Source: an uncultured Faecalicatena sp.
GTDB taxonomy: Bacteria; Bacillota; Clostridia; Lachnospirales; Lachnospiraceae
Direction of reading: 5' to 3'
DNA length: 63,699 nt
Assembly (NCBI GenBank): GCA_948468385.1
Contig: CAOKHZ010000025.1
Location: 1-63,699 of the forward strand
Below the pieces are notes generated by a model. That model was not told the DNA's origin and searched no databases. It saw nothing but the letters and a program-made list of their open reading frames with translations. Position numbers and translations under genes: made by a program. Positions 1 to 63,699 of this stretch are shown here, one piece after another (the first letter of the stretch is position 1; every line of letters starts with the position of its first letter).

Positions 1-108
1 ACCCTTGAATAATGGATATTTTCTAAGTCACCTATTCCAACTATCCAACAGATGTAGGACGGATTTTGCGGACATTCAAAATAAAAAAGAATGTGGAGGT
101 AACAGACA

Positions 109-366
109 ATGGCTAAATCATTATTTGAGAAACTGGGCGGCAGATACGAGCGGCAAGGCGATTACTTAATACCGTGCTTAACTGTATCCACCGAAGAAGA
201 ACAGCCCATAGGCACATGGGGACAGCGGCACTTGGACTATCTGAAACAGGCATAGGGCATAACAGAACGCCTAAAGGAAGAAAGTGCTTTAGAATGGATA
301 GGAAGAATGAATAATATAAGGGCTTGTGCAATGGAGATTGTAAATGGAGAAATTGCTTACAAATGA
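109..366 (+). pseudogene. TnpV-like transposon-encoded protein, internally deleted
   Basis: The frame opens MAKSLFEKLGGRYERQGDY, the typical N-terminus of the small TnpV protein found on clostridial transposons, with a GGAGG ribosome binding site at 95-99. After about 48 codons (...WGQRHLDYLKQA) it meets TAG at 253-255. The same frame then continues with the TnpV C-terminal signature (GITERLKEE... to ...IRACAMEIVNGEIAY) and stops at 366. TnpV is normally about 120 residues, so roughly 35-40 central codons are missing and a stop sits at the junction. The function of TnpV is not well defined. I read this as a dead transposon remnant. Confidence 0.75.
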
Positions 367-489
367 GTGTAGATATATAGTAATTCTTGAAGTGAATATA
401 TTCAGCTTTAGCTATCTCTATTTATGGGTAAATGCTGATTTCCTTGAATTTCGCTATTTGTGGGGTAGATTTTAGAAATAGAGTTTTTA

Positions 490-495
490 TATAAT
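490..495 (+). promoter_or_regulatory. Putative -10 element for the Xre regulator
   Basis: A perfect TATAAT lies 30 bases before the ATG at 525. The sequence 17 bases upstream (AGATTT) is a poor -35, so the promoter may depend on an activator. The ribosome binding site AGGAGG is at 511-516, 8 bases before the start. Confidence 0.5.
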
Positions 496-524
496 GTTAT
501 GTATTAAACAAGGAGGTATTATGA

Positions 525-998
525 ATGGATGTTCAAAAAATTGGTGCGTTCTTAAAGGAACTCCGAAAACAAAATAACTTGACACAAGAGCAGTTAGGTG
601 AAAAGGTAGGTGTAACAAATAAGACTGTTTCAAGATGGGAAACAGGAAAATATATGCCACCAATTGAATGTTTGAAGCTATTGAGTGATATATATCAAAT
701 CAGTATTAATGAAATTCTAATAGGAGAAAAATTGAATGAAGAAGATTATAAAGGAGCAGCTGAAGATAACATTGTGTATACACTGGAAGAGATAGAAGCA
801 AAGGAAAAGAAATTTGAAAATACTATGTTTATCATTATGGGGATAACTTCTTTACTAACGATTACCAGTATGTTTCTTTTGCCAGAGGGAAGTGGATTAA
901 CAGCTGTCGAAAAAGCAAAGGAAATTCTTGTAGTTATATTTATATGGGTTATAGCTCTCATTTCTAATACCTTGAGCATTATTACTATTTTAAGATAA
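525..998 (+). CDS. Xre-family HTH regulator with C-terminal membrane segments
   Basis: The 157-residue protein has an N-terminal HTH_3 (Cro/C1) domain at residues 6-60 (LKELRKQNNLTQEQLG, then NKTVSRWETGKYMP). A short linker leads to two hydrophobic segments (about 100-117 and 133-156), giving a membrane-tethered regulator of a type common in Clostridia. The ATG at 525 is chosen over one at 521 because the latter hits a stop after a few codons. The DNA is more AT-rich than what follows, and the gene sits against the truncated 3' end of the solute-binding pseudogene, so it probably arrived by transfer. Its target is unknown. A similar regulator lies at 41978-42490. Confidence 0.85.
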   Translation: MDVQKIGAFLKELRKQNNLTQEQLGEKVGVTNKTVSRWETGKYMPPIECLKLLSDIYQISINEILIGEKLNEEDYKGAAEDNIVYTLEEIEAKEKKFENTMFIIMGITSLLTITSMFLLPEGSGLTAVEKAKEILVVIFIWVIALISNTLSIITILR

Positions 999-1024
999 TC
1001 AACCAACTTATAGAAAAAATTCTT

Positions 1025-1497
1025 ATGACCGTTTTTCTGCACGTCGGCATCATCCCAGTCCCACGCGTACTCCGTCGGCTTTGCATATTTTACGACCCAG
1101 TCCCTGCGGTAGCTGTAACCCGCCCACGGGTCGATGACACCGTCCCGCAAATTGTAAATCGCATAATAATGCACGTTCCCATCCTCGTCCTGAACTGCAC
1201 GAACGGCTTCAGTTCCGGGTTCTTATCCAAAAACGCCCGGTAATTCGGCATATAGTCTTCCACGTACTGCGTAATGTCCATCAAAATCCCGTTTTCATAC
1301 ATTGTCTGCGGACTATCCGTGGCGACCGACATGTCAATGATTTCCGGATAATCCCCGGTTCCAATCATCGTGTTGAAATTCTCGCTCTCCGAACCGCCGT
1401 CGCCGCAACCTGCCAACAACGTCATCACCATGGCCGCCATCCGTGCCACGGCCGCAATTTTCTTCCAAAAATTCTTTCTTATTATTCTTTCCTCCAT
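1025..1497 (-). pseudogene. Extracellular solute-binding lipoprotein, broken
   Basis: The N-terminus shows a lipoprotein signal ending in LLAGC, followed by the start of a family 1 ABC-transporter substrate-binding protein (ITQYVEDYMPNYRAFLDKNPE), as in clostridial sugar-binding proteins of about 500 residues. Near 1186-1196 the frame shifts, consistent with a small insertion of about 5 bases, and continues in another frame as VHYYAIYNLRDGVIDPWAGY up to about 1025, where homology ends at the AT-rich Xre region. A strong GGAGGAAAG precedes a codon ATA at 1480-1482 where ATG would be expected, so the original start may also be mutated. The protein is truncated to about a third and is non-functional. 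Confidence 0.75.
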
Positions 1498-1500
1498 TTG

Positions 1501-1545
1501 CCATGAGTGCTCAGCACTTGTCCCTTAGAGGCCTTCATGCGAACG
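1501..1545. repeat. Dispersed repeat copy, CCATGAGTG family
   Basis: CCATGAGTGCTCAGCACTTGTC is followed by GGCCTTCATGCGAACG. Related sequence occurs at 11794-11849 and, for the first half only, at 44568-44590. The GTGCTCAGCAC part is a small dyad. Each copy lies upstream of a minus-strand reading frame. Confidence 0.4.
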
Positions 1546-1577
1546 TACTCCGCATTCCCTGGCGGGCTCTGCACAAA

Positions 1578-2144
1578 CTAACGTGCCCCTTCCGCCAACT
1601 TCATTCCCATCAAAATATCCTGCTTCCTTTTTTCAAGCACCGTAAAACCATACTTCTGATAAAACTTCTGCCCGTTTTCATTGTCGCTTCCCACCGAAAG
1701 CATCAACCCCGGCACGTTCATTTCCACCAAATGCGTCCGTAGCGCGTCTATCAGCTTCGTTCCCAGCCCCTGCCGCTGGTAATTTTCATCAATGTCAATG
1801 TGCAAATGTGCCGGATACTGCCCGGCAAACGCCCGTAAGCCGTTAATGGTGCCTTTTCCTAACATCTTCGTCACGGGGTTTTTACTCTTTTTCACGTACA
1901 GTTCCGTAAAATTCTTCTCCCACGTTGCAAAATCCACGGCACACAAGACGTATCCCACCGCCTCGTCCTGGTCGTTTACCGCCACGAAACAATTTTGCGG
2001 CTCCTGCTCAATATAATAATGGCAAAATACCGTCCAGAGCACCCGTTTCATCATGTCGCCCGACAGCGGACCGGATGCCGTCCCAGCACAAACCCGCTCG
2101 ACACGCTCCCGATCCTTTTCCTGATATTTCCTGATTGCAACCAC
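1578..2144 (-). CDS. GNAT-family N-acetyltransferase
   Basis: This is a GCN5-related acetyltransferase of about 188 residues, expected to transfer the acetyl group of acetyl-CoA to an amine. Motif A is visible as HLHIDIDENYQRQGLGTKLI (R/QxxGxG/A type acetyl-CoA loop), and motif B as NENGQKFYQKYGFTVLEK. I prefer the GTG at 2144 (VVAIRKYQEKDRE), because a GAGGTG ribosome binding site lies 6 bases upstream. A longer reading from 2165 is possible. The end overlaps nothing, and the next minus-strand gene upstream starts at 2628. The substrate cannot be told from sequence. Confidence 0.8.
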   Translation of the reverse strand: MVAIRKYQEKDRERVERVCAGTASGPLSGDMMKRVLWTVFCHYYIEQEPQNCFVAVNDQDEAVGYVLCAVDFATWEKNFTELYVKKSKNPVTKMLGKGTINGLRAFAGQYPAHLHIDIDENYQRQGLGTKLIDALRTHLVEMNVPGLMLSVGSDNENGQKFYQKYGFTVLEKRKQDILMGMKLAEGAR

Positions 2145-2166
2145 CTTTTCACCTCGTTTCCTCACA

Positions 2167-2628
2167 TTACGAAAATCGAATTTTCTTCAACTGCGTAAGC
2201 CCGGTTCCTTCATATTGCAGGTACAATGCCTTGTCTCCCGAAACATGCAGCATGGTGCCCGTCGTCCTCCACTCGTCCGACGCGGCGACCAGAACCGTGC
2301 CCACACATTCCCCATCCGCGAATACCTTGAAGCTTCCCTGCCCCTCGCCGCGCACCAAAAGTTCCAGCATCACGTCCTTGTCAAAATGGAAATATTTATA
2401 CCCGATGTGGGTGCCATTTCCTATATCCGCAATGAAGTGCTCGCCATTCTTGCTCGTAATATACGGAATGCACTCCTCGATTTTCTGCGGTGGCGTGTGC
2501 GGCATCGCCCCGTTCGTTAAGTTGCAGGCAATCATGGCCGGATATGTCCCTTGTGCCAAAAGCGGCTCGCCGTCCGGGATATAGGCTTCTGGCGGCAGAT
2601 ACGGATTCACCGCTTGCTTCTTTTCCAT
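2167..2628 (-). pseudogene. GH43-family glycoside hydrolase remnant lacking the catalytic domain
   Basis: Residues 8-21 (NPYLPPEAYIPDGEP) match the extreme N-terminus of family 43 beta-xylosidase/arabinofuranosidase-type enzymes. From about residue 26 (GTYPAMIACNL) the protein jumps to the C-terminal CBM6-like beta-sandwich that normally follows the five-bladed propeller (GYKYFHFDKDVMLELLVRG, ALYLQYEGTG). The roughly 300-350 residue catalytic domain is missing although the frame is intact and an AGGAGG ribosome binding site precedes the ATG. It may still make a small carbohydrate-binding protein, but I read it as an in-frame deletion product. Confidence 0.7.
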
Positions 2629-2760
2629 TTGAAAACCTCCTTGTTTTAGCTAATTTTATTGTACGTCATTTTTCATTCTCCCAAAGTTGTCATCGCGCCG
2701 ATTAGCCAGAAAAACGCACGGTACCAGCATGATCCGCACTCGTTAAGCCCACATTTTGCT

Positions 2761-3453
2761 CTAGGTTTCCGTCGTATACTTTACGCATCTGACTTCCTCC
2801 ATGTTTCCCAGTACGCGTAACACTTCTTCTTTTTTATTCTTTCCCATATTGTGCACGGAAAGCACCACCTTTTGAAACTCACTCTTTTTCTTTTTTGCCA
2901 CGGAAACCCCGTCAATTTTCAACCCCATTTTCTCTAGTTTTCGCATGACGGTTTCCGTGGCCGTCGTCGTCCTCGTTTCCATGTACAAATGAAACTGTAC
3001 GTTTTCCGGCATCAATTTTTGTTCCCAGCCTTTCACCCAGGTCAATACAACCATCTCCACCATTGTCGCGACAACCGCCACAAAGTAAAAACCGGCTCCC
3101 ACCGCCAATCCAATACAAGCTGAAGCCCACAATCCGGCCGCCGTGGTCAATCCCCTTACCTTTTCCTTGTCGGAGAGGATGCTGCCCGCCCCTAAAAATC
3201 CAATACCGCTAACTACCTGCGCGCCCAAACGGGTAGGATCCCCCATCCCATAACGCTCATATATGTATTGACCCGTCAGCATTACCACCGCCGCGCCGAC
3301 GCAGACCAATATATGGGTCCGCATGCCCGCCGGCTGCCCGATTTTCGCCCTATTCAATCCAATCAGGCTTCCGGCAATGGTCGCCATAAAAATACGAATG
3401 AGAATAGACGCGAAGTTTAACTGATCCAAATAATTCAAAACATAGTTTACCAT
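2761..3453 (-). CDS. MgtC/SapB-family membrane protein
   Basis: The 230-residue protein has the MgtC/SapB N-terminal membrane domain: about four helices with the family motifs GSLIGLNRA, GMRTHILVCVGAA and SGIGFLGAGSI plus GLTTAAGLWASA. A cytosolic C-terminal ACT-like domain follows (from about 140: VQFHLYMETRTTTATETVMRKLEK). MgtC relatives are linked to magnesium homeostasis and growth at low Mg2+, but the molecular activity of clostridial members is not settled. The start at 3453 is preferred over an upstream ATG at 3516, because MVNYVLNYL begins directly before the amphipathic and membrane part. Confidence 0.85.
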   Translation of the reverse strand: MVNYVLNYLDQLNFASILIRIFMATIAGSLIGLNRAKIGQPAGMRTHILVCVGAAVVMLTGQYIYERYGMGDPTRLGAQVVSGIGFLGAGSILSDKEKVRGLTTAAGLWASACIGLAVGAGFYFVAVVATMVEMVVLTWVKGWEQKLMPENVQFHLYMETRTTTATETVMRKLEKMGLKIDGVSVAKKKKSEFQKVVLSVHNMGKNKKEEVLRVLGNMEEVRCVKYTTET

Positions 3454-3558
3454 GTCCCTACATCCCCTTTTTTTAATGCGTAGCATAATTATCGCAAATA
3501 AGCTAAAACATGTCAATATTTTCTTCTCCGTTACTTTTCGGTTCTGACGATCGAATCA

Positions 3559-3587
3559 TTGACGAATGGTAAAAAACTAGATATACT
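3559..3587 (+). promoter_or_regulatory. Predicted sigma-A promoter of the phosphatase gene
   Basis: TTGACG at 3559-3564, a 17-base spacer and TATACT at 3582-3587, with the AGGAGG ribosome binding site of the gene at 3604-3609. Close to the vegetative consensus. Confidence 0.7.
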
Positions 3588-3618
3588 ATTTGAAAACGAG
3601 ATAGGAGGATGGCGAAAG

Positions 3619-4446
3619 ATGAAAAGTAAGAGAATGAGACTGCAGAAGCTTTACAACACGAGGGATTTAGGAGGAATGAAGACGGCAGATGGGCACACGA
3701 TCAAGAAAAATTGCCTGATTCGTAGCGGGCAGTTATATGCGGCGACGGAGGCGGATATAGAAACATTGCGCAGCTACGGGGTTACGCAGATACTGGACTT
3801 GCGGACGGCGCAGGAGAAAAAAGAGAAGCCGGATCCGCAGATTGCCGGGGCGGGCTACGTACATATGCCGATTTTGACAGATATGATGCAGGGAATCACC
3901 CGGGAGGAAGCGGCAGACAAGCAGATTCTTTCACAAGAAGAAATGTTTGCCGGAATCGGGGAGAATCCGGGACTTATGATAGAATACATGGTGAAAGTAT
4001 ATCAGCTATTTGTGATGGATGAACATGCCATTGCCCAGTATGCAAGGTTTTTGAATCTCATACTGGAAAACGAGTCCGGGGCGACGCTGTGGCATTGTGT
4101 GGGCGGAAAAGATCGCGCCGGATTTGGCGCAGTGTTAGTACAAGAATGCCTGGGCGTGAGCCGCGAGGATGTCATGGAGGATTATTTGTTTACCAACGAA
4201 TGCCTGAAAACGGAGAGCGACCAGATGTTTGTAAGTATTAAGGCACAACATCATATTACCAGCGATGAGGAAGCGGCAAAATTGGAGAAAGTGGTACAAG
4301 CGATACACGCCGCGAAAGAAGAATACTTGAACGGCATTTATCAGACGGTGGAAAAGACACATGGTGACTTTGAGACCTTCCTCGAGAAAGCACTGGGCAT
4401 GGGCGAGGACAAGATTGCCAGAATGCGGGAGAGATTTTTGGAGTGA
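3619..4446 (+). CDS. Tyrosine-protein phosphatase-like protein (DSP superfamily)
   Basis: The 275-residue protein carries the Cys-x5-Arg phosphatase loop as HCVGGKDRAG near residue 180, and the bacterial tyrosine-phosphatase N-terminal motif NTRDLGG followed by IRSGQL and ILDLRT. This is the layout of the Y_phosphatase3 family (LipA/IphP-like). The Cys is the expected nucleophile and a general-acid Asp may lie further upstream. The ATG at 3619 is chosen for its AGGAGG site. An upstream ATG at 3559 falls inside the predicted promoter. The stop codon TGA is shared with the first bases of a hairpin repeat. The physiological substrate is unknown. Confidence 0.8.
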   Translation: MKSKRMRLQKLYNTRDLGGMKTADGHTIKKNCLIRSGQLYAATEADIETLRSYGVTQILDLRTAQEKKEKPDPQIAGAGYVHMPILTDMMQGITREEAADKQILSQEEMFAGIGENPGLMIEYMVKVYQLFVMDEHAIAQYARFLNLILENESGATLWHCVGGKDRAGFGAVLVQECLGVSREDVMEDYLFTNECLKTESDQMFVSIKAQHHITSDEEAAKLEKVVQAIHAAKEEYLNGIYQTVEKTHGDFETFLEKALGMGEDKIARMRERFLE

Positions 4447-4607
4447 AATACTCCGCGGCAAGCTGCGGGATATTGCAGCCGCGCCGCCATTCGGGGCGGG
4501 ATAAGTCCGGAAATCTCCTTTTCCCTATGCGACAGCTATATCCAAAGATTGGAGAACTGCACGGAAAGCATGACTTGTGCCGCCCGCGCCAACGCGGCCC
4601 GAATTGT
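4444..4607. repeat. Hairpin repeat element, copy 1
   Basis: The stretch begins TGAAATACTCCGCGGCAAGC and pairs imperfectly with GCTGCGGGATATTGCA (4444-4477). It ends around AAGCATGACTTGTGCC and CGCGGCCCGAAT. The order GTGAAATAC-hairpin ... AAGCATGACTT ... CGCG(G)CCGAAT resembles the better preserved element at 53734-53826. It sits directly after the phosphatase gene. Confidence 0.5.
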
Positions 4608-4682
4608 AACGGGTATCCTACTTTTTTGTATAATTTTCCTGCTTTTTAAATATAGCACGACGTATTTTCTACGAAATAACTC

Positions 4683-4710
4683 TTGCAATTTTTTCACAAA
4701 ACCGTAAAAT
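4683..4710 (+). promoter_or_regulatory. Possible promoter of the D-Ala-D-Ala ligase gene
   Basis: TTGCAA at 4683-4688, a 16-base spacer and TAAAAT at 4705-4710, about 75 bases before the ATG. Acceptable but not a strong match. Confidence 0.4.
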
Positions 4711-4786
4711 GGAATAAGATGTGTAAATGGCAAATTCGCCTGAAAATGGCTTTTAATTTTCAAGTGGATGGAGAGGAGTATCATTT

Positions 4787-5845
4787 ATGAAAATTATAGT
4801 TTTAGCAGGGGGACTTAGCACGGAGCGCGACGTGTCCCTCGTCTCCGGTGCCGGTATATGTAAGACATTGCTGGCCAAGGGACATGACGTTTTTCTATTG
4901 GACGTTTTCATGGGCTTTCCTTATGACAAAGACAAACTGGAAGAGGTATTCACCCTTCCCGGACACGGCCTCGATGCCGCATTTGATATCCGCACGGAGG
5001 AACCCGACCTCGAGGCGGTCAAGGCCTCCCGCGCGGGTGACCTAGACTGTTTCTTTGGTCCCAACGTGATTGAACTGTGCCGGATGGCAGACATCACCTT
5101 CTTGGGCCTCCACGGCGGCGAAGGCGAAAACGGCAAGCTACAGGCAGCATTCGACCTGCTTGGCATCCGCTACACGGGCTCTGGCTCCCTCGGCTGCGCC
5201 GTTGCCATGCACAAAGGCATCAGCAGGCAGATTTTCCAGGAATCGGGCGTGATCACGCCGGCCGGCGTTTGCATTCATAAAAATAAGCTCAAAAAATCCT
5301 TAGACGATTTGGGACTTTCGTTGCCGGTCGTGGTAAAGCCGTGTTGCGGTGGTTCCTCCATCGGAGTTTATATCGCGAACACGACCGAAGAATACGAGGA
5401 AGCCCTCGAACAATCCTTCCGTTACGAGGATGAATTAGTTATAGAACAATACATCAAGGGACGTGAATTTTCCTGCGGCATCGTCGGCGATTTCATCCTG
5501 CCGCCGATTGAAATGATTCCCAAGGGCGAGTTTTTCGACTATGCCTGCAAGTACCAGGCCGACGCCACCTTGGAAGTCTGCCCGGCCGACATCAGCCAGG
5601 AGGTCACCTCCCGCATGCAGGAACAGACGCTTCGTGCTTTCCACGCCCTCAAACTTGGCGTATACGCGCGGGCGGATTTCCTTATGGATGAAAACGAAAA
5701 CCTTTACTGCCTTGAGGTCAATACGCTGCCCGGCATGACCGAGGCCAGCTTGTTACCAAAAGAGGCCAAGGCCGTCGGCATCGAATACGGCGACCTTTGC
5801 GAAAAAATCATCCGCGAGACCCTCCGGGAACGCTATCCTTCATGA
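4787..5845 (+). CDS. ddl: D-alanine--D-alanine ligase
   Basis: This ATP-grasp enzyme of 352 residues makes the D-Ala-D-Ala dipeptide for peptidoglycan in the cytosol. The family landmarks are in order: the N-terminal GGLSTERDVSLVSG (substrate loop), FLGLHGGEGENGKLQAAFDLLGI, YTGSGSLGCAVAMHKG, the ATP-grasp segment VVVKPCCGGSSIGV, EQYIKGREFSCGIVG, and the metal-binding end LYCLEVNTLPGMTEASLLPKEA. A GAGAGGAG ribosome binding site precedes the ATG. The length is slightly short of the 360-370 usual for the family. The terminator at 5873 suggests a monocistronic unit. Confidence 0.93.
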   Translation: MKIIVLAGGLSTERDVSLVSGAGICKTLLAKGHDVFLLDVFMGFPYDKDKLEEVFTLPGHGLDAAFDIRTEEPDLEAVKASRAGDLDCFFGPNVIELCRMADITFLGLHGGEGENGKLQAAFDLLGIRYTGSGSLGCAVAMHKGISRQIFQESGVITPAGVCIHKNKLKKSLDDLGLSLPVVVKPCCGGSSIGVYIANTTEEYEEALEQSFRYEDELVIEQYIKGREFSCGIVGDFILPPIEMIPKGEFFDYACKYQADATLEVCPADISQEVTSRMQEQTLRAFHALKLGVYARADFLMDENENLYCLEVNTLPGMTEASLLPKEAKAVGIEYGDLCEKIIRETLRERYPS

Positions 5846-5872
5846 CCCGCGCCCCATCCTCGCCGATAGTAA

Positions 5873-5910
5873 ATCGCCGTCCCTATTGCGTAGGGGCGGC
5901 GATATTTTTC
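5873..5910 (+). terminator. Intrinsic terminator after ddl
   Basis: ATCGCCGTCCCTA pairs with TAGGGGCGGCGAT (13-bp stem with one G-U) around the loop TTGCG, followed by ATTTTTC. It overlaps the 3' end of the converging DivIVA-like gene, so its GC-rich stem is also part of that coding sequence. Confidence 0.75.
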
Positions 5911-6584
5911 TCCTCTTCTTCCATTCCTTTCACCCACTCTTCAAGCGCCCTATACTCCTCCCCGTCCCAAAATTCCTCCAAACGGAGCGGCATGCCCTCG
6001 ACCATGCGGCTCATCTTGTCATAAACGTCATGCAATCCTTGTTGTGCGTCGTTGACCTCCTTCATGTATTGCATAATCCTATTCTTCGCCGTGTCCAACT
6101 GAATCGCCTTTTCTTCCAATTCCGCTTCAATCCGGTTCACAATCACGTTTTTCCGCGTCTCCGCCTCAACGACGGCGGCCGCGATAATTTTATTCCCTTC
6201 CTCGCGCGCCTCTGCCCTAATCAAGTCCGCGTCCCTGCCCACGTCCTCTAATACTTTCGTGGCCATTCGGTAATCCAACAAGGCCTTTTCTCTTTGCTCG
6301 CCTTGCCGCCGCAGTTCCTCCCTCGTCTGCTCCAAGACTCGTGCTTGTTCCTGAGCCTCTATTTTCGCCTGCGCAAGCTCTTTCTGAAGCTTTGAAATCT
6401 GCTCCTCCTGCTCCCGCTTGTACTCCTCACATTCCTTCAGCCGCTGAATCGTCTCGGCACTCTCCTTCTGGTACAAGCCCCTGGCCTCATCAAGTTCCTT
6501 TTTCAAGGCCTCAATATATTCACGAACCTCGCCCTTATGATATCCTCCAAACAGCACTGAACGGAACTCTTCTTTCCTCTCCAT
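5883..6584 (-). CDS. DivIVA-like coiled-coil protein at the end of fibre operon 1
   Basis: The 233-residue protein starts with a DivIVA/GpsB-type lipid-binding signature (FRSVLFGGYHKGEVREYIEA). An almost unbroken coiled coil rich in Glu, Lys, Gln and Arg follows, from residue 20 to about 200. No membrane segment is present. DivIVA proteins bind curved membrane at poles and septa and recruit partners. The ATG lies 2 bases after the stop of the SipW-type peptidase gene, and its ribosome binding site (GGAGAAAGG) is inside that gene's last codons, so the two are very likely co-translated. Locus 2 has no counterpart. A role in placing the fibre machinery at a pole or septum is inference. Confidence 0.75.
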   Translation of the reverse strand: MERKEEFRSVLFGGYHKGEVREYIEALKKELDEARGLYQKESAETIQRLKECEEYKREQEEQISKLQKELAQAKIEAQEQARVLEQTREELRRQGEQREKALLDYRMATKVLEDVGRDADLIRAEAREEGNKIIAAAVVEAETRKNVIVNRIEAELEEKAIQLDTAKNRIMQYMKEVNDAQQGLHDVYDKMSRMVEGMPLRLEEFWDGEEYRALEEWVKGMEEEEKNIAAPTQ

Positions 6585-6586
6585 AA

Positions 6587-7186
6587 TTACCTTTCTCCTC
6601 TCGTCCCAAGCAGGTTGAGCACCAGCCCCAACACGACGATGCAGGCCGCGGCAATTTTCCCGTAAAGCGACGTCATGATCGTGAGCAGCTTTCCGACATA
6701 GGGAACGGAAAGCGCCACCCGCCCAATGTAGTTCTCATATGAGACCGGCGTGGGATCCTCCTCGTCGTTGGCATCACCCTTCGTGTGAAACGTGCCGGAC
6801 ACCACGTTATTTTTCACGACCCGGTGAGTAATGATTCCCCCGTCTTTTGGCGAACTATAAAACGCGATGACATCGTCCTCCGCCACGTCCTCCGGCCGGC
6901 CGCCCTGCACGTACAGCAAACTGCCCACCGGTATCGCCGGTTCCATGCTGCCGCTTAAGACGTTGTACATGTGAAAGCCAAATACTCCCGGTAAAACCAA
7001 AAGCGAACACAAGAGGATGACGATGACAATCATCGCCGTCCCCGTCACGCTACAAATCCCGCCAAGTACGTTGCCTTTCTTTTTCTTCCTCGTGCCACGC
7101 TTTTGCGCGTCGTGCCTCTGCACGTCACTCTTTGGCACGCCACTTCTTTGCACGTCATTTTTTATATCTTCTCTTTTTCCCGTCAT
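6587..7186 (-). CDS. SipW-type (ER-type) signal peptidase I, locus 1
   Basis: A 199-residue membrane peptidase. Membrane segments lie at about 50-71 and 172-193. The catalytic Ser80 sits in SGSMEP, and the general base position is His121 (ITHRVV) rather than Lys, which is the hallmark of SipW/ER-type enzymes. GDAND around Asp138 completes the active site. SipW in Bacillus processes TasA and TapA. Here two proteins with SipW-style signal peptides (9294-10064 and 10064-10606) are encoded just upstream in the same operon and are the likely substrates. The basic N-terminal tail (about 35 residues) is longer than usual. The start overlaps the stop of the MucBP-like gene by 4 bases. Confidence 0.88.
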   Translation of the reverse strand: MTGKREDIKNDVQRSGVPKSDVQRHDAQKRGTRKKKKGNVLGGICSVTGTAMIVIVILLCSLLVLPGVFGFHMYNVLSGSMEPAIPVGSLLYVQGGRPEDVAEDDVIAFYSSPKDGGIITHRVVKNNVVSGTFHTKGDANDEEDPTPVSYENYIGRVALSVPYVGKLLTIMTSLYGKIAAACIVVLGLVLNLLGTRGER

Positions 7187-8316
7187 AATTCTTTTTCGTC
7201 ATCCGATTCGTCCGTCGTTTTTTTCGTCCGTTGCTTCGTCTGCGTGACCAACACGCCCTTCTTCTTCCGAAGAAGCACCGCCATCACGATTAATGCCGCT
7301 ACCGCTATGACCCCGATCATAATATAAAATGGCATATAGCCCATCATCCTTCCGGAAGACTCTTGTAATCTCTTGTTCTCAAGCGGAACGTCCTCGTCAT
7401 CCAAATCCTGCAGGTTCTGCGGAACCTCCTCGTCAGGCACCGCCGTCAAATCCCCGCCAATCACATCCGGCACGCCCTCGGCCATATCCGGCAACGGTAT
7501 TCCCTGTCCCTCGCCAATCGGGCCTTCTGGTGCCACGCCCGCACCCGCTCCGTCGGCCACACCGTCACCGCCAACTCCCGTTCCGTCAGCCGCACCGCCG
7601 TTTCCTGCCCCTCCGGTGGTGCCACCGCCTACTCCATCTCCGTCAGCCGCGCCGCCAGTCACGCCGCCACCGTTCGCATCGCCGCCAGTCGTTCCACCCG
7701 GCGCGCTGCCAGTTTGCACCGGCGTATATTGGAAATCAAACACGTTCTCTACTTCGTTTGCGGACAAGGTCTTTACCATGTTAAGCGCCTGCGGCTGATA
7801 ACCGTCCACGTAGCGCGCCGATACATATTGGCGCTCCCCGACCGCGCCATAATACGTGTCGCTCGACAAAAGGCCGCGGCCGTTCACATCCACGTAATTT
7901 ACCGTATAAGCCACCATGTCTCCCTTGACCCCATAAGCGATTACGTAATCCCGGTCACTCGCCACCGCGAACGAGGACTCCGTCGCTTCCGAATTGTCTC
8001 GTCCGGACCTACGCACGCCCCTCGCATAATACCTCTCGTCCGTCACCGTCACGGCATCCTGGTAAACGATATACACGATGTCACCATATTTCAAACCGCT
8101 GATTATGATTCGATCCCCGTCGAAAGTGACATCGGCTCCAACCGGTGCCTCGATTCCCTCCCCCGTCAACACGCCCTGATTTCCGGCATATAACCTTACC
8201 GTATAGGTATATTGCTCCTCTGCCGCAAACGCCGTCCGGGAAAGCATCACGACCAGCACGGACAAAACCAGAATACTCACCTGCGCCCTTCCAAGCGTCT
8301 TTTTCCAGCACCTCAT
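7183..8316 (-). CDS. MucBP-like repeat protein with C-terminal membrane anchor, locus 1
   Basis: Start chosen at ATG 8316 (MRCWKKTLGRAQ), which has a GGGAGG site and a clear signal peptide ending TAFAAEEQ; an earlier in-frame ATG at 8424 lacks this. The mature part has a beta-rich module (residues 32-125), then a MucBP-like module (AYTVNYVDVNGRGLL ... YQPQALNMVKTL, about 128-195). A Gly/Thr/Ala/Asp-rich low-complexity linker (195-260), an acidic Pro-containing stretch, and a membrane helix (about 325-347) with a basic tail ending in DESDDEKEL follow. No LPxTG motif is visible, so it is probably membrane-anchored. MucBP domains are associated with mucin binding. Its place between fibre genes and SipW suggests an anchor or accessory subunit. 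Confidence 0.75.
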   Translation of the reverse strand: MRCWKKTLGRAQVSILVLSVLVVMLSRTAFAAEEQYTYTVRLYAGNQGVLTGEGIEAPVGADVTFDGDRIIISGLKYGDIVYIVYQDAVTVTDERYYARGVRRSGRDNSEATESSFAVASDRDYVIAYGVKGDMVAYTVNYVDVNGRGLLSSDTYYGAVGERQYVSARYVDGYQPQALNMVKTLSANEVENVFDFQYTPVQTGSAPGGTTGGDANGGGVTGGAADGDGVGGGTTGGAGNGGAADGTGVGGDGVADGAGAGVAPEGPIGEGQGIPLPDMAEGVPDVIGGDLTAVPDEEVPQNLQDLDDEDVPLENKRLQESSGRMMGYMPFYIMIGVIAVAALIVMAVLLRKKKGVLVTQTKQRTKKTTDESDDEKEL

Positions 8317-8317
8317 G

Positions 8318-9277
8318 CTATCTATGCCTCCCTTTTCCAGTCCGCGCCTCCGACTCTTCCTCGCCCGCACTTCTCTTTGTGTAACTTGCGGCCGTACTTT
8401 CATCCGCCACTTCCGAACGTTCACGACGCACTCTCACGACGACCACGATCATGATGACCAACCCCGCCACAAGCATCCCAATCATGCTCGCCATGAACGT
8501 GGTCTGGTCGCCCGTCTTCACGACGTCGCCCCCCGGCGGGTCGCCTTGTCCGGGATTTCCCGGCGTTCCCGGAGTCCCCGGGTTTCCCGGCGGGTTGCCG
8601 CCCGGATTGTCCGGCGTTCCCGGCAAAGAGGGAAGTGCCTCCGTGGCAAAATCCATCTGCAGCCTGGCAAACGTGTTCTGATAATCATTGACCAACGTCT
8701 CGCCGTCCAAAGCTACCTTCAGCTTGACGATGCCCTCGTCTCCGTTCCCCATCCGATCGAGATAAAAATAATCGTCAAGCGACGTGGTCGCCCCATGAAG
8801 TCCAACACCATTAAACCTGCCCTCGCCACCAAACTTCTCACTCGAATACAGCGTCGTCGTCTCGCCCGCCGCGTCCGTGTACGTCAACAAGTAGTCATAC
8901 GCGCCACCCGCCGCGTCACCGGCATCCTCCAGGGAATTTAACACCTCGTTCTTCATATACCAGTCCGCCTGGCCGTCATAATCATTCTTCAACGTAATGA
9001 CAAGCTCCACCGAATCCCCCGGCTGCATCAGATTCACCTCGTCGGCCATGTTGCCCGACGTAAAATTCGTTTCCATCGCTTTGCCGTCAAAAAGAACCTG
9101 CCATCCGGCCGCGCCTTGCCGGTCTTCGGCCAACGCCGTCGTTGAGGCCGTTGCAGTCAAAATCATCGATGCCAAAAACGCGATTGCCAAAAAGCCCCTG
9201 GCCGAAAACGCACCGGCCAAAAGCCCCCTGGTCAAAAATGTGCCCGACCGGCATAATCCAATCCTTTCTCTCTTCAT
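8318..9277 (-). CDS. VKTGD-motif surface protein, locus 1
   Basis: The 319-residue protein has an unusually long signal region of about 50 residues, then a folded domain (AEDRQGAAGWQVLFDGKAME ... LQMDFATEA, residues 51-215). A Gly/Pro/Asn collagen-like linker, the motif VVKTGDQTT, a membrane helix and a charged tail follow. The order motif-helix-basic tail is that of a sortase sorting signal, but the motif is VKTGD instead of LPxTG. The domain repeatedly mentions flexible donor-like loops (FTSGNMADEVNLMQPGD) similar to TasA-family beta-sandwiches. Paralogue: 24891-25814. The stop is 1 base from the start of the next gene. Confidence 0.7.
   Translation of the reverse strand: MKRERIGLCRSGTFLTRGLLAGAFSARGFLAIAFLASMILTATASTTALAEDRQGAAGWQVLFDGKAMETNFTSGNMADEVNLMQPGDSVELVITLKNDYDGQADWYMKNEVLNSLEDAGDAAGGAYDYLLTYTDAAGETTTLYSSEKFGGEGRFNGVGLHGATTSLDDYFYLDRMGNGDEGIVKLKVALDGETLVNDYQNTFARLQMDFATEALPSLPGTPDNPGGNPPGNPGTPGTPGNPGQGDPPGGDVVKTGDQTTFMASMIGMLVAGLVIMIVVVVRVRRERSEVADESTAASYTKRSAGEEESEARTGKGRHR
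9168..9250 (-). repeat. Imperfect tandem repeat in a signal-peptide coding region
   Basis: Units around GCCAAAAA...CCCCTGGCC repeat about every 27-30 bases and encode the duplicated LLAGAFSARG / FLAIAFLAS parts of the signal region of the VKTGD protein. The paralogue in locus 2 lacks this expansion. Confidence 0.5.
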
Positions 9278-9293
9278 CGCCCTTCATTCCCCC

Positions 9294-10064
9294 TTACAAA
9301 ATTCCCAGAGCCGAAGCATCCACGCCCCACGCGCTGCGAATCGCGTCCTGCGCGTTGTGCGTCTGCACCGCGTCCACCTCCACGTCCACATGGAATTCCA
9401 CGCCGTCATATTTATAAATAGTGGTAATCGTGCTCCCATTCGTTTCCACCCTGGCCTCGGCCGCCACACTCCCGTCTATCCGGACGGAATCCACAAACGC
9501 CGCCGACTCCGCGCCGGAAGGTAGAATTCCCTTGTAATAAAGCTCCACGCACTCCCTTTCACCCGTGCCGACGTCATCGGGATTTTTCACCCATTGTCCC
9601 TCGTTCACGAAATGCAAGTCAATCAGGCTCGGTGAAAGCGTCGTCACCTTTTTTCCATCCTTCATCCAATACCGATAAATCCGCACCCGCACGTACTCAT
9701 CAATGCTCCCGCTGTTTTTGACGGTCAAAACCTCGTCATAACTTTTGTTCAACGCCAGCTTCTCTCCCTCGCCAAGCATGCTTCGAAGCAACACCCCGCT
9801 CGTGGATTCTCCGCCCTGATTGGTGCTCACTTTCCATTCGCTATTGTCATAATCACGGCTGCTGACTACCTCGCCATTCTCCAACAGGCTCACGCCAATC
9901 TGCGAGACCGTGATTTCGGCCGTGTAATTTTCACTATAATATGTCAATGCCGCCCGCGTGCTGCCAATCGTGCTCCCCATCAATAACAACACCGCCAACG
10001 CCATCAAAACGTACGTCACATATTTTCCATTCGAGGACTTTTTCTTCCTACCCGTCCGTCTCAT
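9294..10064 (-). CDS. TasA-like fibre protein with SipW-type signal peptide, locus 1
   Basis: The 256-residue protein has a basic N-terminus, one hydrophobic segment (about 15-34) and the typical SipW-dependent junction GSTRAALTYYSENYTAEI. A TasA/camelysin-like beta domain follows, with the family-like phrases VSQIGVSLLENGE, LTVKNSGSIDEYVRVRIYRYW and AVQTHNAQDAI. The last phrase resembles the tail seen in TasA-type proteins (EAVQTHNAQDAI). It is likely exported, cleaved by the SipW peptidase of the operon and assembled into fibres. The start overlaps the upstream gene's stop (TGATG). Paralogue: 25830-26591, highly similar. Confidence 0.8.
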   Translation of the reverse strand: MRRTGRKKKSSNGKYVTYVLMALAVLLLMGSTIGSTRAALTYYSENYTAEITVSQIGVSLLENGEVVSSRDYDNSEWKVSTNQGGESTSGVLLRSMLGEGEKLALNKSYDEVLTVKNSGSIDEYVRVRIYRYWMKDGKKVTTLSPSLIDLHFVNEGQWVKNPDDVGTGERECVELYYKGILPSGAESAAFVDSVRIDGSVAAEARVETNGSTITTIYKYDGVEFHVDVEVDAVQTHNAQDAIRSAWGVDASALGIL

Positions 10065-10606
10065 CAGTTGTCAGCCCCCTCTCTCTGGCCGCCCGTCTCC
10101 TGATACTCCGAATAAACCGTCGTCCAGTCGGCAGTGGCATTCCCCGACGCGTCATACACGACCGGAGTACATTCCTGAATGACGACCACGTTGAAATTGT
10201 CTTTGTCAAACCCTTCCGGCAAAACGATTTTCGCGTCCAACACCGTGCTCGTCGCCCCCGCCGCAAGTATTGGCCGATAATACCAATACCCGCCATCACC
10301 CGGATACCAGTTTTGGCCGCCATCAGGTTCCGCATATTCAATGGCAAGCTCGCCGCCATAAAACACCTTCACCCTGACAAAACAATCATTGACCGCCGAA
10401 GCATTTTCAACGGAAATATGTTTCGTCATGTTGCTCAATCCCTCATGAATCTCTGTCTCCGCCCCCAAATTCACGACCTGGCTGCCGCCCGCGGACACGT
10501 ACGTCGTGAAATACGCTTGTGCGCCCTCTATTGTCAACACGGCCGTCATGCCGAGGGCCGCGGCCGACATCACGGCCAATTTCCCATATCTTTTCCAATC
10601 CATCAT
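10064..10606 (-). CDS. SipW-dependent secreted protein (TasA/TapA-like partner), locus 1
   Basis: The 180-residue protein has a signal segment LAVMSAAALGMTAVLTIEGAQAYFT, whose G-A-x-A-YFT end is characteristic of SipW-processed precursors. The rest is a small beta domain (KHISVENASAVNDCFVRVKVF ... GYWYYRPILAAGATSTVLDAKI). Residues ILAAGATSTVL and the NDCFVRVKV strand are typical of TasA-family folds. Two ATGs lie in tandem; the second (10603) aligns better with the paralogue. It is immediately followed by the larger TasA-like gene, so the pair may be minor and major fibre components. Paralogue: 26588-27205, which has an extra 25 residues at the C-terminus. Confidence 0.75.
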   Translation of the reverse strand: MMDWKRYGKLAVMSAAALGMTAVLTIEGAQAYFTTYVSAGGSQVVNLGAETEIHEGLSNMTKHISVENASAVNDCFVRVKVFYGGELAIEYAEPDGGQNWYPGDGGYWYYRPILAAGATSTVLDAKIVLPEGFDKDNFNVVVIQECTPVVYDASGNATADWTTVYSEYQETGGQREGADN

Positions 10607-10707
10607 CCCTGCCGCCGCTCCTTCCTAATTCTTTCTCCAATTCAACACATGAAATCCTTGTCATCCTGTGGATTTATCCCAAATCCGGCTTGTTGCGCGA
10701 AACCGCG

Positions 10708-11787
10708 TCACTCGGTGGGATTCTCCCAAATCCACCCGTTGTCACCGTCCGACTCAAAATGGTTCGTCACGCCATAACCGCCGCGGTTGCCCCCGTCATA
10801 ACGGTTCGTAAAGCTCACCGCCGCTTGTTCTACCGCTTCTTGGGTTCCCGCCGTGGCCTCCACCGCCACGTCGGACCATATCAGCACGGACTCCGTGTCC
10901 GATCCGACAATCGTATAACTGGCGCCGGAATAAACCTCCGTCACCGTGACGGTGAGTCCTGCCGGGATTCCTTCCACCGTCACCGTCTCGCTGCCCGCCT
11001 GCCCAAACGTGATGCCGACCACGTCGCTGTACACCACGGTGTCCGTCTCGTCACGCCCCTCGATTCGGAACACGAACGTTGCCTGCCCAAGCGACTCGTT
11101 AAAATTCATCAACGTCTTCGTAATTGCAAGCTTTCCAAACTGCGGCTCGCCCTCGGCCTTCAGTCCGATTACCGTGTCATAATCCCAATTGTCACTTCCC
11201 GCGCCGGACAACGCGTACTCGCTACTTGGCAACGCCGTCAAATACGGGGCGAACACATACTTCACGCTATAATCCGCATTATAAGTGGCCTGCGGTACCA
11301 CCAGGTACATTCCCGTCTCCAGGTTTTCAAAAACGCCCTTGGCCGCACCGATACTTCCCGCCGCCTTCTCGATTTGAATCGTGGCCACCGCCTCGGCACC
11401 GTTCTCCTCGCCAATCCTCAGACGGCTCATCGCCTCCTCGGCCATCCCCATCCATTCGTCGGCCGTCGTCTTGTCATTTACCCTGCCAAAGTCGATGCCG
11501 GAAAACACGCCGACGGCCGTAAACGCACCCGTGGCATCCACGTCCGCCACCTTGTATAGCGACACTGGGATGCTCATCTTGTCAAAATCTTCTTGATCGT
11601 CACTGCCCTCCACGGACACCGTGATTTGGCAGTCCGTTTTTTTTGTGTCAATCGCAACCGCCGCCCACGTCCGCATGTAAGCCAGACACGGCAACGTCGT
11701 CAAAAATAATGCCAGTGCCAACACGCACCCTTTTTTGCATCCTGCCGTCTTGTTCTTATCTATCCCTCTTATTTTCAACATCCTCAC
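10708..11787 (-). CDS. Pilin-like secreted protein, FctA/FctB-type isopeptide domain, locus 1
   Basis: The 359-residue protein has a signal peptide (about residues 19-40), a first domain with SIPVSLYKVADVDATG and GMYLVVP typical of pilin N-domains, and a second domain of the streptococcal pilin isopeptide-linkage type (KLAITKTLMNFNESLGQATFVFRIEG ... TVEGIPAGLTVTVTEVYSGASY; the Lys, Asp/Asn and Glu needed for an isopeptide bond are present in such folds). No LPxTG or C-terminal membrane helix follows; the chain ends with YGVTNHFESDGDNGWIWENPTE. It may be held by the pilus or by a non-standard attachment. The start is uncertain (GTG 11787 or ATG 11781). Paralogue: 27224-28267. Confidence 0.75.
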   Translation of the reverse strand: MRMLKIRGIDKNKTAGCKKGCVLALALFLTTLPCLAYMRTWAAVAIDTKKTDCQITVSVEGSDDQEDFDKMSIPVSLYKVADVDATGAFTAVGVFSGIDFGRVNDKTTADEWMGMAEEAMSRLRIGEENGAEAVATIQIEKAAGSIGAAKGVFENLETGMYLVVPQATYNADYSVKYVFAPYLTALPSSEYALSGAGSDNWDYDTVIGLKAEGEPQFGKLAITKTLMNFNESLGQATFVFRIEGRDETDTVVYSDVVGITFGQAGSETVTVEGIPAGLTVTVTEVYSGASYTIVGSDTESVLIWSDVAVEATAGTQEAVEQAAVSFTNRYDGGNRGGYGVTNHFESDGDNGWIWENPTE

Positions 11788-11793
11788 CTCTTG

Positions 11794-11849
11794 CCATGAG
11801 CATTTACAATGAAAACTTCTCGGAGTTTCACACAGGCTTCATGTGAACG
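11794..11849. repeat. Dispersed repeat copy, CCATGAG family
   Basis: CCATGAGCATTTACAATG, then AAAACTTCTC, then GGCTTCATGTGAACG, between the sortase and the third pilin gene. The ends resemble those of 1501-1545. It is a diverged copy, weaker than the others. Confidence 0.3.
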
Positions 11850-11869
11850 CCCCGCCTATCGCTACTTTT

Positions 11870-12730
11870 TTATTCCTTCTTCTTTACTCCCGTGGCTTTC
11901 CTCATAATCAATATTACGAGTATCGTCACGCCAAGTCCAAGCAACAGATACAGCATATAATAATTCTGAATGGCCTGCACCATGGACTCCGTCGGCGTGG
12001 TTTCCAGCTCCCCGTCATAAGGGACGCGGTGCCCCCGCACCAACAATCGGTGGCTGTTCACCCCGTAAGGCGTGCAGGTGAACAACGTCACGTAATCCTG
12101 CCCCGGCTCCACCTGCAAAGCCGCTTCCAACGCGTCAAAATCATCCTTGTCAACCATGGGAAGTACCTGGTCCACCTCGTACGCCATGTCCTCGTTCAAA
12201 ACGTGCACGTAAAAGCGATCGCCCCGCCCGAGCTGGTCAATGTCTGTAAACAGCTTCGCGCTGGGAAGCCCCCTATGCGCCGAGAGCACCGTGTGGTTTC
12301 CCTCGCCCCCCACCGGAAGCTTCGTCCCGTTCAGGTGCCCGACACCCGTCTGCAGCACTTCCTCATCCGTCCCGTGGTAAATGGCCAGCTTGACGTTAAT
12401 CTTCGGAATCGTGACGTAGCCCATGACCCCGTCCCCACCCACGTTGAGCACTTTCCAGTACTCCGTGTTCTTTATGTCATCGGAATGATCGATGCCAAAC
12501 ACGTCCGTCAAAATGCTGTTCTGCTCAAATGTCTGATTGTAATATCTGGCTGCCGCCCATTCCTCTTCAAAGTTTTCCTCAGTCATCTGGCTCACGACCT
12601 CGTCATAATTAGAAATGAGCTGCGACTGCCGGTACTTGTTCCACTGGTCGGCCACGGTCGGATAAATCAAAATGCCGAAGCCCGCCAAAAATAACAGTCC
12701 GAACAAAATTGTGGACAATTTCTTTTTCAT
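11870..12730 (-). CDS. Class C (pilin-polymerising) sortase, second of the pair, locus 1
   Basis: The 286-residue sortase has an N-terminal membrane helix (about 7-23) and a second one near the C-terminus (about 253-275), the two-helix layout of class C enzymes. Catalytic residues can be placed: His152 (LSAHRGLPSAKLF), Cys219 (TLFTCTPYG) and Arg228 (NSHRLLVRG). Class C sortases join backbone pilins through a pilin Lys. The ATG overlaps the stop of the preceding sortase by 4 bases (ATGA). Having two such enzymes per locus may reflect division of work between backbone polymerisation and tip or third-pilin addition. Paralogue: 28284-29165. Confidence 0.9.
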   Translation of the reverse strand: MKKKLSTILFGLLFLAGFGILIYPTVADQWNKYRQSQLISNYDEVVSQMTEENFEEEWAAARYYNQTFEQNSILTDVFGIDHSDDIKNTEYWKVLNVGGDGVMGYVTIPKINVKLAIYHGTDEEVLQTGVGHLNGTKLPVGGEGNHTVLSAHRGLPSAKLFTDIDQLGRGDRFYVHVLNEDMAYEVDQVLPMVDKDDFDALEAALQVEPGQDYVTLFTCTPYGVNSHRLLVRGHRVPYDGELETTPTESMVQAIQNYYMLYLLLGLGVTILVILIMRKATGVKKKE

Positions 12731-13686
12731 GCTCCTTCCTCCCGCGACCCATCTGGTTCGGCCTTTGTCCCCTCGGAATCTGCTTTCCCCTCTTCCGAGT
12801 CAGCCTTCGCCTTTTCTTTTGCCGCTTCAGATTTCTGCTTCATCCGCATTTTCCTATCCCTTCGATATAACACGAAACAAAACGCGCCCGTCACCGCCAG
12901 ACCGATGACCACCCATAACAAATAATTGGTATGAAGGCTCATGTTGCCAAGCGGAACGCTCTCGTTCATGACCACTTCCGGCTCATACGGCACCCGATGT
13001 CCCCGCACCAAAAGGCGGTGGCTGTTCACCCCATAAGGCGTACACGTAAGGAGCGTGACCAAATCCTCGCCCTCCTCCACGGACAAGCATTGCGTCTCCT
13101 CCGGCTCGACCACCATAATCTGATCCACCTCGTAACACAAGATGTCATCTAAAATATGCAGGAGAAAATGATCTCCTTTTTCCAATTTGTCCAAATCCGT
13201 GAACAGTGCCGCGCTCGGCAAGCCCCGGTGCGCGGAGATGACCGCGTGGGTATCTTTCCCTCCCGCCGGAAGGGAACTCCCTTCCAAATGTCCCGCCGCC
13301 TTTTCCAATACGTCCTCGTCCGTCGTGTGGAAAATGGGAAGCGTAATCTTAATCTTGGGAATCTCAATCGTCCCCATGATGCCGTCCCCGCCAATGTTTA
13401 AGCAGGACATGTAACGTTCGTCTTCCTCGCTCGCCTGCGCGACGGCAAACGAGTCGGGAAGGATGCTGGGAAGGAGGGCATCATTGTAGCTTTCTGCCTG
13501 CGCCCATTCCGCCTCGTAATCAATCGTGCCCTGTGCCTCCATGTCGGCCACCGTCTGCTCATAATTACTAATCAACTGACCCTGCCGATAATTATTCCAT
13601 TGATTTGCCACGAGCGGATACAACAGCAAGGACAACCCGGCTAAAAATAAAATCACTATGAAAATTTTACTCGCTTTCTTACTCAT
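12727..13686 (-). CDS. Class C (pilin-polymerising) sortase, first of the pair, locus 1
   Basis: The protein has 319 residues when started at ATG 13686 (MSKKASKIFIVILFLAG). That start has AAGGAGAG 8 bases upstream, and the 41 residues of the longer frame look non-coding. It has membrane helices near both ends, His in SAHRGLPSAALFTDLDKL, Cys in TLLTCTPYG and Arg in NSHRLLVRGHRVPY. A Lys/Glu/Ala-rich tail (KAKADSEEGKADSEG) of about 50 residues follows the second helix and would be cytosolic. The gene follows the backbone pilin after a 215-base gap that contains a strong stem-loop. Paralogue: 29162-30211. Confidence 0.9.
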   Translation of the reverse strand: MSKKASKIFIVILFLAGLSLLLYPLVANQWNNYRQGQLISNYEQTVADMEAQGTIDYEAEWAQAESYNDALLPSILPDSFAVAQASEEDERYMSCLNIGGDGIMGTIEIPKIKITLPIFHTTDEDVLEKAAGHLEGSSLPAGGKDTHAVISAHRGLPSAALFTDLDKLEKGDHFLLHILDDILCYEVDQIMVVEPEETQCLSVEEGEDLVTLLTCTPYGVNSHRLLVRGHRVPYEPEVVMNESVPLGNMSLHTNYLLWVVIGLAVTGAFCFVLYRRDRKMRMKQKSEAAKEKAKADSEEGKADSEGTKAEPDGSREEGA

Positions 13687-13795
13687 CCAGACTCTCCTTG
13701 TGGCTGTACCTGCGTTCCCATCATTACCTTGTACGCATATTCCTGCGGCAGAGGATATTAGCCCTTCCCGCACAAGTTCACATTCTTCTTTTAAA

Positions 13796-13818
13796 CCTCG
13801 GGGCATCATGCCCCGAGG
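13796..13818 (-). promoter_or_regulatory. GC-rich stem-loop between backbone pilin and sortases, locus 1
   Basis: CCTCGGGGCAT and ATGCCCCGAGG form a perfect 11-bp stem with a 1-base loop. Read on the minus strand it is followed by TTTAAAAGAAG, so it could act as a weak, leaky terminator or as an mRNA-stabilising 3' end. Either would let backbone pilin be made in excess of sortase. Confidence 0.55.
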
Positions 13819-13901
13819 AATGTCTCGCGCTTTTCTTTTTCAATCTTTAGCAAAAGCACCCCGCCGTTTCATAAACAATGCTTCTCAACGGCCAATACAC
13901 A

Positions 13902-15563
13902 TCATTCCTTCGAAACATCCTTGGAGGATTTTCTACGGCTCGCGAAGAACAAACCGGCCGCGATAATCATGATGGCGCAACCACCAATGGTAAAGATAGT
14001 CGTACCGATACCACCAGTGGACGGAAGACCGGAAAGCTTGGTGTTTGGTATGTTAATTTTATCTCCGGACGCCGCATTTCCAAACTCGCCTACGTTGACT
14101 GAAGAATCACCCTTCTTATCTGTTCCATTAATGGTAACCGTATACGTCTTGGTCAAATCCTCTTCCTCATCGCCTTCGTTCAGCTTGTTTTTCGTGACCG
14201 TTATCGTATAAGTAACATCCTCTCCGTTATACTCGTCGCCAGGATCCGTTAAAGCAATCTCAATCTTGTAAATTGTATCATTAATCGAATATCCGTCAGG
14301 TGCCGCTGTCTCCATCAGGTAATATGTTTTATCACCGTCCAGCCCCTTAAAGTCAATCTTGCCATCCTCTTTCGTTACGATATGGTCAAATTCAGTTGCG
14401 TATACGCTATTTTCTTCACTCCATTTTATCTCCGTAGTATTCTCACCCGCTTCAGCAACTTCCTCATATAAGGTAAACGTCGCACCAGGCAGCGCTTTAC
14501 CGTCATCACCGATTTTTCCGAACACGCCATTCAGGGCAAATGTAAACACCTGCTCCTTGTCTTCTTTCGTGGTCGTTTCGTTCGGTGTGCGTGAATACTC
14601 CAACGTGGCTTTATTTTCACCCACCATCTTAACCGCGTCGTCCGTAATTTCCACACTATACTTTATGGTAACTGCACGTTCTTCCACCGTGGCACTTGCA
14701 AGACTCGAAATATACTCCGGCTTAAATGCAATTGTAAACGTGTCATGCTCAGCATCATAATCCGAGGTGTACTCTGTACCTTTTGTCAGTGTCTCTATAT
14801 CCTCTCCCGTTCCAATTGTCACAACCGGCTCCGTGCTATATTTCAAACCATTCACAATCGTGTCAGTAATTTTGAAAGTTGGATTTGTATAATAGCTCGG
14901 ATCATAGGATGGAATCGTACTTGAAATCGTAAACGAAACAGTGTCTCCCACTTTCACTTCCGTGTCAAACTCCGGCTTCTCCAAAGACTTATCAACCGTT
15001 ATCTCGCTCGACTTGGCAAATGCGTCGGTTGTTTCCAATGTCCAATTTTCACTGGCATCCAACGTGTCCGTTGCAAGCGTATTATTACTGCCACTGCCTT
15101 CCACCGTGTAAAAAACACTGACAACCATCGGGTTATACGTCTTGACCGCGTCAGTCTTTGGCGGCGTCACCAAGACCATCCACGTACCGGCGGTCAATTT
15201 CCCATTTTCAGCATCTCTGGGATCGAATCCCTCTTTTTTATCCAAGCTGGCCGGATTGGCGGCCAAAGCAGTAATCACTTCACTTGTCAGGCCTACCACG
15301 TTTCCTTCTGTATCAAACGTCACTTTCTCCCCTGCGTTGGGAGTTCCCGCCGCCCACACATATCCGGTGAAGCCGCTGTCATTATACGTTGCGTCGATAA
15401 TCTGGTATGCGTCAAATGTCGCACCCGCCTCCACGTTTGTAATCTCCACCTTTTTTGAATCTTCCGGCACCGGTTTTGTACCGGCCGCCGATACCGTCAC
15501 CGCCATTCCCAGTACCAATGCCAGCGACAACATCACTGCAAAAAATTTTTTGAATTTTTTCAT
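13902..15563 (-). CDS. Major backbone pilin with LPSTG sorting signal, locus 1
   Basis: The 553-residue protein has a signal peptide (1-27, ending TVSAA), an N-terminal pilin domain (MVLVTPPKT ... NPMVVSVFY), and middle domains of the isopeptide fimbrial type (VDKSLEKPEFDTEVKVGDTVSF, ITDTIVNGLKYS). A Cna-B/SpaA-like module carries the E-box YYLMETAAPDGYSIN. LPSTG begins at residue 513 and is followed by a membrane helix and RRKSSKD. This is the profile of a class C sortase-polymerised shaft pilin. The Lys of a pilin motif is not obvious; KTYNP is the closest. The signal peptide and C-terminus are almost identical to the paralogue at 30462-32036, whereas the exposed middle is strongly diverged. 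Confidence 0.9.
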   Translation of the reverse strand: MKKFKKFFAVMLSLALVLGMAVTVSAAGTKPVPEDSKKVEITNVEAGATFDAYQIIDATYNDSGFTGYVWAAGTPNAGEKVTFDTEGNVVGLTSEVITALAANPASLDKKEGFDPRDAENGKLTAGTWMVLVTPPKTDAVKTYNPMVVSVFYTVEGSGSNNTLATDTLDASENWTLETTDAFAKSSEITVDKSLEKPEFDTEVKVGDTVSFTISSTIPSYDPSYYTNPTFKITDTIVNGLKYSTEPVVTIGTGEDIETLTKGTEYTSDYDAEHDTFTIAFKPEYISSLASATVEERAVTIKYSVEITDDAVKMVGENKATLEYSRTPNETTTKEDKEQVFTFALNGVFGKIGDDGKALPGATFTLYEEVAEAGENTTEIKWSEENSVYATEFDHIVTKEDGKIDFKGLDGDKTYYLMETAAPDGYSINDTIYKIEIALTDPGDEYNGEDVTYTITVTKNKLNEGDEEEDLTKTYTVTINGTDKKGDSSVNVGEFGNAASGDKINIPNTKLSGLPSTGGIGTTIFTIGGCAIMIIAAGLFFASRRKSSKDVSKE

Positions 15564-15683
15564 CTTTCTTCTCCTTCTCCTCTTATTTTTTTAACACATT
15601 GTTCACGCACGCCTTTTGCACAGTTTTTCCTATGTACCTCATGTATTCTTTCTGTGCCATGACAGGCTGCCAAAAAGAAATTT

Positions 15684-18600
15684 CTAAATCCTTAACTTTT
15701 CAGCACCCCCCTTATGTTTATTTCTATATGCTATCAGCGCCGCGGCCGACATCAGCAGCACGCCGCCAAACATATACCAATAAATTCCAGTTCCGCCCGT
15801 GGACGGAAGTTCGTAAACGACCTCGTTTTTGAAATAGTAGACACACAACACATCTCCATTTTCACCCTCATAGGCATCCGCTTCCTTGGAAACAAACTCT
15901 CCTGTCTCCCCGTCTCTTACCGCCACCGTAGCTTTGTCATCTTCACCAATCGTCACCATCCATTCCATGGTGCTCAACGCGTAACCGACTGGTGACTCTA
16001 CCTCTTTTAGCAAATACGTGCCTGCTTCAAGCTTTAATTCTTCGGCCGTCTTTGCATTCATCAACAAGCCCTTATCATCAGAAATAAACGTATCCGACAC
16101 TGCTCCGGCCACTGGCGTCCCATACGGATCACATGGTGTCAGTAGAAATTTTGCTCCTTTTAAAGGATTACTTTGTTCCGTACTTTCACCACTACCCACC
16201 TTCACGATTCTGAAATCCGTAAGCAATGTATTTGTCACGACCAGCGTATCCTTATACACCCCATTCCGTTCGGTTGCTCCGGCATTTTCACTTGTCCTTG
16301 CCGTATATTGAACCTTGTACTGGGCAGATGGGAAAGTTCCCGTTTGGCCATCTTCAACCGGGTGGCCTTCGGCATCCAACTCCCGCACACTATATACGAT
16401 TTCTATGGCATTCGCATTATAGTTTTCTTCCTGCCCTTCCACTTTAGGAGGCCATTCATAACGATACTGCGGAAGATTGTCAAACGCCGCCTTCCAGCCA
16501 TTGGCTTCGCTTAGCGTGACCGTCCTATATATTGGATTTCCATTTTCATCAGTACATGGATAGGGCTCTCCGTCAGCATATAATGCCAACTTTACCTCCG
16601 ATGGTCGGAACTCCGCGCCCCCGGCACCTTCATTTTGCCACTCCTTTTCCACCTCGACGCTGATTGGCTTTAACTTATTCGTCAATACGCCATTCTCCAG
16701 TATCGGTTCATATCCATCAGGAAGGCTGATTTCCTCCACGCTGTAACTATACGTATACTCTACACCATTGGCACCACTGTGTACCGGGAGTCCCTTCCAC
16801 TCATGACGCCAACCATTCTCCTCCGACAGCTCCGCTACCATCGCCGTTCTCTTGTCATCACCATCCGCTCCAGCCTTTTGTAAAAGCCGAATGACAACTT
16901 TTTCCGGCCTGAACGGATTATCCTGGTCATCCCATTTCTTTTCCACGCTATACGTCGTAGTTGGCGGGGTGGTAACTGAAACGGGCTCCGATTTTGGTAA
17001 CGTAAACTGCATGTAACAACATGACCCCGTACCGCCTCGCTCCATATAAAATATCTTCATCGTATGTGTCGCAGCAGGGTCATTTAACATTCCATTCTTT
17101 TGCATCCAATCCCGCAAATCAACGGAATGTCCTATCGCACTATGGATTCCACCAATATCAACGACTAATTTCCCGTCAACAAATAACCAGAAATCATCAT
17201 CTCCTCGGAAATAGTATTCCATTGGCCCCGTATAGTCACCCACTTTAAAATTAATGGTATACGTCATCCCAAAAAACCAGTTGTGTTCCGTCCCATTTTT
17301 CTCATCATTTTCAGGCGTATTATAAGATGAATGATAAGTATTTGTATCTGCCATCCATTTCTTATAAATATACTGACCATTCCTCGCGCCCATCTTAGGA
17401 TCCATACCATCCTCGCCATCTAATGGCCAAAAGAAATTGGAATATCTTACTGGCTTAGGCTGCCCTGACGGTGCCCATCCTTCGAACGGTTTAAATGTTG
17501 TCAAATCCTCCATTCCGGGTACTACGTTTCCATTTTTATATACGGATGCCAAAGTATACGTGTCACCATTTTGTTTAAATCGAAGACTATAACCTTCACA
17601 AGCCGTTGAACCAACCCCTATTGAAGTATCTTCTCCAACGGCAAACAAATTTTTAGGAGCCGCAATTCCATCATTAAACTGTAACGTTCCATTAGCCCCG
17701 CCTTGTAATTCGCTCTTAACAAACCCTTGTGCAACTCCCGAGCCACCATTTCCTTTATTCAAAAACTTGCCATTAATACTCGCGTTTTCAACATATTGAC
17801 TCCCATTCCCGGAAGTGGCCTGACCCACTTGCAATTTAGGTTTCGTAGTCCCCTCCGGATAGTTACTTGGACTATTAATTCCCTTTTCATTTGTATCGCC
17901 CAACTGATTCCCATTCGGTTTTGAGGCACTAATGTCATAGTCAAAAAACTGCACGGGGACGTCCTCAAATTGTACGTTTTCATATTGCTTCGGCTCGTAC
18001 CAAAAACGTATCACCGTATCCGCCGTCAGTTTTACCTCCTGAATTGCCAAGCTTTCTGTTGAAGTCGTACTGGCACCACTTGATTTGACATCATATGACA
18101 GATACATAGGTTGCTTAGTACCGTCCTCCAGCCAAGTCTTTTTTTCATCTTCTGAACCGCTCAAACATTTCGTATTGGTGGCAATCCAAATTTTTGTTAA
18201 TTCATAATGTGCATCTTCCTCTTCACTATACGCTTTACAAATCTTACTCAATTCCTCGACCTTACAATAATATTCATTCGGAATCGTAATCTCATCTTGG
18301 GAATATATTTCGCAATTCTCCGTCGTTGTTTTAACTCTACCATTTTCCGGGTCATACGCCGTATCTGCACCTGTCACAGCATCTGCCGTGCCATCTATCG
18401 TCTCGATATTCTCTCCCCAGTGCTGTACTGTCAACGTGATGTTTCCAGAAAGATTCTCCAAATTCACGTACACGTACACCGAAAAGTGTTCCGTCTCTAT
18501 CACCACGTCCTTCTCTTCCGTGGCGGTCGCCCCCATGTCCGTCGCCACGCCGCTGTTTTCATCAACGTGGATGACGCCCACCTCGGTCGCCTCGTCCTCG

Positions 18601-20312
18601 ACGGCTTTCGCCACCTCGCGGCTGGAGAACTTCACGGAGACCGGCCCCAACGGCTGTACTTCCTCGCCGTCAACCATCAGCTTGATGTCGAATGCCTGGT
18701 AACTGCTGACCTCCTTTTCCTTCTCCTCCGCTATTTTCGTGACGGCTTCCTCGATGGCCACGGCCCTCTCGTCACTGGGCGCACTTTCTCCGTCTTCGGT
18801 TTCGGTCGCCTCGCCGCTAGCCGATTGCGCGCTGACCTTCTGTTCACTGGCCACGATTAACTCCGCCTGGATGCTATATTCCTTCCCTTCCTCAAAAGAA
18901 CTTGCCAAACCGCTCAACGTAATTGTGGTATCACCCACGTCCGTTGACAATTCCACCACCGGCTCTTCCACGCCGTCCTTGCCGGATTTCTCCACAACTT
19001 CCCCGCCATCCGCTTCGGGTGCGTTCTCGCCATCCTCCGTTCCCGGCTCAATTCCATTTTCACCGTCTTCCGTTCCGGCTTCGGACGCATTTTTGCCACC
19101 TTCGACATCCGAACCTTCACTTTCCCGCCCCGTCATTTCGTCGACATGTTTATATGCCCGCTCCATCTCCGTCGTTTTCAGGTACGCGAAAATATGCTCA
19201 TCGTTCGCGGCATATGTGTTTTCCTTCACCTCGTTCGCGCTATTGCCCTCGATGACCTTGGTTTCATTTCTTTCCTTATTATAAGAAGAAACGATGCCCA
19301 TCTGCTTGGCAGTCTCTTCCCCTTGTCTTTCGAAAAACACGATGTCCCCGGCCTGCGGCTCATACCCTTCCGCAACCGTCAAGTATCCGTTATCCTTTTC
19401 AAGAACGAAACGCTCGTGCCACTTGGCGGTATCCGTCTCGCTCAAGAACATGCCGGACTCTTCCAATCCCGCATAATGGAGACAGAAATTCACGAACGCC
19501 GCGTCCCAATTGACATAGACATCCCCCGCGTACTGCCCGTAACGGGTGTATCCCTTATGGCTTCCGTCCTCCGTTATCTGATAGTTTTCAACGCTCTCTT
19601 TGTAACCAAGCTGCTTCTGCGCGGCCGTCACCAAGTCTTCGCCCCACACGTCCTTCCACTGCACGTTCGAGTATTGTGCGTCCCAGACGAACGCGTCCTC
19701 CACGTCCGCGTTCACGTCAATCCAGCACAAATCCGTGTGCACGTGTTCTTCCTTTTCGCACGCCAGCTGTCGCTCACGGCAGCTTTCCGTATGAGAATGC
19801 CCATCCCCCTCGTTTTGTCCGCAAACGAGCACGTTTTCCGTCTGGAAACAGTCGTCCGAATGCTGATGGCCCTCGGTTTCTTCCTGCCCGCAAACGAGCA
19901 CGTTTTCCGTCTGATAGCATTCATCCGTATGTTGATGTTCCTCGCCCTCTTCCTGCCCGCAGACCAACTTCGTCTCCGACCGGTAGCAACCGTCACCGTG
20001 CCCGTGGCCCTCGCGCTCCTCCTGCCCGCAGGACAACGTCCTCGACGGCTGGTAACAGCTCTCGGAATGTTGATGCTTCGCGCCTTCCTCCTGGCCGCAG
20101 ACCAGAACGTCCTGATAGCATTCTTCACCATGCACATGCTCCTCGTGTCCGCATTTCGCCTGCCCCGTCATGGCAAACCCATACTGCGTCAAAATTCCCA
20201 CGACGCTACTGGCAACGATGACCACAAGAAGTGCCACGGCGACTTCCATTCTTCTGCGCTTCTTGTGTCGTCTATTCAACTCATTCAAATATTCCTTCAC
20301 AAGTTTTTGCAT
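15684..20312 (-). CDS. Giant tip adhesin with Cys/His repeats, pseudo-CHAP and fibro-slime domains, locus 1
   Basis: 1542 residues. Order: basic N-terminus and a membrane/signal segment (24-46); seven Cys/His repeats of the form C-G-x-E-E-x-G-x-x-H-x-H-x-x-x-C (about 54-198); a CHAP-like domain (about 215-370) in which the expected catalytic Cys is Asp (NWDAAFVNFCLHYA); an acidic low-complexity linker; beta domains; a fibro-slime/PA14-type domain (WFFGMTYTINFKVGDY ... YYFRGDDDFWLFVDGK, about 1010-1110); two Cna-B modules (VEKKWDDQDNPFRP and VEVEKEWQNEG); and a SpaA-like module (FRIVKVGSGES ... YLLKEVESPVGYAL). LPSTG is at 1502 with helix and basic tail. It probably forms the pilus tip. The gap to the LepB gene is about 125 bases. 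Confidence 0.85.
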   Translation of the reverse strand: MQKLVKEYLNELNRRHKKRRRMEVAVALLVVIVASSVVGILTQYGFAMTGQAKCGHEEHVHGEECYQDVLVCGQEEGAKHQHSESCYQPSRTLSCGQEEREGHGHGDGCYRSETKLVCGQEEGEEHQHTDECYQTENVLVCGQEETEGHQHSDDCFQTENVLVCGQNEGDGHSHTESCRERQLACEKEEHVHTDLCWIDVNADVEDAFVWDAQYSNVQWKDVWGEDLVTAAQKQLGYKESVENYQITEDGSHKGYTRYGQYAGDVYVNWDAAFVNFCLHYAGLEESGMFLSETDTAKWHERFVLEKDNGYLTVAEGYEPQAGDIVFFERQGEETAKQMGIVSSYNKERNETKVIEGNSANEVKENTYAANDEHIFAYLKTTEMERAYKHVDEMTGRESEGSDVEGGKNASEAGTEDGENGIEPGTEDGENAPEADGGEVVEKSGKDGVEEPVVELSTDVGDTTITLSGLASSFEEGKEYSIQAELIVASEQKVSAQSASGEATETEDGESAPSDERAVAIEEAVTKIAEEKEKEVSSYQAFDIKLMVDGEEVQPLGPVSVKFSSREVAKAVEDEATEVGVIHVDENSGVATDMGATATEEKDVVIETEHFSVYVYVNLENLSGNITLTVQHWGENIETIDGTADAVTGADTAYDPENGRVKTTTENCEIYSQDEITIPNEYYCKVEELSKICKAYSEEEDAHYELTKIWIATNTKCLSGSEDEKKTWLEDGTKQPMYLSYDVKSSGASTTSTESLAIQEVKLTADTVIRFWYEPKQYENVQFEDVPVQFFDYDISASKPNGNQLGDTNEKGINSPSNYPEGTTKPKLQVGQATSGNGSQYVENASINGKFLNKGNGGSGVAQGFVKSELQGGANGTLQFNDGIAAPKNLFAVGEDTSIGVGSTACEGYSLRFKQNGDTYTLASVYKNGNVVPGMEDLTTFKPFEGWAPSGQPKPVRYSNFFWPLDGEDGMDPKMGARNGQYIYKKWMADTNTYHSSYNTPENDEKNGTEHNWFFGMTYTINFKVGDYTGPMEYYFRGDDDFWLFVDGKLVVDIGGIHSAIGHSVDLRDWMQKNGMLNDPAATHTMKIFYMERGGTGSCCYMQFTLPKSEPVSVTTPPTTTYSVEKKWDDQDNPFRPEKVVIRLLQKAGADGDDKRTAMVAELSEENGWRHEWKGLPVHSGANGVEYTYSYSVEEISLPDGYEPILENGVLTNKLKPISVEVEKEWQNEGAGGAEFRPSEVKLALYADGEPYPCTDENGNPIYRTVTLSEANGWKAAFDNLPQYRYEWPPKVEGQEENYNANAIEIVYSVRELDAEGHPVEDGQTGTFPSAQYKVQYTARTSENAGATERNGVYKDTLVVTNTLLTDFRIVKVGSGESTEQSNPLKGAKFLLTPCDPYGTPVAGAVSDTFISDDKGLLMNAKTAEELKLEAGTYLLKEVESPVGYALSTMEWMVTIGEDDKATVAVRDGETGEFVSKEADAYEGENGDVLCVYYFKNEVVYELPSTGGTGIYWYMFGGVLLMSAAALIAYRNKHKGGAEKLRI

Positions 20313-20437
20313 CTTCTCACCCTCTTAGTGCATAATCTTCACACGCGAACCCACTACGCGATCTTTATTGCATAACCCGCACCACATGGCTTTTGCCACG
20401 CGATTCTCGTTGCGTAATTCCCATCACGCGATTTTTA

Positions 20438-21016
20438 CTACAAAATCTCCAAACGGCCAAGCGGCCACACCCGGCATACGATTTTTCCGACAATCTGGCT
20501 CCTTTCCACGCATCCGATGGCCCTCATTCGACTGTCAACGGACTCCACCCGATTGTCACCCAGTACGAAAATCATTCCCTCCGGTACCTGATAGGGAAAT
20601 TCTAAATTGCATTTTCCAAAGTCCTTTTCCTCCAAATATGGCTCGTCAATCATGTCGCCGTTGACATATACGTTCCCCTCCTGGTCAATCTCTATATAAT
20701 CTCCCGCGTTCCCTATCACGCGCTTTAAGAGCACCTCGCCCCCATAGTAAAAGCCAATCACGTCCCCTACCTCGACCGACTTCGTCTGATAAAGAAAGAT
20801 GATTTCCTTTTCTTCCAGCGTCGGCCTCATGCTCGAGCCGTTGACCTCCAATATCATGAACAGCCTCGTTACCATCAATGCCGCTATGGCGGCCGCCACG
20901 GTCAGTATGCCGGCTATCGTCAGCATCGTCCTTCGAAATTCCCTCTCAGCCTCAACCCTTGCAAGTTCCGCCCGAAGAAGATCCAAGGAAGGAATTTCCA
21001 CCCTCTTTTTATCCAT
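20438..21016 (-). CDS. Signal peptidase I, LepB/Ser-Lys type, locus 1
   Basis: The 192-residue type I signal peptidase has one membrane helix (about 32-55), the nucleophile Ser62 in NGSSMRPTL, the general base Lys98 in LLKRVIG, and the family boxes GDYIEID and LGDNRVESVDSR. It cleaves Sec signal peptides and is presumably dedicated to the large adhesin and pilin precursors encoded next. The ATG at 21016 is preferred because it overlaps the coiled-coil gene's stop as ATGGATAA, exactly as in the paralogue at 36495-37097. The N-terminal 25 residues form a charged amphipathic helix before the membrane, a feature kept in both copies. Confidence 0.9.
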   Translation of the reverse strand: MDKKRVEIPSLDLLRAELARVEAEREFRRTMLTIAGILTVAAAIAALMVTRLFMILEVNGSSMRPTLEEKEIIFLYQTKSVEVGDVIGFYYGGEVLLKRVIGNAGDYIEIDQEGNVYVNGDMIDEPYLEEKDFGKCNLEFPYQVPEGMIFVLGDNRVESVDSRMRAIGCVERSQIVGKIVCRVWPLGRLEIL

Positions 21017-21554
21017 GTCCGTCACCCGGAGCGTCCGACAGCATAAAACCTTCTACCAAATCCACCAGATTCGCCTCCGCATCTTCTTGTAATCCCGCCA
21101 GATACGGCTCCATGCCATTTTGCGCATTCGCCAGACGGGATTCCGCATTTTTCTGTACCGCCTTGAAAAGTCCGTCGAGTAACAACGCCGCCTCGGCAAA
21201 AGAGCCGTTCTCTTTCATTTCACCGACCTTCGCCAACTGCAACTTTTCAATGGTGCCGTTAAGCTCCATAATCTTCGCGTCTTTCTGGTTCAAACGCTCG
21301 TCTTTCACGTTCAGCTTTATTTTCAAACGTTCGTAACTTTCCTCCAGCTCCTTCAAGCGCGCATTTGCCACGTCGGCTTCCTTTTGCAATCGCTCTGCCT
21401 CCTCGCACTGCACGATAAGCATCTGAAGAAGCTCCCTGCGATTCAGCCTGCGCAATTCCTTGTCCGTCAAATTACCGCCTTCTTTCTTCCCCTGACACCC
21501 GCCTCGTCTTGCCGCCGGCCTCCATCGCCTCTTCTCATTCTTCGGCTCCGCCAC
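21009..21554 (-). CDS. Coiled-coil protein, first gene of fibre operon 1
   Basis: I do not recognise a named family. The chain is a charged helix-rich protein: KELRRLNRRELLQMLIVQCEEAERLQ, then a long coiled coil (about 30-110 of the core) and a shorter helical C-terminus. There is no signal peptide. The paralogue at 37090-37725 has the same ELRR-RRELLQMLIVQCEE start and the same position before LepB. The start is unsure: GTG 21554 has a poor ribosome binding site, while TTG 21470 (LTDKELRR) aligns with the paralogue's MAEKELRR and follows GAAGGCGG. Its 8-base overlap with LepB implies coupled translation. A cytosolic assembly or scaffold role is a guess. Confidence 0.7.
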   Translation of the reverse strand: MAEPKNEKRRWRPAARRGGCQGKKEGGNLTDKELRRLNRRELLQMLIVQCEEAERLQKEADVANARLKELEESYERLKIKLNVKDERLNQKDAKIMELNGTIEKLQLAKVGEMKENGSFAEAALLLDGLFKAVQKNAESRLANAQNGMEPYLAGLQEDAEANLVDLVEGFMLSDAPGDGHG

Positions 21555-21645
21555 TCTCCAACGACCCGTCAGTCATCTTATTCATCATTTTGGCCGACTA
21601 CAATGCGAATCCAACATACGCCATCCCGTTATCCTGTACGCAAAA

Positions 21646-21674
21646 TACCACATAATCGGCCTTATGTGGTATTT
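21646..21674 (+). repeat. Left inverted repeat of an invertible promoter
   Basis: 29 bases that recur exactly in inverse orientation at 21945-21973. The site is itself a dyad: arms AAAATACCACATAA and TTATGTGGTATTTT (21642-21675) around a non-palindromic 6-base core TCGGCC. This is the size and plan of a Xer/dif-like tyrosine-recombinase crossover site. Confidence 0.85.
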
Positions 21675-21944
21675 TGAGAGTAATAAAGGCGGTTATGGGT
21701 CACATAACATGCCAATTCATGCCTATATATTAATGCAGTATATTTTCTTTGTCAATAAAATGTGATTAAAATTTCACAAATTTTCGACTTTTTGTTGTAT
21801 TTGCCGATTTTTTGATTCACATCAAAAAGACCTTTCATGGTTTTTGACAAGGAAGGTTTCTTTAAGTCAATATTTTTTTCGATTTTTCCCTCCTTTCAAC
21901 TATTTTTTACCTTGACAAATTACTTTTTGGAAAGGAGATGCCTC
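21675..21944. promoter_or_regulatory. Invertible promoter segment controlling fibre operon 1
   Basis: 270 AT-rich bases with no gene, flanked by inverted repeats and lying between a tyrosine recombinase gene and the fibre operon. Its best promoter (21727-21755) faces the operon. The opposite strand has TTGACA at 21844 and at 21912 but no good -10 at 16-18 bases. Inversion would point the strong promoter at the recombinase gene's 3' end instead. The present orientation is therefore read as ON. Confidence 0.75.
21727..21755 (-). promoter_or_regulatory. Promoter inside the invertible segment, facing fibre operon 1
   Basis: On the minus strand TTGACA (21755-21750), a 17-base spacer and TAATAT (21732-21727). 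Transcription would start near 21720 and pass through the left inverted repeat, giving a leader of roughly 165-250 bases before the first gene. Confidence 0.75.
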
Positions 21945-21973
21945 AAATACCACATAAGGCCGATTATGTGGTA
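21945..21973 (-). repeat. Right inverted repeat of the invertible promoter
   Basis: Exact inverse copy of 21646-21674 with core GGCCGA. It overlaps the recombinase gene: the last residues (Leu-Thr-Thr) and stop TAA of that gene are read from this repeat, so inversion leaves the coding end unchanged. Confidence 0.85.
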
Positions 21974-22836
21974 AGGCATGCCTCTTTCGGGCAACCGCCT
22001 ATCACCAGGCCCAGCGCTTCCATGCACTGCCGATGTTCCTTGCCGGAAGAAATCGTGTATATTCTCGTAGTGTCAATGCTACTGTGTCCCATAAGATCTG
22101 CCAACTTGGCGATGTCCTTTTCTTGTTCATAAAACGTCCTCGCAAACAAATGACGCAGATTATGTGGAAATACCTTCTGGGCGCAGATTCCCGCCGCCCG
22201 GCAAAGAGACTTCAACATTTTCCAGATATTGCTGCGATCCATCGGCTTGCCGCTTCGGGTGACGAAAATGGAACCCGAATCCAACTTTTTTCTTCTCACA
22301 TATTTTCTCAATATCTTACGAAGCTTTTCCGGAATCAGGATGACCCGCGTCTTCCCTTTTAAACAAATGGTGATTTCCCCTTCTTCCACCCCCTCCACAG
22401 TAATGAACTTCAATTCCGACACCCGGATTCCGATACTACAAAGCGTCTGAATCAAAAGCGACAACCGAAAATCCTCCTTTTCCTCCGCCGTCTTTATAAG
22501 GCACATGTATTCTTCCTTCGTCAATTCCTTGTCGGCGGAACAATACACCTTTTGCTGGATGCGCAAAAATTTCAAACGCAAGTCCGCACGACCGATGAAA
22601 GAAAGGAAACTATTGACGGCCGCCAACTTGGTATTGACGCTGACGGGCTGGTACTCTTCTTCCAACCCCGCCTTGTACTCGAGCAACAACTCCTTCGTCG
22701 CCATTCTTTCACCAAGAAATTCCAAGAAACGCTCCGTCTCCCTTCGATACTGCTTCCGCGTGGCGACGCTTCGCTCCTCCCTCTCCAAAAAAATCAAATA
22801 CGACTCCAGCTTTTCATTCCAACTCATCTTCTCCAT
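21964..22836 (-). CDS. Tyrosine site-specific recombinase (invertase) next to the switch
   Basis: 290 residues. An N-terminal SAM-like core-binding domain (about 10-95: LESYLIFLEREERSVATRKQ) and a C-terminal catalytic domain with Arg in GIRVSELKF, Lys before VILIPEKLRK, HNLRHLFART (HxxR), the GHSSIDTT box and Tyr in RIYTIS. The size and layout match Xer-like invertases that flip small promoter segments. A good AGGAGG site precedes the ATG. The gene points towards the switch and its stop codon lies within the right inverted repeat. It is the obvious candidate to invert 21675-21944; whether it also acts elsewhere is unknown. Confidence 0.9.
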   Translation of the reverse strand: MEKMSWNEKLESYLIFLEREERSVATRKQYRRETERFLEFLGERMATKELLLEYKAGLEEEYQPVSVNTKLAAVNSFLSFIGRADLRLKFLRIQQKVYCSADKELTKEEYMCLIKTAEEKEDFRLSLLIQTLCSIGIRVSELKFITVEGVEEGEITICLKGKTRVILIPEKLRKILRKYVRRKKLDSGSIFVTRSGKPMDRSNIWKMLKSLCRAAGICAQKVFPHNLRHLFARTFYEQEKDIAKLADLMGHSSIDTTRIYTISSGKEHRQCMEALGLVIGGCPKEACLTT

Positions 22837-22896
22837 GGTAAATTCCTCCTAAAAAATAGCCGCCCCGTGAAATACACAAGACGGCAATACCATTAG

Positions 22897-23020
22897 TTAC
22901 CTATTAACTTCTAAATATTTTACGAGCTTCTCCGCGTCACAATCCAATGCGAACCCCTCGACAACATCACAAATCCTCGTCCTTCATGATGTTGTGCATT
23001 CTTTTTTCATTCCCATTCAT
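22897..23020 (-). pseudogene. Possible small frameshifted protein upstream of the recombinase
   Basis: An AAGGAGGGG site precedes ATG 23020 (MNGNEKRMHNIMKDE), and that frame stops after 17 codons. Skipping one base in the GAGGATT stretch joins it to ICDVVEGFALDCDAEKLVKYLEV and stop TAA at 22897-22899, which has protein-like composition. The whole would be about 40 residues. It may be a decayed or frameshift-regulated small regulator, or chance. Confidence 0.3.
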
Positions 23021-23060
23021 TCCCCTCCTTTTGTGCTATGGCAGGAGAATATACTTTGTG

Positions 23061-23083
23061 CTTATACTAGCACATAAGGCCGA
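23061..23083. promoter_or_regulatory. Possible recombinase promoter with a half crossover site
   Basis: CACATAAGGCCGA at 23071-23083 matches 13 bases of the right inverted repeat (left arm end plus core). On the minus strand it is directly followed by TATAAG (23066-23061), a possible -10. The other arm is degenerate. It may be an operator where the recombinase represses itself, or a worn recombination site. Confidence 0.4.
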
Positions 23084-23121
23084 AAATGACAACCAATAAT
23101 TTTTTAATTTGGACATTCTGA

Positions 23122-23170
23122 TTTTGGCGCACGGTTTCCCGACTGTTTGGGCGGCCCCCCGTGAAAAGTA
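23122..23170 (+). repeat. Dispersed 49-bp repeat, copy 1
   Basis: TTTTGGCGCACGGTTTC ... CTGTTTGGGCGGCC ... CCGTGAAAAGTA. A nearly identical 50-bp copy, inverted, lies at 56481-56530. CACGG and CCGTG within it can pair. It lies downstream of the locus 2 SipW gene. The remaining bases between 22837 and 23219 hold only the small ORF and half-site described separately. Confidence 0.7.
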
Positions 23171-23219
23171 GCTTTGGCGGCTTTGCCGAGCGGCACGGTG
23201 ATTCCTGGCAAATCCTTGT

Positions 23220-23798
23220 TCATCGGTTTTGCAGACTCGTCCCAAGCAGGTTGAGCACCAATCCCAGCATGACAACGCATGCCGCGGCAATTTTCCCGTA
23301 AAGTGACGTCATGATTGTGAGCAGCTTTCCGACATAGGGAACGGAAAGTGCCACCCGTCCAATGTAATTCTCATAAGGTACCGGTGTGGGATCCTCCTTT
23401 TCATTGGCATCACCTTTCGTGCGAAACGTGCCGGACACCACGTTGTTTTTCACGACCCGATGGGTAATGATTCCCCCATCCTCCAGCGAACTATAAAACG
23501 CAATGACCTCTTCTTCCTGCACGTCCTCTGCCTTTCCCTCTCGGACATACAACAAACTGCCGACCGGTATCGCCGGCTCCATGCTGCCGCTTAAGACGTT
23601 ATACATACGAAAACCAAAAACCCCCGGCAGAACCAGAAGGGAGCATAGGAGGATGACGATGACAATCATCGCCATCCCCGTCACGCTGCAGATTCTGCCG
23701 GGTACGTTACCCCTTTTCTTCTTTTTCCTCCGCGTGACTCGCTCATTCACATCGCGTTCCCTCGCGGCACTTTTCTTTGCCTCGTCTCTTCTCGCCAT
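23220..23798 (-). CDS. SipW-type (ER-type) signal peptidase I, locus 2
   Basis: The 192-residue paralogue of 6587-7186 is near-identical from the first membrane helix onward. It keeps Ser in SGSMEPAIPVGS, His in ITHRVVKNN, the Asp in TKGDAN, and a second C-terminal helix. The N-terminal basic tail differs (RRDEAKKSAARERD). It lies at the end of operon 2, 2 bases after the MucBP-like gene, and is the presumed processing enzyme for the two TasA-like precursors of this locus. No DivIVA-like gene follows; the next feature is a dispersed repeat. Confidence 0.88.
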   Translation of the reverse strand: MARRDEAKKSAARERDVNERVTRRKKKKRGNVPGRICSVTGMAMIVIVILLCSLLVLPGVFGFRMYNVLSGSMEPAIPVGSLLYVREGKAEDVQEEEVIAFYSSLEDGGIITHRVVKNNVVSGTFRTKGDANEKEDPTPVPYENYIGRVALSVPYVGKLLTIMTSLYGKIAAACVVMLGLVLNLLGTSLQNR

Positions 23799-23800
23799 GG

Positions 23801-24889
23801 CTACTTCTCATCATCCGACTCTTCCGTCGTCTTTTTACCTTGACGTTTCGCCGGCGTGATACCCGCAAGCCTTTTCTTCCTGAGAAGCAACGCCATCACG
23901 ATCAACGCTGCCACCGCAATGACACCAATCGCGATATAAAACGGCATATAGCCTACCATCTTCCCGGAAGACTCCTGCAATTTCTTATTTTCAAGCGGTA
24001 CGTCGTCTTCGTCCAAGTCCTGCAGGTTCTGAGGAACGTCTTCATCCGGAACCGCCGTCAAATCTCCGCCAATCACTTCCGGCTCGCCTTCGGCCGCGTC
24101 CGGCAACGGTATTCCCGCGCCCTCGCCAATCGGCCCCTCGGCCACGCCCGCATCCGCTCCGCCGGTTACTCCGCCATCCGTTCCAGCGGCCGCTCCGGCA
24201 CCACCGGTCGTTCCGGCATCACCCGCCCCACCGGTCGTTCCGGCGTCACCCGCTCCGCCGGTTTCGTTTCCGGTTTCACCGCCGGCCACGCCGCCAGTCT
24301 GCACCGGCGTGTACTGAAAGTCAAACACGTTCTCCGCCTCGTTCGTCGACAAAGTCTTCACCATGTTAAGCGCCTGCGGCTGATACCCGTCCACATAGCG
24401 CGCCGACACATATTGCCGCTCGCCCGCCGAGCCATAATACGTGTCACTCGGCAAAAGGCTGTTGCCATCCGCGTCCAGATAGTTCACGGTATATGCCACC
24501 ATGTCGCCCTTGACACCATAGGCGATTACATAATCCCTGTCACTTGCCACCAAGAAGGAGGACTCCGTCGCTTCCGAATTGTCTCTTCCCGAACGTCTGA
24601 CTCCTCTCGCATAATACCTTTCATCCGTCACCGTCACCGCGTCCTGATAAACAATATACACGAGGTCGCCATATTTCAACCCGCTGATTACGATTCGCTC
24701 CTCGCCGTAAGTGACGCTCGCGCCGGCCGGAACGCTGATGCCTTCTCCGGTCAAAGTTCCCTGGTTCCCGGCATAAAGCCTTACCGTATAAGTATACTCT
24801 TCCTCCTCCGCAAACGCCGTCTGCGGAAGCAGCGCGATTAACATGGACAAAATCAGAAGACTTAATTGTACTTTTTTTAAGCACCTCAT
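23801..24889 (-). CDS. MucBP-like repeat protein with C-terminal membrane anchor, locus 2
   Basis: The start at 24889 (MRCLKKVQLSLLILSMLIALL) has AGGAGG upstream. Signal peptide ending QTAFAEEEE, the beta module with YTVRLYAGNQGTLTGEG, the MucBP-like module (AYTVNYLDADGNSLL), a Gly/Thr/Ala linker with GDAGTTGGA repeats, an acidic segment, and a membrane helix (about 310-330) with basic tail. Similar to 7183-8316, with the main differences in the linker. Probably a cell-surface accessory subunit of fibre locus 2. Confidence 0.75.
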   Translation of the reverse strand: MRCLKKVQLSLLILSMLIALLPQTAFAEEEEYTYTVRLYAGNQGTLTGEGISVPAGASVTYGEERIVISGLKYGDLVYIVYQDAVTVTDERYYARGVRRSGRDNSEATESSFLVASDRDYVIAYGVKGDMVAYTVNYLDADGNSLLPSDTYYGSAGERQYVSARYVDGYQPQALNMVKTLSTNEAENVFDFQYTPVQTGGVAGGETGNETGGAGDAGTTGGAGDAGTTGGAGAAAGTDGGVTGGADAGVAEGPIGEGAGIPLPDAAEGEPEVIGGDLTAVPDEDVPQNLQDLDEDDVPLENKKLQESSGKMVGYMPFYIAIGVIAVAALIVMALLLRKKRLAGITPAKRQGKKTTEESDDEK

Positions 24890-24890
24890 A

Positions 24891-25814
24891 CTACTTTCGC
24901 CTCCTTTTTCTCGTCTGCGGCCTTGATTGCGCACCCGCGTCCGCGCCCTCGCCCGCACTCACGCTCACGATGTCCACGGCTTTACCCGCACTCACGCCTT
25001 CGCCCACGCCTTTGTGCTCCCGACGCAGCCTCACGACGACCACCGCCATGATAACGAGCCCTGCCACCAGCATTCCTGCCATGCTCGCCATGAACGTGGT
25101 CTGGTCGCCTGTTTTTACGACCTCTCCGCCTCCCGGCGTGTTCCCGTTCGGGCTTCCCGGCTCACCAGGCGTGCCGCCGTTCGGATTTCCCGAACCGCCT
25201 CCCGGCGTATTGCCTCCTGGTCCGGCCGGCGTACCGATTCCGCCTTGCACCATTTCCGTGGCAAAATCCATCTGTAATCTGGCAAATGTATTCTGATAAT
25301 CATTGACCAGCGTCTCGCCGTCCAAAGCCACCTTCAACTTCACGACACCCTCGTCGCCCTCGCCCATCCGATCAAGATAAAAATAGTCATCAAGCGAAGT
25401 GGTCGCCCCATGAAGCCCAACGCCGTTAATCCTTCCATCGCCGCCAAACTTCTCACTTGAATACAGCGTCGTCGTCTCGCCCGCCGTGTCCGTGTACGTC
25501 AAAAGATAATCATACGCGCCGCCCGCCGCTTCGCCGGCATCCTCCAAGGTGCTTAGCACCTCGTTCTTCATATACCAATCAGCCTGACCGTCGTGGTCAT
25601 TTTTCAAAGTAATGGTAAGCTCGACGGAATCTCCAGGTTGCATCAGGTTAATCTCGTCCGCCATGTTGCCCGACGTGAAATTACTCTCCATCGCCTGACC
25701 GTCAAACCGAACCTGCCATCCTTCGGCGCCCTGCCGATCCTCGGCCATTGCCGTCACGGAGGACGCGACTACCAGAAATGCCGCCAAACCAAAGCCTAAA
25801 ACTCTTTTCCTCAT
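24891..25814 (-). CDS. VKTGD-motif surface protein, locus 2
   Basis: The 307-residue paralogue of 8318-9277 has a conventional signal peptide of about 25 residues (ending VTAMAED). It has the same folded domain (GWQVRFDGQAMESNFTSGN), a Gly/Pro/Asn-rich linker (GGNTPGGGSGNPNGG), VVKTGDQTT, a membrane helix and a long charged tail (GEGADAGAQSRPQ). The motif is conserved between the loci, which supports a functional role as a sorting or anchoring signal despite the missing Leu-Pro. Confidence 0.7.
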   Translation of the reverse strand: MRKRVLGFGLAAFLVVASSVTAMAEDRQGAEGWQVRFDGQAMESNFTSGNMADEINLMQPGDSVELTITLKNDHDGQADWYMKNEVLSTLEDAGEAAGGAYDYLLTYTDTAGETTTLYSSEKFGGDGRINGVGLHGATTSLDDYFYLDRMGEGDEGVVKLKVALDGETLVNDYQNTFARLQMDFATEMVQGGIGTPAGPGGNTPGGGSGNPNGGTPGEPGSPNGNTPGGGEVVKTGDQTTFMASMAGMLVAGLVIMAVVVVRLRREHKGVGEGVSAGKAVDIVSVSAGEGADAGAQSRPQTRKRRRK

Positions 25815-25829
25815 CCTATCGCCGCCCCC

Positions 25830-26591
25830 TTACAAAATTCCAAGCGCGGACGCGTCCACGCCCCACGCGCTCTTAATTGCGTCCTGCGCATTGTGCGTCT
25901 GCACTGCGTCCACCTCTACGTCCACATGGAACTCCACACCATCATATTTGTAAGTGGTAGTAATCGTGTTTCCCTTCGTCTCCACTTTCGCCTCGGTGGC
26001 CACCCGTCCGTCTATGCGAATGGAGTCCACGAAAGCCGCCGACTCGGCACCGGATGGTAAAATCCCCTTGTAATAAAGCTCCACGCATTCCTTACCGCTC
26101 ACGCCGGCATCGTCCGGGTTCTTCACCCATTGCCCTTCGTTTACGAAGTTTAGGTCAATCAAATCCGGCGACAATGTCGTCACTTTCTTCCCGTCCTTCA
26201 TCCAATACCGATAAATTCGCACCCGCACGTACTCGTCGATGCTTCCGCTGTTTCTGACGGTCAAATTTTCCTCATACGTTTTGTTAAGAGCCAGCTTTTC
26301 ACCTTCGCCCAACATGTTTTTAAGCAACGCGCCGCTCGTGAAACCGTCCTCCTGGTTGGTTTTGACTTGCCACTCGCTGTTGTCATAGTCACGGCTGCTA
26401 ACCACCTCTCCATTTTCCACCAGGCTTACGCCAATCTGGGAAACCGTAATTTCCGCCGTGTAGTTTTCACTATAATACGTCAGCGCCGCGCGCGTGCTCC
26501 CAATGCCACTTCCCAATAACAGCACCGCCGCCAACGCCATCAAGCCATACGTCACGTACCTGCTTTTGGAGGCCTTCCTTTTCTTTCTCAT
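25830..26591 (-). CDS. TasA-like fibre protein with SipW-type signal peptide, locus 2
   Basis: 253 residues, very similar to 9294-10064 over the whole chain: SipW-type signal (GSGIGSTRAALTYYSENY), beta domain with LTVRNSGSIDEYVRVRIYRYW, FVDSIRIDGRVATEAKVETK, and the identical tail KSAWGVDASALGIL. Strong conservation contrasts with the diverged pilins and tips, pointing to a structural core component. The start overlaps the previous gene's stop by 4 bases. Confidence 0.8.
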   Translation of the reverse strand: MRKKRKASKSRYVTYGLMALAAVLLLGSGIGSTRAALTYYSENYTAEITVSQIGVSLVENGEVVSSRDYDNSEWQVKTNQEDGFTSGALLKNMLGEGEKLALNKTYEENLTVRNSGSIDEYVRVRIYRYWMKDGKKVTTLSPDLIDLNFVNEGQWVKNPDDAGVSGKECVELYYKGILPSGAESAAFVDSIRIDGRVATEAKVETKGNTITTTYKYDGVEFHVDVEVDAVQTHNAQDAIKSAWGVDASALGIL

Positions 26592-27205
26592 GCGATTTCA
26601 GCCCCCTCTCCTGCCGCGTTCACTTGATAATCCAGACCCTTCGTCCGTTCTTCGAACGTACTCGCGCCATAAAAATCCATCTGCCCCGTCATGCGCGACT
26701 GGTAATCCGAATATGTCGTCGTCCAATCCGCCACGGCGTTCCCCGACGCGTCATACACGACCGGGGTACATTCCTGAATGACCACCACGTTGAAATTGTC
26801 CTTGTCAAATCCTTCCGGCAGGACAATCTGTGCGTCCAACACCGTGGTCGTCGCCCCTGCCGCGAGTATCGGACGATAGTACCAATAATCATCCTCGCCC
26901 TGATACCAGTTCGAACCGCCGTCGGCCTGCGTATAATTGATGGCAAGTTCGCCGCCGCAAAACACCTTTACCCTGACAAAGCAATCATTTGTCGCCGAAG
27001 CATTTTCAAGAGAAATGTGCTTCGTCATGTTGCTTACCTCCTCGTGAATCTCCGTCTCGGCTCCCAGGCTCACGACCTGGCTGCCGCCCGCGGACACATA
27101 AGTGGTAAAATACGCCGTGGCACCCTCTATCGTCAACGCCGCCGTCATGCCAAGGGCCGCGGCCGACATCACGGCCAATTTGCCAAACTTCTTAAAATCC
27201 TTCAT
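26588..27205 (-). CDS. SipW-dependent secreted protein (TasA/TapA-like partner), locus 2
   Basis: 205 residues. Signal segment LAVMSAAALGMTAALTIEGATAYFT, then the same beta domain as 10064-10606 (VNDCF/TNDCFVRVKVF, YWYYRPILAAGATTTVLDAQI). A C-terminal extension of about 25 residues (MTGQMDFYGASTFEERTKGLDY) is absent from the locus 1 copy, as if that one was trimmed. Start ATG 27205 with AAGGAGCGG upstream. Confidence 0.75.
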   Translation of the reverse strand: MKDFKKFGKLAVMSAAALGMTAALTIEGATAYFTTYVSAGGSQVVSLGAETEIHEEVSNMTKHISLENASATNDCFVRVKVFCGGELAINYTQADGGSNWYQGEDDYWYYRPILAAGATTTVLDAQIVLPEGFDKDNFNVVVIQECTPVVYDASGNAVADWTTTYSDYQSRMTGQMDFYGASTFEERTKGLDYQVNAAGEGAEIA

Positions 27206-27223
27206 CCTTGCCGCCGCTCCTTC

Positions 27224-28267
27224 CTATTGTACCGGATTCGTGGGATTCTCCCAGTTCCACCCGTTCTCGCCGTCCGATTCAAAATGATTCGTCACGCCAT
27301 AGCCGCCGCGATTGCCGCCCCCGTACTGGTTCGTGAACGTCACCGCCGCCGAAGACAAAGCTTCCGGCGTTCCCGCCGTGGCCTCTACTCCCTCGTCCGA
27401 CACGATTAACACCGTCTCCGCGTCCGCGCCGACCGTCGTATAACTGGCACCGGAATAAATTTCCGTCACCGTCACGTTAAGTCCCGCCGGGATCCTGTCG
27501 AGCGTCACCGTCTCGGTTCCCGCTCCCGCGTGCGTACTGCTAATCACGTTGCTATATACCACGTTGCCATCCTCGTCGCGCCCCTCGACCTCAAACACGA
27601 ACGTGGCGCGCCCGAGCGACTCATTATAATTTAACAGCCTCTTGGTAATTTCAAGCCGTCCATATTGTTGCTCGGCTTCGGCTTTCAGCCCGATTTCCGT
27701 CTCATAATCCCAATCGTCGCTTCCCACGCCTGTCGTCGTGTACGCGCTGCTCGGCAATGCCGTCAAATAAGGAGTGAATACGTACTTCACGGTATAATCC
27801 GGATTGAACGTCTCCTGAGGCACCACGAGGTACATTCCCGTCTCCAGATTATCAAACGTGGCCTCCGCCACGCCGACACTTCCTTCTTCCAGTGAAATGT
27901 CAACGTTTCCAACCGCCTCGGCATTTTCCACGAAAGAATACGCCTCACTTGCCAGACCCATCCATTCATCCGCCGTGGTCGCGTTGCCAATCCCGCTAAA
28001 ATCCATCCCGGAAAACTCGCCGATCGGCGTAAACTCGCCCGTCGCGTCCACGTCCGCCACCTTGTACAGCGACACAGGAATGCTCATCTGATTGAAATCC
28101 TCCTGGAAATCGTTTCCCGCCACGGACACCGTGATGCTGCAATCCGTCTTTGCCGTGTCAATCGCGATTGCCGCCCTCGACTGCATCCGAACCAGACATG
28201 GCAACGCCAACAAGGCAAACGCCAGTGCCAACACATATCTCTTTTTTAAACGCTCTCTCATTTTCAA
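27224..28267 (-). CDS. Pilin-like secreted protein, FctA/FctB-type isopeptide domain, locus 2
   Basis: 347 residues, paralogue of 10708-11787. Signal peptide, N-domain with SIPVSLYKVADVDATGEF and GMYLVVPQETF, then the isopeptide-type domain (LEITKRLLNYNESLGRATFVFEVEG). The tail YGVTNHFESDGENGWNWENPTN is shared with locus 1. No LPxTG and no membrane helix. The conserved aromatic tail may be an attachment or docking segment. The start is either TTG 28267 after GGAGGTG or the ATG two codons later. Confidence 0.75.
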   Translation of the reverse strand: MKMRERLKKRYVLALAFALLALPCLVRMQSRAAIAIDTAKTDCSITVSVAGNDFQEDFNQMSIPVSLYKVADVDATGEFTPIGEFSGMDFSGIGNATTADEWMGLASEAYSFVENAEAVGNVDISLEEGSVGVAEATFDNLETGMYLVVPQETFNPDYTVKYVFTPYLTALPSSAYTTTGVGSDDWDYETEIGLKAEAEQQYGRLEITKRLLNYNESLGRATFVFEVEGRDEDGNVVYSNVISSTHAGAGTETVTLDRIPAGLNVTVTEIYSGASYTTVGADAETVLIVSDEGVEATAGTPEALSSAAVTFTNQYGGGNRGGYGVTNHFESDGENGWNWENPTNPVQ

Positions 28268-28283
28268 CGTCTACACCTCCGAT

Positions 28284-29165
28284 TCATTTCTTCTTCCCCG
28301 TACCCGTGACTCGCCTCCGTGAAAAATAACTTCTCATAATCAATATCACAAGGCTCGTCACGCCAAGGCCGAGCAGCAAATACAACATATAATAATTCTG
28401 AATGGCCTGCACCATGGACTCAACCGGCGTGCTCTCAAGTTCCCCGTCATAAGGAACCCGATGCCCGCGCACCAGCAGGCGGTGACTGTTCACCCCGTAG
28501 GGCGTACATGTGAACAATGTCACGTAATCCTGCCCCGGCTCGACCTGCAAGGCCTCCTCCAACGCGTCGAAGTCATCCTTGTCAATCATCGGAATCACCC
28601 GGTCGACTTCGTACGCCATATCCTCGTCTAAAATGTGTAAATAGAACCGATCACCACGCTCAAGCTGGTCAATGTCGGTAAATAGCTTCGCACTGGGAAG
28701 TCCCCGATGCGCCGACAAGACGCTGTGGTTTCCCTCGCCTCCCACCGGAAGCTTCGTCCCGTTCAAATGCCCGACTCCTGTCTGGAGCACGTCATCGTCC
28801 GTCCCATGGTAAATCGCCAACTTGATGTTGATTTTCGGTATTGTTAGATAGCCCATGACGCCGTCCCCGGCCACGTTGAGTAACTGCCAATACTCCGTTT
28901 CCTTGACATCGTCCGCCTTGTCAATGCCAAACACGTCCGTCAAAAGACTGTTTCGCTCAAACGTCTGATTGTAACCCCTGGCCGCCGCCCACGCCTCGTC
29001 AAAGTTTTCCTCGGTCATCTGGCTTACGACCTCGTCATAATTGGAGATAAGCTGTGACTGACGGTACGTGTTCCATTGGTCGGCAACGGTGGGATAAATC
29101 AAAATGCCGAAACCGACCACAAACAGTAGGGCAAAGAGAATCGTGGGTAATTTCTTCCTCATCAC
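28284..29165 (-). CDS. Class C (pilin-polymerising) sortase, second of the pair, locus 2
   Basis: 293 residues, paralogue of 11870-12730 with the same membrane helices, His in LSAHRGLPSAKLFTDI, Cys in TLFTCTPYG and Arg in NSHRLLVRGHR. It overlaps the upstream sortase by 4 bases. The C-terminal tail is basic and slightly longer (SRRRVTGTGKKK). Confidence 0.9.
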   Translation of the reverse strand: MMRKKLPTILFALLFVVGFGILIYPTVADQWNTYRQSQLISNYDEVVSQMTEENFDEAWAAARGYNQTFERNSLLTDVFGIDKADDVKETEYWQLLNVAGDGVMGYLTIPKINIKLAIYHGTDDDVLQTGVGHLNGTKLPVGGEGNHSVLSAHRGLPSAKLFTDIDQLERGDRFYLHILDEDMAYEVDRVIPMIDKDDFDALEEALQVEPGQDYVTLFTCTPYGVNSHRLLVRGHRVPYDGELESTPVESMVQAIQNYYMLYLLLGLGVTSLVILIMRSYFSRRRVTGTGKKK

Positions 29166-30211
29166 GCGTCCCCCCGTGACTTTCCGACATCCCGCCCGAC
29201 TGGCGGCTCCCCCTCGGCCGGACTGGTTTCTAAGCCAATTTCTGGATTGGTGCCTTGCCCGGCTTGTGCGTCCTCCACGCTTCGCGCCTCACCGCCTTGT
29301 TCGGCCTGCTTACCCTCCGCACCTTGCGCCTCGACGCTTTGCCCGGCTTGCGCCCTCCGCGCCGCCATTCGCATTTTCCGATCTTGTTTATATAGCAAGA
29401 AGCAAAATGCTGCCGTGACCGCCAATCCAACGACCACCCATAGCAAATAATTCGTATGAAGGCTCATGTCACTCAAAGGAATACTTTCGTCCAAAACTTG
29501 CTCAGGGTCGTACGGAACCCGATGCCCCCGAACCAAAAGCCGCTGGCTGTTCACCCCATATGGCGTACAAGTAAGGAGCGTCACCAAATCCATTCCGTCT
29601 TCGACCGCCAATGTATCCGTTTCCTCCGGCTCGACCACCGAAATCTTATCCACCTCGTAACAAAGCGTGTCATCCAAAACGTGCAAAAGGAAATGATCGC
29701 CCTCTTTCATCTTATCCAAATCCGTAAACAATGACGCGCTCGGCAATCCCCTATGGGCGGATATCACGCAATGGGTACTCTCCCCGCCTACCGGAAGCGA
29801 ACTTCCTTCCAAATGCCCCGCCGCCTTTTCCAAAACTTCCTCGTCCGTCGTGTGAAAGACGGGAAGCGTAATCTTAATCTTGGGAATCTCAATCGTACCC
29901 ATGATGCCATCCCCACCAATATTCAGGCAGGACATGTACGTTTCGTCCTCCCCGGAGGCACTCGCGACGGCAAACGAATCGGGAAGGATACTGGGAAGAA
30001 GTGCGTTATTGTAAGCAAATGCCTGATTCCGCTCCATCTCGTAATCCACCGTGCCCTGGGATTCCAACTCGGCCACCGTCTGCTCGTAATCGCTAATCAA
30101 CTGGCCTTGCCTATAGTTGTTCCATTGATTGGCCACGAGCGGATACAGCAGCAAGGACAATCCGGCTAAAAATAAAATCATTATGAAAATTTTACTCGTT
30201 TTCTTACTCAT
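29162..30211 (-). CDS. Class C (pilin-polymerising) sortase, first of the pair, locus 2
   Basis: 349 residues, paralogue of 12727-13686. His in ISAHRGLPSASLFTDLDKM, Cys in TLLTCTPYG, Arg in NSQRLLVRGHRVPY (Gln replaces His before the Arg). Two membrane helices. The cytosolic tail is longer here (about 75 residues) and carries Ala/Gln/Gly/Glu repeats such as QAGQSVEAQGAEGKQAEQGG. The ATG follows AAGGAGAG. Confidence 0.9.
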   Translation of the reverse strand: MSKKTSKIFIMILFLAGLSLLLYPLVANQWNNYRQGQLISDYEQTVAELESQGTVDYEMERNQAFAYNNALLPSILPDSFAVASASGEDETYMSCLNIGGDGIMGTIEIPKIKITLPVFHTTDEEVLEKAAGHLEGSSLPVGGESTHCVISAHRGLPSASLFTDLDKMKEGDHFLLHVLDDTLCYEVDKISVVEPEETDTLAVEDGMDLVTLLTCTPYGVNSQRLLVRGHRVPYDPEQVLDESIPLSDMSLHTNYLLWVVVGLAVTAAFCFLLYKQDRKMRMAARRAQAGQSVEAQGAEGKQAEQGGEARSVEDAQAGQGTNPEIGLETSPAEGEPPVGRDVGKSRGDA

Positions 30212-30327
30212 CCGGACTCTCCTTGTAGTTGTATCCTCGTCTTTCTTGTTGGTTCTCTCTAGTGAACGTGCCCGTTTTGTCCCATTGGCCTTACCCTGGT
30301 ATACGCACCCGTCTCGCCTTGTCGGCT

Positions 30328-30354
30328 CTCCCGGGACACCCCGCCCCGGGAGAA
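30328..30354. promoter_or_regulatory. GC-rich stem-loop between backbone pilin and sortases, locus 2
   Basis: TCTCCCGGG (30328-30336) pairs with CCCGGGAGA (30346-30354). On the coding (minus) strand no U-run follows, so it is not a standard terminator; an mRNA processing or stability element is more likely. It sits in the same interval (250 bases) as the stem-loop of locus 1 but has a different sequence. Confidence 0.5.
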
Positions 30355-30461
30355 AAATTCATGTACTTTTCAAGTTTGTTTTCAGCTCGCCATCTCGTTG
30401 GCATTCCCCAATCATTTAAGCGAACCGTGACCCTTTTCCTCTTGTATGTCGTAAGCCCTGA

Positions 30462-32036
30462 TTATTTGGCAGATTTTCTGCGGCTGGCGAAGAACAATCC
30501 TGCTGCAATAATCATGATGGCACATCCGCCAATGGTGAAGATGGTCGTACCAATACCACCAGTGGACGGAAGACCAGAAAGCTTGGTGTTCGGAATGGCA
30601 AAATGACTATCATTTACCGCCATGTCTTGTGCCACAGTAAATTCTGCCGTCGTAGTCTCCGTTTCACCCTCTGCAGTCTTCTTCCCATTAATCGTAATGC
30701 TCCAAGATTCCAAAGCATCTTTTGCGGCATTCATATTTGCCTCAATCACAATCTCATATTTGTTTGGATTGATAGAATAACCGTCTGGAGCCTTTGTCTC
30801 TTCTATATAGTACGTTCCTGCCGCCAAACCTTTAATATACAACTTACCATCTGGATCAGAAATTACTTTTCCTCCTGGTAGGGCAGGATTAGTCGTGTAA
30901 GCCGTTCCGTCTGCATTGGTAATCGTGAATTCTGCTCCTCCCAATCCATTTGCATCATCCCCTACACCAATTTTTTGCAACAAATTCGGTGCAAGATTAC
31001 CACTGATGTCAAAAGTGTAAGTCTTTGTCGTAGAGTCATCACTATCATCTGACCCTTCCTTTGTGGAATCCTTCGTGTAATTCAAAACAGCGTTATTCGT
31101 CTTAGGATCTTGATTTATAAGAGCATCATTCGTAACCTCGGCCTTATACGTAATACGCAATGCCTGGCCCTGGTAATCTTTTAACGTGTAATTCTTTGTA
31201 CCATCAGAATTCGTTTTCACAAAATCAACATTCACTGTATTGTCAGCAGGCGTATGCGTATACAAACTTGCATCCAAATCCACCCAATCAGAGCTACCAT
31301 TTTTAACTTGTACTCTAATGCTATCGGGTACATATTCAAGTCCCTTCAGAGTATCGGCTACATTAAATACCGGCTCCGCCCCGCCATAATACGGAATGCT
31401 AGGTACAGAAATTTCGAAATCAAGCTTATCGCCAATATTGGCCGTATTTGCTGCCCCACCATTAACCTTCTTCTCAATTGTTGGTGTGTTCGTAACCTTT
31501 ATCCAAGCATTTCCATCTGCTACTGCCGCAACGTCTACACTACCATCAACAACATAGCTTCCATTATCACTCTTATACTTAACAGAAACCACTACCGGAC
31601 TATAGATTTTCTCTTCCGCATTTTTAACAACTACCAAATAGGAACCAACGGCAACATTATTTGCAACATAATCATCACCCACCGGTGACATTGTTGCTCC
31701 AGTCGTTCCAGAAACCATTGCTTGAATCTGTCCTAACTGTGATTCCGTAAAAGTAATCTCACCATCAACTTCCGTAAGGCTTGGAATAATGTTTTTATAG
31801 GCATCAACTACTTCATACTTTGTGAATTTGCCAGTAGTCGCGTCATATTTCGCCTCAACAATCTGGTAATATTGCACTGATATGCCATCTTCTTTCGTAA
31901 TTCCGCTTACCGTAATAGTACCCTTGTCGTCAGCCGTATTCGCAGCCGCTTTCTCTGCCGCGAACGTCGTCAATGACATTCCCAGTACCATTGCGAGTGA
32001 TAACATCACTGCAAAAATCTTTTTAAATTTTTTCAT
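30462..32036 (-). CDS. Major backbone pilin with LPSTG sorting signal, locus 2
   Basis: 524 residues. Signal peptide almost identical to the locus 1 pilin (MKKFKKIFAVMLSLAMVLGM). N-domain (YYQIVEAKYDATTGKFTKY, SYLVVVKNAEEKIYSPVVVS), fimbrial isopeptide domain (IEKKVNGGAANTANIGDKLDFEIS), and a SpaA/Cna-B module (GLGGAEFTITNADG ... YYIEETKAPDGYSINP) with the E-box Glu. The C-terminus is LPSTGGIGTTIF, membrane helix and SRRKSAK. It shares its ends with 13902-15563 while the body is quite different, which suggests antigenic divergence after duplication. Confidence 0.9.
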   Translation of the reverse strand: MKKFKKIFAVMLSLAMVLGMSLTTFAAEKAAANTADDKGTITVSGITKEDGISVQYYQIVEAKYDATTGKFTKYEVVDAYKNIIPSLTEVDGEITFTESQLGQIQAMVSGTTGATMSPVGDDYVANNVAVGSYLVVVKNAEEKIYSPVVVSVKYKSDNGSYVVDGSVDVAAVADGNAWIKVTNTPTIEKKVNGGAANTANIGDKLDFEISVPSIPYYGGAEPVFNVADTLKGLEYVPDSIRVQVKNGSSDWVDLDASLYTHTPADNTVNVDFVKTNSDGTKNYTLKDYQGQALRITYKAEVTNDALINQDPKTNNAVLNYTKDSTKEGSDDSDDSTTKTYTFDISGNLAPNLLQKIGVGDDANGLGGAEFTITNADGTAYTTNPALPGGKVISDPDGKLYIKGLAAGTYYIEETKAPDGYSINPNKYEIVIEANMNAAKDALESWSITINGKKTAEGETETTTAEFTVAQDMAVNDSHFAIPNTKLSGLPSTGGIGTTIFTIGGCAIMIIAAGLFFASRRKSAK

Positions 32037-32162
32037 CTTTCTTCTCCTTTTCCTTTTTTGATTTTGACACTTTATTTACATGTGTCTGTCACAGAGTTTC
32101 CGATGCTTATCTTGCATCCTCTTCTGCGCGGTGCAGGGACCGCCAAAAAGTAGTTTCATTCT

Positions 32163-35100
32163 CTAACTTCTCAGCACCTCCCTACGTTTATTTCTATATG
32201 TTATCAGTGCCGCGGCCGCCATTAGCAGCACGCCACCGAACATATACAAGTAAATACCCGCGCCTCCCGTACTTGGGAGTTCATAAAACTCCACGTCATT
32301 CTTGACAAGGATGGTGTATTTGTAATTCGCCTGATCCAATGTGACATTTATATGGCTACCCTCACTTGGATTCGAAATAGGTTCTAACTTTCCACCCTTA
32401 AACGTCAGTGTCATCGTTTCCGTGGTCGCAACATACCCTCCAGGTGCGCTCGTTTCTGACAAGATGTATTCTCCATCCAACTTAGTCTCATCCATCCCAT
32501 CCGCCCATGTCCACTCGACAATACCATCCTCTTCTCGAGAAGTACCCGTTGCCACCGTTTCCTCACCCTTTTTCAGTGCAAACACCGCACCGTCAACCTT
32601 CTTTGTGGGATCACTCGAGCTACATTTCACCACTTCCCACGCATAGTTGATATTTTGGCTATAAGCATTCGTAAAGCGTAATCCTCTACTAACATTTTCA
32701 CTTACGTCAACCGTTCCCATTGTCCCGACAGTTGACTGGCCATCGTCCGATACCGTTTCCTCTTTTGAAGTAATTACCGTCACGCTAGTATCCAACTGAT
32801 AGGAATCCATATCCGCATTCTTTTCCGTAACGGAAATCGTGTAAGTGTTTTCTCCTATCTCAATGTTGTCAAACGTCGCTATGCCAAACCAACTTCCGTC
32901 GAAACCACTTTTCTCCCACTTCATTCTTTCATCGGTTGCTTTTAATGTTGCTGGTATTTCAGCTATATCGATTGGTTTGCCTGATGATTTATCTATCATT
33001 GTAATTTCAAACTCCAATTTTGTTTTCAACTGCTCTACAGCTGCATCATCTAGTCCTACAATCGTTTTATTAATGCGGAAGCTAAATTTTCCCTTTTCGG
33101 GTGCCGGCAAGTACTGACTAAAATGAACATCATCAATAAAATTTCCCATTGTCGGAGTATACTCTTCTGCCGACACAAAGAAGAATCTGTTCAAATTGTA
33201 CTCCGGCATATAATCTCCAGTATGTGTCACCCACTCTCTTGGTCCCGCCACGTAATCCTGTACATATACGTCTGGATAAAGCAAGTTACCATTGGCATCA
33301 ACATCATTTTTATGCCTCTTTAACCATTCCACCTCAGTTAACGTATCAATTTCAACAGTATAATCATTAGATGCCCTCTCATTACTAGGAATCCCCTTCT
33401 CGGCAACCCATGTGGGAACAATAAGCAGATACATGTGATCTTTCGCATTGTTACTCATAGGGCGCGCCCTATGGGCGAAAGAGTAATGTAACACCGTTCC
33501 CCTTATAGAAAGCACATCCTGATAAAGTGCCCCTACTCCTTCTGCATTTAGCTCAGCAAACTGCTCTCCTTCATCGGCATGGACAGTAGTCCATCCAGAA
33601 TCCCTACCATAATATTGACTATTGATATAACCATTTCTTGACCAAGCTATTTCAATTTCCCCTGCCACTGAAGTGGTTTTCCAACCCTCAATTTCATTTT
33701 GGTTTTTTTGCATATACGGTGGATCAGATGCATTTTTATTCTCTACAACTGGCTTCTCAAAACTACCATTCTGCACTTCGCTATAGTATGTTATTTCAAA
33801 TGGCTTTGATATAGCAACCGGCTCTTCCCCAATCCACAATTCTACCTTATACGTTACTGTTCTTTGTGTATCATTTAAGGCTCCGCCATCCAATGCCACA
33901 TTCACCCATCCGCCTCTTTCATTGGCATTTTCGGCAATATTTTCATCGACAGTTTCATCAACATTATATTGACCATTATCATACTGCTTTGGCTTACTTT
34001 GCACAAACTCACCATTATTTACACTTTTAAGCCATACATATTTAATCGCTTTGCCATCTTCTCGAGCCTGCTCATATATCTCCTGCAAATCTTCCGGCAA
34101 ATTCAAGCTCGCTTCCAGCCTCCCCTCTTTCATAATATTGTCAACAATATTTATTCCCAAAGTGCCAGTCTCGGGAGCCTCAAATACCACATGTAAACAA
34201 TAATTGTCGCCAAATTCAAAATAAGATATTACTTGCGCTTCACTACCATCTGACGCGTAAAAATGATATGAACCTTCTTTGGCCTCAACCTTTCTGACCT
34301 CATCCCCTGACCACTCTTCCTCACTATTTCTTAATCCAAGTTGTATCTCTTGTGGCGTATACGTAATACCATTTTTTGTAATCTCCGCTACCCCTATCAA
34401 ATCCCATAAGTCCCATTCTTTACCTTCTTGAAACGCAAGAGAAACGTCCTCCTCCAGTAGTTCCAAACCCTCTATTACGTTTCCATTCTGATCCACACAC
34501 TCAACCGACAAAGTTCCAAATGGGTAGCCGCCAAGTTGCCAACTAATCACAAACGTCGAAAAGCTCCCCGTCACCAGTTCCACTTTCTCCACCGCGACTT
34601 CTTCCTCTTTCGTCGTTATCGTGGTCGCCGCCTTTTCGGTCAAATCTTCCACCACGACCCCGTCCTCGGCGGTCGCGTCTTCTTTCAAGTGGTTCACGGC
34701 CACGGTCGCGTTTTCCGACACGCCCTCCGGCTTCACGGCCTCGTTGAAGTCCATCGTCACCTTTACCGGTCCGTTTGGCTCCACTTCCACGCCGTCCACC
34801 AGGAAACTGATGTCATACGCGAGAAATCCTTCCAGCGTCGTGTTATTTTTCTTGCTTTCCTCCAACAGTTTCTTGGCCGTAAGTTCGTATTGGTCGTTGA
34901 TTTCCCGAGCATCGACCACCTCTTCGTCGTTCAAGTCCGCCGTCGTCATGACCGGCTCTATCTTCTTGACGGACAATTCAGCTCCCTCAGGAATGGTACC
35001 TGCGCCCGCCGCCACATGGATGGTTCCCATGTCGTCTTCGTAGGATGCCTCGTATGCCGGAGATTTCTCCAGTTCTTCCACCACGGCGGCCGGAATCTCT

Positions 35101-36482
35101 TCCTCTTCTTCCGCATTCATGTCATTACCGCCCTCGGCTTCTAAGTCACCATTCTCCGTTCCCGCTTCTTTGTTCTCGGTTCCAAGTTCCACGTTCTCTC
35201 CGTCCTCGTCACTTGAATCCGCATTTTCCTCGCCGTCCGTGTCCTCGACTCCCGAATTCGTACTATCCTCGCCGTCCGCGTCCTCGACTTCCGGATTCAC
35301 GCCGTCCGCACCTTCCGTTCCCGGATTTTCATTCGCATCCTCGCCCGGCTCCGTGCTTTCCGTTCCAACCGCGTCCTCGCCGATATGTTTATACGCCCGC
35401 TCCATCTCTGTCACCTTCAAATATGCGAAGATGTGGCCGTCGTTTGCGGCGTACCTATTTTCTCTTACCTCATTGCCACTGTTTCCCTCGATGACCTTGA
35501 TTTCATTGCTTCCATTATCATAAGAAGAAACAATGCCCATCTGCGTACTTGTTTCTTCGCCGCTACGATGAAAGAACACGATGTCGCCTACCTTCGGCTC
35601 GTATCCGTCCGCCGTTATCAAATATCCGGCATTTGCCCCGTTTGCAATTCTCCCGTGCCAACTGCCGGAATCTTTCTCATTTGTAAACATTCCCGTATTC
35701 GCCAACCTTGCATAATGAAGGCAGAAGTTTACGAACGCCGCATCCCAATCAGCATACACGTCACCCATGAATTGACCATAGCGGGTGTAACCCTTGTGGC
35801 TTCCATTCTCCGCAATCTGATAATTGTTCATGCTTTCCTTGTATCCAAGCTGCTTCTGTGCGGCCGTTGCCAAATCCTCGCCCCAGTTGCCCGACCAGGA
35901 AACGTTCGCGTACTGTGCGTCCCACTTGGACGCGTCCTCCACGTCCGCGCTTAGATCAATCCGGCAAACTTCTGTGTGCGCGTGCTCTTCCTTTCCGCAT
36001 ACGAGCTGTCTCTCGTGGCAGTCAACCGTGTGTGCATGCTCCTCGGACTCTTCCATGCCGCAGACAAGGTTGCTTCTCGACTCGTAGCAGGCCTCCCCGT
36101 GCTGGTGTCCTTCGGACTCTTCCATGCCACAAACGAGAGTGCCGTCCTCCTGATAGCATTCCTCCACATGCGCATGCCCTTCATGCTCTTCCTGGCCGCA
36201 TACCAACACGTTTTCCGTCTGGTGGCATTCTTCCACATGTTGATGCCCTTCGCTTTCCTCCCGGCCGCAAATCAACACGTCCTGATAACACTCTTCCACA
36301 TGTTGATGCTCTTCCATTCCGCATTTTGCCTCTTCGGTCATGGCTACCCCGTACTGCGTCAATATTCCCACGACGCCACCAAACACGATTACCACCAGAA
36401 GCATCACGGCGATATTTGCCTTCCTACGCTTTCTCTGCCGCCTATTCAACTCATTTAAATATTCTTTCACAAGTTTTTGCAT
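32163..36482 (-). CDS. Giant tip adhesin with Cys/His repeats and pseudo-CHAP domain, locus 2
   Basis: 1439 residues. N-terminus as in the locus 1 tip, six Cys/His repeats (about 54-175), a CHAP-like domain with Asp in place of the catalytic Cys (DWDAAFVNFCLHYA), a long acidic Glu/Asp/Asn linker, and beta domains. Instead of a fibro-slime domain it has a jelly-roll-like module (NGSFEKP ... GWKTTSVAGEIEIAW ... FAELNAEG ... LYQDVLSI ... IDDVHFSQYL), resembling the carbohydrate-binding DUF642/CBM type. It ends with pilin-like modules and YELPSTGGAGIYLYM, a membrane helix and basic tail. The binding head is thus replaced while both ends are conserved. Confidence 0.85.
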   Translation of the reverse strand: MQKLVKEYLNELNRRQRKRRKANIAVMLLVVIVFGGVVGILTQYGVAMTEEAKCGMEEHQHVEECYQDVLICGREESEGHQHVEECHQTENVLVCGQEEHEGHAHVEECYQEDGTLVCGMEESEGHQHGEACYESRSNLVCGMEESEEHAHTVDCHERQLVCGKEEHAHTEVCRIDLSADVEDASKWDAQYANVSWSGNWGEDLATAAQKQLGYKESMNNYQIAENGSHKGYTRYGQFMGDVYADWDAAFVNFCLHYARLANTGMFTNEKDSGSWHGRIANGANAGYLITADGYEPKVGDIVFFHRSGEETSTQMGIVSSYDNGSNEIKVIEGNSGNEVRENRYAANDGHIFAYLKVTEMERAYKHIGEDAVGTESTEPGEDANENPGTEGADGVNPEVEDADGEDSTNSGVEDTDGEENADSSDEDGENVELGTENKEAGTENGDLEAEGGNDMNAEEEEEIPAAVVEELEKSPAYEASYEDDMGTIHVAAGAGTIPEGAELSVKKIEPVMTTADLNDEEVVDAREINDQYELTAKKLLEESKKNNTTLEGFLAYDISFLVDGVEVEPNGPVKVTMDFNEAVKPEGVSENATVAVNHLKEDATAEDGVVVEDLTEKAATTITTKEEEVAVEKVELVTGSFSTFVISWQLGGYPFGTLSVECVDQNGNVIEGLELLEEDVSLAFQEGKEWDLWDLIGVAEITKNGITYTPQEIQLGLRNSEEEWSGDEVRKVEAKEGSYHFYASDGSEAQVISYFEFGDNYCLHVVFEAPETGTLGINIVDNIMKEGRLEASLNLPEDLQEIYEQAREDGKAIKYVWLKSVNNGEFVQSKPKQYDNGQYNVDETVDENIAENANERGGWVNVALDGGALNDTQRTVTYKVELWIGEEPVAISKPFEITYYSEVQNGSFEKPVVENKNASDPPYMQKNQNEIEGWKTTSVAGEIEIAWSRNGYINSQYYGRDSGWTTVHADEGEQFAELNAEGVGALYQDVLSIRGTVLHYSFAHRARPMSNNAKDHMYLLIVPTWVAEKGIPSNERASNDYTVEIDTLTEVEWLKRHKNDVDANGNLLYPDVYVQDYVAGPREWVTHTGDYMPEYNLNRFFFVSAEEYTPTMGNFIDDVHFSQYLPAPEKGKFSFRINKTIVGLDDAAVEQLKTKLEFEITMIDKSSGKPIDIAEIPATLKATDERMKWEKSGFDGSWFGIATFDNIEIGENTYTISVTEKNADMDSYQLDTSVTVITSKEETVSDDGQSTVGTMGTVDVSENVSRGLRFTNAYSQNINYAWEVVKCSSSDPTKKVDGAVFALKKGEETVATGTSREEDGIVEWTWADGMDETKLDGEYILSETSAPGGYVATTETMTLTFKGGKLEPISNPSEGSHINVTLDQANYKYTILVKNDVEFYELPSTGGAGIYLYMFGGVLLMAAAALITYRNKRREVLRS

Positions 36483-36494
36483 CTTCTCACCTTC

Positions 36495-37097
36495 TTAGTG
36501 CATGACTTCTATACGATCCAACGGCCATATCCTCCATACCACCTTGCCGACAATCTGGCTTCGTTCCACGCATCCGATGGCCCTGACACGGCTGTCTACG
36601 GACTCCGTGCGATTATCTCCAAGCACGAATACCATGTTCTCGGGCACCTCGTAAGGAAACTCCTGATTACACTTGCCAAGATTTTTCTCGGTTACATATG
36701 GTTCGTCAAGCAACTCGCCGTTGACATATACATTTCCTTCCTGGTCTATCTCTATATAATCTCCCGCGCATCCTATCACGCGCTTTAGGAGTATCTCTCC
36801 CCCATAATAAAACCCAATGACGTCTCCGGCCTCGACCGTCTTCGTCTGATAGAGAAACACGATTTCCCCGTTTCTCATCGTCGGCATCATGCTCGAGCCG
36901 TTGACCTCCAGCAACATGAAAAACCTTGTCACCAGCAATGCCGCCATGGCGGCCGCCACGATGAGTGCCCCGGCAACTCCTCTCAAGGCCTTTCGAAAGT
37001 CCCTTTTGGATTCCACTCTTTCAAGTTCCGCCTTAAGAAGCTCCACGGGAGGAATCTTTATCTTGTTCTCTTGCTTCTCCTGATTCTCGTTATCCAT
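36495..37097 (-). CDS. Signal peptidase I, LepB/Ser-Lys type, locus 2
   Basis: 200 residues, paralogue of 20438-21016. Nucleophile Ser in NGSSMMPTM, Lys in LLKRVIGCAGD, then GDYIEIDQEGNVYVNG and LGDNRTESVDSR. One membrane helix follows a charged amphipathic N-terminus. The ATG overlaps the coiled-coil gene's stop as ATGGATAA (8 bases). The tip adhesin gene follows after 12 bases. Confidence 0.9.
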   Translation of the reverse strand: MDNENQEKQENKIKIPPVELLKAELERVESKRDFRKALRGVAGALIVAAAMAALLVTRFFMLLEVNGSSMMPTMRNGEIVFLYQTKTVEAGDVIGFYYGGEILLKRVIGCAGDYIEIDQEGNVYVNGELLDEPYVTEKNLGKCNQEFPYEVPENMVFVLGDNRTESVDSRVRAIGCVERSQIVGKVVWRIWPLDRIEVMH

Positions 37098-37725
37098 GTA
37101 CGCCCCCCGAGGATGCCAACGGCATGTCGTTTGGCGCCTCCTCAGCCCCCGGACTTACGTCCTGTACAATACAAGCCTTCTCCTGGGACAAAAGCATCAC
37201 GTTCTTACGCCTTGCGTATGCCTGCGACACGTCAAGAATGTCTGACCGTCGGTCGGCCTCGCGATTCGGCTTCCAATCGGCTCCGTCAGAAGCCTGACGT
37301 TCCCCGGCCATCGCGGCCGCCGTCGCCTCCCCGCACAATCGCTTCACGTTCAGCAGGTACTGCTCCGCGCTACGCTGCGCCACCTCGAATATCCCATTAA
37401 GCCGAAGTGCCGCCTCGGCGATGGAACCCGCCTCGTTCAATTCAATAAGCTTCGTCGTGCGCATCTCCTCAATCGTGCCGTTAAGTTCCGCAATTGCCGC
37501 GTCCTTCTGGTTCAGACGTTCGTCCTTCACGTTCAGTTTTACCTTCAAGCGCTCGTAGCTTTCTTCCAGCACCGCAAGCCGCGCGCTCGTCTCGTCCAGT
37601 TCTTGTTGCAACCTCTCCGTTTCCTCACACTGCACGATGAGCATTTGCAAAAGTTCCCTGCGCTTCAGCCTGCGCAATTCTTTCTCCGCCATGTCGCCCC
37701 TGCCTTTCCTCGTCCGCCGTTTCAT
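37090..37725 (-). CDS. Coiled-coil protein before LepB, locus 2
   Basis: Up to 211 residues, paralogue of 21009-21554, with KELRRLKRRELLQMLIVQCEE, a coiled coil to about residue 125 and a longer variable C-terminal part. No signal peptide. Start either at ATG 37725, which overlaps the preceding gene's stop (ATGA), or at ATG 37692 (MAEKELRR). Family unknown to me; conserved linkage to LepB in both loci implies a role in the export or assembly step. Confidence 0.7.
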   Translation of the reverse strand: MKRRTRKGRGDMAEKELRRLKRRELLQMLIVQCEETERLQQELDETSARLAVLEESYERLKVKLNVKDERLNQKDAAIAELNGTIEEMRTTKLIELNEAGSIAEAALRLNGIFEVAQRSAEQYLLNVKRLCGEATAAAMAGERQASDGADWKPNREADRRSDILDVSQAYARRKNVMLLSQEKACIVQDVSPGAEEAPNDMPLASSGGVHG

Positions 37726-38243
37726 CCATCCAATCGTCTCGACGGTTCGTCTGCCCCGTTCATCCTTCCCGCCTCGTCAAGCGTACCGTCAATAATCTTA
37801 ATCAGCTCCAACACCGACCTGAAATATACCGTCTTGTCTTCGTCAAGATAAGTGACCCGTCCCTGCCAGCTGCTATGCTGCCTATGTGAAACGCGGATGA
37901 CAAATGTTCCCATGTCTCCATGTTTTTCCAACAATTCTTCGTCTTCCATGACCCTTGTCATCCCTTCCTTCTTTTTTACGTCATACGTGCGCCCGTGTAT
38001 GTCCCTGACACTCGTGTCCCGATGCGGAAACCCCAAGGCGTTAAACAACTCCTCCGCCGTCCGTATGACTTGCTCATATCCGCAAAAGGGAATCCCTTTC
38101 CTATTAAACGCGTGGTACAAGCGGCCTTGAGGGCTCCCTTTGTCATTTCCGTCCACGCATAACATGATTCCATTTATTGTCCCTATATAACGTCCTGACC
38201 CCGCCATATACACCATGCCCTTTCCATAAAGTGGGCTCTTCAT
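37722..38243 (-). CDS. Hypothetical protein heading fibre operon 2
   Basis: Up to 173 residues, soluble, not recognised. Visible features: GSGRYIGTINGIMLCVDGNDKG, RTAEELFNALGFPHRDTSVRDIHGRTYD and a Gln/Trp-rich stretch (RVSHRQHSSWQGRVTYLDEDKTVYFRSVLELIKIIDG). The last resembles small regulatory proteins of signalling partners, but no domain can be named. Start uncertain: ATG 38243 has a poor ribosome binding site, ATG 38207 (MAGSGRY) follows GGAAAGGG. No counterpart in locus 1. It lies between the BTAD regulator and the operon and may be a co-regulator. Confidence 0.65.
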   Translation of the reverse strand: MKSPLYGKGMVYMAGSGRYIGTINGIMLCVDGNDKGSPQGRLYHAFNRKGIPFCGYEQVIRTAEELFNALGFPHRDTSVRDIHGRTYDVKKKEGMTRVMEDEELLEKHGDMGTFVIRVSHRQHSSWQGRVTYLDEDKTVYFRSVLELIKIIDGTLDEAGRMNGADEPSRRLDG

Positions 38244-38326
38244 GACACTTATCTTAACAGCCCAAGACTATCCCCTTAACTATCCATTCCATGAAAAAAT
38301 GCGTTTTTTCCATTTTTCAGATTATT

Positions 38327-39520
38327 TCACGCTTCGCAAATCACGCTATTTACTCGGTATTCAATCCCCGTGCGCTCCCTGCCAATGGTAAAATTCCTGC
38401 TGATGCGTTTTTCAATCACGCCGCAGTTTTCGCGGGTCGTATTGACCAACAAAACCAAAAACTGCCCGCTTCCATATTGGTTGATAATGTCCCCGTGCCG
38501 CACGGAACACTGAATCGCCTCGCCCAACCGTTCGGACAACGACTCCAACTTCTCCCCCTCCTTCATGGGATTCCCCTTGCCGTCCACCAAGGTGCACAGC
38601 ATAAGATAAACACTTTGGCCGCCCCGCTCCATCATCCTCCCGATAATGTGATAAATCCCCTTAAATACCGGGTAAGTACACCGATATCCACCCTGAACCT
38701 CTCCTGAGTCCTCGGACAAGTCCCGCTGTATTTGGTCAATCACCCCGTAGGCATGCCTCATGCGATCTCCCAGCTTATCCATTGTTTCGGAAATTTTTGC
38801 CGACGGGCGCACTCCCCTCTCCATGATATATTCATCCACCGTCTCCGCATAAAGGCGAGCCGCCTCCTCGTATCTTCCGCTCTCCACCAACGCCTCCATG
38901 GTCAGGCACTCCCAGTCGGAAAACGGGGAGATTTTTGTCGCATACTTTCCAAGCTCTTCCAGTTGAATCCAATCCTCTTTCTTCCTTAATATAAAAGCCG
39001 CCGACTCCACGCACTCACAAAACATGTTTCGATAGCGTCTTGCCTCGGCTCCCGCCCACAAGACTCCGGCATAATCTGAAAGAAACTCCCCCTGATATGT
39101 GTAGCAAGCTTCCCGATAAAGATTTAACCGTTCTTCCTCGTCCTCTTCGTCCGCCGCCCTGACGCATAACTCGTCAAAAACCCTAGCGTCCTCGCTTATC
39201 GGAATCAGAGGCGTCCAATGATAGACTCCCTTCTCCAGCCTGATATAATTTACGTCCGGGAGCCCCATGCTCTTTAGCTTCCGCTTTGACTTATAAACAA
39301 TCGTCTGCAGCGCCTGGTGGCGATTCTCCACGTCCCTGTCCCCAAACAGCACTTCTTCCAAAGTATCCCTGCCCACGCCGTCCATGACGTTATGCAAAAG
39401 CATTTGCATCAAACTTGTAAAATGCGTGTCCCTGATTCTTTCCCCCGTCAATGGCTTTCCATTATAGTGCATTTGAAAATTTCCAAACATCCGAACCCGT
39501 AATACGTCTGGCTGATCCAT
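38327..39520 (-). CDS. BTAD-domain transcriptional regulator with degenerate GGDEF-like C-terminus
   Basis: 397 residues. N-terminal winged-helix DNA-binding domain (about 5-100: RVRMFGNFQMHYNGKPL ... NYIRLEKGVYHW), a BTAD helical domain (about 105-255: YQGEFLSDYAGVLWAGAEARRY), and a C-terminal domain resembling GGDEF but without a GGDEF motif (about 280-395: YLMLCTLVDGKG ... HGDIINQYGSGQFLVLLVN). BTAD proteins of the SARP/AfsR group activate adjacent operons. Its place just upstream of fibre operon 2, same strand, makes it the likely activator of that operon. AAGGAGTGGGG precedes the ATG. Confidence 0.85.
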   Translation of the reverse strand: MDQPDVLRVRMFGNFQMHYNGKPLTGERIRDTHFTSLMQMLLHNVMDGVGRDTLEEVLFGDRDVENRHQALQTIVYKSKRKLKSMGLPDVNYIRLEKGVYHWTPLIPISEDARVFDELCVRAADEEDEEERLNLYREACYTYQGEFLSDYAGVLWAGAEARRYRNMFCECVESAAFILRKKEDWIQLEELGKYATKISPFSDWECLTMEALVESGRYEEAARLYAETVDEYIMERGVRPSAKISETMDKLGDRMRHAYGVIDQIQRDLSEDSGEVQGGYRCTYPVFKGIYHIIGRMMERGGQSVYLMLCTLVDGKGNPMKEGEKLESLSERLGEAIQCSVRHGDIINQYGSGQFLVLLVNTTRENCGVIEKRISRNFTIGRERTGIEYRVNSVICEA

Positions 39521-39558
39521 GTCCCCACTCCTTGCGCTCGCCTTTCACTTCACACTTC

Positions 39559-39580
39559 GGAAAAAGGTATACCTTTTTCC
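39559..39580. promoter_or_regulatory. Palindrome A upstream of the BTAD regulator
   Basis: A perfect 22-bp palindrome with core AAAAAGGTATACCTTTTT. A near copy is at 39750-39770. It lies 39 bases before the BTAD start, where an operator or a serine-recombinase crossover site would make sense. Confidence 0.55.
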
Positions 39581-39590
39581 CGGAAGACGA

Positions 39591-39650
39591 TTGTCAAAAA
39601 AGAACAAATGTGATAATATAATTTAGAGGTCTTTCGAGACCCTTTTTGTT
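39591..39650 (+). promoter_or_regulatory. Plus-strand promoter followed at once by a terminator hairpin
   Basis: TTGTCA (39591), 17-base spacer and TAATAT (39614-39619), then GGTCTTTCGAGACC with a tail CTTTTTGTT (39628-39650). The hairpin begins about 8 bases after the -10, so a transcript would barely clear it. It may be a promoter turned away from the operon by inversion, or a chance arrangement. Confidence 0.4.
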
Positions 39651-39701
39651 AAACTTGTCCAAAAGAAGCTCGTTTTATAGCTGGATTTTGGGCATATTCT
39701 G

Positions 39702-39720
39702 TTATTTATGTCATAAATAA
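39702..39720. promoter_or_regulatory. 19-bp dyad between the palindromes
   Basis: TTATTTATGTCATAAATAA: 9-bp arms around a central T. Typical of an operator for a dimeric regulator; the protein is unknown. Confidence 0.4.
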
Positions 39721-39749
39721 AAAAAGTGCACCTCTTCCTCCACGACAAA

Positions 39750-39770
39750 GAAAAAGGTATACTTTTTTCC
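39750..39770. promoter_or_regulatory. Palindrome B upstream of the BTAD regulator
   Basis: GAAAAAGGTATACTTTTTTC, one mismatch from palindrome A; the two share GAAAAAGGTATAC as direct repeat about 190 bases apart. The interval 39521-39945 contains no gene, only these sites. Confidence 0.5.
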
Positions 39771-39945
39771 ACTTTTTCCCATTAATTGATGAAGTTGTAC
39801 ACTTTGAATCTAACCACCTCCCTCTCGTTTTAAAGAACTTTCGCCAGACATGACTTCGTCAATGTAGCTCGAATCAACAAAAAACAAGTTGCATTTCGAT
39901 TCTCAAAATGCTATGGTATTTATATAAAAACGAAAGGAACGTAAC

Positions 39946-40799
39946 ATGCAGAAAAAGACACCAGATTACGACAACGTGTTCAAAACAATGAAGAACAAAT
40001 TTCCGACTTCCTCATCAAAATTGAAAGCGAAGTCTATCTCCTGGAATGCCAGAGTTATGACGACGGCTCCATGGCAATACGAATTGCCGAATACGCCTTT
40101 ATCGTCGCGAGGCAGTTTGCGACATGGGACATTGGCCACGCGACAATTCCGATGCCCCGATTCTCTGTAATCTATGTCAAGAGAACGGAAAGGACGCCCG
40201 AAAAAACGACGATTACCTTCACCTTTCCAGATGGCCAGGCGGTAAATTATGAATCAACAAACGTAATTCTGGAGAATCTTACAAAAGAGAACATCGTCGA
40301 AAAACAATTGTTTCCATATATTCCGTTTTACATTGCAAGGTACGAAAAGGAACTGGCATTCGGGAACAAGATTAACGATGCCGTGAAAGATTTAGAATAT
40401 TTCCGGGACGAAATGATTCACCTGCACAAAAGGGGAACGTTGTCAGACGACGAGTTGGTAGACTTGATGGGCTTCGTGAATACGATTATCACACACATCA
40501 CGAACGGAAATCATAACGAAGAAAGGTTGGTGAGCATCATGGGTGGAACCGTAATTGAAACAGAATCCGAAAAATTGATACGTCGGGGAATTAAACAAGG
40601 CATTGATCAAGGCATCAGTCAGGGCATCAGTCAGGGCATCAGCCAGGGCATCAGCCAAGGAAAAGCCCAAATGATTATTGAAATGGGGCAGGAAGACGGC
40701 CTTGATGATTTGACGATTTTGAAGAGGCTGCAAGACAAGGTTGGAATTTCCCTGGAAAAGGCAATTCTTTATTTAAAACAATATGGAAAAGCAAACTAA
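39946..40799 (+). pseudogene. Rpn-family (PD-(D/E)XK nuclease/transposase-like) gene with internal deletion
   Basis: The start MQKKTPDYDNVFKTMK is typical of the Rpn/YhgA-like family. After about 18 codons the frame breaks. In the next frame the family continues as ISDFLIKIESEVYLLECQSYDDGSMAIRIAEYAFIVARQF, where ECQ is the E-x-K/Q part of the nuclease motif, and runs intact to 40799. Around 40 residues are missing at the join. From 40071 on an ATG-initiated 242-residue frame remains open. The C-terminus carries five GISQ/GIDQ repeats. Rpn proteins promote recA-independent recombination. The ribosome binding site AAAGGAA lies before 39946. Confidence 0.75.
40599..40658 (+). repeat. Five 12-bp tandem repeats encoding GI(S/D)Q
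   Basis: Units GGCATCAGTCAG, GGCATCAGCCAG and variants in frame within the Rpn-like gene. Such GxxQ tails are usual in this family and can vary in number by slippage. Confidence 0.8.
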
Positions 40800-40969
40800 A
40801 AAACACCTTTTAATGCCCAAAGAGGCGCAAATATATTTATGAAACCCATACTACGTGCCTTCGCAACGAGCTTGGACGATCAAGGAGCTTTTTCGGCCGA
40901 TCACAACGCCGATCGGCCGAAAAAGTCATCTCATAGAATTTGCCGCATTTCCCGCGCCGTATCCTACCT

Positions 40970-41566
40970 CTATTTATCCGCCGCGACCCACTTTTTAAAG
41001 GTGTGAGAATCCACGCCCAATCGTTTAGCCGCGGCCGTGGTCGTGCACGTTCCCGCCTCCCACAATATCTTCACGCTTTCAAACTCCTCTGGAATTTCCT
41101 TTGGCTTCCTCCCCAGATGAACTCCCTTGAGCCTGGCCGCCGCGATGCCCTCCGCCTGCCGCTGCCGAATATTGGTGCGTTCCGTCTCCGCCATGTATGA
41201 CATGAGCGTGAGCATGAGCTGCGCCACCACCTTCCCGAGAAGGTCGTTTTCCAACCCCACATTCAAAATCGGCAAGTCCAGAACGATGATGCCCGCCTTC
41301 TTCTCCACCGTAATGACTCTCCACTGTTCCAGAAGTTCGTCAAAATGCCGCCCCAGCCGGTCGATGCTTTTGATGACCAAAATGTCGTTTTCACTCAGCA
41401 CTTCCAGCACCTGCCGATAGCCCGGCCTATCAAAATCCTTCCCCGACTGCCTATCCACGTACACGTTTTCCTCCGGCACGCCGTACTCCCTCATGGAGAG
41501 CCATTGCCGATCCTCATTCTGTTCCTTCGTGGATACGCGGATGTACCCATAGACATTTCTTATCAT
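40970..41566 (-). CDS. Small serine recombinase (resolvase/invertase type)
   Basis: 198 residues. Resolvase catalytic domain with the nucleophile Ser12 (GYIRVSTKEQNEDRQ), DRQSGKDFDRPGY, DILVIKSIDRLGRHFDELLEQW (Arg-rich active-site helix) and the long E helix, then a C-terminal helix-turn-helix (EAGTCTTTAAAKRLGVDSHTFKKW). This is the plan of Hin/Gin-type invertases and Tn3 resolvases. An AAGGAGGA site precedes the ATG. No transposase lies next to it, so it could be a stand-alone DNA invertase; the palindrome pair at 39559/39750 is a candidate target. Confidence 0.85.
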   Translation of the reverse strand: MIRNVYGYIRVSTKEQNEDRQWLSMREYGVPEENVYVDRQSGKDFDRPGYRQVLEVLSENDILVIKSIDRLGRHFDELLEQWRVITVEKKAGIIVLDLPILNVGLENDLLGKVVAQLMLTLMSYMAETERTNIRQRQAEGIAAARLKGVHLGRKPKEIPEEFESVKILWEAGTCTTTAAAKRLGVDSHTFKKWVAADK

Positions 41567-41637
41567 TTGTAAAATCCTCCTTCTCTTTTAGTAAACACAT
41601 GTCCGTTACTATTTTAAAGGATATTTTACATAATATT

Positions 41638-41670
41638 ATACTCACGGCCGATAAAATCTGCCGTGAGTAT
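41638..41670. repeat. Intergenic hairpin related to the dispersed hairpin elements
   Basis: ATACTCACGGC (41638-41648) and GCCGTGAGTAT (41660-41670) form an 11-bp stem. The following TTGCACCCTCCCGCA resembles TTTCACCCTCGCGGCA after the hairpin at 53734. It is upstream of the resolvase gene. Confidence 0.45.
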
Positions 41671-41758
41671 TGCACCCTCCCGCATCCGAAACATGCGGGT
41701 AAAACTGTTCCGCCCTGGCTGAACCGTTACGATTTTTCACTTAACGTCTTCTTCCAAT

Positions 41759-41937
41759 TCATTCTTCCGATTCTTTCCTTCGCCTCACGTCCATGCACGC
41801 CCTAGCCGCAAAACATGCCGCGGCCGTCGAGTACCCGCTCTCATGGCCCAGGAAAGCCACAATCAAAAAACGATTCCCGCCACAAACAACATGGTGCTTA
41901 TGACCTTGCACATCGTCGTATTTCCCTTTCCCATCAT
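41759..41937 (-). pseudogene. Small single-span membrane protein, frameshifted in a T6 run
   Basis: ATG 41937 with GGAGGG 5 bases upstream gives MMGKGNTTMCKVISTMLFVAGIVF and then stops. Adding one T to the run of six Ts (plus strand 41870-41875, as As) joins it to LIVAFLGHESGYSTAAACFAARACMDVRRRKESEE, completing one membrane helix and a basic tail of about 59 residues. It follows an Xre regulator gene on the same strand. The slip could be a reversible phase switch, a fixed mutation or a sequencing error. Confidence 0.5.
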
Positions 41938-41977
41938 TCTCGCCCTCCATATATCATCCATGAATAGTAACCGTCCG

Positions 41978-42490
41978 TCATACCGTCTTACGCAACAGCT
42001 TCCGCTTAAACGCCCGAACCTTCTCCCCATAGCGGCTCGTGAACAGCGCACCGACCAGCAGCATGCCAAACACAAATCCCAGCGAGACGTTGGCAATTTT
42101 TTCATAAATGCCCGTCGAGGCCAGTCCCTGCATTTCAATCACCCCATATACGATAAACGCAAAAATTGCCACCACAAACAGCGCACACAATCTTCTTGAG
42201 AACGTTACCTTATCCTCGTTCGCATAATCCACCGCCTTTAATAGCGTCCGTTCCTCTTCCTTGTCAATCATTTCCTCTTTTTTCCTTTCTCCATCCAATA
42301 TTTCTTCAATGCAGACATCATAATAATTTGCCAACTCAATGACCACGTCAAAGTCTGGCATGTTGATACCGTTCTCCCATCTCGAAATGCTCCGGTTCGT
42401 CACGCCAAGCATCTCCGCCAGTTGTTCCTGCGTCAGTTGTTTCTCCTTGCGGAGTTCCTTTAAAAATGTCCCGATTTTCTTTTGATCCAT
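41978..42490 (-). CDS. Xre-family HTH regulator with membrane segments
   Basis: 170 residues. HTH domain 6-60 (LKELRKEKQLTQEQLAEMLGV, RSISRWENGINMPDFDVVIELA), short acidic linker (GERKKEEMIDKEEERTLLKA), then hydrophobic segments about 95-115 and 130-150 and a basic tail. Same family type as 525-998. The downstream frameshifted membrane protein may be its partner. ATG 42490 has a GGAGGGCGCGG stretch upstream. Confidence 0.85.
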   Translation of the reverse strand: MDQKKIGTFLKELRKEKQLTQEQLAEMLGVTNRSISRWENGINMPDFDVVIELANYYDVCIEEILDGERKKEEMIDKEEERTLLKAVDYANEDKVTFSRRLCALFVVAIFAFIVYGVIEMQGLASTGIYEKIANVSLGFVFGMLLVGALFTSRYGEKVRAFKRKLLRKTV

Positions 42491-42591
42491 TTATCCGCGC
42501 CCTCCTTTCGCAAATCATCATAACGTCTTGGCTGGAAAAAGTACACGACACAAAACGAGAATCGCCATTTTTCAGGTCAACACTCCGTTTC

Positions 42592-42610
42592 GCTCGTTGC
42601 TCGCGGGAAT
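42592..42610. repeat. Partial copy of the hairpin element (right end only)
   Basis: GCTCGTTGCTCGCGGGAAT is identical to 53808-53826, the right end of the element inserted in the AAA-ATPase-like gene. Here it abuts the 3' end of the lipoprotein gene. Confidence 0.6.
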
Positions 42611-43005
42611 CATTCACGCGTATCCTTTGTGTCAAACTCACTCAAATCTATCACCTCGCCGGAATTTACATCCTTTCCAATCCCGGTCCGGCGGGCAACC
42701 TGGTACCACGCACAAGTGGAATTATGGTCGCCCAAATTGTAATACAACTGAATCGTCACAGTTTCTCCGTCTGCATCCTCCTCGGCGGCGGCCAGTGGCT
42801 CAGCCTCACCCGTACTTTTTACGTAATACTTCACTGCCATCTCGCACAATTCTTCATCCGAATACGAAAAGGCATTCGAATCTTCTTCCGGCCCGGAAAT
42901 GTCCGGCCCCCCTTCCTGCATTGGCTCTCCCGCCGCGCCCCTACATCCCGCCATCAATGTCAGGACCACAATAAATACCAGACATAAGGAAATATGTTTT
43001 TTCAT
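42610..43005 (-). CDS. Small lipoprotein of unknown function
   Basis: 131 residues with a lipobox LMAGC (Cys21) after a 20-residue signal. Mature part acidic, with SDEELCEMAVKYYVKSTGE and TVTIQLYYNLGDHNSTCAWYQVARRTGIGKDVNSGEVIDL, which resembles a small PepSY/cystatin-like fold seen in Lachnospiraceae lipoproteins. No family can be named with certainty. GAGGAGGTAC lies before the ATG. Confidence 0.7.
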   Translation of the reverse strand: MKKHISLCLVFIVVLTLMAGCRGAAGEPMQEGGPDISGPEEDSNAFSYSDEELCEMAVKYYVKSTGEAEPLAAAEEDADGETVTIQLYYNLGDHNSTCAWYQVARRTGIGKDVNSGEVIDLSEFDTKDTRE

Positions 43006-43104
43006 GACTTACCAAGTACCTCCTCTTATTTTTGTTTCGCATGCTTCACCGCATATATTATATCCTCTTCCCACAAATAACGCAACGCCATAAAAAAGCT
43101 ATTT

Positions 43105-43132
43105 AAAAGGCACGGTATATACCGTGCCTTTT
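43105..43132. terminator. Bidirectional intrinsic terminator
   Basis: A perfect palindrome AAAAGGCACGGTAT/ATACCGTGCCTTTT with A- and T-runs on both sides. It lies between the glycoside-hydrolase pseudogene (ending 43208) and the lipoprotein gene, both on the minus strand. Confidence 0.8.
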
Positions 43133-43207
43133 GTGTTATCCGTTCAGTCCGCGCTGGCGCGCTACTGAATTGCAACCCTTGTGTCGCATATTTTTATATG
43201 GAATTCT

Positions 43208-44502
43208 TTACCCGATTTTCCTTGCCAGTATCGCCATGCCTTCCTTGCCCGGGAGTTTCACCTCCACCTTGCCATTTACACCGCTCTTTACCTTGGTGCG
43301 TGTCATTTCCCAAGTGTCAATGACTTCCACTTCATAGCTGCCGCCTTCCGGCAAATTCAAAATCCCCCTGCCATTGCACGCCCTGCCGAAATAACGCAAA
43401 TACGCTTCCTCCCCGCAGTGGCCCGTCATGTCGCCGTGACGCTCGATAAAGGTATCAAACTGACTTTCCGGCAGCTTGACGATTCCTTGAACGATAACCG
43501 GAAGTTGTTTGAGCGCCTCCGGATTTGCCGCCATCTCTTTCGCCTGCTGATACGACATGGACGACATTTGTCCCATGGCCGCTTCTAAATTTCCCGGTAG
43601 TTCCTCCACGATGGAACGCAAAAATTCAATTCTCGCCGGGCTTTCCCCTTTTAAAGTTCCGCCCTTCGCCCACCAAAGAATCTCCTCCTCGTTTTCAAAC
43701 ACTTCGCCATGCGTACAATATCCGCCCAGCGTAACCGCCGTCCAAAATCGCTCCGTCATCTCGGCGGCGGAAATGTTGCCCCACGGATACTGCAAGTCTC
43801 CCTCATAGCAGCATTCATCAAATATGACGGGTTTTCCAAACTCCTTTTGTAGCCGCGGCACCCTTTTCACACAAACATCCTGGATGCAACAATGCGTCGT
43901 ATGTTCCTCGGCAAAATCCCAATAAGGAAGGCAATTATGGTTACTCAACAAGTGATGGTACGGGTCGTTTTCCGCGATGAATTTCGCAAAGTCATACCAC
44001 CACTGTGATTCGAAATACTCCGGAGCATTGTGGTTGTAATCATAATGCTTGGGGAACGTACAAAAACGCTCCTTGTTAAACGGAGCCGTCCTAAGCGTCT
44101 CCATCGTCTGGTCAATCAATTTCTTCTCTTGGTGCACCAACGCGTAAATCGTCGTTCCGAACGGCTTGTAACTGCTGCCGTCGGCATATTTAAAATGCAA
44201 ACCGTCCGCGCGCACGATGCCGCGCCCGACATGCCACTTGCCATTTTGCAAAAGCCGCTCCCCCTCTGCCACCAGACACTCTTCTTCGCCCGAAGCCTCT
44301 GCCACGCCGCTCACCTGCCACTGCCAGGTTCCCGCCAGCTCCGGGTAAAAACGAACCTTATATGTATCATTTCCCGCATAAAAGCCTTTCACGCAAACCT
44401 TCGTCTCCCCGTTAGTAAACACTGCTTCCAAATTCACCTGCGCCTCGCCGCCTTACGGTGCCACGCCGGAAAATGTTAATTCAAATGTCTCGTATTGTCT
44501 CA
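43208..44502 (-). pseudogene. DUF5060/DUF5605 glycoside hydrolase-like protein, nonsense codon and internal deletion
   Basis: From ATG 44502 the frame reads MRQYETFELTFSGVAP, meets TAA at 44452-44454, and continues in the same frame with the DUF5060 beta-sandwich (AVFTNGETKVCVKGFYAGND) and the start of an apiosidase-like barrel (KPFGTTIYALVHQEK ... FPKHYDYNHNAPEYF). It then jumps to NDPYHHLLSNHNC and the rest of the barrel (GKPVIFDECCYEGD, catalytic-type Glu in DECCY), ending with the C-terminal DUF5605 sandwich. About 100 central residues seem to be deleted at NAPEYFESQWWYDF. An internal start might still give a 409-residue product. Inactive as an enzyme in my reading. Confidence 0.7.
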
Positions 44503-44567
44503 TCACCTAAATCCTCTTTCTAAAATTCAAATTCTAATTCCTGTCATTTTTTGCAAGACTGCACGCC

Positions 44568-44590
44568 CCATGAGTGTAGAACACTTCTCA
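44568..44590. repeat. Dispersed repeat copy, CCATGAGTG family (half)
   Basis: CCATGAGTGTAGAACACTTC, a dyad GTGT/ACAC as at 1501. It lies upstream of the glycoside-hydrolase pseudogene, as the 1501 copy lies upstream of the solute-binding pseudogene. Confidence 0.4.
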
Positions 44591-44649
44591 TTTTCTGTTT
44601 TTATTATCGCAGGCTTTGAACTTAATCTCAACAAATAATTCAGTCATTT

Positions 44650-45942
44650 TTACTTAACAGTTACTTGATATGCAGTGATATTGCAAGAAGCCCGTCCTCT
44701 CGAATTACAAGAAAAATAATTTTCCCTATATTCTCTGGGACTTACCCCTTCCTCGGCCTTGAACATGCGGGTAAAGTAATTCCGTGACCCGAACTGGCAC
44801 CATTCACTAATTTCCTGAATGCTCTTCTCCGAACTGACGAGCAATATTTTTGCATAATTTAGCCTTATTTTCCGAATATAGTCCCCCAATTGCCGCCCCA
44901 TTTCCTTTTGAAATTTCCTTGTCAAATAATATTCCGTATATCCCACCTCCCGGGCAATGTCCGAAAGCGTTATCGGTTCCATGAAATGTGCGTTCACGTA
45001 GTCGCAGCAAAGGCGAATCGGCCGAGAAAGTTCGGATGCAAGCTCTATCTCATGAACTCGGGAAATGTATTTGTCCATAATCTGGCGACGCAGCCCGGAC
45101 AGCTGAGTAATCTTTCTGCATTTTTCTATTTCATGAATAAAATGACGCTCCATTTCTTTTGCCATTTTGACAGACAATTTCCCCTCGATTGCCGCCCGGC
45201 AGCATTGTGAGGTAAAAATAATCAAAATATCCTTTGCCTCCCGCAGGGAATCTCCCGTCATATAATTCTCTGGAACTCTTTGCAAGTAATTACCGCCCAC
45301 TATATTTTCATATGCCAGGTTTCCCTCCCTGACGCATTGTAAAATCAATTGTTCTCTCGCATATGAATTCTCATAGTCCAGAGGATTTTTTTCCTGAAAA
45401 CCAGAACTGGAAGCCCCGGCAAACGAATCCACTTCCAAAGCCGACTGATAAATATACTCATCGGGACAAATAATCTGCCCCGTGGCCGAAAAATGAAACA
45501 TCCGGATATACTGGTTCATGACCGGTATGGACAATACCGGAATACGCGACAAAATCTGCCGTCCTATATTTCTTAAGGGCAGGGAAATATCTTGTTCCTT
45601 CATCCGCTCCCGAATGGCCTGCTGGGAGGTTTCCATGTGAAACATCGGCCCCATCAAGACAAGAACCCTCCCTGTATTTTCCGTTACCTCAACATATTCG
45701 CCCACCCAAATCATCCCCAGCGCGTCACTCATGACAAACGGCTTGTCATACTCAACCCCTTTCGTCATGGCATACTCCTTGCAGCCACCAATCTCCAGAA
45801 ACGTTCCCAGTTCCTTGCCGTAGGCACTCGTCGTATAATACAGCTTTCCGTCCTTGTCGAAACACCAAACCGCCAACTCACACCCCACATATAATAACGT
45901 GGCCAGATTTGCGAACCGCACCTCCGTATTTCGAAATTCCAT
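44650..45942 (-). CDS. AraC-family transcriptional regulator
   Basis: 430 residues. N-terminal sensor-like region of about 300 residues (ATLLYVGCELAVWCFDKDGK, MIWVGEYVEVTENTGRVLVLMGP) that looks like a PAS-type ligand domain, and a C-terminal pair of HTH motifs (about 315-410: EPITLSDIAREVGYTEYYLTRKFQKEMG, then KSIQEISEWCQFGSRNYFTRMFKAEEG). The gene lies upstream of, and on the same strand as, the glycoside-hydrolase pseudogene, so it probably once controlled sugar use there. GGAGGCGG precedes the ATG. Confidence 0.85.
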   Translation of the reverse strand: MEFRNTEVRFANLATLLYVGCELAVWCFDKDGKLYYTTSAYGKELGTFLEIGGCKEYAMTKGVEYDKPFVMSDALGMIWVGEYVEVTENTGRVLVLMGPMFHMETSQQAIRERMKEQDISLPLRNIGRQILSRIPVLSIPVMNQYIRMFHFSATGQIICPDEYIYQSALEVDSFAGASSSGFQEKNPLDYENSYAREQLILQCVREGNLAYENIVGGNYLQRVPENYMTGDSLREAKDILIIFTSQCCRAAIEGKLSVKMAKEMERHFIHEIEKCRKITQLSGLRRQIMDKYISRVHEIELASELSRPIRLCCDYVNAHFMEPITLSDIAREVGYTEYYLTRKFQKEMGRQLGDYIRKIRLNYAKILLVSSEKSIQEISEWCQFGSRNYFTRMFKAEEGVSPREYRENYFSCNSRGRASCNITAYQVTVK

Positions 45943-46044
45943 AAGTCCGCCTCCATTCCAAGGCGCTCATTTGCGCCAGTATAAAAAGCCTCTTTTTATT
46001 TTACCTGAAATTCATCTATCAGAAAAGGGCTTTTTTCTTCTATA

Positions 46045-46353
46045 GACAAGACCGGGGAAGATGACAAAATCGCGTTCTGCCTTCAAAACGGGGCCTATTT
46101 CGTGGAAACCAACATGGGATCCGAGTTTATGTTTGGTTCCAAGCGCGAACCCACGATGTGCTACAAGGCCAGCGCGGCAGCGGCGGAATATTCACGCCAG
46201 GTCGCCATGGAATATTATGGCTGCGGACGGCCTTACGGATACGTCTACGGCGGCAGCGGCGGCGACCCTTGCAAACACACGACGGAAAACGAAGCATTCA
46301 TGTACCGGGAAATGCTTCGCATGGGCCTCCCGCCGATTTTATTTCACTCCTAA
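46045..46353 (+). pseudogene. Alpha/beta-hydrolase-like fragment, truncated at both ends
   Basis: In-frame text DKTGEDDKIAFCLQNGAYFVETNMGSEFMFG, then YKASAAAAEYSRQVAMEYYG and RPYGYVYGGSGGD. The last has the nucleophile-elbow look (GGSGG) of alpha/beta hydrolases associated with carbohydrate gene clusters. It then passes into an unrelated tail (TTENEAFMYREMLRMGL) and stops. No start codon with a ribosome binding site is present. I see a remnant with a deletion after GGSGG. Confidence 0.5.
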
Positions 46354-46372
46354 CATAGGATTTTTGTACCAC

Positions 46373-46900
46373 TTATTCGATGGAATCCCCTGTCTCATTC
46401 TCATATTCCTCACGTGTAATCTCTCCTTGATAATACATCTGTTTCAACTCTGCATCCGTATATTCCGAGAGGTCTTCTGCCTCATATCCCGCTTCTGAAA
46501 CCGAGTACTCCGGCAATTGGCTTTCTGTATTTTCCAAATTAACGTTGCTCTCTTGCCGCGTCATTTTAGCGTTTGCGAGTCTTCCTTCCTCGCTAATCTC
46601 GACCTCGTCTAACTGAACATTTCCTGAATGCAACCGTCTTCCTATCGATTCCGTCTGAAACAGATTGCCATCCTCACCCGCACTAATCTGACGATAGGCT
46701 TCCGTCCCCTGCCGACGCTGAACCAACGATACCGTACCGTCTTCACGAATGTCTCCCTTCGTCAAGCGGATGTTGTCTGCGCTTTGCTGAATCTCGGCCT
46801 TCTTTACGTCTTCCGATGTCTGTGTCAAAGATTTTGTTCCATTTTCTTTTCCCTGCAGGGAAACATTGTTATAATTCATTGCATATACACTTATGCTCAT
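46373..46900 (-). CDS. Hypothetical soluble protein
   Basis: 175 residues, no signal peptide or membrane helix, rich in Glu, Gln, Asn and Ser. The last 30 residues (LSEYTDAELKQMYYQGEITREEYENETG) resemble the short SHOCT-type helical tail (xLxxLYxxGxITxEEYE). The body is not recognised. AGGAAGGA precedes the ATG. Its role is unknown. It and the small gene at 47118-47297 lie divergently upstream of the two-component genes, so they may be under that system's control. Confidence 0.65.
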   Translation of the reverse strand: MSISVYAMNYNNVSLQGKENGTKSLTQTSEDVKKAEIQQSADNIRLTKGDIREDGTVSLVQRRQGTEAYRQISAGEDGNLFQTESIGRRLHSGNVQLDEVEISEEGRLANAKMTRQESNVNLENTESQLPEYSVSEAGYEAEDLSEYTDAELKQMYYQGEITREEYENETGDSIE

Positions 46901-47117
46901 TTCAAAAAATCCTTCCTGTTGAATGCAAATAATATATAAGGTTCTCTTACTCCATATCCTTCTTCATCTTAAACTTCTTTCATAAACTGAACATAAACCC
47001 ATGATACACATTTTGTGAAAAAAATGTGAAAGAAACCGTGGGGCTTGAGCGATTAGGGGAAGTCCATCTCCCATAGCTGGTGCCAAGACATAATATGCTT
47101 TGTCCCAATGTCTCCCT

Positions 47118-47297
47118 TCAACAGTTTATATGTTTCATCTGCTCCATCACTTTCGCCAATTGCCTTTCCAGTTCTTCCTGCGTCTGCGCGTCATGCATTT
47201 GCATCGCCAATCGTATCTGCATATTTAACGTGTGCTGCCAGTCCTTTAGCATCGTAAACTCTGACTTTCTAATTTCGGATAATGGCATAGTAATCAT
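47118..47297 (-). CDS. Small helical protein of unknown function
   Basis: 59 residues from ATG 47297 (MITMPLSEIRKSEF), placed after AGGAAAGGTGA; a longer start at 47330 is less likely. Mostly helical and charged (AQTQEELERQLAKVMEQMKH). No family recognised. The interval 46901-47117 before the next gene has no further feature. Confidence 0.5.
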   Translation of the reverse strand: MITMPLSEIRKSEFTMLKDWQHTLNMQIRLAMQMHDAQTQEELERQLAKVMEQMKHINC

Positions 47298-47424
47298 TTC
47301 ACCTTTCCTAACGTATTTTTTATTTATCATAAATATTATTTCTAAACTGAATTTAAACTCTGCAAGGCATTATGTGAAAAATCTGCAAACGAAGTGTGAA
47401 TTTTTAAATTTCGTCGTCTTTTCG

Positions 47425-47433
47425 TGGTATAAT
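47425..47433 (+). promoter_or_regulatory. Extended -10 promoter of the two-component operon
   Basis: TGGTATAAT fits an extended -10 (TGnTATAAT). No -35 is evident, as expected for such promoters. GGAGGTG lies at 47452-47458 before ATG 47464. Confidence 0.6.
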
Positions 47434-47463
47434 CCATTTACATTTACTTTTGGAGGTGTTTAA

Positions 47464-48198
47464 ATGTTTCAATTATTAATCGTGGATGATGATAAGAATA
47501 CCCGGCGTTTTCTACGCGCGCTCCTTTCTTCTGCCGGATACAAGGCTTTTGTCGCGGATTCTGCAAAAATGGCTCTCAAGATTATGGACGAATCAAAAAT
47601 AGACCTAATGATTCTGGATGTCATGATGCCCGAAATGGACGGGTATGCCTTTTCAGAATTATTAAGAGATTGTAACAATAACATTCCCATCCTCATGTTA
47701 TCCGCCAAACAACTGCCTCGCGATGTCAAAAGGGGCTTCCTCTCCGGTACGGATGACTACATGACGAAGCCCGTCGACGAGGAAGAATTGCTTTTACGTA
47801 TCAAGGCACTTCTCCGTCGTTCCAAAATCGTGTCAGAGCACAGACTCACGGTAGGTAATACCACCTTGAACTACGATGCACTATCCGTAAAAACCGGTTC
47901 CGACGAGCAAATACTTCCGCAAAAGGAATTTTATTTGTTATACAAACTTTTGTCCTATCCCAACCAGATTTTCACGCGGATACAATTGATGGAGGATATA
48001 TGGGGGCCGTCCTCCGACTCCACGGATGCCACGGTGAGCGTACATGTCAACCGCCTGCGAAACCGTTTCGAAAACTGCCCTGATTTCTCCATCGTCACGA
48101 TTCGCGGTCTGGGATACAAGGCCCAAATCAAGGAGGAGTTTCCATTTACATCCAAGCCAACGCAGGGTACCAAAAATAATCAGGAGGTCACGTTATGA
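47464..48198 (+). CDS. OmpR-family response regulator
   Basis: 244 residues. Receiver domain 1-115 with acidic pocket Asp8-Asp10, phospho-acceptor Asp52 (LMILDVMMPEMDGY) and Lys in MLSAKQLP; a Trans_reg_C winged helix 130-225 (LPQKEFYLLYKLLSYPNQIFTRIQLMEDIWG ... VSVHVNRLRNRFEN ... TIRGLGYKAQI). It pairs with the histidine kinase encoded next, overlapping by 4 bases. Targets unknown. Confidence 0.92.
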   Translation: MFQLLIVDDDKNTRRFLRALLSSAGYKAFVADSAKMALKIMDESKIDLMILDVMMPEMDGYAFSELLRDCNNNIPILMLSAKQLPRDVKRGFLSGTDDYMTKPVDEEELLLRIKALLRRSKIVSEHRLTVGNTTLNYDALSVKTGSDEQILPQKEFYLLYKLLSYPNQIFTRIQLMEDIWGPSSDSTDATVSVHVNRLRNRFENCPDFSIVTIRGLGYKAQIKEEFPFTSKPTQGTKNNQEVTL

Positions 48199-49274
48199 AA
48201 AAGAAATCCATTTTCCCAACCAATCTCATATTCATCAGCACGGGGATTATCTTTATACTCCTCGCCCTGAACATGGTTATCAGCAACTCCATCATCATGT
48301 TTCTTTCCAAAAGGGGAATCCTCCTCTCGCCACCGGGAACCTCCCTATTACCATTTTTGATTCAAACCGGCATCATTAGTATATTATGCGGCACGATTCT
48401 CACCTTGTGCATCGGCCATCTTCCCCTGCGGCCGATTCACACGTTGATAAAAGCAATCCATGCCGTTTCCAAAGGCGATTTCCAGACCAAGATATATATT
48501 GAACATCCACAAGAATTTAGGGAGCTTTCCTCTTGTTTTAACCAAATGACGGAAGAACTTGCCGGAATCGAAATGCTTCGCTCTGACTTTATTAATAATT
48601 TCTCACATGAATTTAAAACGCCCATCGTTTCCATCCTTGGCTTTGCCAAATTGTTGAAAAAGGGAGACCTCACTCCCGCCGAACAAACCGAATATTTAGA
48701 CATCATCATCGAAGAATCCGACAGGCTCGTCACGCTCTCCACGAACGTTCTGAATCTGTCAAAAGTAGAAAGCATGTCACTTTTAACGGGCTTCTCCACG
48801 TTCAACCTCGCAGAGCAGCTCCGTGAATGTGTCGTTTTGCTTGAAAGCAAATGGAATGAAAAGAACATCTCCTTCAACTTTGATTTAGAGGAAATCCAAG
48901 TAAACGGTAACGAACCATTACTCAAACAAGTCTGGGTAAACCTTCTTGATAACGCCATTAAGTTTTCTCCCGTCAACGGCGAAATCACATTGTCCCTATC
49001 AGGCGATGATGAGTCTGTCAATGCCACGTTAAAAGATTACGGCCCGGGAATGGATGAAAACACCTGCCATTGCATTTTTGATAAATTTTATCAGGGCGAC
49101 CCTTCGCACGCATCCGAGGGAAACGGACTCGGACTGTCCCTCGTCAAAAAAATCGTGGAACTTCACCATGGAAACGTCACCGTGGAAAGCCATGTCGGGG
49201 AAGGAAGCACCTTTATCGTCGCATTGCCCCGTGAAAAGCATGGCCTTGAGACTCGCAAAAATGGTTCACTATAA
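48195..49274 (+). CDS. Sensor histidine kinase (HisKA type)
   Basis: 359 residues. Membrane helices about 10-35 and 53-75 with a short external loop, HAMP domain about 76-125, HisKA with His138 (NNFSHEFKTPIVSILGF), and HATPase with N box (VNLLDNAIKFSP), G1 (DYGPGMDEN), F box (IFDKFYQG) and G2 (GNGLGLSLVKKIVELHHG). Small external loop, so it may sense membrane or envelope state. Forms a two-component system with the regulator upstream. Confidence 0.92.
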   Translation: MKKKSIFPTNLIFISTGIIFILLALNMVISNSIIMFLSKRGILLSPPGTSLLPFLIQTGIISILCGTILTLCIGHLPLRPIHTLIKAIHAVSKGDFQTKIYIEHPQEFRELSSCFNQMTEELAGIEMLRSDFINNFSHEFKTPIVSILGFAKLLKKGDLTPAEQTEYLDIIIEESDRLVTLSTNVLNLSKVESMSLLTGFSTFNLAEQLRECVVLLESKWNEKNISFNFDLEEIQVNGNEPLLKQVWVNLLDNAIKFSPVNGEITLSLSGDDESVNATLKDYGPGMDENTCHCIFDKFYQGDPSHASEGNGLGLSLVKKIVELHHGNVTVESHVGEGSTFIVALPREKHGLETRKNGSL

Positions 49275-49685
49275 TTCCAACGAATTCGGATTCAACAAAA
49301 AATCGTATACATTCATCATCAAGATGCCCTCCTCTGTATAAAATGGTTTGGGCGTATCCAACGTGACCACGATTTTCTTAAATGAATCCTTAATTTTCAA
49401 AAACGGCTTGATTTCTTGTGCCATCTTCTCCTTCGTACCAAGCATGTATGCTGACTGAATGTAATACTTTTTAGAACCTTTATTGCAAATAAAGTCAACT
49501 TCCAGCTGTTTCTTTACGGGCTTGCCATTCTTGCTTTCCACAACGGTAAGATTTCCCACGTCAACGTGAAAGCCTCTCATTTTAAGTTCATTATAGATTA
49601 CATTTTCCATGGAGCGCGTCACTTCCATTTGTCTGAAATTAATTCGGGAATTTCTAAGCCCCATATCCATAAAATAATACTTCAT
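49269..49685 (-). pseudogene. C-terminal fragment of an AAA ATPase with DUF4143 domain
   Basis: 138 residues matching only the C-terminal part of the DUF4143 ATPase family (KYYFMDMGLRNSRINFRQ, ENVIYNELKMRGFHVDVG, KQLEVDFICNKGSKKYYIQSA). Walker motifs and the first two-thirds are missing, and the upstream sequence is not homologous. The end overlaps the histidine kinase stop on the other strand by 6 bases. A 5' truncated relic. Confidence 0.7.
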
Positions 49686-49856
49686 CGCCTCTGCCCCCCC
49701 GAACTCCGTCGCTATAAGATATTTTGGTTAGTTTTTCCTTCAACCTCTTCTGGTATACCTCTTCACACGAAATTTATCAACAGAAAAAAGAGTCCTGCTT
49801 GCCGGACTCTTGCACCAAGCGCGGTCATTTTAGCAACATATCACTTCTCGCGCTTC

Positions 49857-50522
49857 TTATTCCGTTTCTTCCAAATATTCATACCTTATTTCCACGCCAT
49901 CCCCGTACACAGCCTGGAAATGTGACATAAGCAAATATTTGACGGATTCATCTGATTTCTGCAAAACATCACTTCCCTGCACCTTCTCTGCTTCCTTTTT
50001 CTCGGCCTCGGCCCTCAAATTATTATAATCCTCCACCTTGACCGGATTGAAAATGTTACTCTTCTCGTCATATATTTCCAATGAATCGGTAATCGTGTAG
50101 TTGTCCAGAATCTCCGAATGCGGAACCATGAGCGTGACTTCCGTGACCCTTCCTTCGGAATCCTTCGTTTCCGTAAACTGTATCTTTTCGCCATCTATGC
50201 CAATGTTTATCTTTCCATCAAGCGTGGCGATGAACTTGCTCCCCGTCAGCGGAATCTTAATTCCCAAAAGCTTGTTTTGATCCGAAAAACATAAGATGGA
50301 AGTATAACTAAACTCATAAGCGGAGTATTTGGAAATCTGCTTTATCTCCTCCCGGATGGAATCCGTCGCAATCTGTTTTCGCTCCATCTCCTCTATCTTT
50401 GCCTCCAGCTCCTTAATTTCCCCCTCTTTGCCGGCCGTGTCCCGCACTAAAAAGACCAGCCCTGCCAGGACAAGCACCACGACAAGGGCGGCCGCCGCGC
50501 CAAAGATCAATTTTTTCTTCAT
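49857..50522 (-). CDS. DUF4230-family membrane-anchored protein
   Basis: 221 residues. N-terminal membrane helix (about 5-27), a short coiled-coil (GKEGEIKELEAKIEEMERKQ), then the DUF4230 fold (TSILCFSDQNKLLGIKIPLTGSKFIATLDGKINIGID ... VPHSEILDNYTITDSLEIYDEKSN). Function of the family is not known. It probably faces the cell exterior. No operon partners. The 170 bases before it (49686-49856) hold nothing recognisable. Confidence 0.75.
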   Translation of the reverse strand: MKKKLIFGAAAALVVVLVLAGLVFLVRDTAGKEGEIKELEAKIEEMERKQIATDSIREEIKQISKYSAYEFSYTSILCFSDQNKLLGIKIPLTGSKFIATLDGKINIGIDGEKIQFTETKDSEGRVTEVTLMVPHSEILDNYTITDSLEIYDEKSNIFNPVKVEDYNNLRAEAEKKEAEKVQGSDVLQKSDESVKYLLMSHFQAVYGDGVEIRYEYLEETE

Positions 50523-50652
50523 CTTCCCGTTCCTCCAAATTCAAATTTTCCTTTGCGATAAAACATCTGCCTTGTTTCTAATATACGGAACGACGCTTCC
50601 CTATCCGCATGTCTTCGTTCCTTTTGGACATTATACCATTAATTGCATTCTC

Positions 50653-50717
50653 GTGCAATTATTTTTGCACAAATAACTATAAAATGATGCACAGAATTGC
50701 CTGCACGTTACGTGCAG
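50653..50717. promoter_or_regulatory. Cluster of small dyads upstream of an Xre gene
   Basis: GTGCAA/TTGCAC (50653-50670) and CTGCACG-TTA-CGTGCAG (50701-50717), both built on TGCA. They lie in front of the small Xre regulator and may be its operators. Confidence 0.35.
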
Positions 50718-50852
50718 CAACATACACGTCACACGCAGTAATCCCGCCCAGAAAATATAAATTCTTGCCCATTGGTCGTAATGGGTGCAAAAACGTGGCA
50801 GTTCGGCCAAGGCCAAACTGTTACGAAAAAACGACTACGGAGGTGTAGTACC

Positions 50853-51119
50853 ATGAAGAACGAAGCCAGTATTGACAGAGTCATTCAGGTAAATAACATA
50901 GACATCGGCAAGAACATCGCAAAGCTACGCAAGTCTATGAACATCAGACAAACCGACATGGTCGCAAAGCTCCAAACAAATGGCGTTGACGTTTCCATCT
51001 ATTCTTATAACAGGATAGAAAAGGGGACGCAAAATCCCACCGTGTCCTTTTTATATGCCTGCTGCCACATTCTGGACTGCGACATGAACATGCTGTTCGA
51101 CTTCAAAAGCTTTGCATGA
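50853..51119 (+). CDS. Small Xre-family HTH regulator
   Basis: 88 residues. HTH_3 domain at about 18-75 (IGKNIAKLRKSMNIRQTDMVAKLQTNG, then YSYNRIEKGTQNPTVSFLYACCHIL). Start at ATG 50853, with GGAGGTG 7 bases upstream; a longer frame from 50772 is not needed. Resembles stand-alone repressors. The following 350 bases (51120-51468) carry no gene that I can support. Confidence 0.75.
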   Translation: MKNEASIDRVIQVNNIDIGKNIAKLRKSMNIRQTDMVAKLQTNGVDVSIYSYNRIEKGTQNPTVSFLYACCHILDCDMNMLFDFKSFA

Positions 51120-51468
51120 CATTCATAGGACAATGTCCCGACATGCCGCCTTCATTTTGTAAGTTGGCGGCCGTGCAACAAAGCAATGGCTACACGTATC
51201 GTTACCAGCCGTTCCACAAACAAACGGCATGCCGGGGAGCCTTTCCTAATGAACACATGGCGTTTCTGTCAAAACACATTTTGACCCTACTGATACCACG
51301 GATTAGCGGGCAAGGGTAACCGGTACAGAACTCAATCCCATTGTTACATATTCTATAGTTTACTAAATATTTTCCTAAAGAGTAGATGGGCTGTCACACC
51401 AAATCATCAATGCGACAGCCCATCCGAATCACTCCTCCAACAAAAATGACTTCAACTTTTCTACCAAC

Positions 51469-52090
51469 TCATACACCCATCATCCCCCATTCGCTTTCGC
51501 TCATCATATTCCGCAAATACAGATCCGCGCCATACCGCCCTTCCATATACTGCTTGTCAAAGGCCGCCGTGCTATTAACCCTTTCGTTATCTTCCCGTCT
51601 GATTTCATAAAGAGAATAAATCTCGCTGCCATGTGAATCTGATCTTTGAATTCGGCATCCTCCGAAACCATAATTTGCATCTCCGCAATGGGATTTGCAT
51701 AACTACGAATGATGCAAGATTCAAACCACCCCTGCACCTCTGCGATTATCGGTATATTATAATTGATGGCAAGAAACGATAGAAAATGTGCTCCAGTTTT
51801 CCCTCGATTCTTTTTCTATCCAAAGTCTCTGCAGTTATTTCTCCTTTTAAAACGGCAAGGTAATAACGATATTCATGCTCATTCGTTCGAAAAAAGACAC
51901 GAAACTCCGTCGGTTCACCCTCCGATATGGAATTAAACAAAAACGGCTCTGCCACCACCTTCTGCTGCATAATCAAAGGCACGCGGTTCTTTTCCAAATC
52001 ATGAATCGGTTTCACCACGATGGAAATCAGACATGCCAAAGCCCGCAACAAATTTGATTTTCCCCCGCCAACCGTCCTATTGATTGGCAA
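51469..52090 (-). pseudogene. AAA-family ATPase remnant (abortive-infection/OLD-like)
   Basis: The 5' part shows a worn P-loop end (GGGKSNLLRALACL), then EPFLFNSISEGEPTEFRVFFRTNEHEYRYYLAVLKGEITAETL, characteristic of AAA_15/AAA_21-type ATPases. The middle resumes in another frame (WFESCIIRSYANPIAEMQIMVS) and a third frame ends with FDKQYMEGRYGADLYL, the usual C-terminal GRYGA motif of this group, with stop at 51469. Large pieces, including Walker B, are missing. A dead gene, possibly of a former defence locus. Confidence 0.6.
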
Positions 52091-52108
52091 GGGATTTTAA
52101 ACCTCCAC

Positions 52109-53473
52109 CTATTCCCGCCCTTTTTTTCTGCGTGCCTGCTCCTTTCTATGCATTTCCACATAATACGCGATTCCCAGTATCACCGCCGCCCCTGCCCATG
52201 CCAACACCTCGGCCCAAAACAAGCCTTCCTCGCCCATAAAATGAGGCAATATCATAACCGCACCAACACGCATGACAAGCTCCACGCCACCGGATATCAT
52301 GGGAATCAACGTATTTCCCAGACCTTGTAATGCCGCGCGATATACATATAGCAAATACAACACCGACAGAAAGACACTCATGATCTGCAAATAATGCCAC
52401 GCAATTCCCAACACCATTCCGGCCTCCGGCTCGGGTGCGGAAATAAATAGTGATAAAATGAACCTTCCGCAAATCGCCATAAAGGCAGAAATGACGCACG
52501 ACGTGACAACTGCAAGTCCGACTCCCGACCGAATCCCTTTTCGAATCCGTCCATAATCGCCCGCACCGTAATTTTGCGCCACGTACGTCGTCACGGAAAA
52601 TCCGTAAGAAATCGCCGCCACCTCCAAAATCCCGTACAATTTGTTGGTCGCCGTAAATCCCGCCACGAACAGCACTCCGAACCCATTTATCACGTATTGG
52701 ACTACCATGCCGCCCACGCTGATAATCGTATTCTGGAACATAATCGGAAGTCCGAGTCCCAACAACTTCAAAACCATCCTTTTATCCGGTTGCAAGTCCT
52801 CTTTTTGTATATGCAAAATGGAAATCTTCCGAATCACCCGCACGCAATATAAAAGCGACACCGCCTGGGCGATAATCGTCGCGCCCGCCGCTCCGGCAAT
52901 CCCCCATTTCAATCCCAATACGAACAGACTGTCCAGGCCGATATTTACACAAGACGCGCACACCATGGCATAAAGCGGCGTCTTTCCGTCCCCCAACGAA
53001 CGGAGCATGGCCGACACGAAATTATAAAGCAGGCTGATGGGAATTCCGGCAAACAGAATCCGCAAATACAATACCGCGCCGTCATAAACGTCCACCGGCG
53101 TGTTTAACACATGCAATATGGGGGTTATGGCAAGCTCCGCCATCATGGTCAACAAAATGATTGCCGCCAAAACGATAACGCACGCGTCCCCCAGCGCCTT
53201 CTTCAATCTCGCAATGTCCCCTGCACCGTATAATTGTGAAAAAAGAATCCCGAACCCCTGCGTCAGTCCCGTCATGAGTCCCAGCACCATCCAGTTAAAC
53301 CAATCTGCAGCACCAAGAGAGGCCAGCGCGTTTACACCGACCCCTTGACCAACAATGATGGTGTCCACCATTGTATATAATTGCTGAAATAAATTCCCCA
53401 GCATCAGCGGCAACGCAAAAAACATGATGCCCTTGGCTGGGCTACCCTTTGTAAAATCCTTGACCGTACTCAT
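52109..53473 (-). CDS. MATE-family efflux transporter
   Basis: 454 residues, 12 predicted membrane helices in two bundles. Typical MATE features: GSPAKGIMFFALPLMLGNLFQQLYTMVDTIIVGQ at the start, YGAGDIARLKKALGDA, and the second-half start MVLKLLGLGLPIMFQNTIISVGG with QNYGAGDYGRIRKG. Exports organic cations or drugs by Na+ or H+ antiport in family members; substrate unknown. Promoter at 53547-53575. Intact and full-length. Confidence 0.92.
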   Translation of the reverse strand: MSTVKDFTKGSPAKGIMFFALPLMLGNLFQQLYTMVDTIIVGQGVGVNALASLGAADWFNWMVLGLMTGLTQGFGILFSQLYGAGDIARLKKALGDACVIVLAAIILLTMMAELAITPILHVLNTPVDVYDGAVLYLRILFAGIPISLLYNFVSAMLRSLGDGKTPLYAMVCASCVNIGLDSLFVLGLKWGIAGAAGATIIAQAVSLLYCVRVIRKISILHIQKEDLQPDKRMVLKLLGLGLPIMFQNTIISVGGMVVQYVINGFGVLFVAGFTATNKLYGILEVAAISYGFSVTTYVAQNYGAGDYGRIRKGIRSGVGLAVVTSCVISAFMAICGRFILSLFISAPEPEAGMVLGIAWHYLQIMSVFLSVLYLLYVYRAALQGLGNTLIPMISGGVELVMRVGAVMILPHFMGEEGLFWAEVLAWAGAAVILGIAYYVEMHRKEQARRKKGRE

Positions 53474-53546
53474 AACCCTTTCAACTTTCTATTCTCTATT
53501 TTGATATTGGCGTCAATGTACACCCGACGCTACCCTTGTTCCAAGC

Positions 53547-53575
53547 ATCGTATCCTATTTTGGGTTCCTTGTCAA
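53547..53575 (-). promoter_or_regulatory. Promoter of the MATE gene
   Basis: On the minus strand TTGACA (53575-53570), 17 bases, TACGAT (53552-53547), about 75 bases before the ATG. The leader holds GCGTC/GACGC arms. Confidence 0.65.
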
Positions 53576-53640
53576 CTATGACCTTGTGTTTTTTCACGAA
53601 ACCTTGACACTACATTCCTTTCCAAAACACTTCTGAAATG

Positions 53641-53669
53641 TTGCTTTTTTCCTTCCTTACCGTTATAAT
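53641..53669 (+). promoter_or_regulatory. Promoter of the AAA-ATPase-like gene
   Basis: TTGCTT (53641-53646), 17 bases, TATAAT (53664-53669), then AGGAGG at 53692-53697 before ATG 53708. Confidence 0.65.
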
Positions 53670-53707
53670 AAGTGACATGGCGGAGAAAAATAGGAGGTAA
53701 AGACATT

Positions 53708-55053
53708 ATGGGCATTTATTTAAATCCGGGCAGTGAAATACCCCACAGCAAGCTGTGGGGTATTTCACCCTCGCGGCAGTCGCCAAGGTCATACAAGCAT
53801 GACTTTGGCTCGTTGCTCGCGGGAATAAAGGTTTCTGCGAAAGCTTAAATTCTGCAATATATGTAGACAAGACCGCGCTTATCGAAAAAACAAACAATGT
53901 TCTAAATACAAGGCAGAAATTCCTATGTGTCAGCCGCCCAAGACGTTTCGGGAAGTCAATGGCGATGGATATGCTGGCCGCATACTATGGCCATGACATC
54001 TCCTCCTCCGATTTGTTTGAAAATTTAAAAATCAGCCATGCAAAATCATACCAAGCGCATTTGAACCAATATGATGTCATCAAAGTCAATATGCAGGAAT
54101 TTCTCAGTGCAACCGACGATATAGAAGAAATGCTTTGCATACTCCAAGCACGAATCATTGCCGATTTAAGACGAAAGTATCCCGATTATGTAGATGGAAA
54201 TCGGTTAGCGTTCGTAATGCAGGATATTTTTTCCTATACGAATCAACCCTTTGTCATTCTAATTGATGAATGGGATTGCCTTTTCCGTGAATATCAGCAA
54301 GACAAAGAGGCACAGAAAAAGTATCTTGATTTTTTGCGCGCATGGCTGAAAGACAAGGACTATGTCGCACTGGCTTACATGGCCGGTATTCTTCCAATCA
54401 AAAAATATGGTTCGCATTCTGCATTAAATATGTTTACCGAATACTCCATGACGGATTCCGGTGATTTTGCTGAATATTTTGGATTTACCGAAAACGAAGT
54501 GAAAGAACTCTGCGCAACGCATAAAATGAATTTCGAGGAAGCAAGAGTCTGGTATGACGGCTATCAGTTAATTACCCATACGGAAGAAAACGAGATATGC
54601 CATTCCATATATAATCCTAAATCTGTGGTGGAGGCAATGCTTCGACACAAATATGGGACATATTGGAATCAGACCGAGACATATGAGGCGCTTAAAATTT
54701 ACATCCAGATGGACATGGACGGATTAAAAGATGCCGTTGTCAAAATGCTGGCAAAGGAAGAAATCCACATCAACATAGGAACCTTCGAGAATGACATGAC
54801 TACCTTTGCAACGAAAGATGATATTTTAACGCTTTTGGTACACCTTGGATACTTAACATTCAATAGTGCGCAAGAAACCGTGGCGATTCCAAATAAAGAG
54901 GTTTCTCAAGAATATGTAAATGCAATCAGCACGACAAACTGGCATGAAGTAATTCATTCCATAGAACACTCGAGACAACTCCTCGAATCACTGTGGGCAA
55001 TGGATAGTGACGCGGTGGCAAAAGGCATTGACCGCGCACATAAGGAAATATAA
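53708..55053 (+). pseudogene. AAA-ATPase-like (PF09820 type) gene interrupted by a hairpin element
   Basis: ATG 53708 encodes MGIYLNPG, the family start. The hairpin element of about 90 bp follows, and after it the frame resumes in a different phase as NKGFCESLNSAIYVDKTALI, RQKFLCVSRPRRFGKS (Walker A) and MAMDMLAAYYG. It continues to 55053 with Walker B-like FVILIDEWD, MAGILPIKKYG and YDGYQL. The normal C-terminal PDDEXK-type nuclease domain is missing; the chain stops after RAHKEI. Read in its original state, this would be a predicted ATPase of the Lachnospiraceae-abundant DUF1703 group of unknown function. An ATG at 53959 could start a truncated product without the P-loop. Confidence 0.75.
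53734..53826 (+). mobile_element. Small hairpin element inserted in a gene (MITE/REP-like)
   Basis: A perfect 16-bp stem TGAAATACCCCACAGC / GCTGTGGGGTATTTCA with loop AA (53734-53767), then CCCTCGCGGCAG, AAGCATGACTTTGG and the end GCTCGTTGCTCGCGGGAAT. It separates codons that are contiguous in the gene family, so it was inserted. Related sequences: 4444-4607, 41638-41690 and 42592-42610. No coding capacity, so it would need a transposase in trans. Confidence 0.65.
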
Positions 55054-55097
55054 TCGAAAATTTTGAGATTTGAAGTCATCCCGTTTAATAATATTTT

Positions 55098-55127
55098 CCC
55101 GGCCAACCACCATGTTAATCGGCCGGG
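55098..55127. terminator. Bidirectional terminator between converging genes
   Basis: CCCGGCC (55098-55104) and GGCCGGG (55121-55127) form a 7-bp GC stem, with TTTT on the left and TTCTATTT on the right. Confidence 0.5.
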
Positions 55128-55141
55128 AGTTCTATTTGCCT

Positions 55142-55471
55142 TTAGCCTTTTTTTGCCCTCTTTTTCGGCTTCGGCTCGGGAAGCTCCTGATACGTCGCCA
55201 CCACAAACTTCGTCAGCATTTCCTTATTCTCCACGTCCTCGAAGAGAAAATAATTTTTGGCCCCCTCGTATGGCGGTGCCTGCGTCAAGTCAGGGCAAAT
55301 CTTCCGTCCGGCCTCAGTAATCTTGACAAAAAGCTGGTCGTCACAGATTACTCCGAAAATCTTCCCGTTACAATACACGCCGTATTCCCCGAACATTTTC
55401 TTATAAGTGATGGTTCCCGCCTCATGTAGCTGGTCGACGACAAATTCTACAAATTCCAATTTCGATGCCAT
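55142..55471 (-). CDS. TfoX N-terminal-domain protein
   Basis: 109 residues from ATG 55471 (MASKLEFVEFVVDQL), with AAGGAG 7 bases upstream. The TfoX_N fold is visible (TYKKMFGEYGVYCNGKIFGVICDDQLFVKITEAGRK). In Proteobacteria TfoX/Sxy activates competence genes, but short Firmicutes members have no established role. Basic C-terminus (PEPKPKKRAKKG). Confidence 0.85.
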   Translation of the reverse strand: MASKLEFVEFVVDQLHEAGTITYKKMFGEYGVYCNGKIFGVICDDQLFVKITEAGRKICPDLTQAPPYEGAKNYFLFEDVENKEMLTKFVVATYQELPEPKPKKRAKKG

Positions 55472-55508
55472 GATCCTTCTCCTTGTTTCCATGATTTCTA
55501 TACCATTA

Positions 55509-55546
55509 TTATAGTGAACGACAAATTATTTTGTCGTTCACTATAA
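55509..55546. repeat. Perfect 17-bp inverted repeat between TfoX and TatD genes
   Basis: TTATAGTGAACGACAAA and TTTGTCGTTCACTATAA with a 4-base loop. Lies downstream of tatD (minus strand) and upstream of the TfoX-like gene. AT-rich ends, so it could be a terminator for tatD or a MITE end. Confidence 0.6.
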
Positions 55547-55593
55547 GTCTATCACAGAAATGCGACACCTATATGTCATGATTAAAATATTTT

Positions 55594-56373
55594 CTATATC
55601 CGAAAAATTCTTTCCGTGTTTTTCTTCGCGTGTTCTGTCAACTCCGCCTCCGACACTTTCATATATTTCGCCAAATCCCGTATGACGTACTTAATATTTT
55701 GCGGGACGTTCGTCCTATCAAGTCCCGGGACATTTTTCGGCGTCAGATACGGCGCGTCCGTCTCCACCAGAATCCGCTCCAATGGGATGATGCGCACCGC
55801 GTCCCGCAGTTCCTTCGCGCGGCGGTCGTCGCAAATCCATCCCGTGATGCCGATTGAAAAGCCCATGGAAAGGTATTTGTCCAACGTCCCCTTATTTCCC
55901 GTAAAGCAATGCACGACGGATTTTTTACAGACATCCGGATGGCTTTTGAACCGCTTTATAAAATCATCGGCCGCGCTGCGCTCATGAAGAAACAATGGCA
56001 TGTCCAGTTTTTCTGCCAACACGATATGCTTTTCCAGACAGCGAATTTGATTCTCCTTCGTCGAAAACATCCGGTCATAATCCAGGCCGCATTCTCCCAC
56101 GGCGACCATCTTGTCATTCTCGGACAAAATCTGTTCAATCAACCGAAAATCCTCTTGTCTGGCACGATCCGCATTATGCGGATGGATTCCGGCCGTTCCG
56201 AACGCGTCATGTGTTTTCACGAACTCATTTATTTTTCGATTCTCTTTCATGTCCGTCCCGGTCAAAATGCAGCACACGCCGTCAGCTTTCGCATCGTTTA
56301 TGATTTTCTCAGGCTCTGGAAACTGTTTGCAAAACAAATTTAAACCAATGTCGTAATATTTTACAGATTCCAT
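55594..56373 (-). CDS. TatD-family metal-dependent hydrolase
   Basis: 259 residues. TIM-barrel metal-dependent hydrolase of the TatD DNase family. Metal ligands and motifs: TAGIHPHNAD, GECGLDYDR, PLFLHERSA, VVHCFTGNKG and LVETDAPYLTPKN. Usually TatD starts with DxHxH; here the start is YYDIGLNLF, in which the first His pair is absent. This variant (DIGxNL) is known in TatD-like proteins of eukaryotes and bacteria, so activity may persist. ATG 56373 has GGGAGGAAG upstream. Confidence 0.82.
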   Translation of the reverse strand: MESVKYYDIGLNLFCKQFPEPEKIINDAKADGVCCILTGTDMKENRKINEFVKTHDAFGTAGIHPHNADRARQEDFRLIEQILSENDKMVAVGECGLDYDRMFSTKENQIRCLEKHIVLAEKLDMPLFLHERSAADDFIKRFKSHPDVCKKSVVHCFTGNKGTLDKYLSMGFSIGITGWICDDRRAKELRDAVRIIPLERILVETDAPYLTPKNVPGLDRTNVPQNIKYVIRDLAKYMKVSEAELTEHAKKNTERIFRI

Positions 56374-56480
56374 ATTCTTCCTCCCGCTTCCATCAAATCG
56401 TAACACACTCATTATATGTCAAGTCCGCCGAATAAGCAAGCGTTCGCAAAACGAAAAAAAATCCGCCACTGGAATATGGT

Positions 56481-56530
56481 TACTTTTCACGGGGTGGCCG
56501 CCCAAACAGCTGCGAAACCGTGCGCTAAAA
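56481..56530 (-). repeat. Dispersed 50-bp repeat, copy 2
   Basis: Inverse orientation of 23122-23170, differing at only a few positions. The stop codon of the SDR gene (TAG in TTTTAGCGCACGG) lies inside it. Confidence 0.7.
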
Positions 56531-57295
56531 GCACATCGCCCCGCCATCCACGACGAAGTCCTGCCCTGTCACGAACCGTGCCGCGTCCGATGCCAGATAC
56601 AAGGCACAATACGCGATGTCGTCCACCTCTCCCAAAAGCCCTAACACGGAGTCCGCCCGCATCTTCGCCTCCTGCTCCGGCATTTCATGAATCCGCTCCG
56701 TCATCTCCGTCACGATGAAACCCGGATAAATCGTGTTGACACGGACATGTCTGTCCCCAAGGCGTTTTGCCAACGTGCGGGAAACGCTGCGAATGGCTCC
56801 CTTGGCCGCGCTGTAAACGATTGGCCCGCTGGCTCGCAGTGCCGCCAGCGACGCAATGTTGATGATACTGCCGACTCCATGCTTCTCACACTGCGGATAG
56901 GCATATTTGATGGCCATAAAAGTAGAATCGAAATCCATCGCCATCGTCTCACGAAGATTTTCCGTGGCAAATTCCTCCTCCAACTTTCCATGCGCCCCCC
57001 TGCCGCCAGCACTGTTAATCAAAATGTCAAGCCGCCCAAAGCGCTCCACGCAAAAATCGGCCATTGCCTTGCAATTTTCTTCCATCGTCAGGTCGGCCGG
57101 AAAGCATTCACAAGTGCCCCCCGCCATTTCGATTTCTTGACGCGCTTCCTCAAGCTTCGAAAGTCTTCGGCCTACGATTACCACGCTGGCACCGGCCTCG
57201 GCCAATACGAGGGCGCACCCCTTTCCGATACCAGAACCGCCGCCAGTTATCAGTGCCACGCGTCCCGTCAAGTCAAATGCTTTTTTAATACTCAT
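56525..57295 (-). CDS. Short-chain dehydrogenase/reductase
   Basis: 256 residues, classical SDR. NAD(P) site TGGGSGIGKG (17-26) with Gly-Arg-Arg after strand 2 suggesting NADP, catalytic Ser149, Tyr161 and Lys165 (YSAAKG), NSAGG and the C-terminal ITGQ-like VTGQDFVVDGG. Forms an operon with the VOC gene (4-base overlap), consistent with handling of a small carbonyl or sugar-type metabolite. Substrate not predictable. Confidence 0.9.
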   Translation of the reverse strand: MSIKKAFDLTGRVALITGGGSGIGKGCALVLAEAGASVVIVGRRLSKLEEARQEIEMAGGTCECFPADLTMEENCKAMADFCVERFGRLDILINSAGGRGAHGKLEEEFATENLRETMAMDFDSTFMAIKYAYPQCEKHGVGSIINIASLAALRASGPIVYSAAKGAIRSVSRTLAKRLGDRHVRVNTIYPGFIVTEMTERIHEMPEQEAKMRADSVLGLLGEVDDIAYCALYLASDAARFVTGQDFVVDGGAMCF

Positions 57296-57765
57296 TTTTT
57301 CTCCTCCGGCATACGCACTTCCCCGCCTTCGTGCAATTCAATCATGACCCCATCCGGCCCACGGAAATAGGTGAACTTAAATCCCTTTAACGTCTTGCTC
57401 TCCACCACCGGATTCATCAGCTCATACCCCAGCTTCTGTACCTTTTCCGCCACCGCGCAAATGTCGTCCACCCGCAGCATGAAATGCATGGAACCCAAAT
57501 CATTGTGGTTCATCGGCGGACACGGCTTTGCCGGAGGATCCACGTACTGGTGGATTTCCAAATCGATGCCGCCCTCCCCATGCAGCATCAAACAATGCAT
57601 CAGCTGATGGTCGTTGCCCGACAGCCCGCTGGCCGGCTGAATCTGATTCCTCGCGTCAAATACCACCTTCATCCCCAACGTGTCACAAAACAGCCGCAGA
57701 CATTCGTCAATGTCACTGACCATGATTCCCACCTGAAATACGCCGCTCGTTACTCCTTTTTCCAT
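57292..57765 (-). CDS. VOC-family (glyoxalase/dioxygenase fold) protein
   Basis: 157 residues with two beta-alpha-beta-beta-beta modules. N-module FQVGIMVSDIDECLRLFCDTLGMKVVFD, C-module GSMHFMLRVDDICAVAEKVQKLGYEL ending in YFRGPDGVMIELHEG, where the metal-binding Glu is typical. Metal-dependent epimerase/lyase or dioxygenase-type chemistry is possible. First gene of the pair with the SDR; the stop overlaps the SDR start. Confidence 0.85.
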   Translation of the reverse strand: MEKGVTSGVFQVGIMVSDIDECLRLFCDTLGMKVVFDARNQIQPASGLSGNDHQLMHCLMLHGEGGIDLEIHQYVDPPAKPCPPMNHNDLGSMHFMLRVDDICAVAEKVQKLGYELMNPVVESKTLKGFKFTYFRGPDGVMIELHEGGEVRMPEEKK

Positions 57766-57914
57766 TCACACACACCTCTCTCTTTTTTCATCTCAGAAAA
57801 GTATAAATTATTTTTTCGCGGCGAAACAGATGCTAATTTGCTCAAAAGGGTAAAAATTAGCTCACCTCTCACAAAACTGTGCACGATATAATTGGATTTG
57901 TGATTCAGTTTTTC

Positions 57915-57943
57915 TTGATTCCGGCCAAAAAATCAGGTATGAT
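57915..57943 (+). promoter_or_regulatory. Promoter of the GNAT gene
   Basis: TTGATT (57915-57920), 17 bases, TATGAT (57938-57943), then GAAGGAGA before ATG 57989. Confidence 0.65.
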
Positions 57944-57988
57944 TTTATCAACATTATTTAAAATAAGTAAGAGAAGGAGATTTCCAAC

Positions 57989-58510
57989 ATGATAATTAGA
58001 TTATGTACTCCAAAAGACATCCCAACCGTGGGAAATTTTTATGACTGCGTGGTAAAACATCTTGACGACCACGTCAACTATCCGAAGTGGACTTACAAGG
58101 TTTATCCGTCCGAAGGTTCCGTCAGAGAAATGACCGAGAAAGGATGTCAATTCGTATGCCTTGAAAACAACGAAATAGTCGGTGCCTTTGTCTTGAACGA
58201 CGACCCACAAGGTGCATACGAAAATGCCGTATGGAGCAATTCGTTGTCCCTGGGGGACTATATGGTTTGCCACGCCCTGGCTATCGCTCCCTCACTTCAA
58301 GGCACCGGTATCGGGAAAAAGATTGTAGAATTTTGCATCGCTTATGCGAAAAGACATGCTTACAAGGCGTTACGTCTGGATGTCGTGCCCGACAACGTAC
58401 CCGCCAGAAAATTATATGAAAAATGCGGATTTACTTATGTCGGCGACGTTGATTTAAAAAGAGACCTCGCCGACATCCCGCTCTTTTCCATGTATGAATT
58501 AAATTTGTAA
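57989..58510 (+). CDS. GNAT-family N-acetyltransferase
   Basis: 173 residues. Acetyl-CoA loop in ALAIAPSLQGTGIGKKIVEFCI, then LRLDVVPDNVPARKLYEKCGFTYVGD. N-terminal strand IRLCTPKDIPTVGNFYD. Complete domain. Small-molecule or protein amine acceptor unknown. Monocistronic, with its own promoter. Confidence 0.88.
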   Translation: MIIRLCTPKDIPTVGNFYDCVVKHLDDHVNYPKWTYKVYPSEGSVREMTEKGCQFVCLENNEIVGAFVLNDDPQGAYENAVWSNSLSLGDYMVCHALAIAPSLQGTGIGKKIVEFCIAYAKRHAYKALRLDVVPDNVPARKLYEKCGFTYVGDVDLKRDLADIPLFSMYELNL

Positions 58511-58641
58511 CATGATACCACGTCATAAATTAAGCCAATCTGGTATTTGTCCAACATCAGTCGGTCATTTTTTGCGGACAGTTCCTTTAAGCCTTGGTAA
58601 TTGCGGATAAAGGAGAGGAAATCACGGATTCCTTGCGATTT

Positions 58642-59943
58642 CTAATAACTGTCTGTGAGCGTTTCCGTTACTTCTTTCAGTCTTGCTTCGATTTCAAGCT
58701 GTTCTTTCTGGTATTTCCCCGACATCATCTCAAAATTCCGCTCGGTGATACGCTCCATGACCTTATCCTCATAGAGAGAGGAAAACAGCCTGTCAAGCTC
58801 CGCAAGGCGTTTGTTCAGCTTCTTTTGTTCTTTCTCCATTGCCTTTGCCTTGCTCTGGTCTGTTTCCGTGAGCCGCTTTTCAATCGCCCTCACCGCCCGC
58901 TCGTCATTCACCGCCATATCCGCAAAGCGGTTGATGTCGGCAAGGACAGCGTTAAATAAGTCCCTCGCTTCAATGCTGTGTGCGGTACACATGACATTGC
59001 CATACCTGCCATAATTAATACTGGTGTATTGTATGCAGTCGATAATATCGGGGCGTTTCCTCCTGTTTGCGCTCATAGCCCGCAGAGCATATCCGCAGTC
59101 CGCACATTTGATTACGCCTGCAAAAATATTCTCAAATCCCCCTGCGTTCTGTTCCCGCCTGCGGCTTGTCATAAGCTGTTGGACAGTATCAAATTCCTCC
59201 TGCGTGACTATCCCCTCATGGGTGTCTGGTATCACTTCCCATTCTTCGGGCAGCTTAGAGGGGCGTTTCTTGCTTTTCATGTTGGCGGCAATCCGCTTGT
59301 AGCCTGCAAGGTTTCCCGCATATATCGGGCTTCTTAGAATACTTCTCACACTATTTTCGCTCCAAATATAACGGTTTTCCTCGTTATCCTCAAAGTATCT
59401 CTCATAGCCTGCCGCCCCCTGCTCCGCCGCATAAGCGGCAGGGCGTAAAACGTGCTGGCTGTTGATGTGCTTGCGGATTTTTCCAAGTCCGTTTCCCGCC
59501 AATGCAAGGTCAAATATCTCCCTTACAACGTGCGCCACCTTATCGTCAATCAGCAGATGGTTGTGGTCGGCAGGGTCTTTGATATACCCATAGGGTGCAT
59601 ACGTCCCCATGAATTTCCCCTGCTGAAACCTCGCTCGGTACGCCGATTTTATCTTGACCGACACATCGGCAGAATACATTTCGTTTAGGATATTGCGGAA
59701 TGGGGTGATGTCCATCGCCGATTTATTGAGCGTGTCCACGCCGTCATTGACCGCTATATACCTCACATTGTTTTCGGGAAAAAAGACTTCCAGATACAGC
59801 CCGCAGTCAAGATAATTCCTCCCCAGTCTTGACAAATCCTTTGTAATTACGCAGTTTATCCGTCCGTTTTCAATGTCCTTAATCATGTTCTGGAAGCTCG
59901 GTCTTTAGAAATTCGTACCAGAATACCCGTCGTCTATGTAAAC
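58642..59943 (-). pseudogene. Large serine recombinase (transposon type), N-terminally truncated with a nonsense codon
   Basis: In-frame text runs from VYIDDGYSGTNF (59943), meets TAA at 59905-59907 where the family has a Glu, and continues RPSFQNMIKDIENGRINCVITKDLSRLGRNYLDCG. The resolvase end, recombinase domain (GTYAPYGYIKDP ... LVVREIFDLALAGNGLG), zinc ribbon (KCADCGYALRAM) and long coiled-coil C-terminus to the stop at 58642 all follow. The first 60 or so residues with the catalytic Ser are absent. Typical of clostridial Tn4451-like or ICE recombinases. Inactive. Confidence 0.8.
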
Positions 59944-60154
59944 GCTGTCTTTGATACAATTCGATTTTGCCTTATACATTTTGATTTTGGCATACTTTTT
60001 GATTTTGCCCCGTAGGGGGAGGGTTCAAATCGGTAATAGTTGAATGACATGGTAGAAATATCCATATTATTGTGGTATTATATATTCAACAAATCGGACT
60101 CAATCAAACAGAATTTGAGAAATGTTTTTTTAATAACAATTCAAGCGAAAAGAG

Positions 60155-61231
60155 GTGTTTATCATTACTGAAGAACAAATCAAAAATAAAATATACAATC
60201 AATTAATGAAACAAAATGAACATATCATTATCGAGCATATGCCCGATGAATACTTTAATCTTTTTTGGAATAATGTCTCGTTATTATGCAAAGGTGGAAT
60301 TCTTACATCATCTAAGAGTGTAGACAAGTTTTGCAATAAACTACAGCTATTGGGCTCATATAATAGAGACAAATGTTTTCAAGGTTTATCAGAAATGATG
60401 TTCTGGCTCTATTCAATTAGAATGAATTATAATTTTGAAATCGATCAACGATTACACACAAAGAGTGAGAATAATAATTCTGATGTTGATATACAAATAA
60501 TTAAAGATGGATACCGTTTTAACATCGAAATTAAAACTCCTAATCAAATAAAAAAGACAGACGAATCCATTCTTAACATTACAATACCTTTTCGTGCCTT
60601 CGATAAAAAGGAAATACAAGATGAAAAATTAGGAAAAGTAACTGGCGACTTCGCTCAAAAAATAATTGCCAATTCACAAGGAAAATATACTGCATCTAAA
60701 CAAACAAAAATAGATGACAATAAAGTTATAGAATATTTAAAATCAGGGCAAAAAAAATTCTCCCTTGAGGAAAAATCTATAAATGTATTAGCCTTGTCAG
60801 TTACATCACATCAAATGAACGATTATTGGGGATATCTATGCAATCCATGTACAGGAATATTTACAGAGCAATTTACAAGAAGATTTTTTGACAAAAATAA
60901 TAAAGAAATTAAACATTCTGATTTCGATAAAGTTGATGTTATTTATCTGACTAATATTGTTGAAGGACATATACGATATTTCAAAGATTTTGATTCTTGG
61001 AAGTTAGAAAATTATTGTAGTATACTTCTTATTAATCCTTTCAGTCAACGAACAAGAAAACGTTCTGATGTTGAAGCGTACAAAAAATTATTAGAGATAC
61101 TTCCAAATGATACATTGAAATTTAATAGTGAACATGATAAAAGGAATCTGCAATTGGCAGAAATTGGTATACCAATAGACCCTATTTTTTTCTTTGAATA
61201 TCTCCACGATAACTATCGCATATTATGGTAA
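60155..61231 (+). CDS. Orphan protein with possible PD-(D/E)XK nuclease core, AT-rich
   Basis: 358 residues, no named family recognised. The N-terminal third has a pattern compatible with PD-(D/E)XK nucleases: Glu80 in a helix (GLSEMMFWLY), Asp110/Asp112 (SDVDIQII), and Glu125-x-Lys127 (FNIEIKTP). The rest is charged and aromatic with no membrane helix or signal. The start is uncertain: GTG 60155 lies inside AGAGGTG, which could instead serve as ribosome binding site for ATT 60164. The DNA is far more AT-rich than the surroundings and lies between two broken serine recombinases, so it is likely cargo. A restriction or phage-defence role is inference only. Confidence 0.6.
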   Translation: MFIITEEQIKNKIYNQLMKQNEHIIIEHMPDEYFNLFWNNVSLLCKGGILTSSKSVDKFCNKLQLLGSYNRDKCFQGLSEMMFWLYSIRMNYNFEIDQRLHTKSENNNSDVDIQIIKDGYRFNIEIKTPNQIKKTDESILNITIPFRAFDKKEIQDEKLGKVTGDFAQKIIANSQGKYTASKQTKIDDNKVIEYLKSGQKKFSLEEKSINVLALSVTSHQMNDYWGYLCNPCTGIFTEQFTRRFFDKNNKEIKHSDFDKVDVIYLTNIVEGHIRYFKDFDSWKLENYCSILLINPFSQRTRKRSDVEAYKKLLEILPNDTLKFNSEHDKRNLQLAEIGIPIDPIFFFEYLHDNYRILW

Positions 61232-61279
61232 ATAACCATTTCATAGATTTTTCTATCTTTACAAATTTCAATTTTCATC

Positions 61280-61309
61280 AAACATCCCCTGCGGACACAG
61301 GGGATGTTT
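61280..61309. terminator. Bidirectional terminator
   Basis: AAACATCCCCTG and CAGGGGATGTTT, 12-bp stem, loop CGGACA, flanked by AT-rich sequence. It ends both the orphan gene (plus) and the recombinase pseudogene (minus). Confidence 0.75.
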
Positions 61310-62882
61310 ACACTTTTATCTCCGTCCCATCCTTAAAGGTGAAACGGACATCCTCTTTATTAAAAACTGTGACAAAATCAACAAGGCTGTACCAGAGGTT
61401 CTCATCAAACTCTGTGGCCACTCCGTCCTGCCGTTCCAGTTCGGCGAGAAACCTTTCTATCTGCTCCTTTTTCGCCTGTTTTTCTGTGATAACATTTCCC
61501 ACTTCATCCAGCCTTGCTTTCGTCTGGTCAAACCGTTCCGCCAGCCCATCATACCTCGTCTGGTATTCCGTCTGGTCGAGGGCGACATGGGCGTTCTCAC
61601 TTACGCACTGCTGTATCAGCTCCGCCACCACATTCAGTTCTTCCTGAAGCTGTGACTGCTCCATTTCCAGCTCCCCCGTACTGAAAAGCTACTCTTTAAT
61701 GGCTTGGAAGTTTGCGGCGATCTCATCCTTTTCCGTGGTCAGGATATTCACCGCTTTTATGAAAAGTCCCTTGATGGTTTCCTCATCAAAATGTGGTGTG
61801 CAGCACTTCTCACCGCCGTCAAATTTGTGGTTGCACTGCCAAATCACCCGGCGGTATTTATCGTTGGAATGCCATACCTTCGAGCCGTACCAGCTCCCGC
61901 AGTCGCCGCATTTTATTTTGCTTGAGAAGATGCCCACGCTGCTCTGCCGGTTCGTTCCCGTCTGCCGGACGGCCATCTGCTTCTGCACCGCTTCGAATAC
62001 GGCAGGTTCTATGATGGCATCGTGGTTGTGTTCCACATAATACTGCGGAACCTCGCCCTCGTTGACCTTTTTCTTTTTGGAAAGGAAATCCACCGTGTAC
62101 ACTTTCTGGAGGAGCGCATCCCCTTTGTATTTTTCGTTCGTGAGGATGCTCCGGATCGTGCTTCCCGACCAGTTTTTCTTGCCGCCCGGAGTCAAGATGC
62201 CTTCCTCTGTCAGCGCCTTTGCGATTGCGAACGGGGACCGCCCCTGCAGGAACATCCCGTAAATCCTCCGGACGACCGCCGCCTGTTCTTCGTTTATGAC
62301 GAGGTTCCCATCCTCGCCCCGGTCATAGCCCAGGAACCGCTTGAACGGCACCGTAACCTTGCCGTCAGCGAAACGCTTCCTCTGCCCCCATGTGCAGTTC
62401 TCAGAGATGCTCCGGCTCTCCTCCTGCGCCAGCGAGGACATGATGGTCAGGAGCAGTTCTCCCTTGCTGTCAAAGGTCCAGATGTTCTCCTTTTCAAAAT
62501 AGCACTCCACCTTGTGTTCCTTCAGCTTCCGTATGGTGGTGAGGCTGTCAACCGTGTTCCTTGCAAAACGGCTCACCGACTTCGTGATGATGAGGTCGAT
62601 GCGGCCGTCCAGAGCATCCGCCACCATTTTGTTAAAACCGTCGCGCTTTGTCGTGGAAGTCGCGCTGATCCCTTCGTCCGTATATACAGAAACGAACTCA
62701 CAATCCTCACGTCCTTTTATGTAACTCGTGTAATAATCCACCTGCGCCTCGTAGCTGGTCTGCTGCTCTTCATGGTCTGTGCTGACGCGGGCATAGCCTG
62801 CAACCCAGCGCTTTTTTCTGCTGTTGATCGGAGCCGCTGTATATCTGCTCCGTGTAGCCGGTATCGTGATCACCTTTGCCAT
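61308..62882 (-). pseudogene. Large serine recombinase split by an in-frame TAG
   Basis: About 525 codons from ATG 62882. Catalytic domain with nucleophile Ser34 (GYARVSTDHEEQQTS), SVYTDEGISATSTTKRDGFNKM, IITKSVSRFARNTVD, then recombinase domain (GGKKNWSGSTIRSILTNEKYKGD) and zinc ribbon (KCGDCGSWYGSKVW). At 61689-61691 the frame reads AIKE-TAG-LFSTGELE, after which the coiled-coil and beta C-terminus (EQSQLQEELNVVAEL ... DGTEIKV) continue in frame to 61308. The C-terminal 118 residues could be made separately from ATG 61664. Without that part the 397-residue product is probably inactive. Confidence 0.8.
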
Positions 62883-63532
62883 CGCTCTGCCCTCCCGTCA
62901 TAAAAGTGAAATTCCAGGTTGCCATCCTCCAGTGCTGTGATATAGTCTACGGCTTCGCTGAACGCAGCCCCGTCAAATGCCTCCATGCCCATCATGTAGG
63001 CGGAAACCTTGCGGATGTCGGAATCCTGGAAGTCCCTCCCGCCGCATTCCGTCCGGACCTTTGACTTTCCGCCGCACCGCCAGTAGGTGTATTTTCCATA
63101 ACAGCAGTATCTGTGGTAAAGGTTGCCGCAGGAGGCGCATCTGATTTTTCCAGTAAATTCATCCGTGGATGTGTTCTCATGCCTGTTACTCCGCAGTTTC
63201 AATGTTTCGTAAGTCTTAACCGTGCCGTCCTTCAGATGGAAATCAATGCTCCCTGTCTTCTGCACCACCATCCGCTCCACAGTTTCCGTGAAAAAGCCTT
63301 CATCGAATGCTTCCAGCCCCATAACCATGCAGAAGATTTCCTTTATCTCCGAATCCGGATAATTCACGCTGTCGCAGGTTATCCCATGATGGCTTTTCGC
63401 CCTGCAGTACCAGTAAAGGTGTCTGTCTTTGCTTTCACTGACTGCCCTGCCAAACCGTCTGCCACACTGTCCACAGAATATCTTCCCATCAAAGAGATGT
63501 GCAGGTCTTTTCTTCACCGGCTTGTCAGGCAA
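62870..63532 (-). pseudogene. C-terminal part of a companion serine recombinase (zinc-ribbon modules)
   Basis: 220 residues from a TTG (63532) that directly follows an in-frame stop. Two zinc-ribbon modules (KIFCGQCGRRFGRAVS and KIRCASCGNLYHRYC) and two DSEI/DSDI helical repeats (IFCMVMGLEAFDEGFF, VSAYMMGMEAFDGAAF). The catalytic domain and recombinase domain are missing. It overlaps the start of the next recombinase by 13 bases, as in the multi-recombinase operons of clostridial elements. The remaining bases 63533-63699 show no gene. Confidence 0.7.
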
Positions 63533-63699
63533 TTAGCAATTCCCACATATTGTTTACTTATGGTATATACTACCAAAAAATAGCAAACATAAAAAAGCAG
63601 GAAACATATTGCAAAACAGAAAACAGCCCTCAAAAGAATATTGCGCATGACAATAGGCAATAGCAAATTTAATTTCAGATTTACCAATGGAATACTAAA

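Follow-up and report, generated by a model that had tools for sequence, protein, structure and literature searches.

A putative invertible promoter switch with an adjoining tyrosine recombinase gene ahead of a sortase pilus operon in an uncultured Faecalicatena species

Does the pair of inverted repeats at the head of a pilus operon in an uncultured Faecalicatena sp. enclose a promoter that the neighbouring recombinase can turn around? The locus lies in a stretch of 63,699 nucleotides (contig CAOKHZ010000025.1), here called the window, for which a first-pass annotation had described two exact 29-bp inverted repeats around 270 AT-rich bases. A repeat search confirms them: the copies at 21646-21674 and 21945-21973 are 100% complementary with 270 nt between them, they are the only perfect pair among seven inverted pairs in the whole window (14-nt seed, 18-nt minimum length), and the G+C content is 0.29 over the 278 nt separating the 24-nt site cores. 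Within each 29-nt repeat is a palindromic 26-bp site consisting of 10-bp arms and a 6-bp spacer (TACCACATAA-N6-TTATGTGGTA); the two sites are identical without a mismatch, the spacer reading TCGGCC in one copy and its reverse complement in the other, and elsewhere in the assembly of this organism no palindromic site occurs with up to three arm mismatches. Two binding arms with a short crossover region between them are the usual anatomy of a tyrosine-recombinase site, and the segment of the window is flanked by two such sites in inverted orientation, as in an inverton. The elements of the switch are as follows.

21646..21671, no strand: distal recombination site TACCACATAA-TCGGCC-TTATGTGGTA, in the left 29-nt repeat, with arms conserved in relatives
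21675..21944, no strand: invertible segment, 270 nt between the repeats
21727..21755, minus strand: promoter-like TTGACA-17-TAATAT, facing the pilus operon as found (ON), at like distance in relatives
21948..21973, no strand: proximal recombination site TACCACATAA-GGCCGA-TTATGTGGTA, in the right 29-nt repeat
21964..22836, minus strand: tyrosine recombinase, 290 aa, the presumed inverter (Pfam Phage_integrase, 8.4e-28)
23064..23092, minus strand: likely recombinase promoter TTGTCA-17-TAGTAT, with half a recombination site in its spacer (23068-23083)

That the repeats arose by chance or as an assembly artefact is scarcely conceivable, given 29 exact nucleotides and the presence of the same arms and layout in 27 other loci.

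The recombinase gene does stand directly beside the switch, as had been noted, with its TAA stop codon (21966-21964) inside the right repeat and the proximal site; because the outer half of this site stays in place, the protein should be unchanged by inversion. It also has an N-terminal SAM-like domain (Pfam, 4.1e-05), and its frame and catalytic residues are intact, as in an inverton: R138, H225, R228 and H251, which together with Y260 we take to be the catalytic positions, occur in all of 40 near-complete recombinase sequences (window included), and Y260 in 0.97 of them. Assignment to XerA, XerC or XerD falls below the NCBIfam cut-offs (149.5 of 220, 116.4 of 335.15, and 123.5 of 329.6 bits), and two tyrosine-type DNA invertase models, presumably standing for FimB/FimE-like proteins, score 30.7 bits against cut-offs of 222 (NF007371) and 221 (NF007370). 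Among proteins of solved structure, the best two sequence matches are a XerC-like protein (4a8e) and XerA (5hxy).

Expression of the recombinase may itself be regulated. A half site (TAGCACATAAGGCCGA, 23068-23083) with the exact spacer of the switch is located between the -35 and -10 elements of the likely recombinase promoter, and may be either an autorepression element or a relic. It was rejected as a conserved autoregulatory element: the window matches at 14 of 15 positions and L003 and L004 at 12 of 15, and 15 of the 17 other loci have no match of at least 12. A terminator-like hairpin (22885-22859, minus strand; 11 pairs, seven of them G-C, with a T-run) directly precedes the likely ribosome-binding site within a leader of approximately 170 nt, as read from the sequence, which suggests attenuated expression of the recombinase. 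Conserved attenuation was likewise rejected, the window hairpin beginning 49 nt before the start codon and relatives having none at that place: of the other 40 loci, nine have a terminator-like hairpin within 170 nt upstream of where the protein match starts (always at least 109 nt upstream), 30 have none, and one is too short. No match to a known RNA reaches its gathering score in the window, the five matches within 21500-23300 (E 1.5-4.8) all being far below.

On the other side of the segment, and on the same strand as the recombinase gene, is an operon with the components of a Gram-positive sortase pilus.

21009..21554, minus strand: first operon ORF, 181 aa, its only Pfam match a KIF21A-like domain (5.1e-07); homologue in L006 (E 1.8e-12)
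20438..21025, minus strand: signal peptidase I, 195 aa; homologue in L006 (E 5e-56)
15684..20312, minus strand: large LPXTG surface protein, 1542 aa, with Cna_B, SpaA, fibro-slime and anchor domains; homologue in L006 (E 7e-72)
13902..15563, minus strand: LPXTG pilin backbone, 553 aa (GramPos_pilinBB, SpaA)
12727..13809, minus strand: class C (pilus) sortase, 360 aa (277.4 bits for NF033745, whose cut-off is 160)
11870..12730, minus strand: second sortase, 286 aa
10708..11787, minus strand: DUF5979 protein, 359 aa, perhaps still in the pilus operon, as its strand and spacing suggest

A relative of the pilin was found in two of the twelve genus genomes, the organism's own and one other. Just upstream of the switch locus, a second pilus operon (23220-38243, minus strand) encodes a signal peptidase, a large LPXTG protein, a pilin, two sortases, a DUF5979 protein and a SipW-like peptidase. 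The genome has no additional copy of the site, and switching may be confined to one of the two pilus operons.

The promoter reported to face the first operon is present exactly as described: on the minus strand, the first hexamer of TTGACA-17-TAATAT starts at 21755 and the second ends at 21727, with matches at 10 of 12 positions, of which the -10 element contributes four of six. Of the 22 promoter-like sites between 12600 and 24000, only two others also match at 10 of 12 positions, and no other has a perfect TTGACA. Taken alone it is weak, since shuffles of the segment reach its score with P = 0.063; it scores 10.5 versus 9.0 for the top match on the opposite strand, and matches at nine of 12 positions are present on both strands of the segment. 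Its support comes from its position, because relatives repeatedly have promoters about as far from one end of their segments. By sequence, the segment holds a putative promoter facing the downstream operon, as in an inverton, although the window by itself makes a weak case; on the operon strand, no promoter-like site reaches the scan threshold between the switch and the first ORF.

Alternatively, the operon might be driven mainly by read-through from the recombinase gene or from the second pilus operon, with the repeats mattering little. The genes are co-directional, and the stretch from the recombinase gene to the operon contains no intrinsic terminator in either orientation of the segment. 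Such an arrangement is nevertheless quite unlikely, as the terminator-like hairpin at 22885-22859 stands before the recombinase gene and the promoter position inside the segment recurs across relatives.

The case for an invertible promoter is carried by comparison with these relatives. A search with the recombinase yielded 17 loci, in genomes whose titles name Lachnospiraceae, Oscillospiraceae, Clostridiaceae, Eubacteriales or similar groups, with matches in six of the twelve genus genomes (own included). A scan for the site alone, blind to the recombinase, found it in 16 of 397 family genomes (own included), and a reversed control pattern of the site in none of the 397. One locus, the first, was read in each of the 15 other site-bearing genomes: a relative of the recombinase is beside the site in 13 (it is absent at L039 and L040), and by coordinates its 3' end adjoins the site in all 13.

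A spacer test was applied to 39 loci (L003-L042 minus two further copies of the window, plus the window), with site pairs picked solely by their arms (up to three mismatches) and their distance (100-1000 nt). Such a pair is present in 28 of the 39 loci, whereas five have no site and six have a site without such a pair. The two spacers match exactly in the inverted sense in 28 of 28 loci, or in 32 of 32 pairs; because a third site gives four of the loci a second pair, loci are the better count. The arms differ by up to three bases, but the spacers within a pair never differ, and the 28 loci have 25 different spacers if strand is ignored and 27 as written. Five pairs less than 100 nt apart, which were left uncounted, are direct copies with the same spacer. 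Exact matching within pairs is demanded by strand exchange between the sites, and would be unneeded by mere hairpins or protein-binding sites.

Altogether, a switch was identified at 34 of the 41 loci with a recombinase (window included): 32 came from a site scan requiring a spacer match and two (L048 and L051) from a general repeat search. Among the seven loci without one, L018, L045 and L046 are at contig ends, and L015, L017, L049 and L050 had room but no pair. The first ORF of at least 150 aa past the distal site runs in the direction of the recombinase gene, away from the switch, in 33 of the 34 switches (the exception being L058).

Several variants of the arrangement were observed. L015, L017 and L050 have recombinase relatives with a single site bearing ACCACAGA-type arms and no inverted partner found nearby. 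At L006, L012, L046, L054, L055 and L057, an extra site sharing the spacer lies 31-82 nt (start to start) from another site, in direct repeat, and such tandem sites could serve for DNA deletion or regulation. Contigs start within the recombinase gene or no more than 345 bases from the site at L019, L030/L046, L035/L045 and L039/L044; assembly breaks at switches would be expected if the reads held both orientations.

A phage origin of the recombinase family was considered and rejected, no relative being confirmed by protein in viral contigs. One viral contig (L067) starts with a recombinase that is 50% identical and an exact site pair, followed by ORFs whose translations read as serine-recombinase-like and repressor-like; it is probably host DNA at the edge of a provirus, with a prophage inserted beside a switch locus. 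Matches in six phage and 21 plasmid records are all below 60% identity, and four of the plasmid records were opened, with a site pair (up to four mismatches) in L071 and L074, a single site in L073 and none in L072.

Inversion itself has left traces in two pairs of homologous loci. L010 and L011, from the same metagenome-assembled genome, have recombinase genes 86% identical and downstream DNA (800 nt) 79% identical over 686 columns, both in the direct sense, but their segments (301 and 239 nt) align only when one is inverted (87% over 114 columns; score 136 versus 18 direct). L065a and L065b, on one contig, repeat this pattern, with recombinase genes 82% and downstream DNA 81% identical (563 columns) in the direct sense, and segments that align only inverted (83% over 169 columns; score 168 versus 29 direct). 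Judged from these alignments, both pairs show segments turned between their sites since the copies parted, an inversion on the evolutionary scale, rate apart. A segment in both orientations between homologous loci, as in an inverton, is thus found among relatives; of seven clearly similar segment pairs among the 34, these two are inverted and five lie the same way. The segments of the window and its nearest relative, L047, have no clear homology (score 28 both ways).

The direction of the promoter also varies. Within a range of 42-90 nt from one end of the segment, which was set after the promoter table had been seen, the best promoter falls in 29 of 34 switches versus 7.9 expected from shuffles; scores of at least 11 occur in 17 of 34 segments versus 0.52 expected. 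Scores of at least 10 within the range are found in 27 of the 34 switches, six facing the downstream genes (ON: L003, L011, L060, L064, L065a and the window) and 21 facing the recombinase (OFF). The loci are partly non-independent (L004/L005, L013/L014 and L056/L057/L058 being alike), and the promoter score has P above 0.05 in 13 of the 34 (L005, L052-L055, L057, L059, L061-L064, L065b and the window). Beyond the switch of L006 are homologues of the first ORF, signal peptidase and surface protein of the window. Its TTGACA-17-TATAAT points at the recombinase, the distance being 157 nt to the outer proximal site and 75 nt to a second one farther in; L006 is outside the set of 27 because 157 nt exceeds the range. 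This type of operon therefore occurs both with a promoter towards it (the window) and with a promoter away from it (L006). The comparison of orientation in related genomes proposed in the first-pass annotation thus yields both states, in L006 against the window and in the inverted segments of L010/L011 and L065a/L065b. The plan of a phase-variable promoter that it had recognized is supported by the spacers matched in every paired locus, the two inverted locus pairs, the promoters found both ways and the nearly uniform direction of the first ORF.

Strong support for the invertible-promoter reading comes at family level from these comparisons; the sites, the promoter-like hexamers, the intact recombinase, the gene order and the past inversion of the relatives' homologous segments are demonstrable in the DNA. 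The window, in turn, very probably contains a phase-variation switch in which the recombinase inverts the promoter segment of the pilus operon. The 290-aa tyrosine recombinase would bind the 10-bp arms of both 26-bp sites, cut at the 6-bp spacer and invert the roughly 280 bp between the sites. In the orientation found, the promoter of the segment would face the operon for signal peptidase, adhesin, pilin and sortase (ON); after a flip it would face the 3' end of the recombinase gene, leaving only the weaker nine-of-12 matches towards the operon (OFF). The OFF state may not be silent but leaky, because of these matches on the other strand and because, with no terminator, transcription could read through into the operon. 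We infer that the recombinase acts on the sites of the window, that the segment of this organism turns often and in both directions, and that pilus production is largely a property of ON cells; the population would contain both ON and OFF cells, as the first-pass annotation had anticipated.

A locked or slow switch, inverting so seldom in this species that the operon would in effect be constitutively ON, is unlikely; it fits the single orientation available for the species, from one assembly, but the recombinase retains an intact frame and catalytic residues, and the sites are free of mismatches, whereas decay would be expected to spoil their identity.

A different mechanism is known from Clostridioides difficile, in which, according to the available portions of the sources, the switch of cwpV is a 195-bp segment turned by RecV, with the promoter outside the segment and a terminator proposed; RecV acts on several switches, and in strain R20291 a recombinase gene is near only one of seven (Cdi7, which is not RecV-dependent) (PMC2784873, PMC5903667). 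As far as these accounts extend, the window resembles cwpV in its short segment, predicted to be inverted by a tyrosine recombinase, ahead of a gene for a surface protein in one of the Clostridia (PMC2784873, PMC5903667), and differs in that the promoter-like site is inside the segment (PMC2784873). By analogy, a promoter upstream of the switch in the window might produce a leader RNA in which the flipped segment makes or breaks a terminator. With the recombinase gene upstream, a transcript could cross the segment, and the site forms a 15-bp hairpin in the leader RNA; in some relatives (for example L016, L043, L055, L056 and L061) a T-rich stretch comes after a site hairpin, either in one orientation or in both. 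On its operon strand, however, the window has no terminator-like hairpin in either orientation, the fold of the leader is unremarkable (z -1.58), and promoters recur inside the segments of relatives, unlike that of cwpV as described in the part of the source available (PMC2784873). Control of this type is very improbable here, and inversion of the promoter itself is the preferred reading.

The geometry of the preferred switch admits a further, tentative proposal, on balance doubtful, that it controls itself: in the OFF orientation, the promoter would send antisense transcription into the 3' end of the recombinase gene, lowering the recombinase and stabilizing OFF, and in the ON orientation the antisense transcription would cease and flipping back be favoured. 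Many Clostridia would then share a portable, self-biasing switch for cargo such as pili, adhesins and capsule. The geometry fits, with the 3' ends of 13 of 13 recombinase genes from the recombinase-blind scan towards the site and 21 of 27 confidently placed promoters towards the recombinase. Growth conditions or sampling could equally cause the OFF bias among the assemblies.

A domain scan of 39 selected proteins encoded downstream of the switches indicates that surface proteins are common among the cargo, yet not universal. Proteins with VWA, Cna_B, SpaA, DUF7601 or DUF7604 domains are found at L007, L008, L043, L048, L052, L054 and L060, BspA-type leucine-rich proteins at L013, L016 and L019, capsule proteins of the CpsB/CapC type at L056 and L057, and an NlpC/P60 protein at L061. 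Cargo without an evident surface role includes a helicase at L010 and L011, an RNase HII-like protein at L047, an aldolase at L051, a SUFU/TPR protein at L003, an Rrf2 regulator at L065 and a permease-histidine kinase at L012, and several of the scanned proteins, such as those in L004, L005, L053, L064 and L065, have no domain match. At L055 (6572-11545), a few genes on from the switch, is a protein with FHA and FtsK/SpoIIIE domains, which we take to be as in type VII secretion.

The kind of element is already known, as an invertible promoter or "inverton" with a tyrosine recombinase, and the window is a further case of it with strong comparative support. In Streptococcus zooepidemicus, as the available text describes, a recombinase gene is beside the invertible promoter of an LPXTG surface protein (SZO08560 / SZO08550), five reads had the promoter region reversed, transcript was 44-fold more abundant in the forward direction, and the inverted state was read out by a reverse-strand transcript of the recombinase gene (PMC2654543). 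The window is alike in having a recombinase gene beside a putative invertible promoter for an LPXTG surface protein; the streptococcal element, in the same text, differs in its repeats (GTAGACTTTA / TAAAGTCTAC), its segment of approximately 115 bp and its single surface protein, versus a pilus operon here (PMC2654543).

Closer in phylogeny is inverton group 139 with invertase group 35 of human gut Clostridia, for which the accessible part of the report counts 33 invertons, of which 32 are from Clostridia, and places nearly all of them next to a single group of tyrosine-type recombinase/integrase genes; it also gives orientation changes in reads and two printed examples, one with 26-nt repeats 205 nt apart and the other with 14-nt repeats (PMC11892184). 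The layout of the window switch agrees in part, being like the example with 26-nt repeats and unlike that with 14-nt repeats; the ACCACATAA family, and the window switch with it, may belong to group 139, beside which it is set by layout and not by repeat motif, as far as the accessible part allows (PMC11892184). As a literature search term, ACCACATAA retrieved only unrelated subjects among the matches listed.

The fimS element of E. coli is a 314-bp invertible promoter of a fimbrial operon, turned by FimB/FimE, with fimE RNA running towards the switch, as given in part in the available portions of the sources (PMC9993118, PMC2784873). The window is similar in having a probable invertible promoter of a pilus operon, presumably turned by a tyrosine recombinase, and unlike it in having a Gram-positive sortase pilus, not one of the chaperone-usher type, and a recombinase whose 30.7 bits with the two tyrosine-type DNA invertase models fall far short of the cut-offs. 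Among the matches listed in the literature searched, which lacks most subscription papers, none describes an invertible promoter for sortase pili in Lachnospiraceae.

The observation is real and well explained, and the module has been traced through many related bacteria. Its compact site (conserved arms and a free 6-bp spacer), together with a dedicated recombinase, is a signature by which phase-variable loci can be sought in assemblies alone, and the orientation of each switch is readable from its assembly. If the switch flips, single cells would be piliated or bare by chance, with consequences for adhesion, immune recognition and phage sensitivity.
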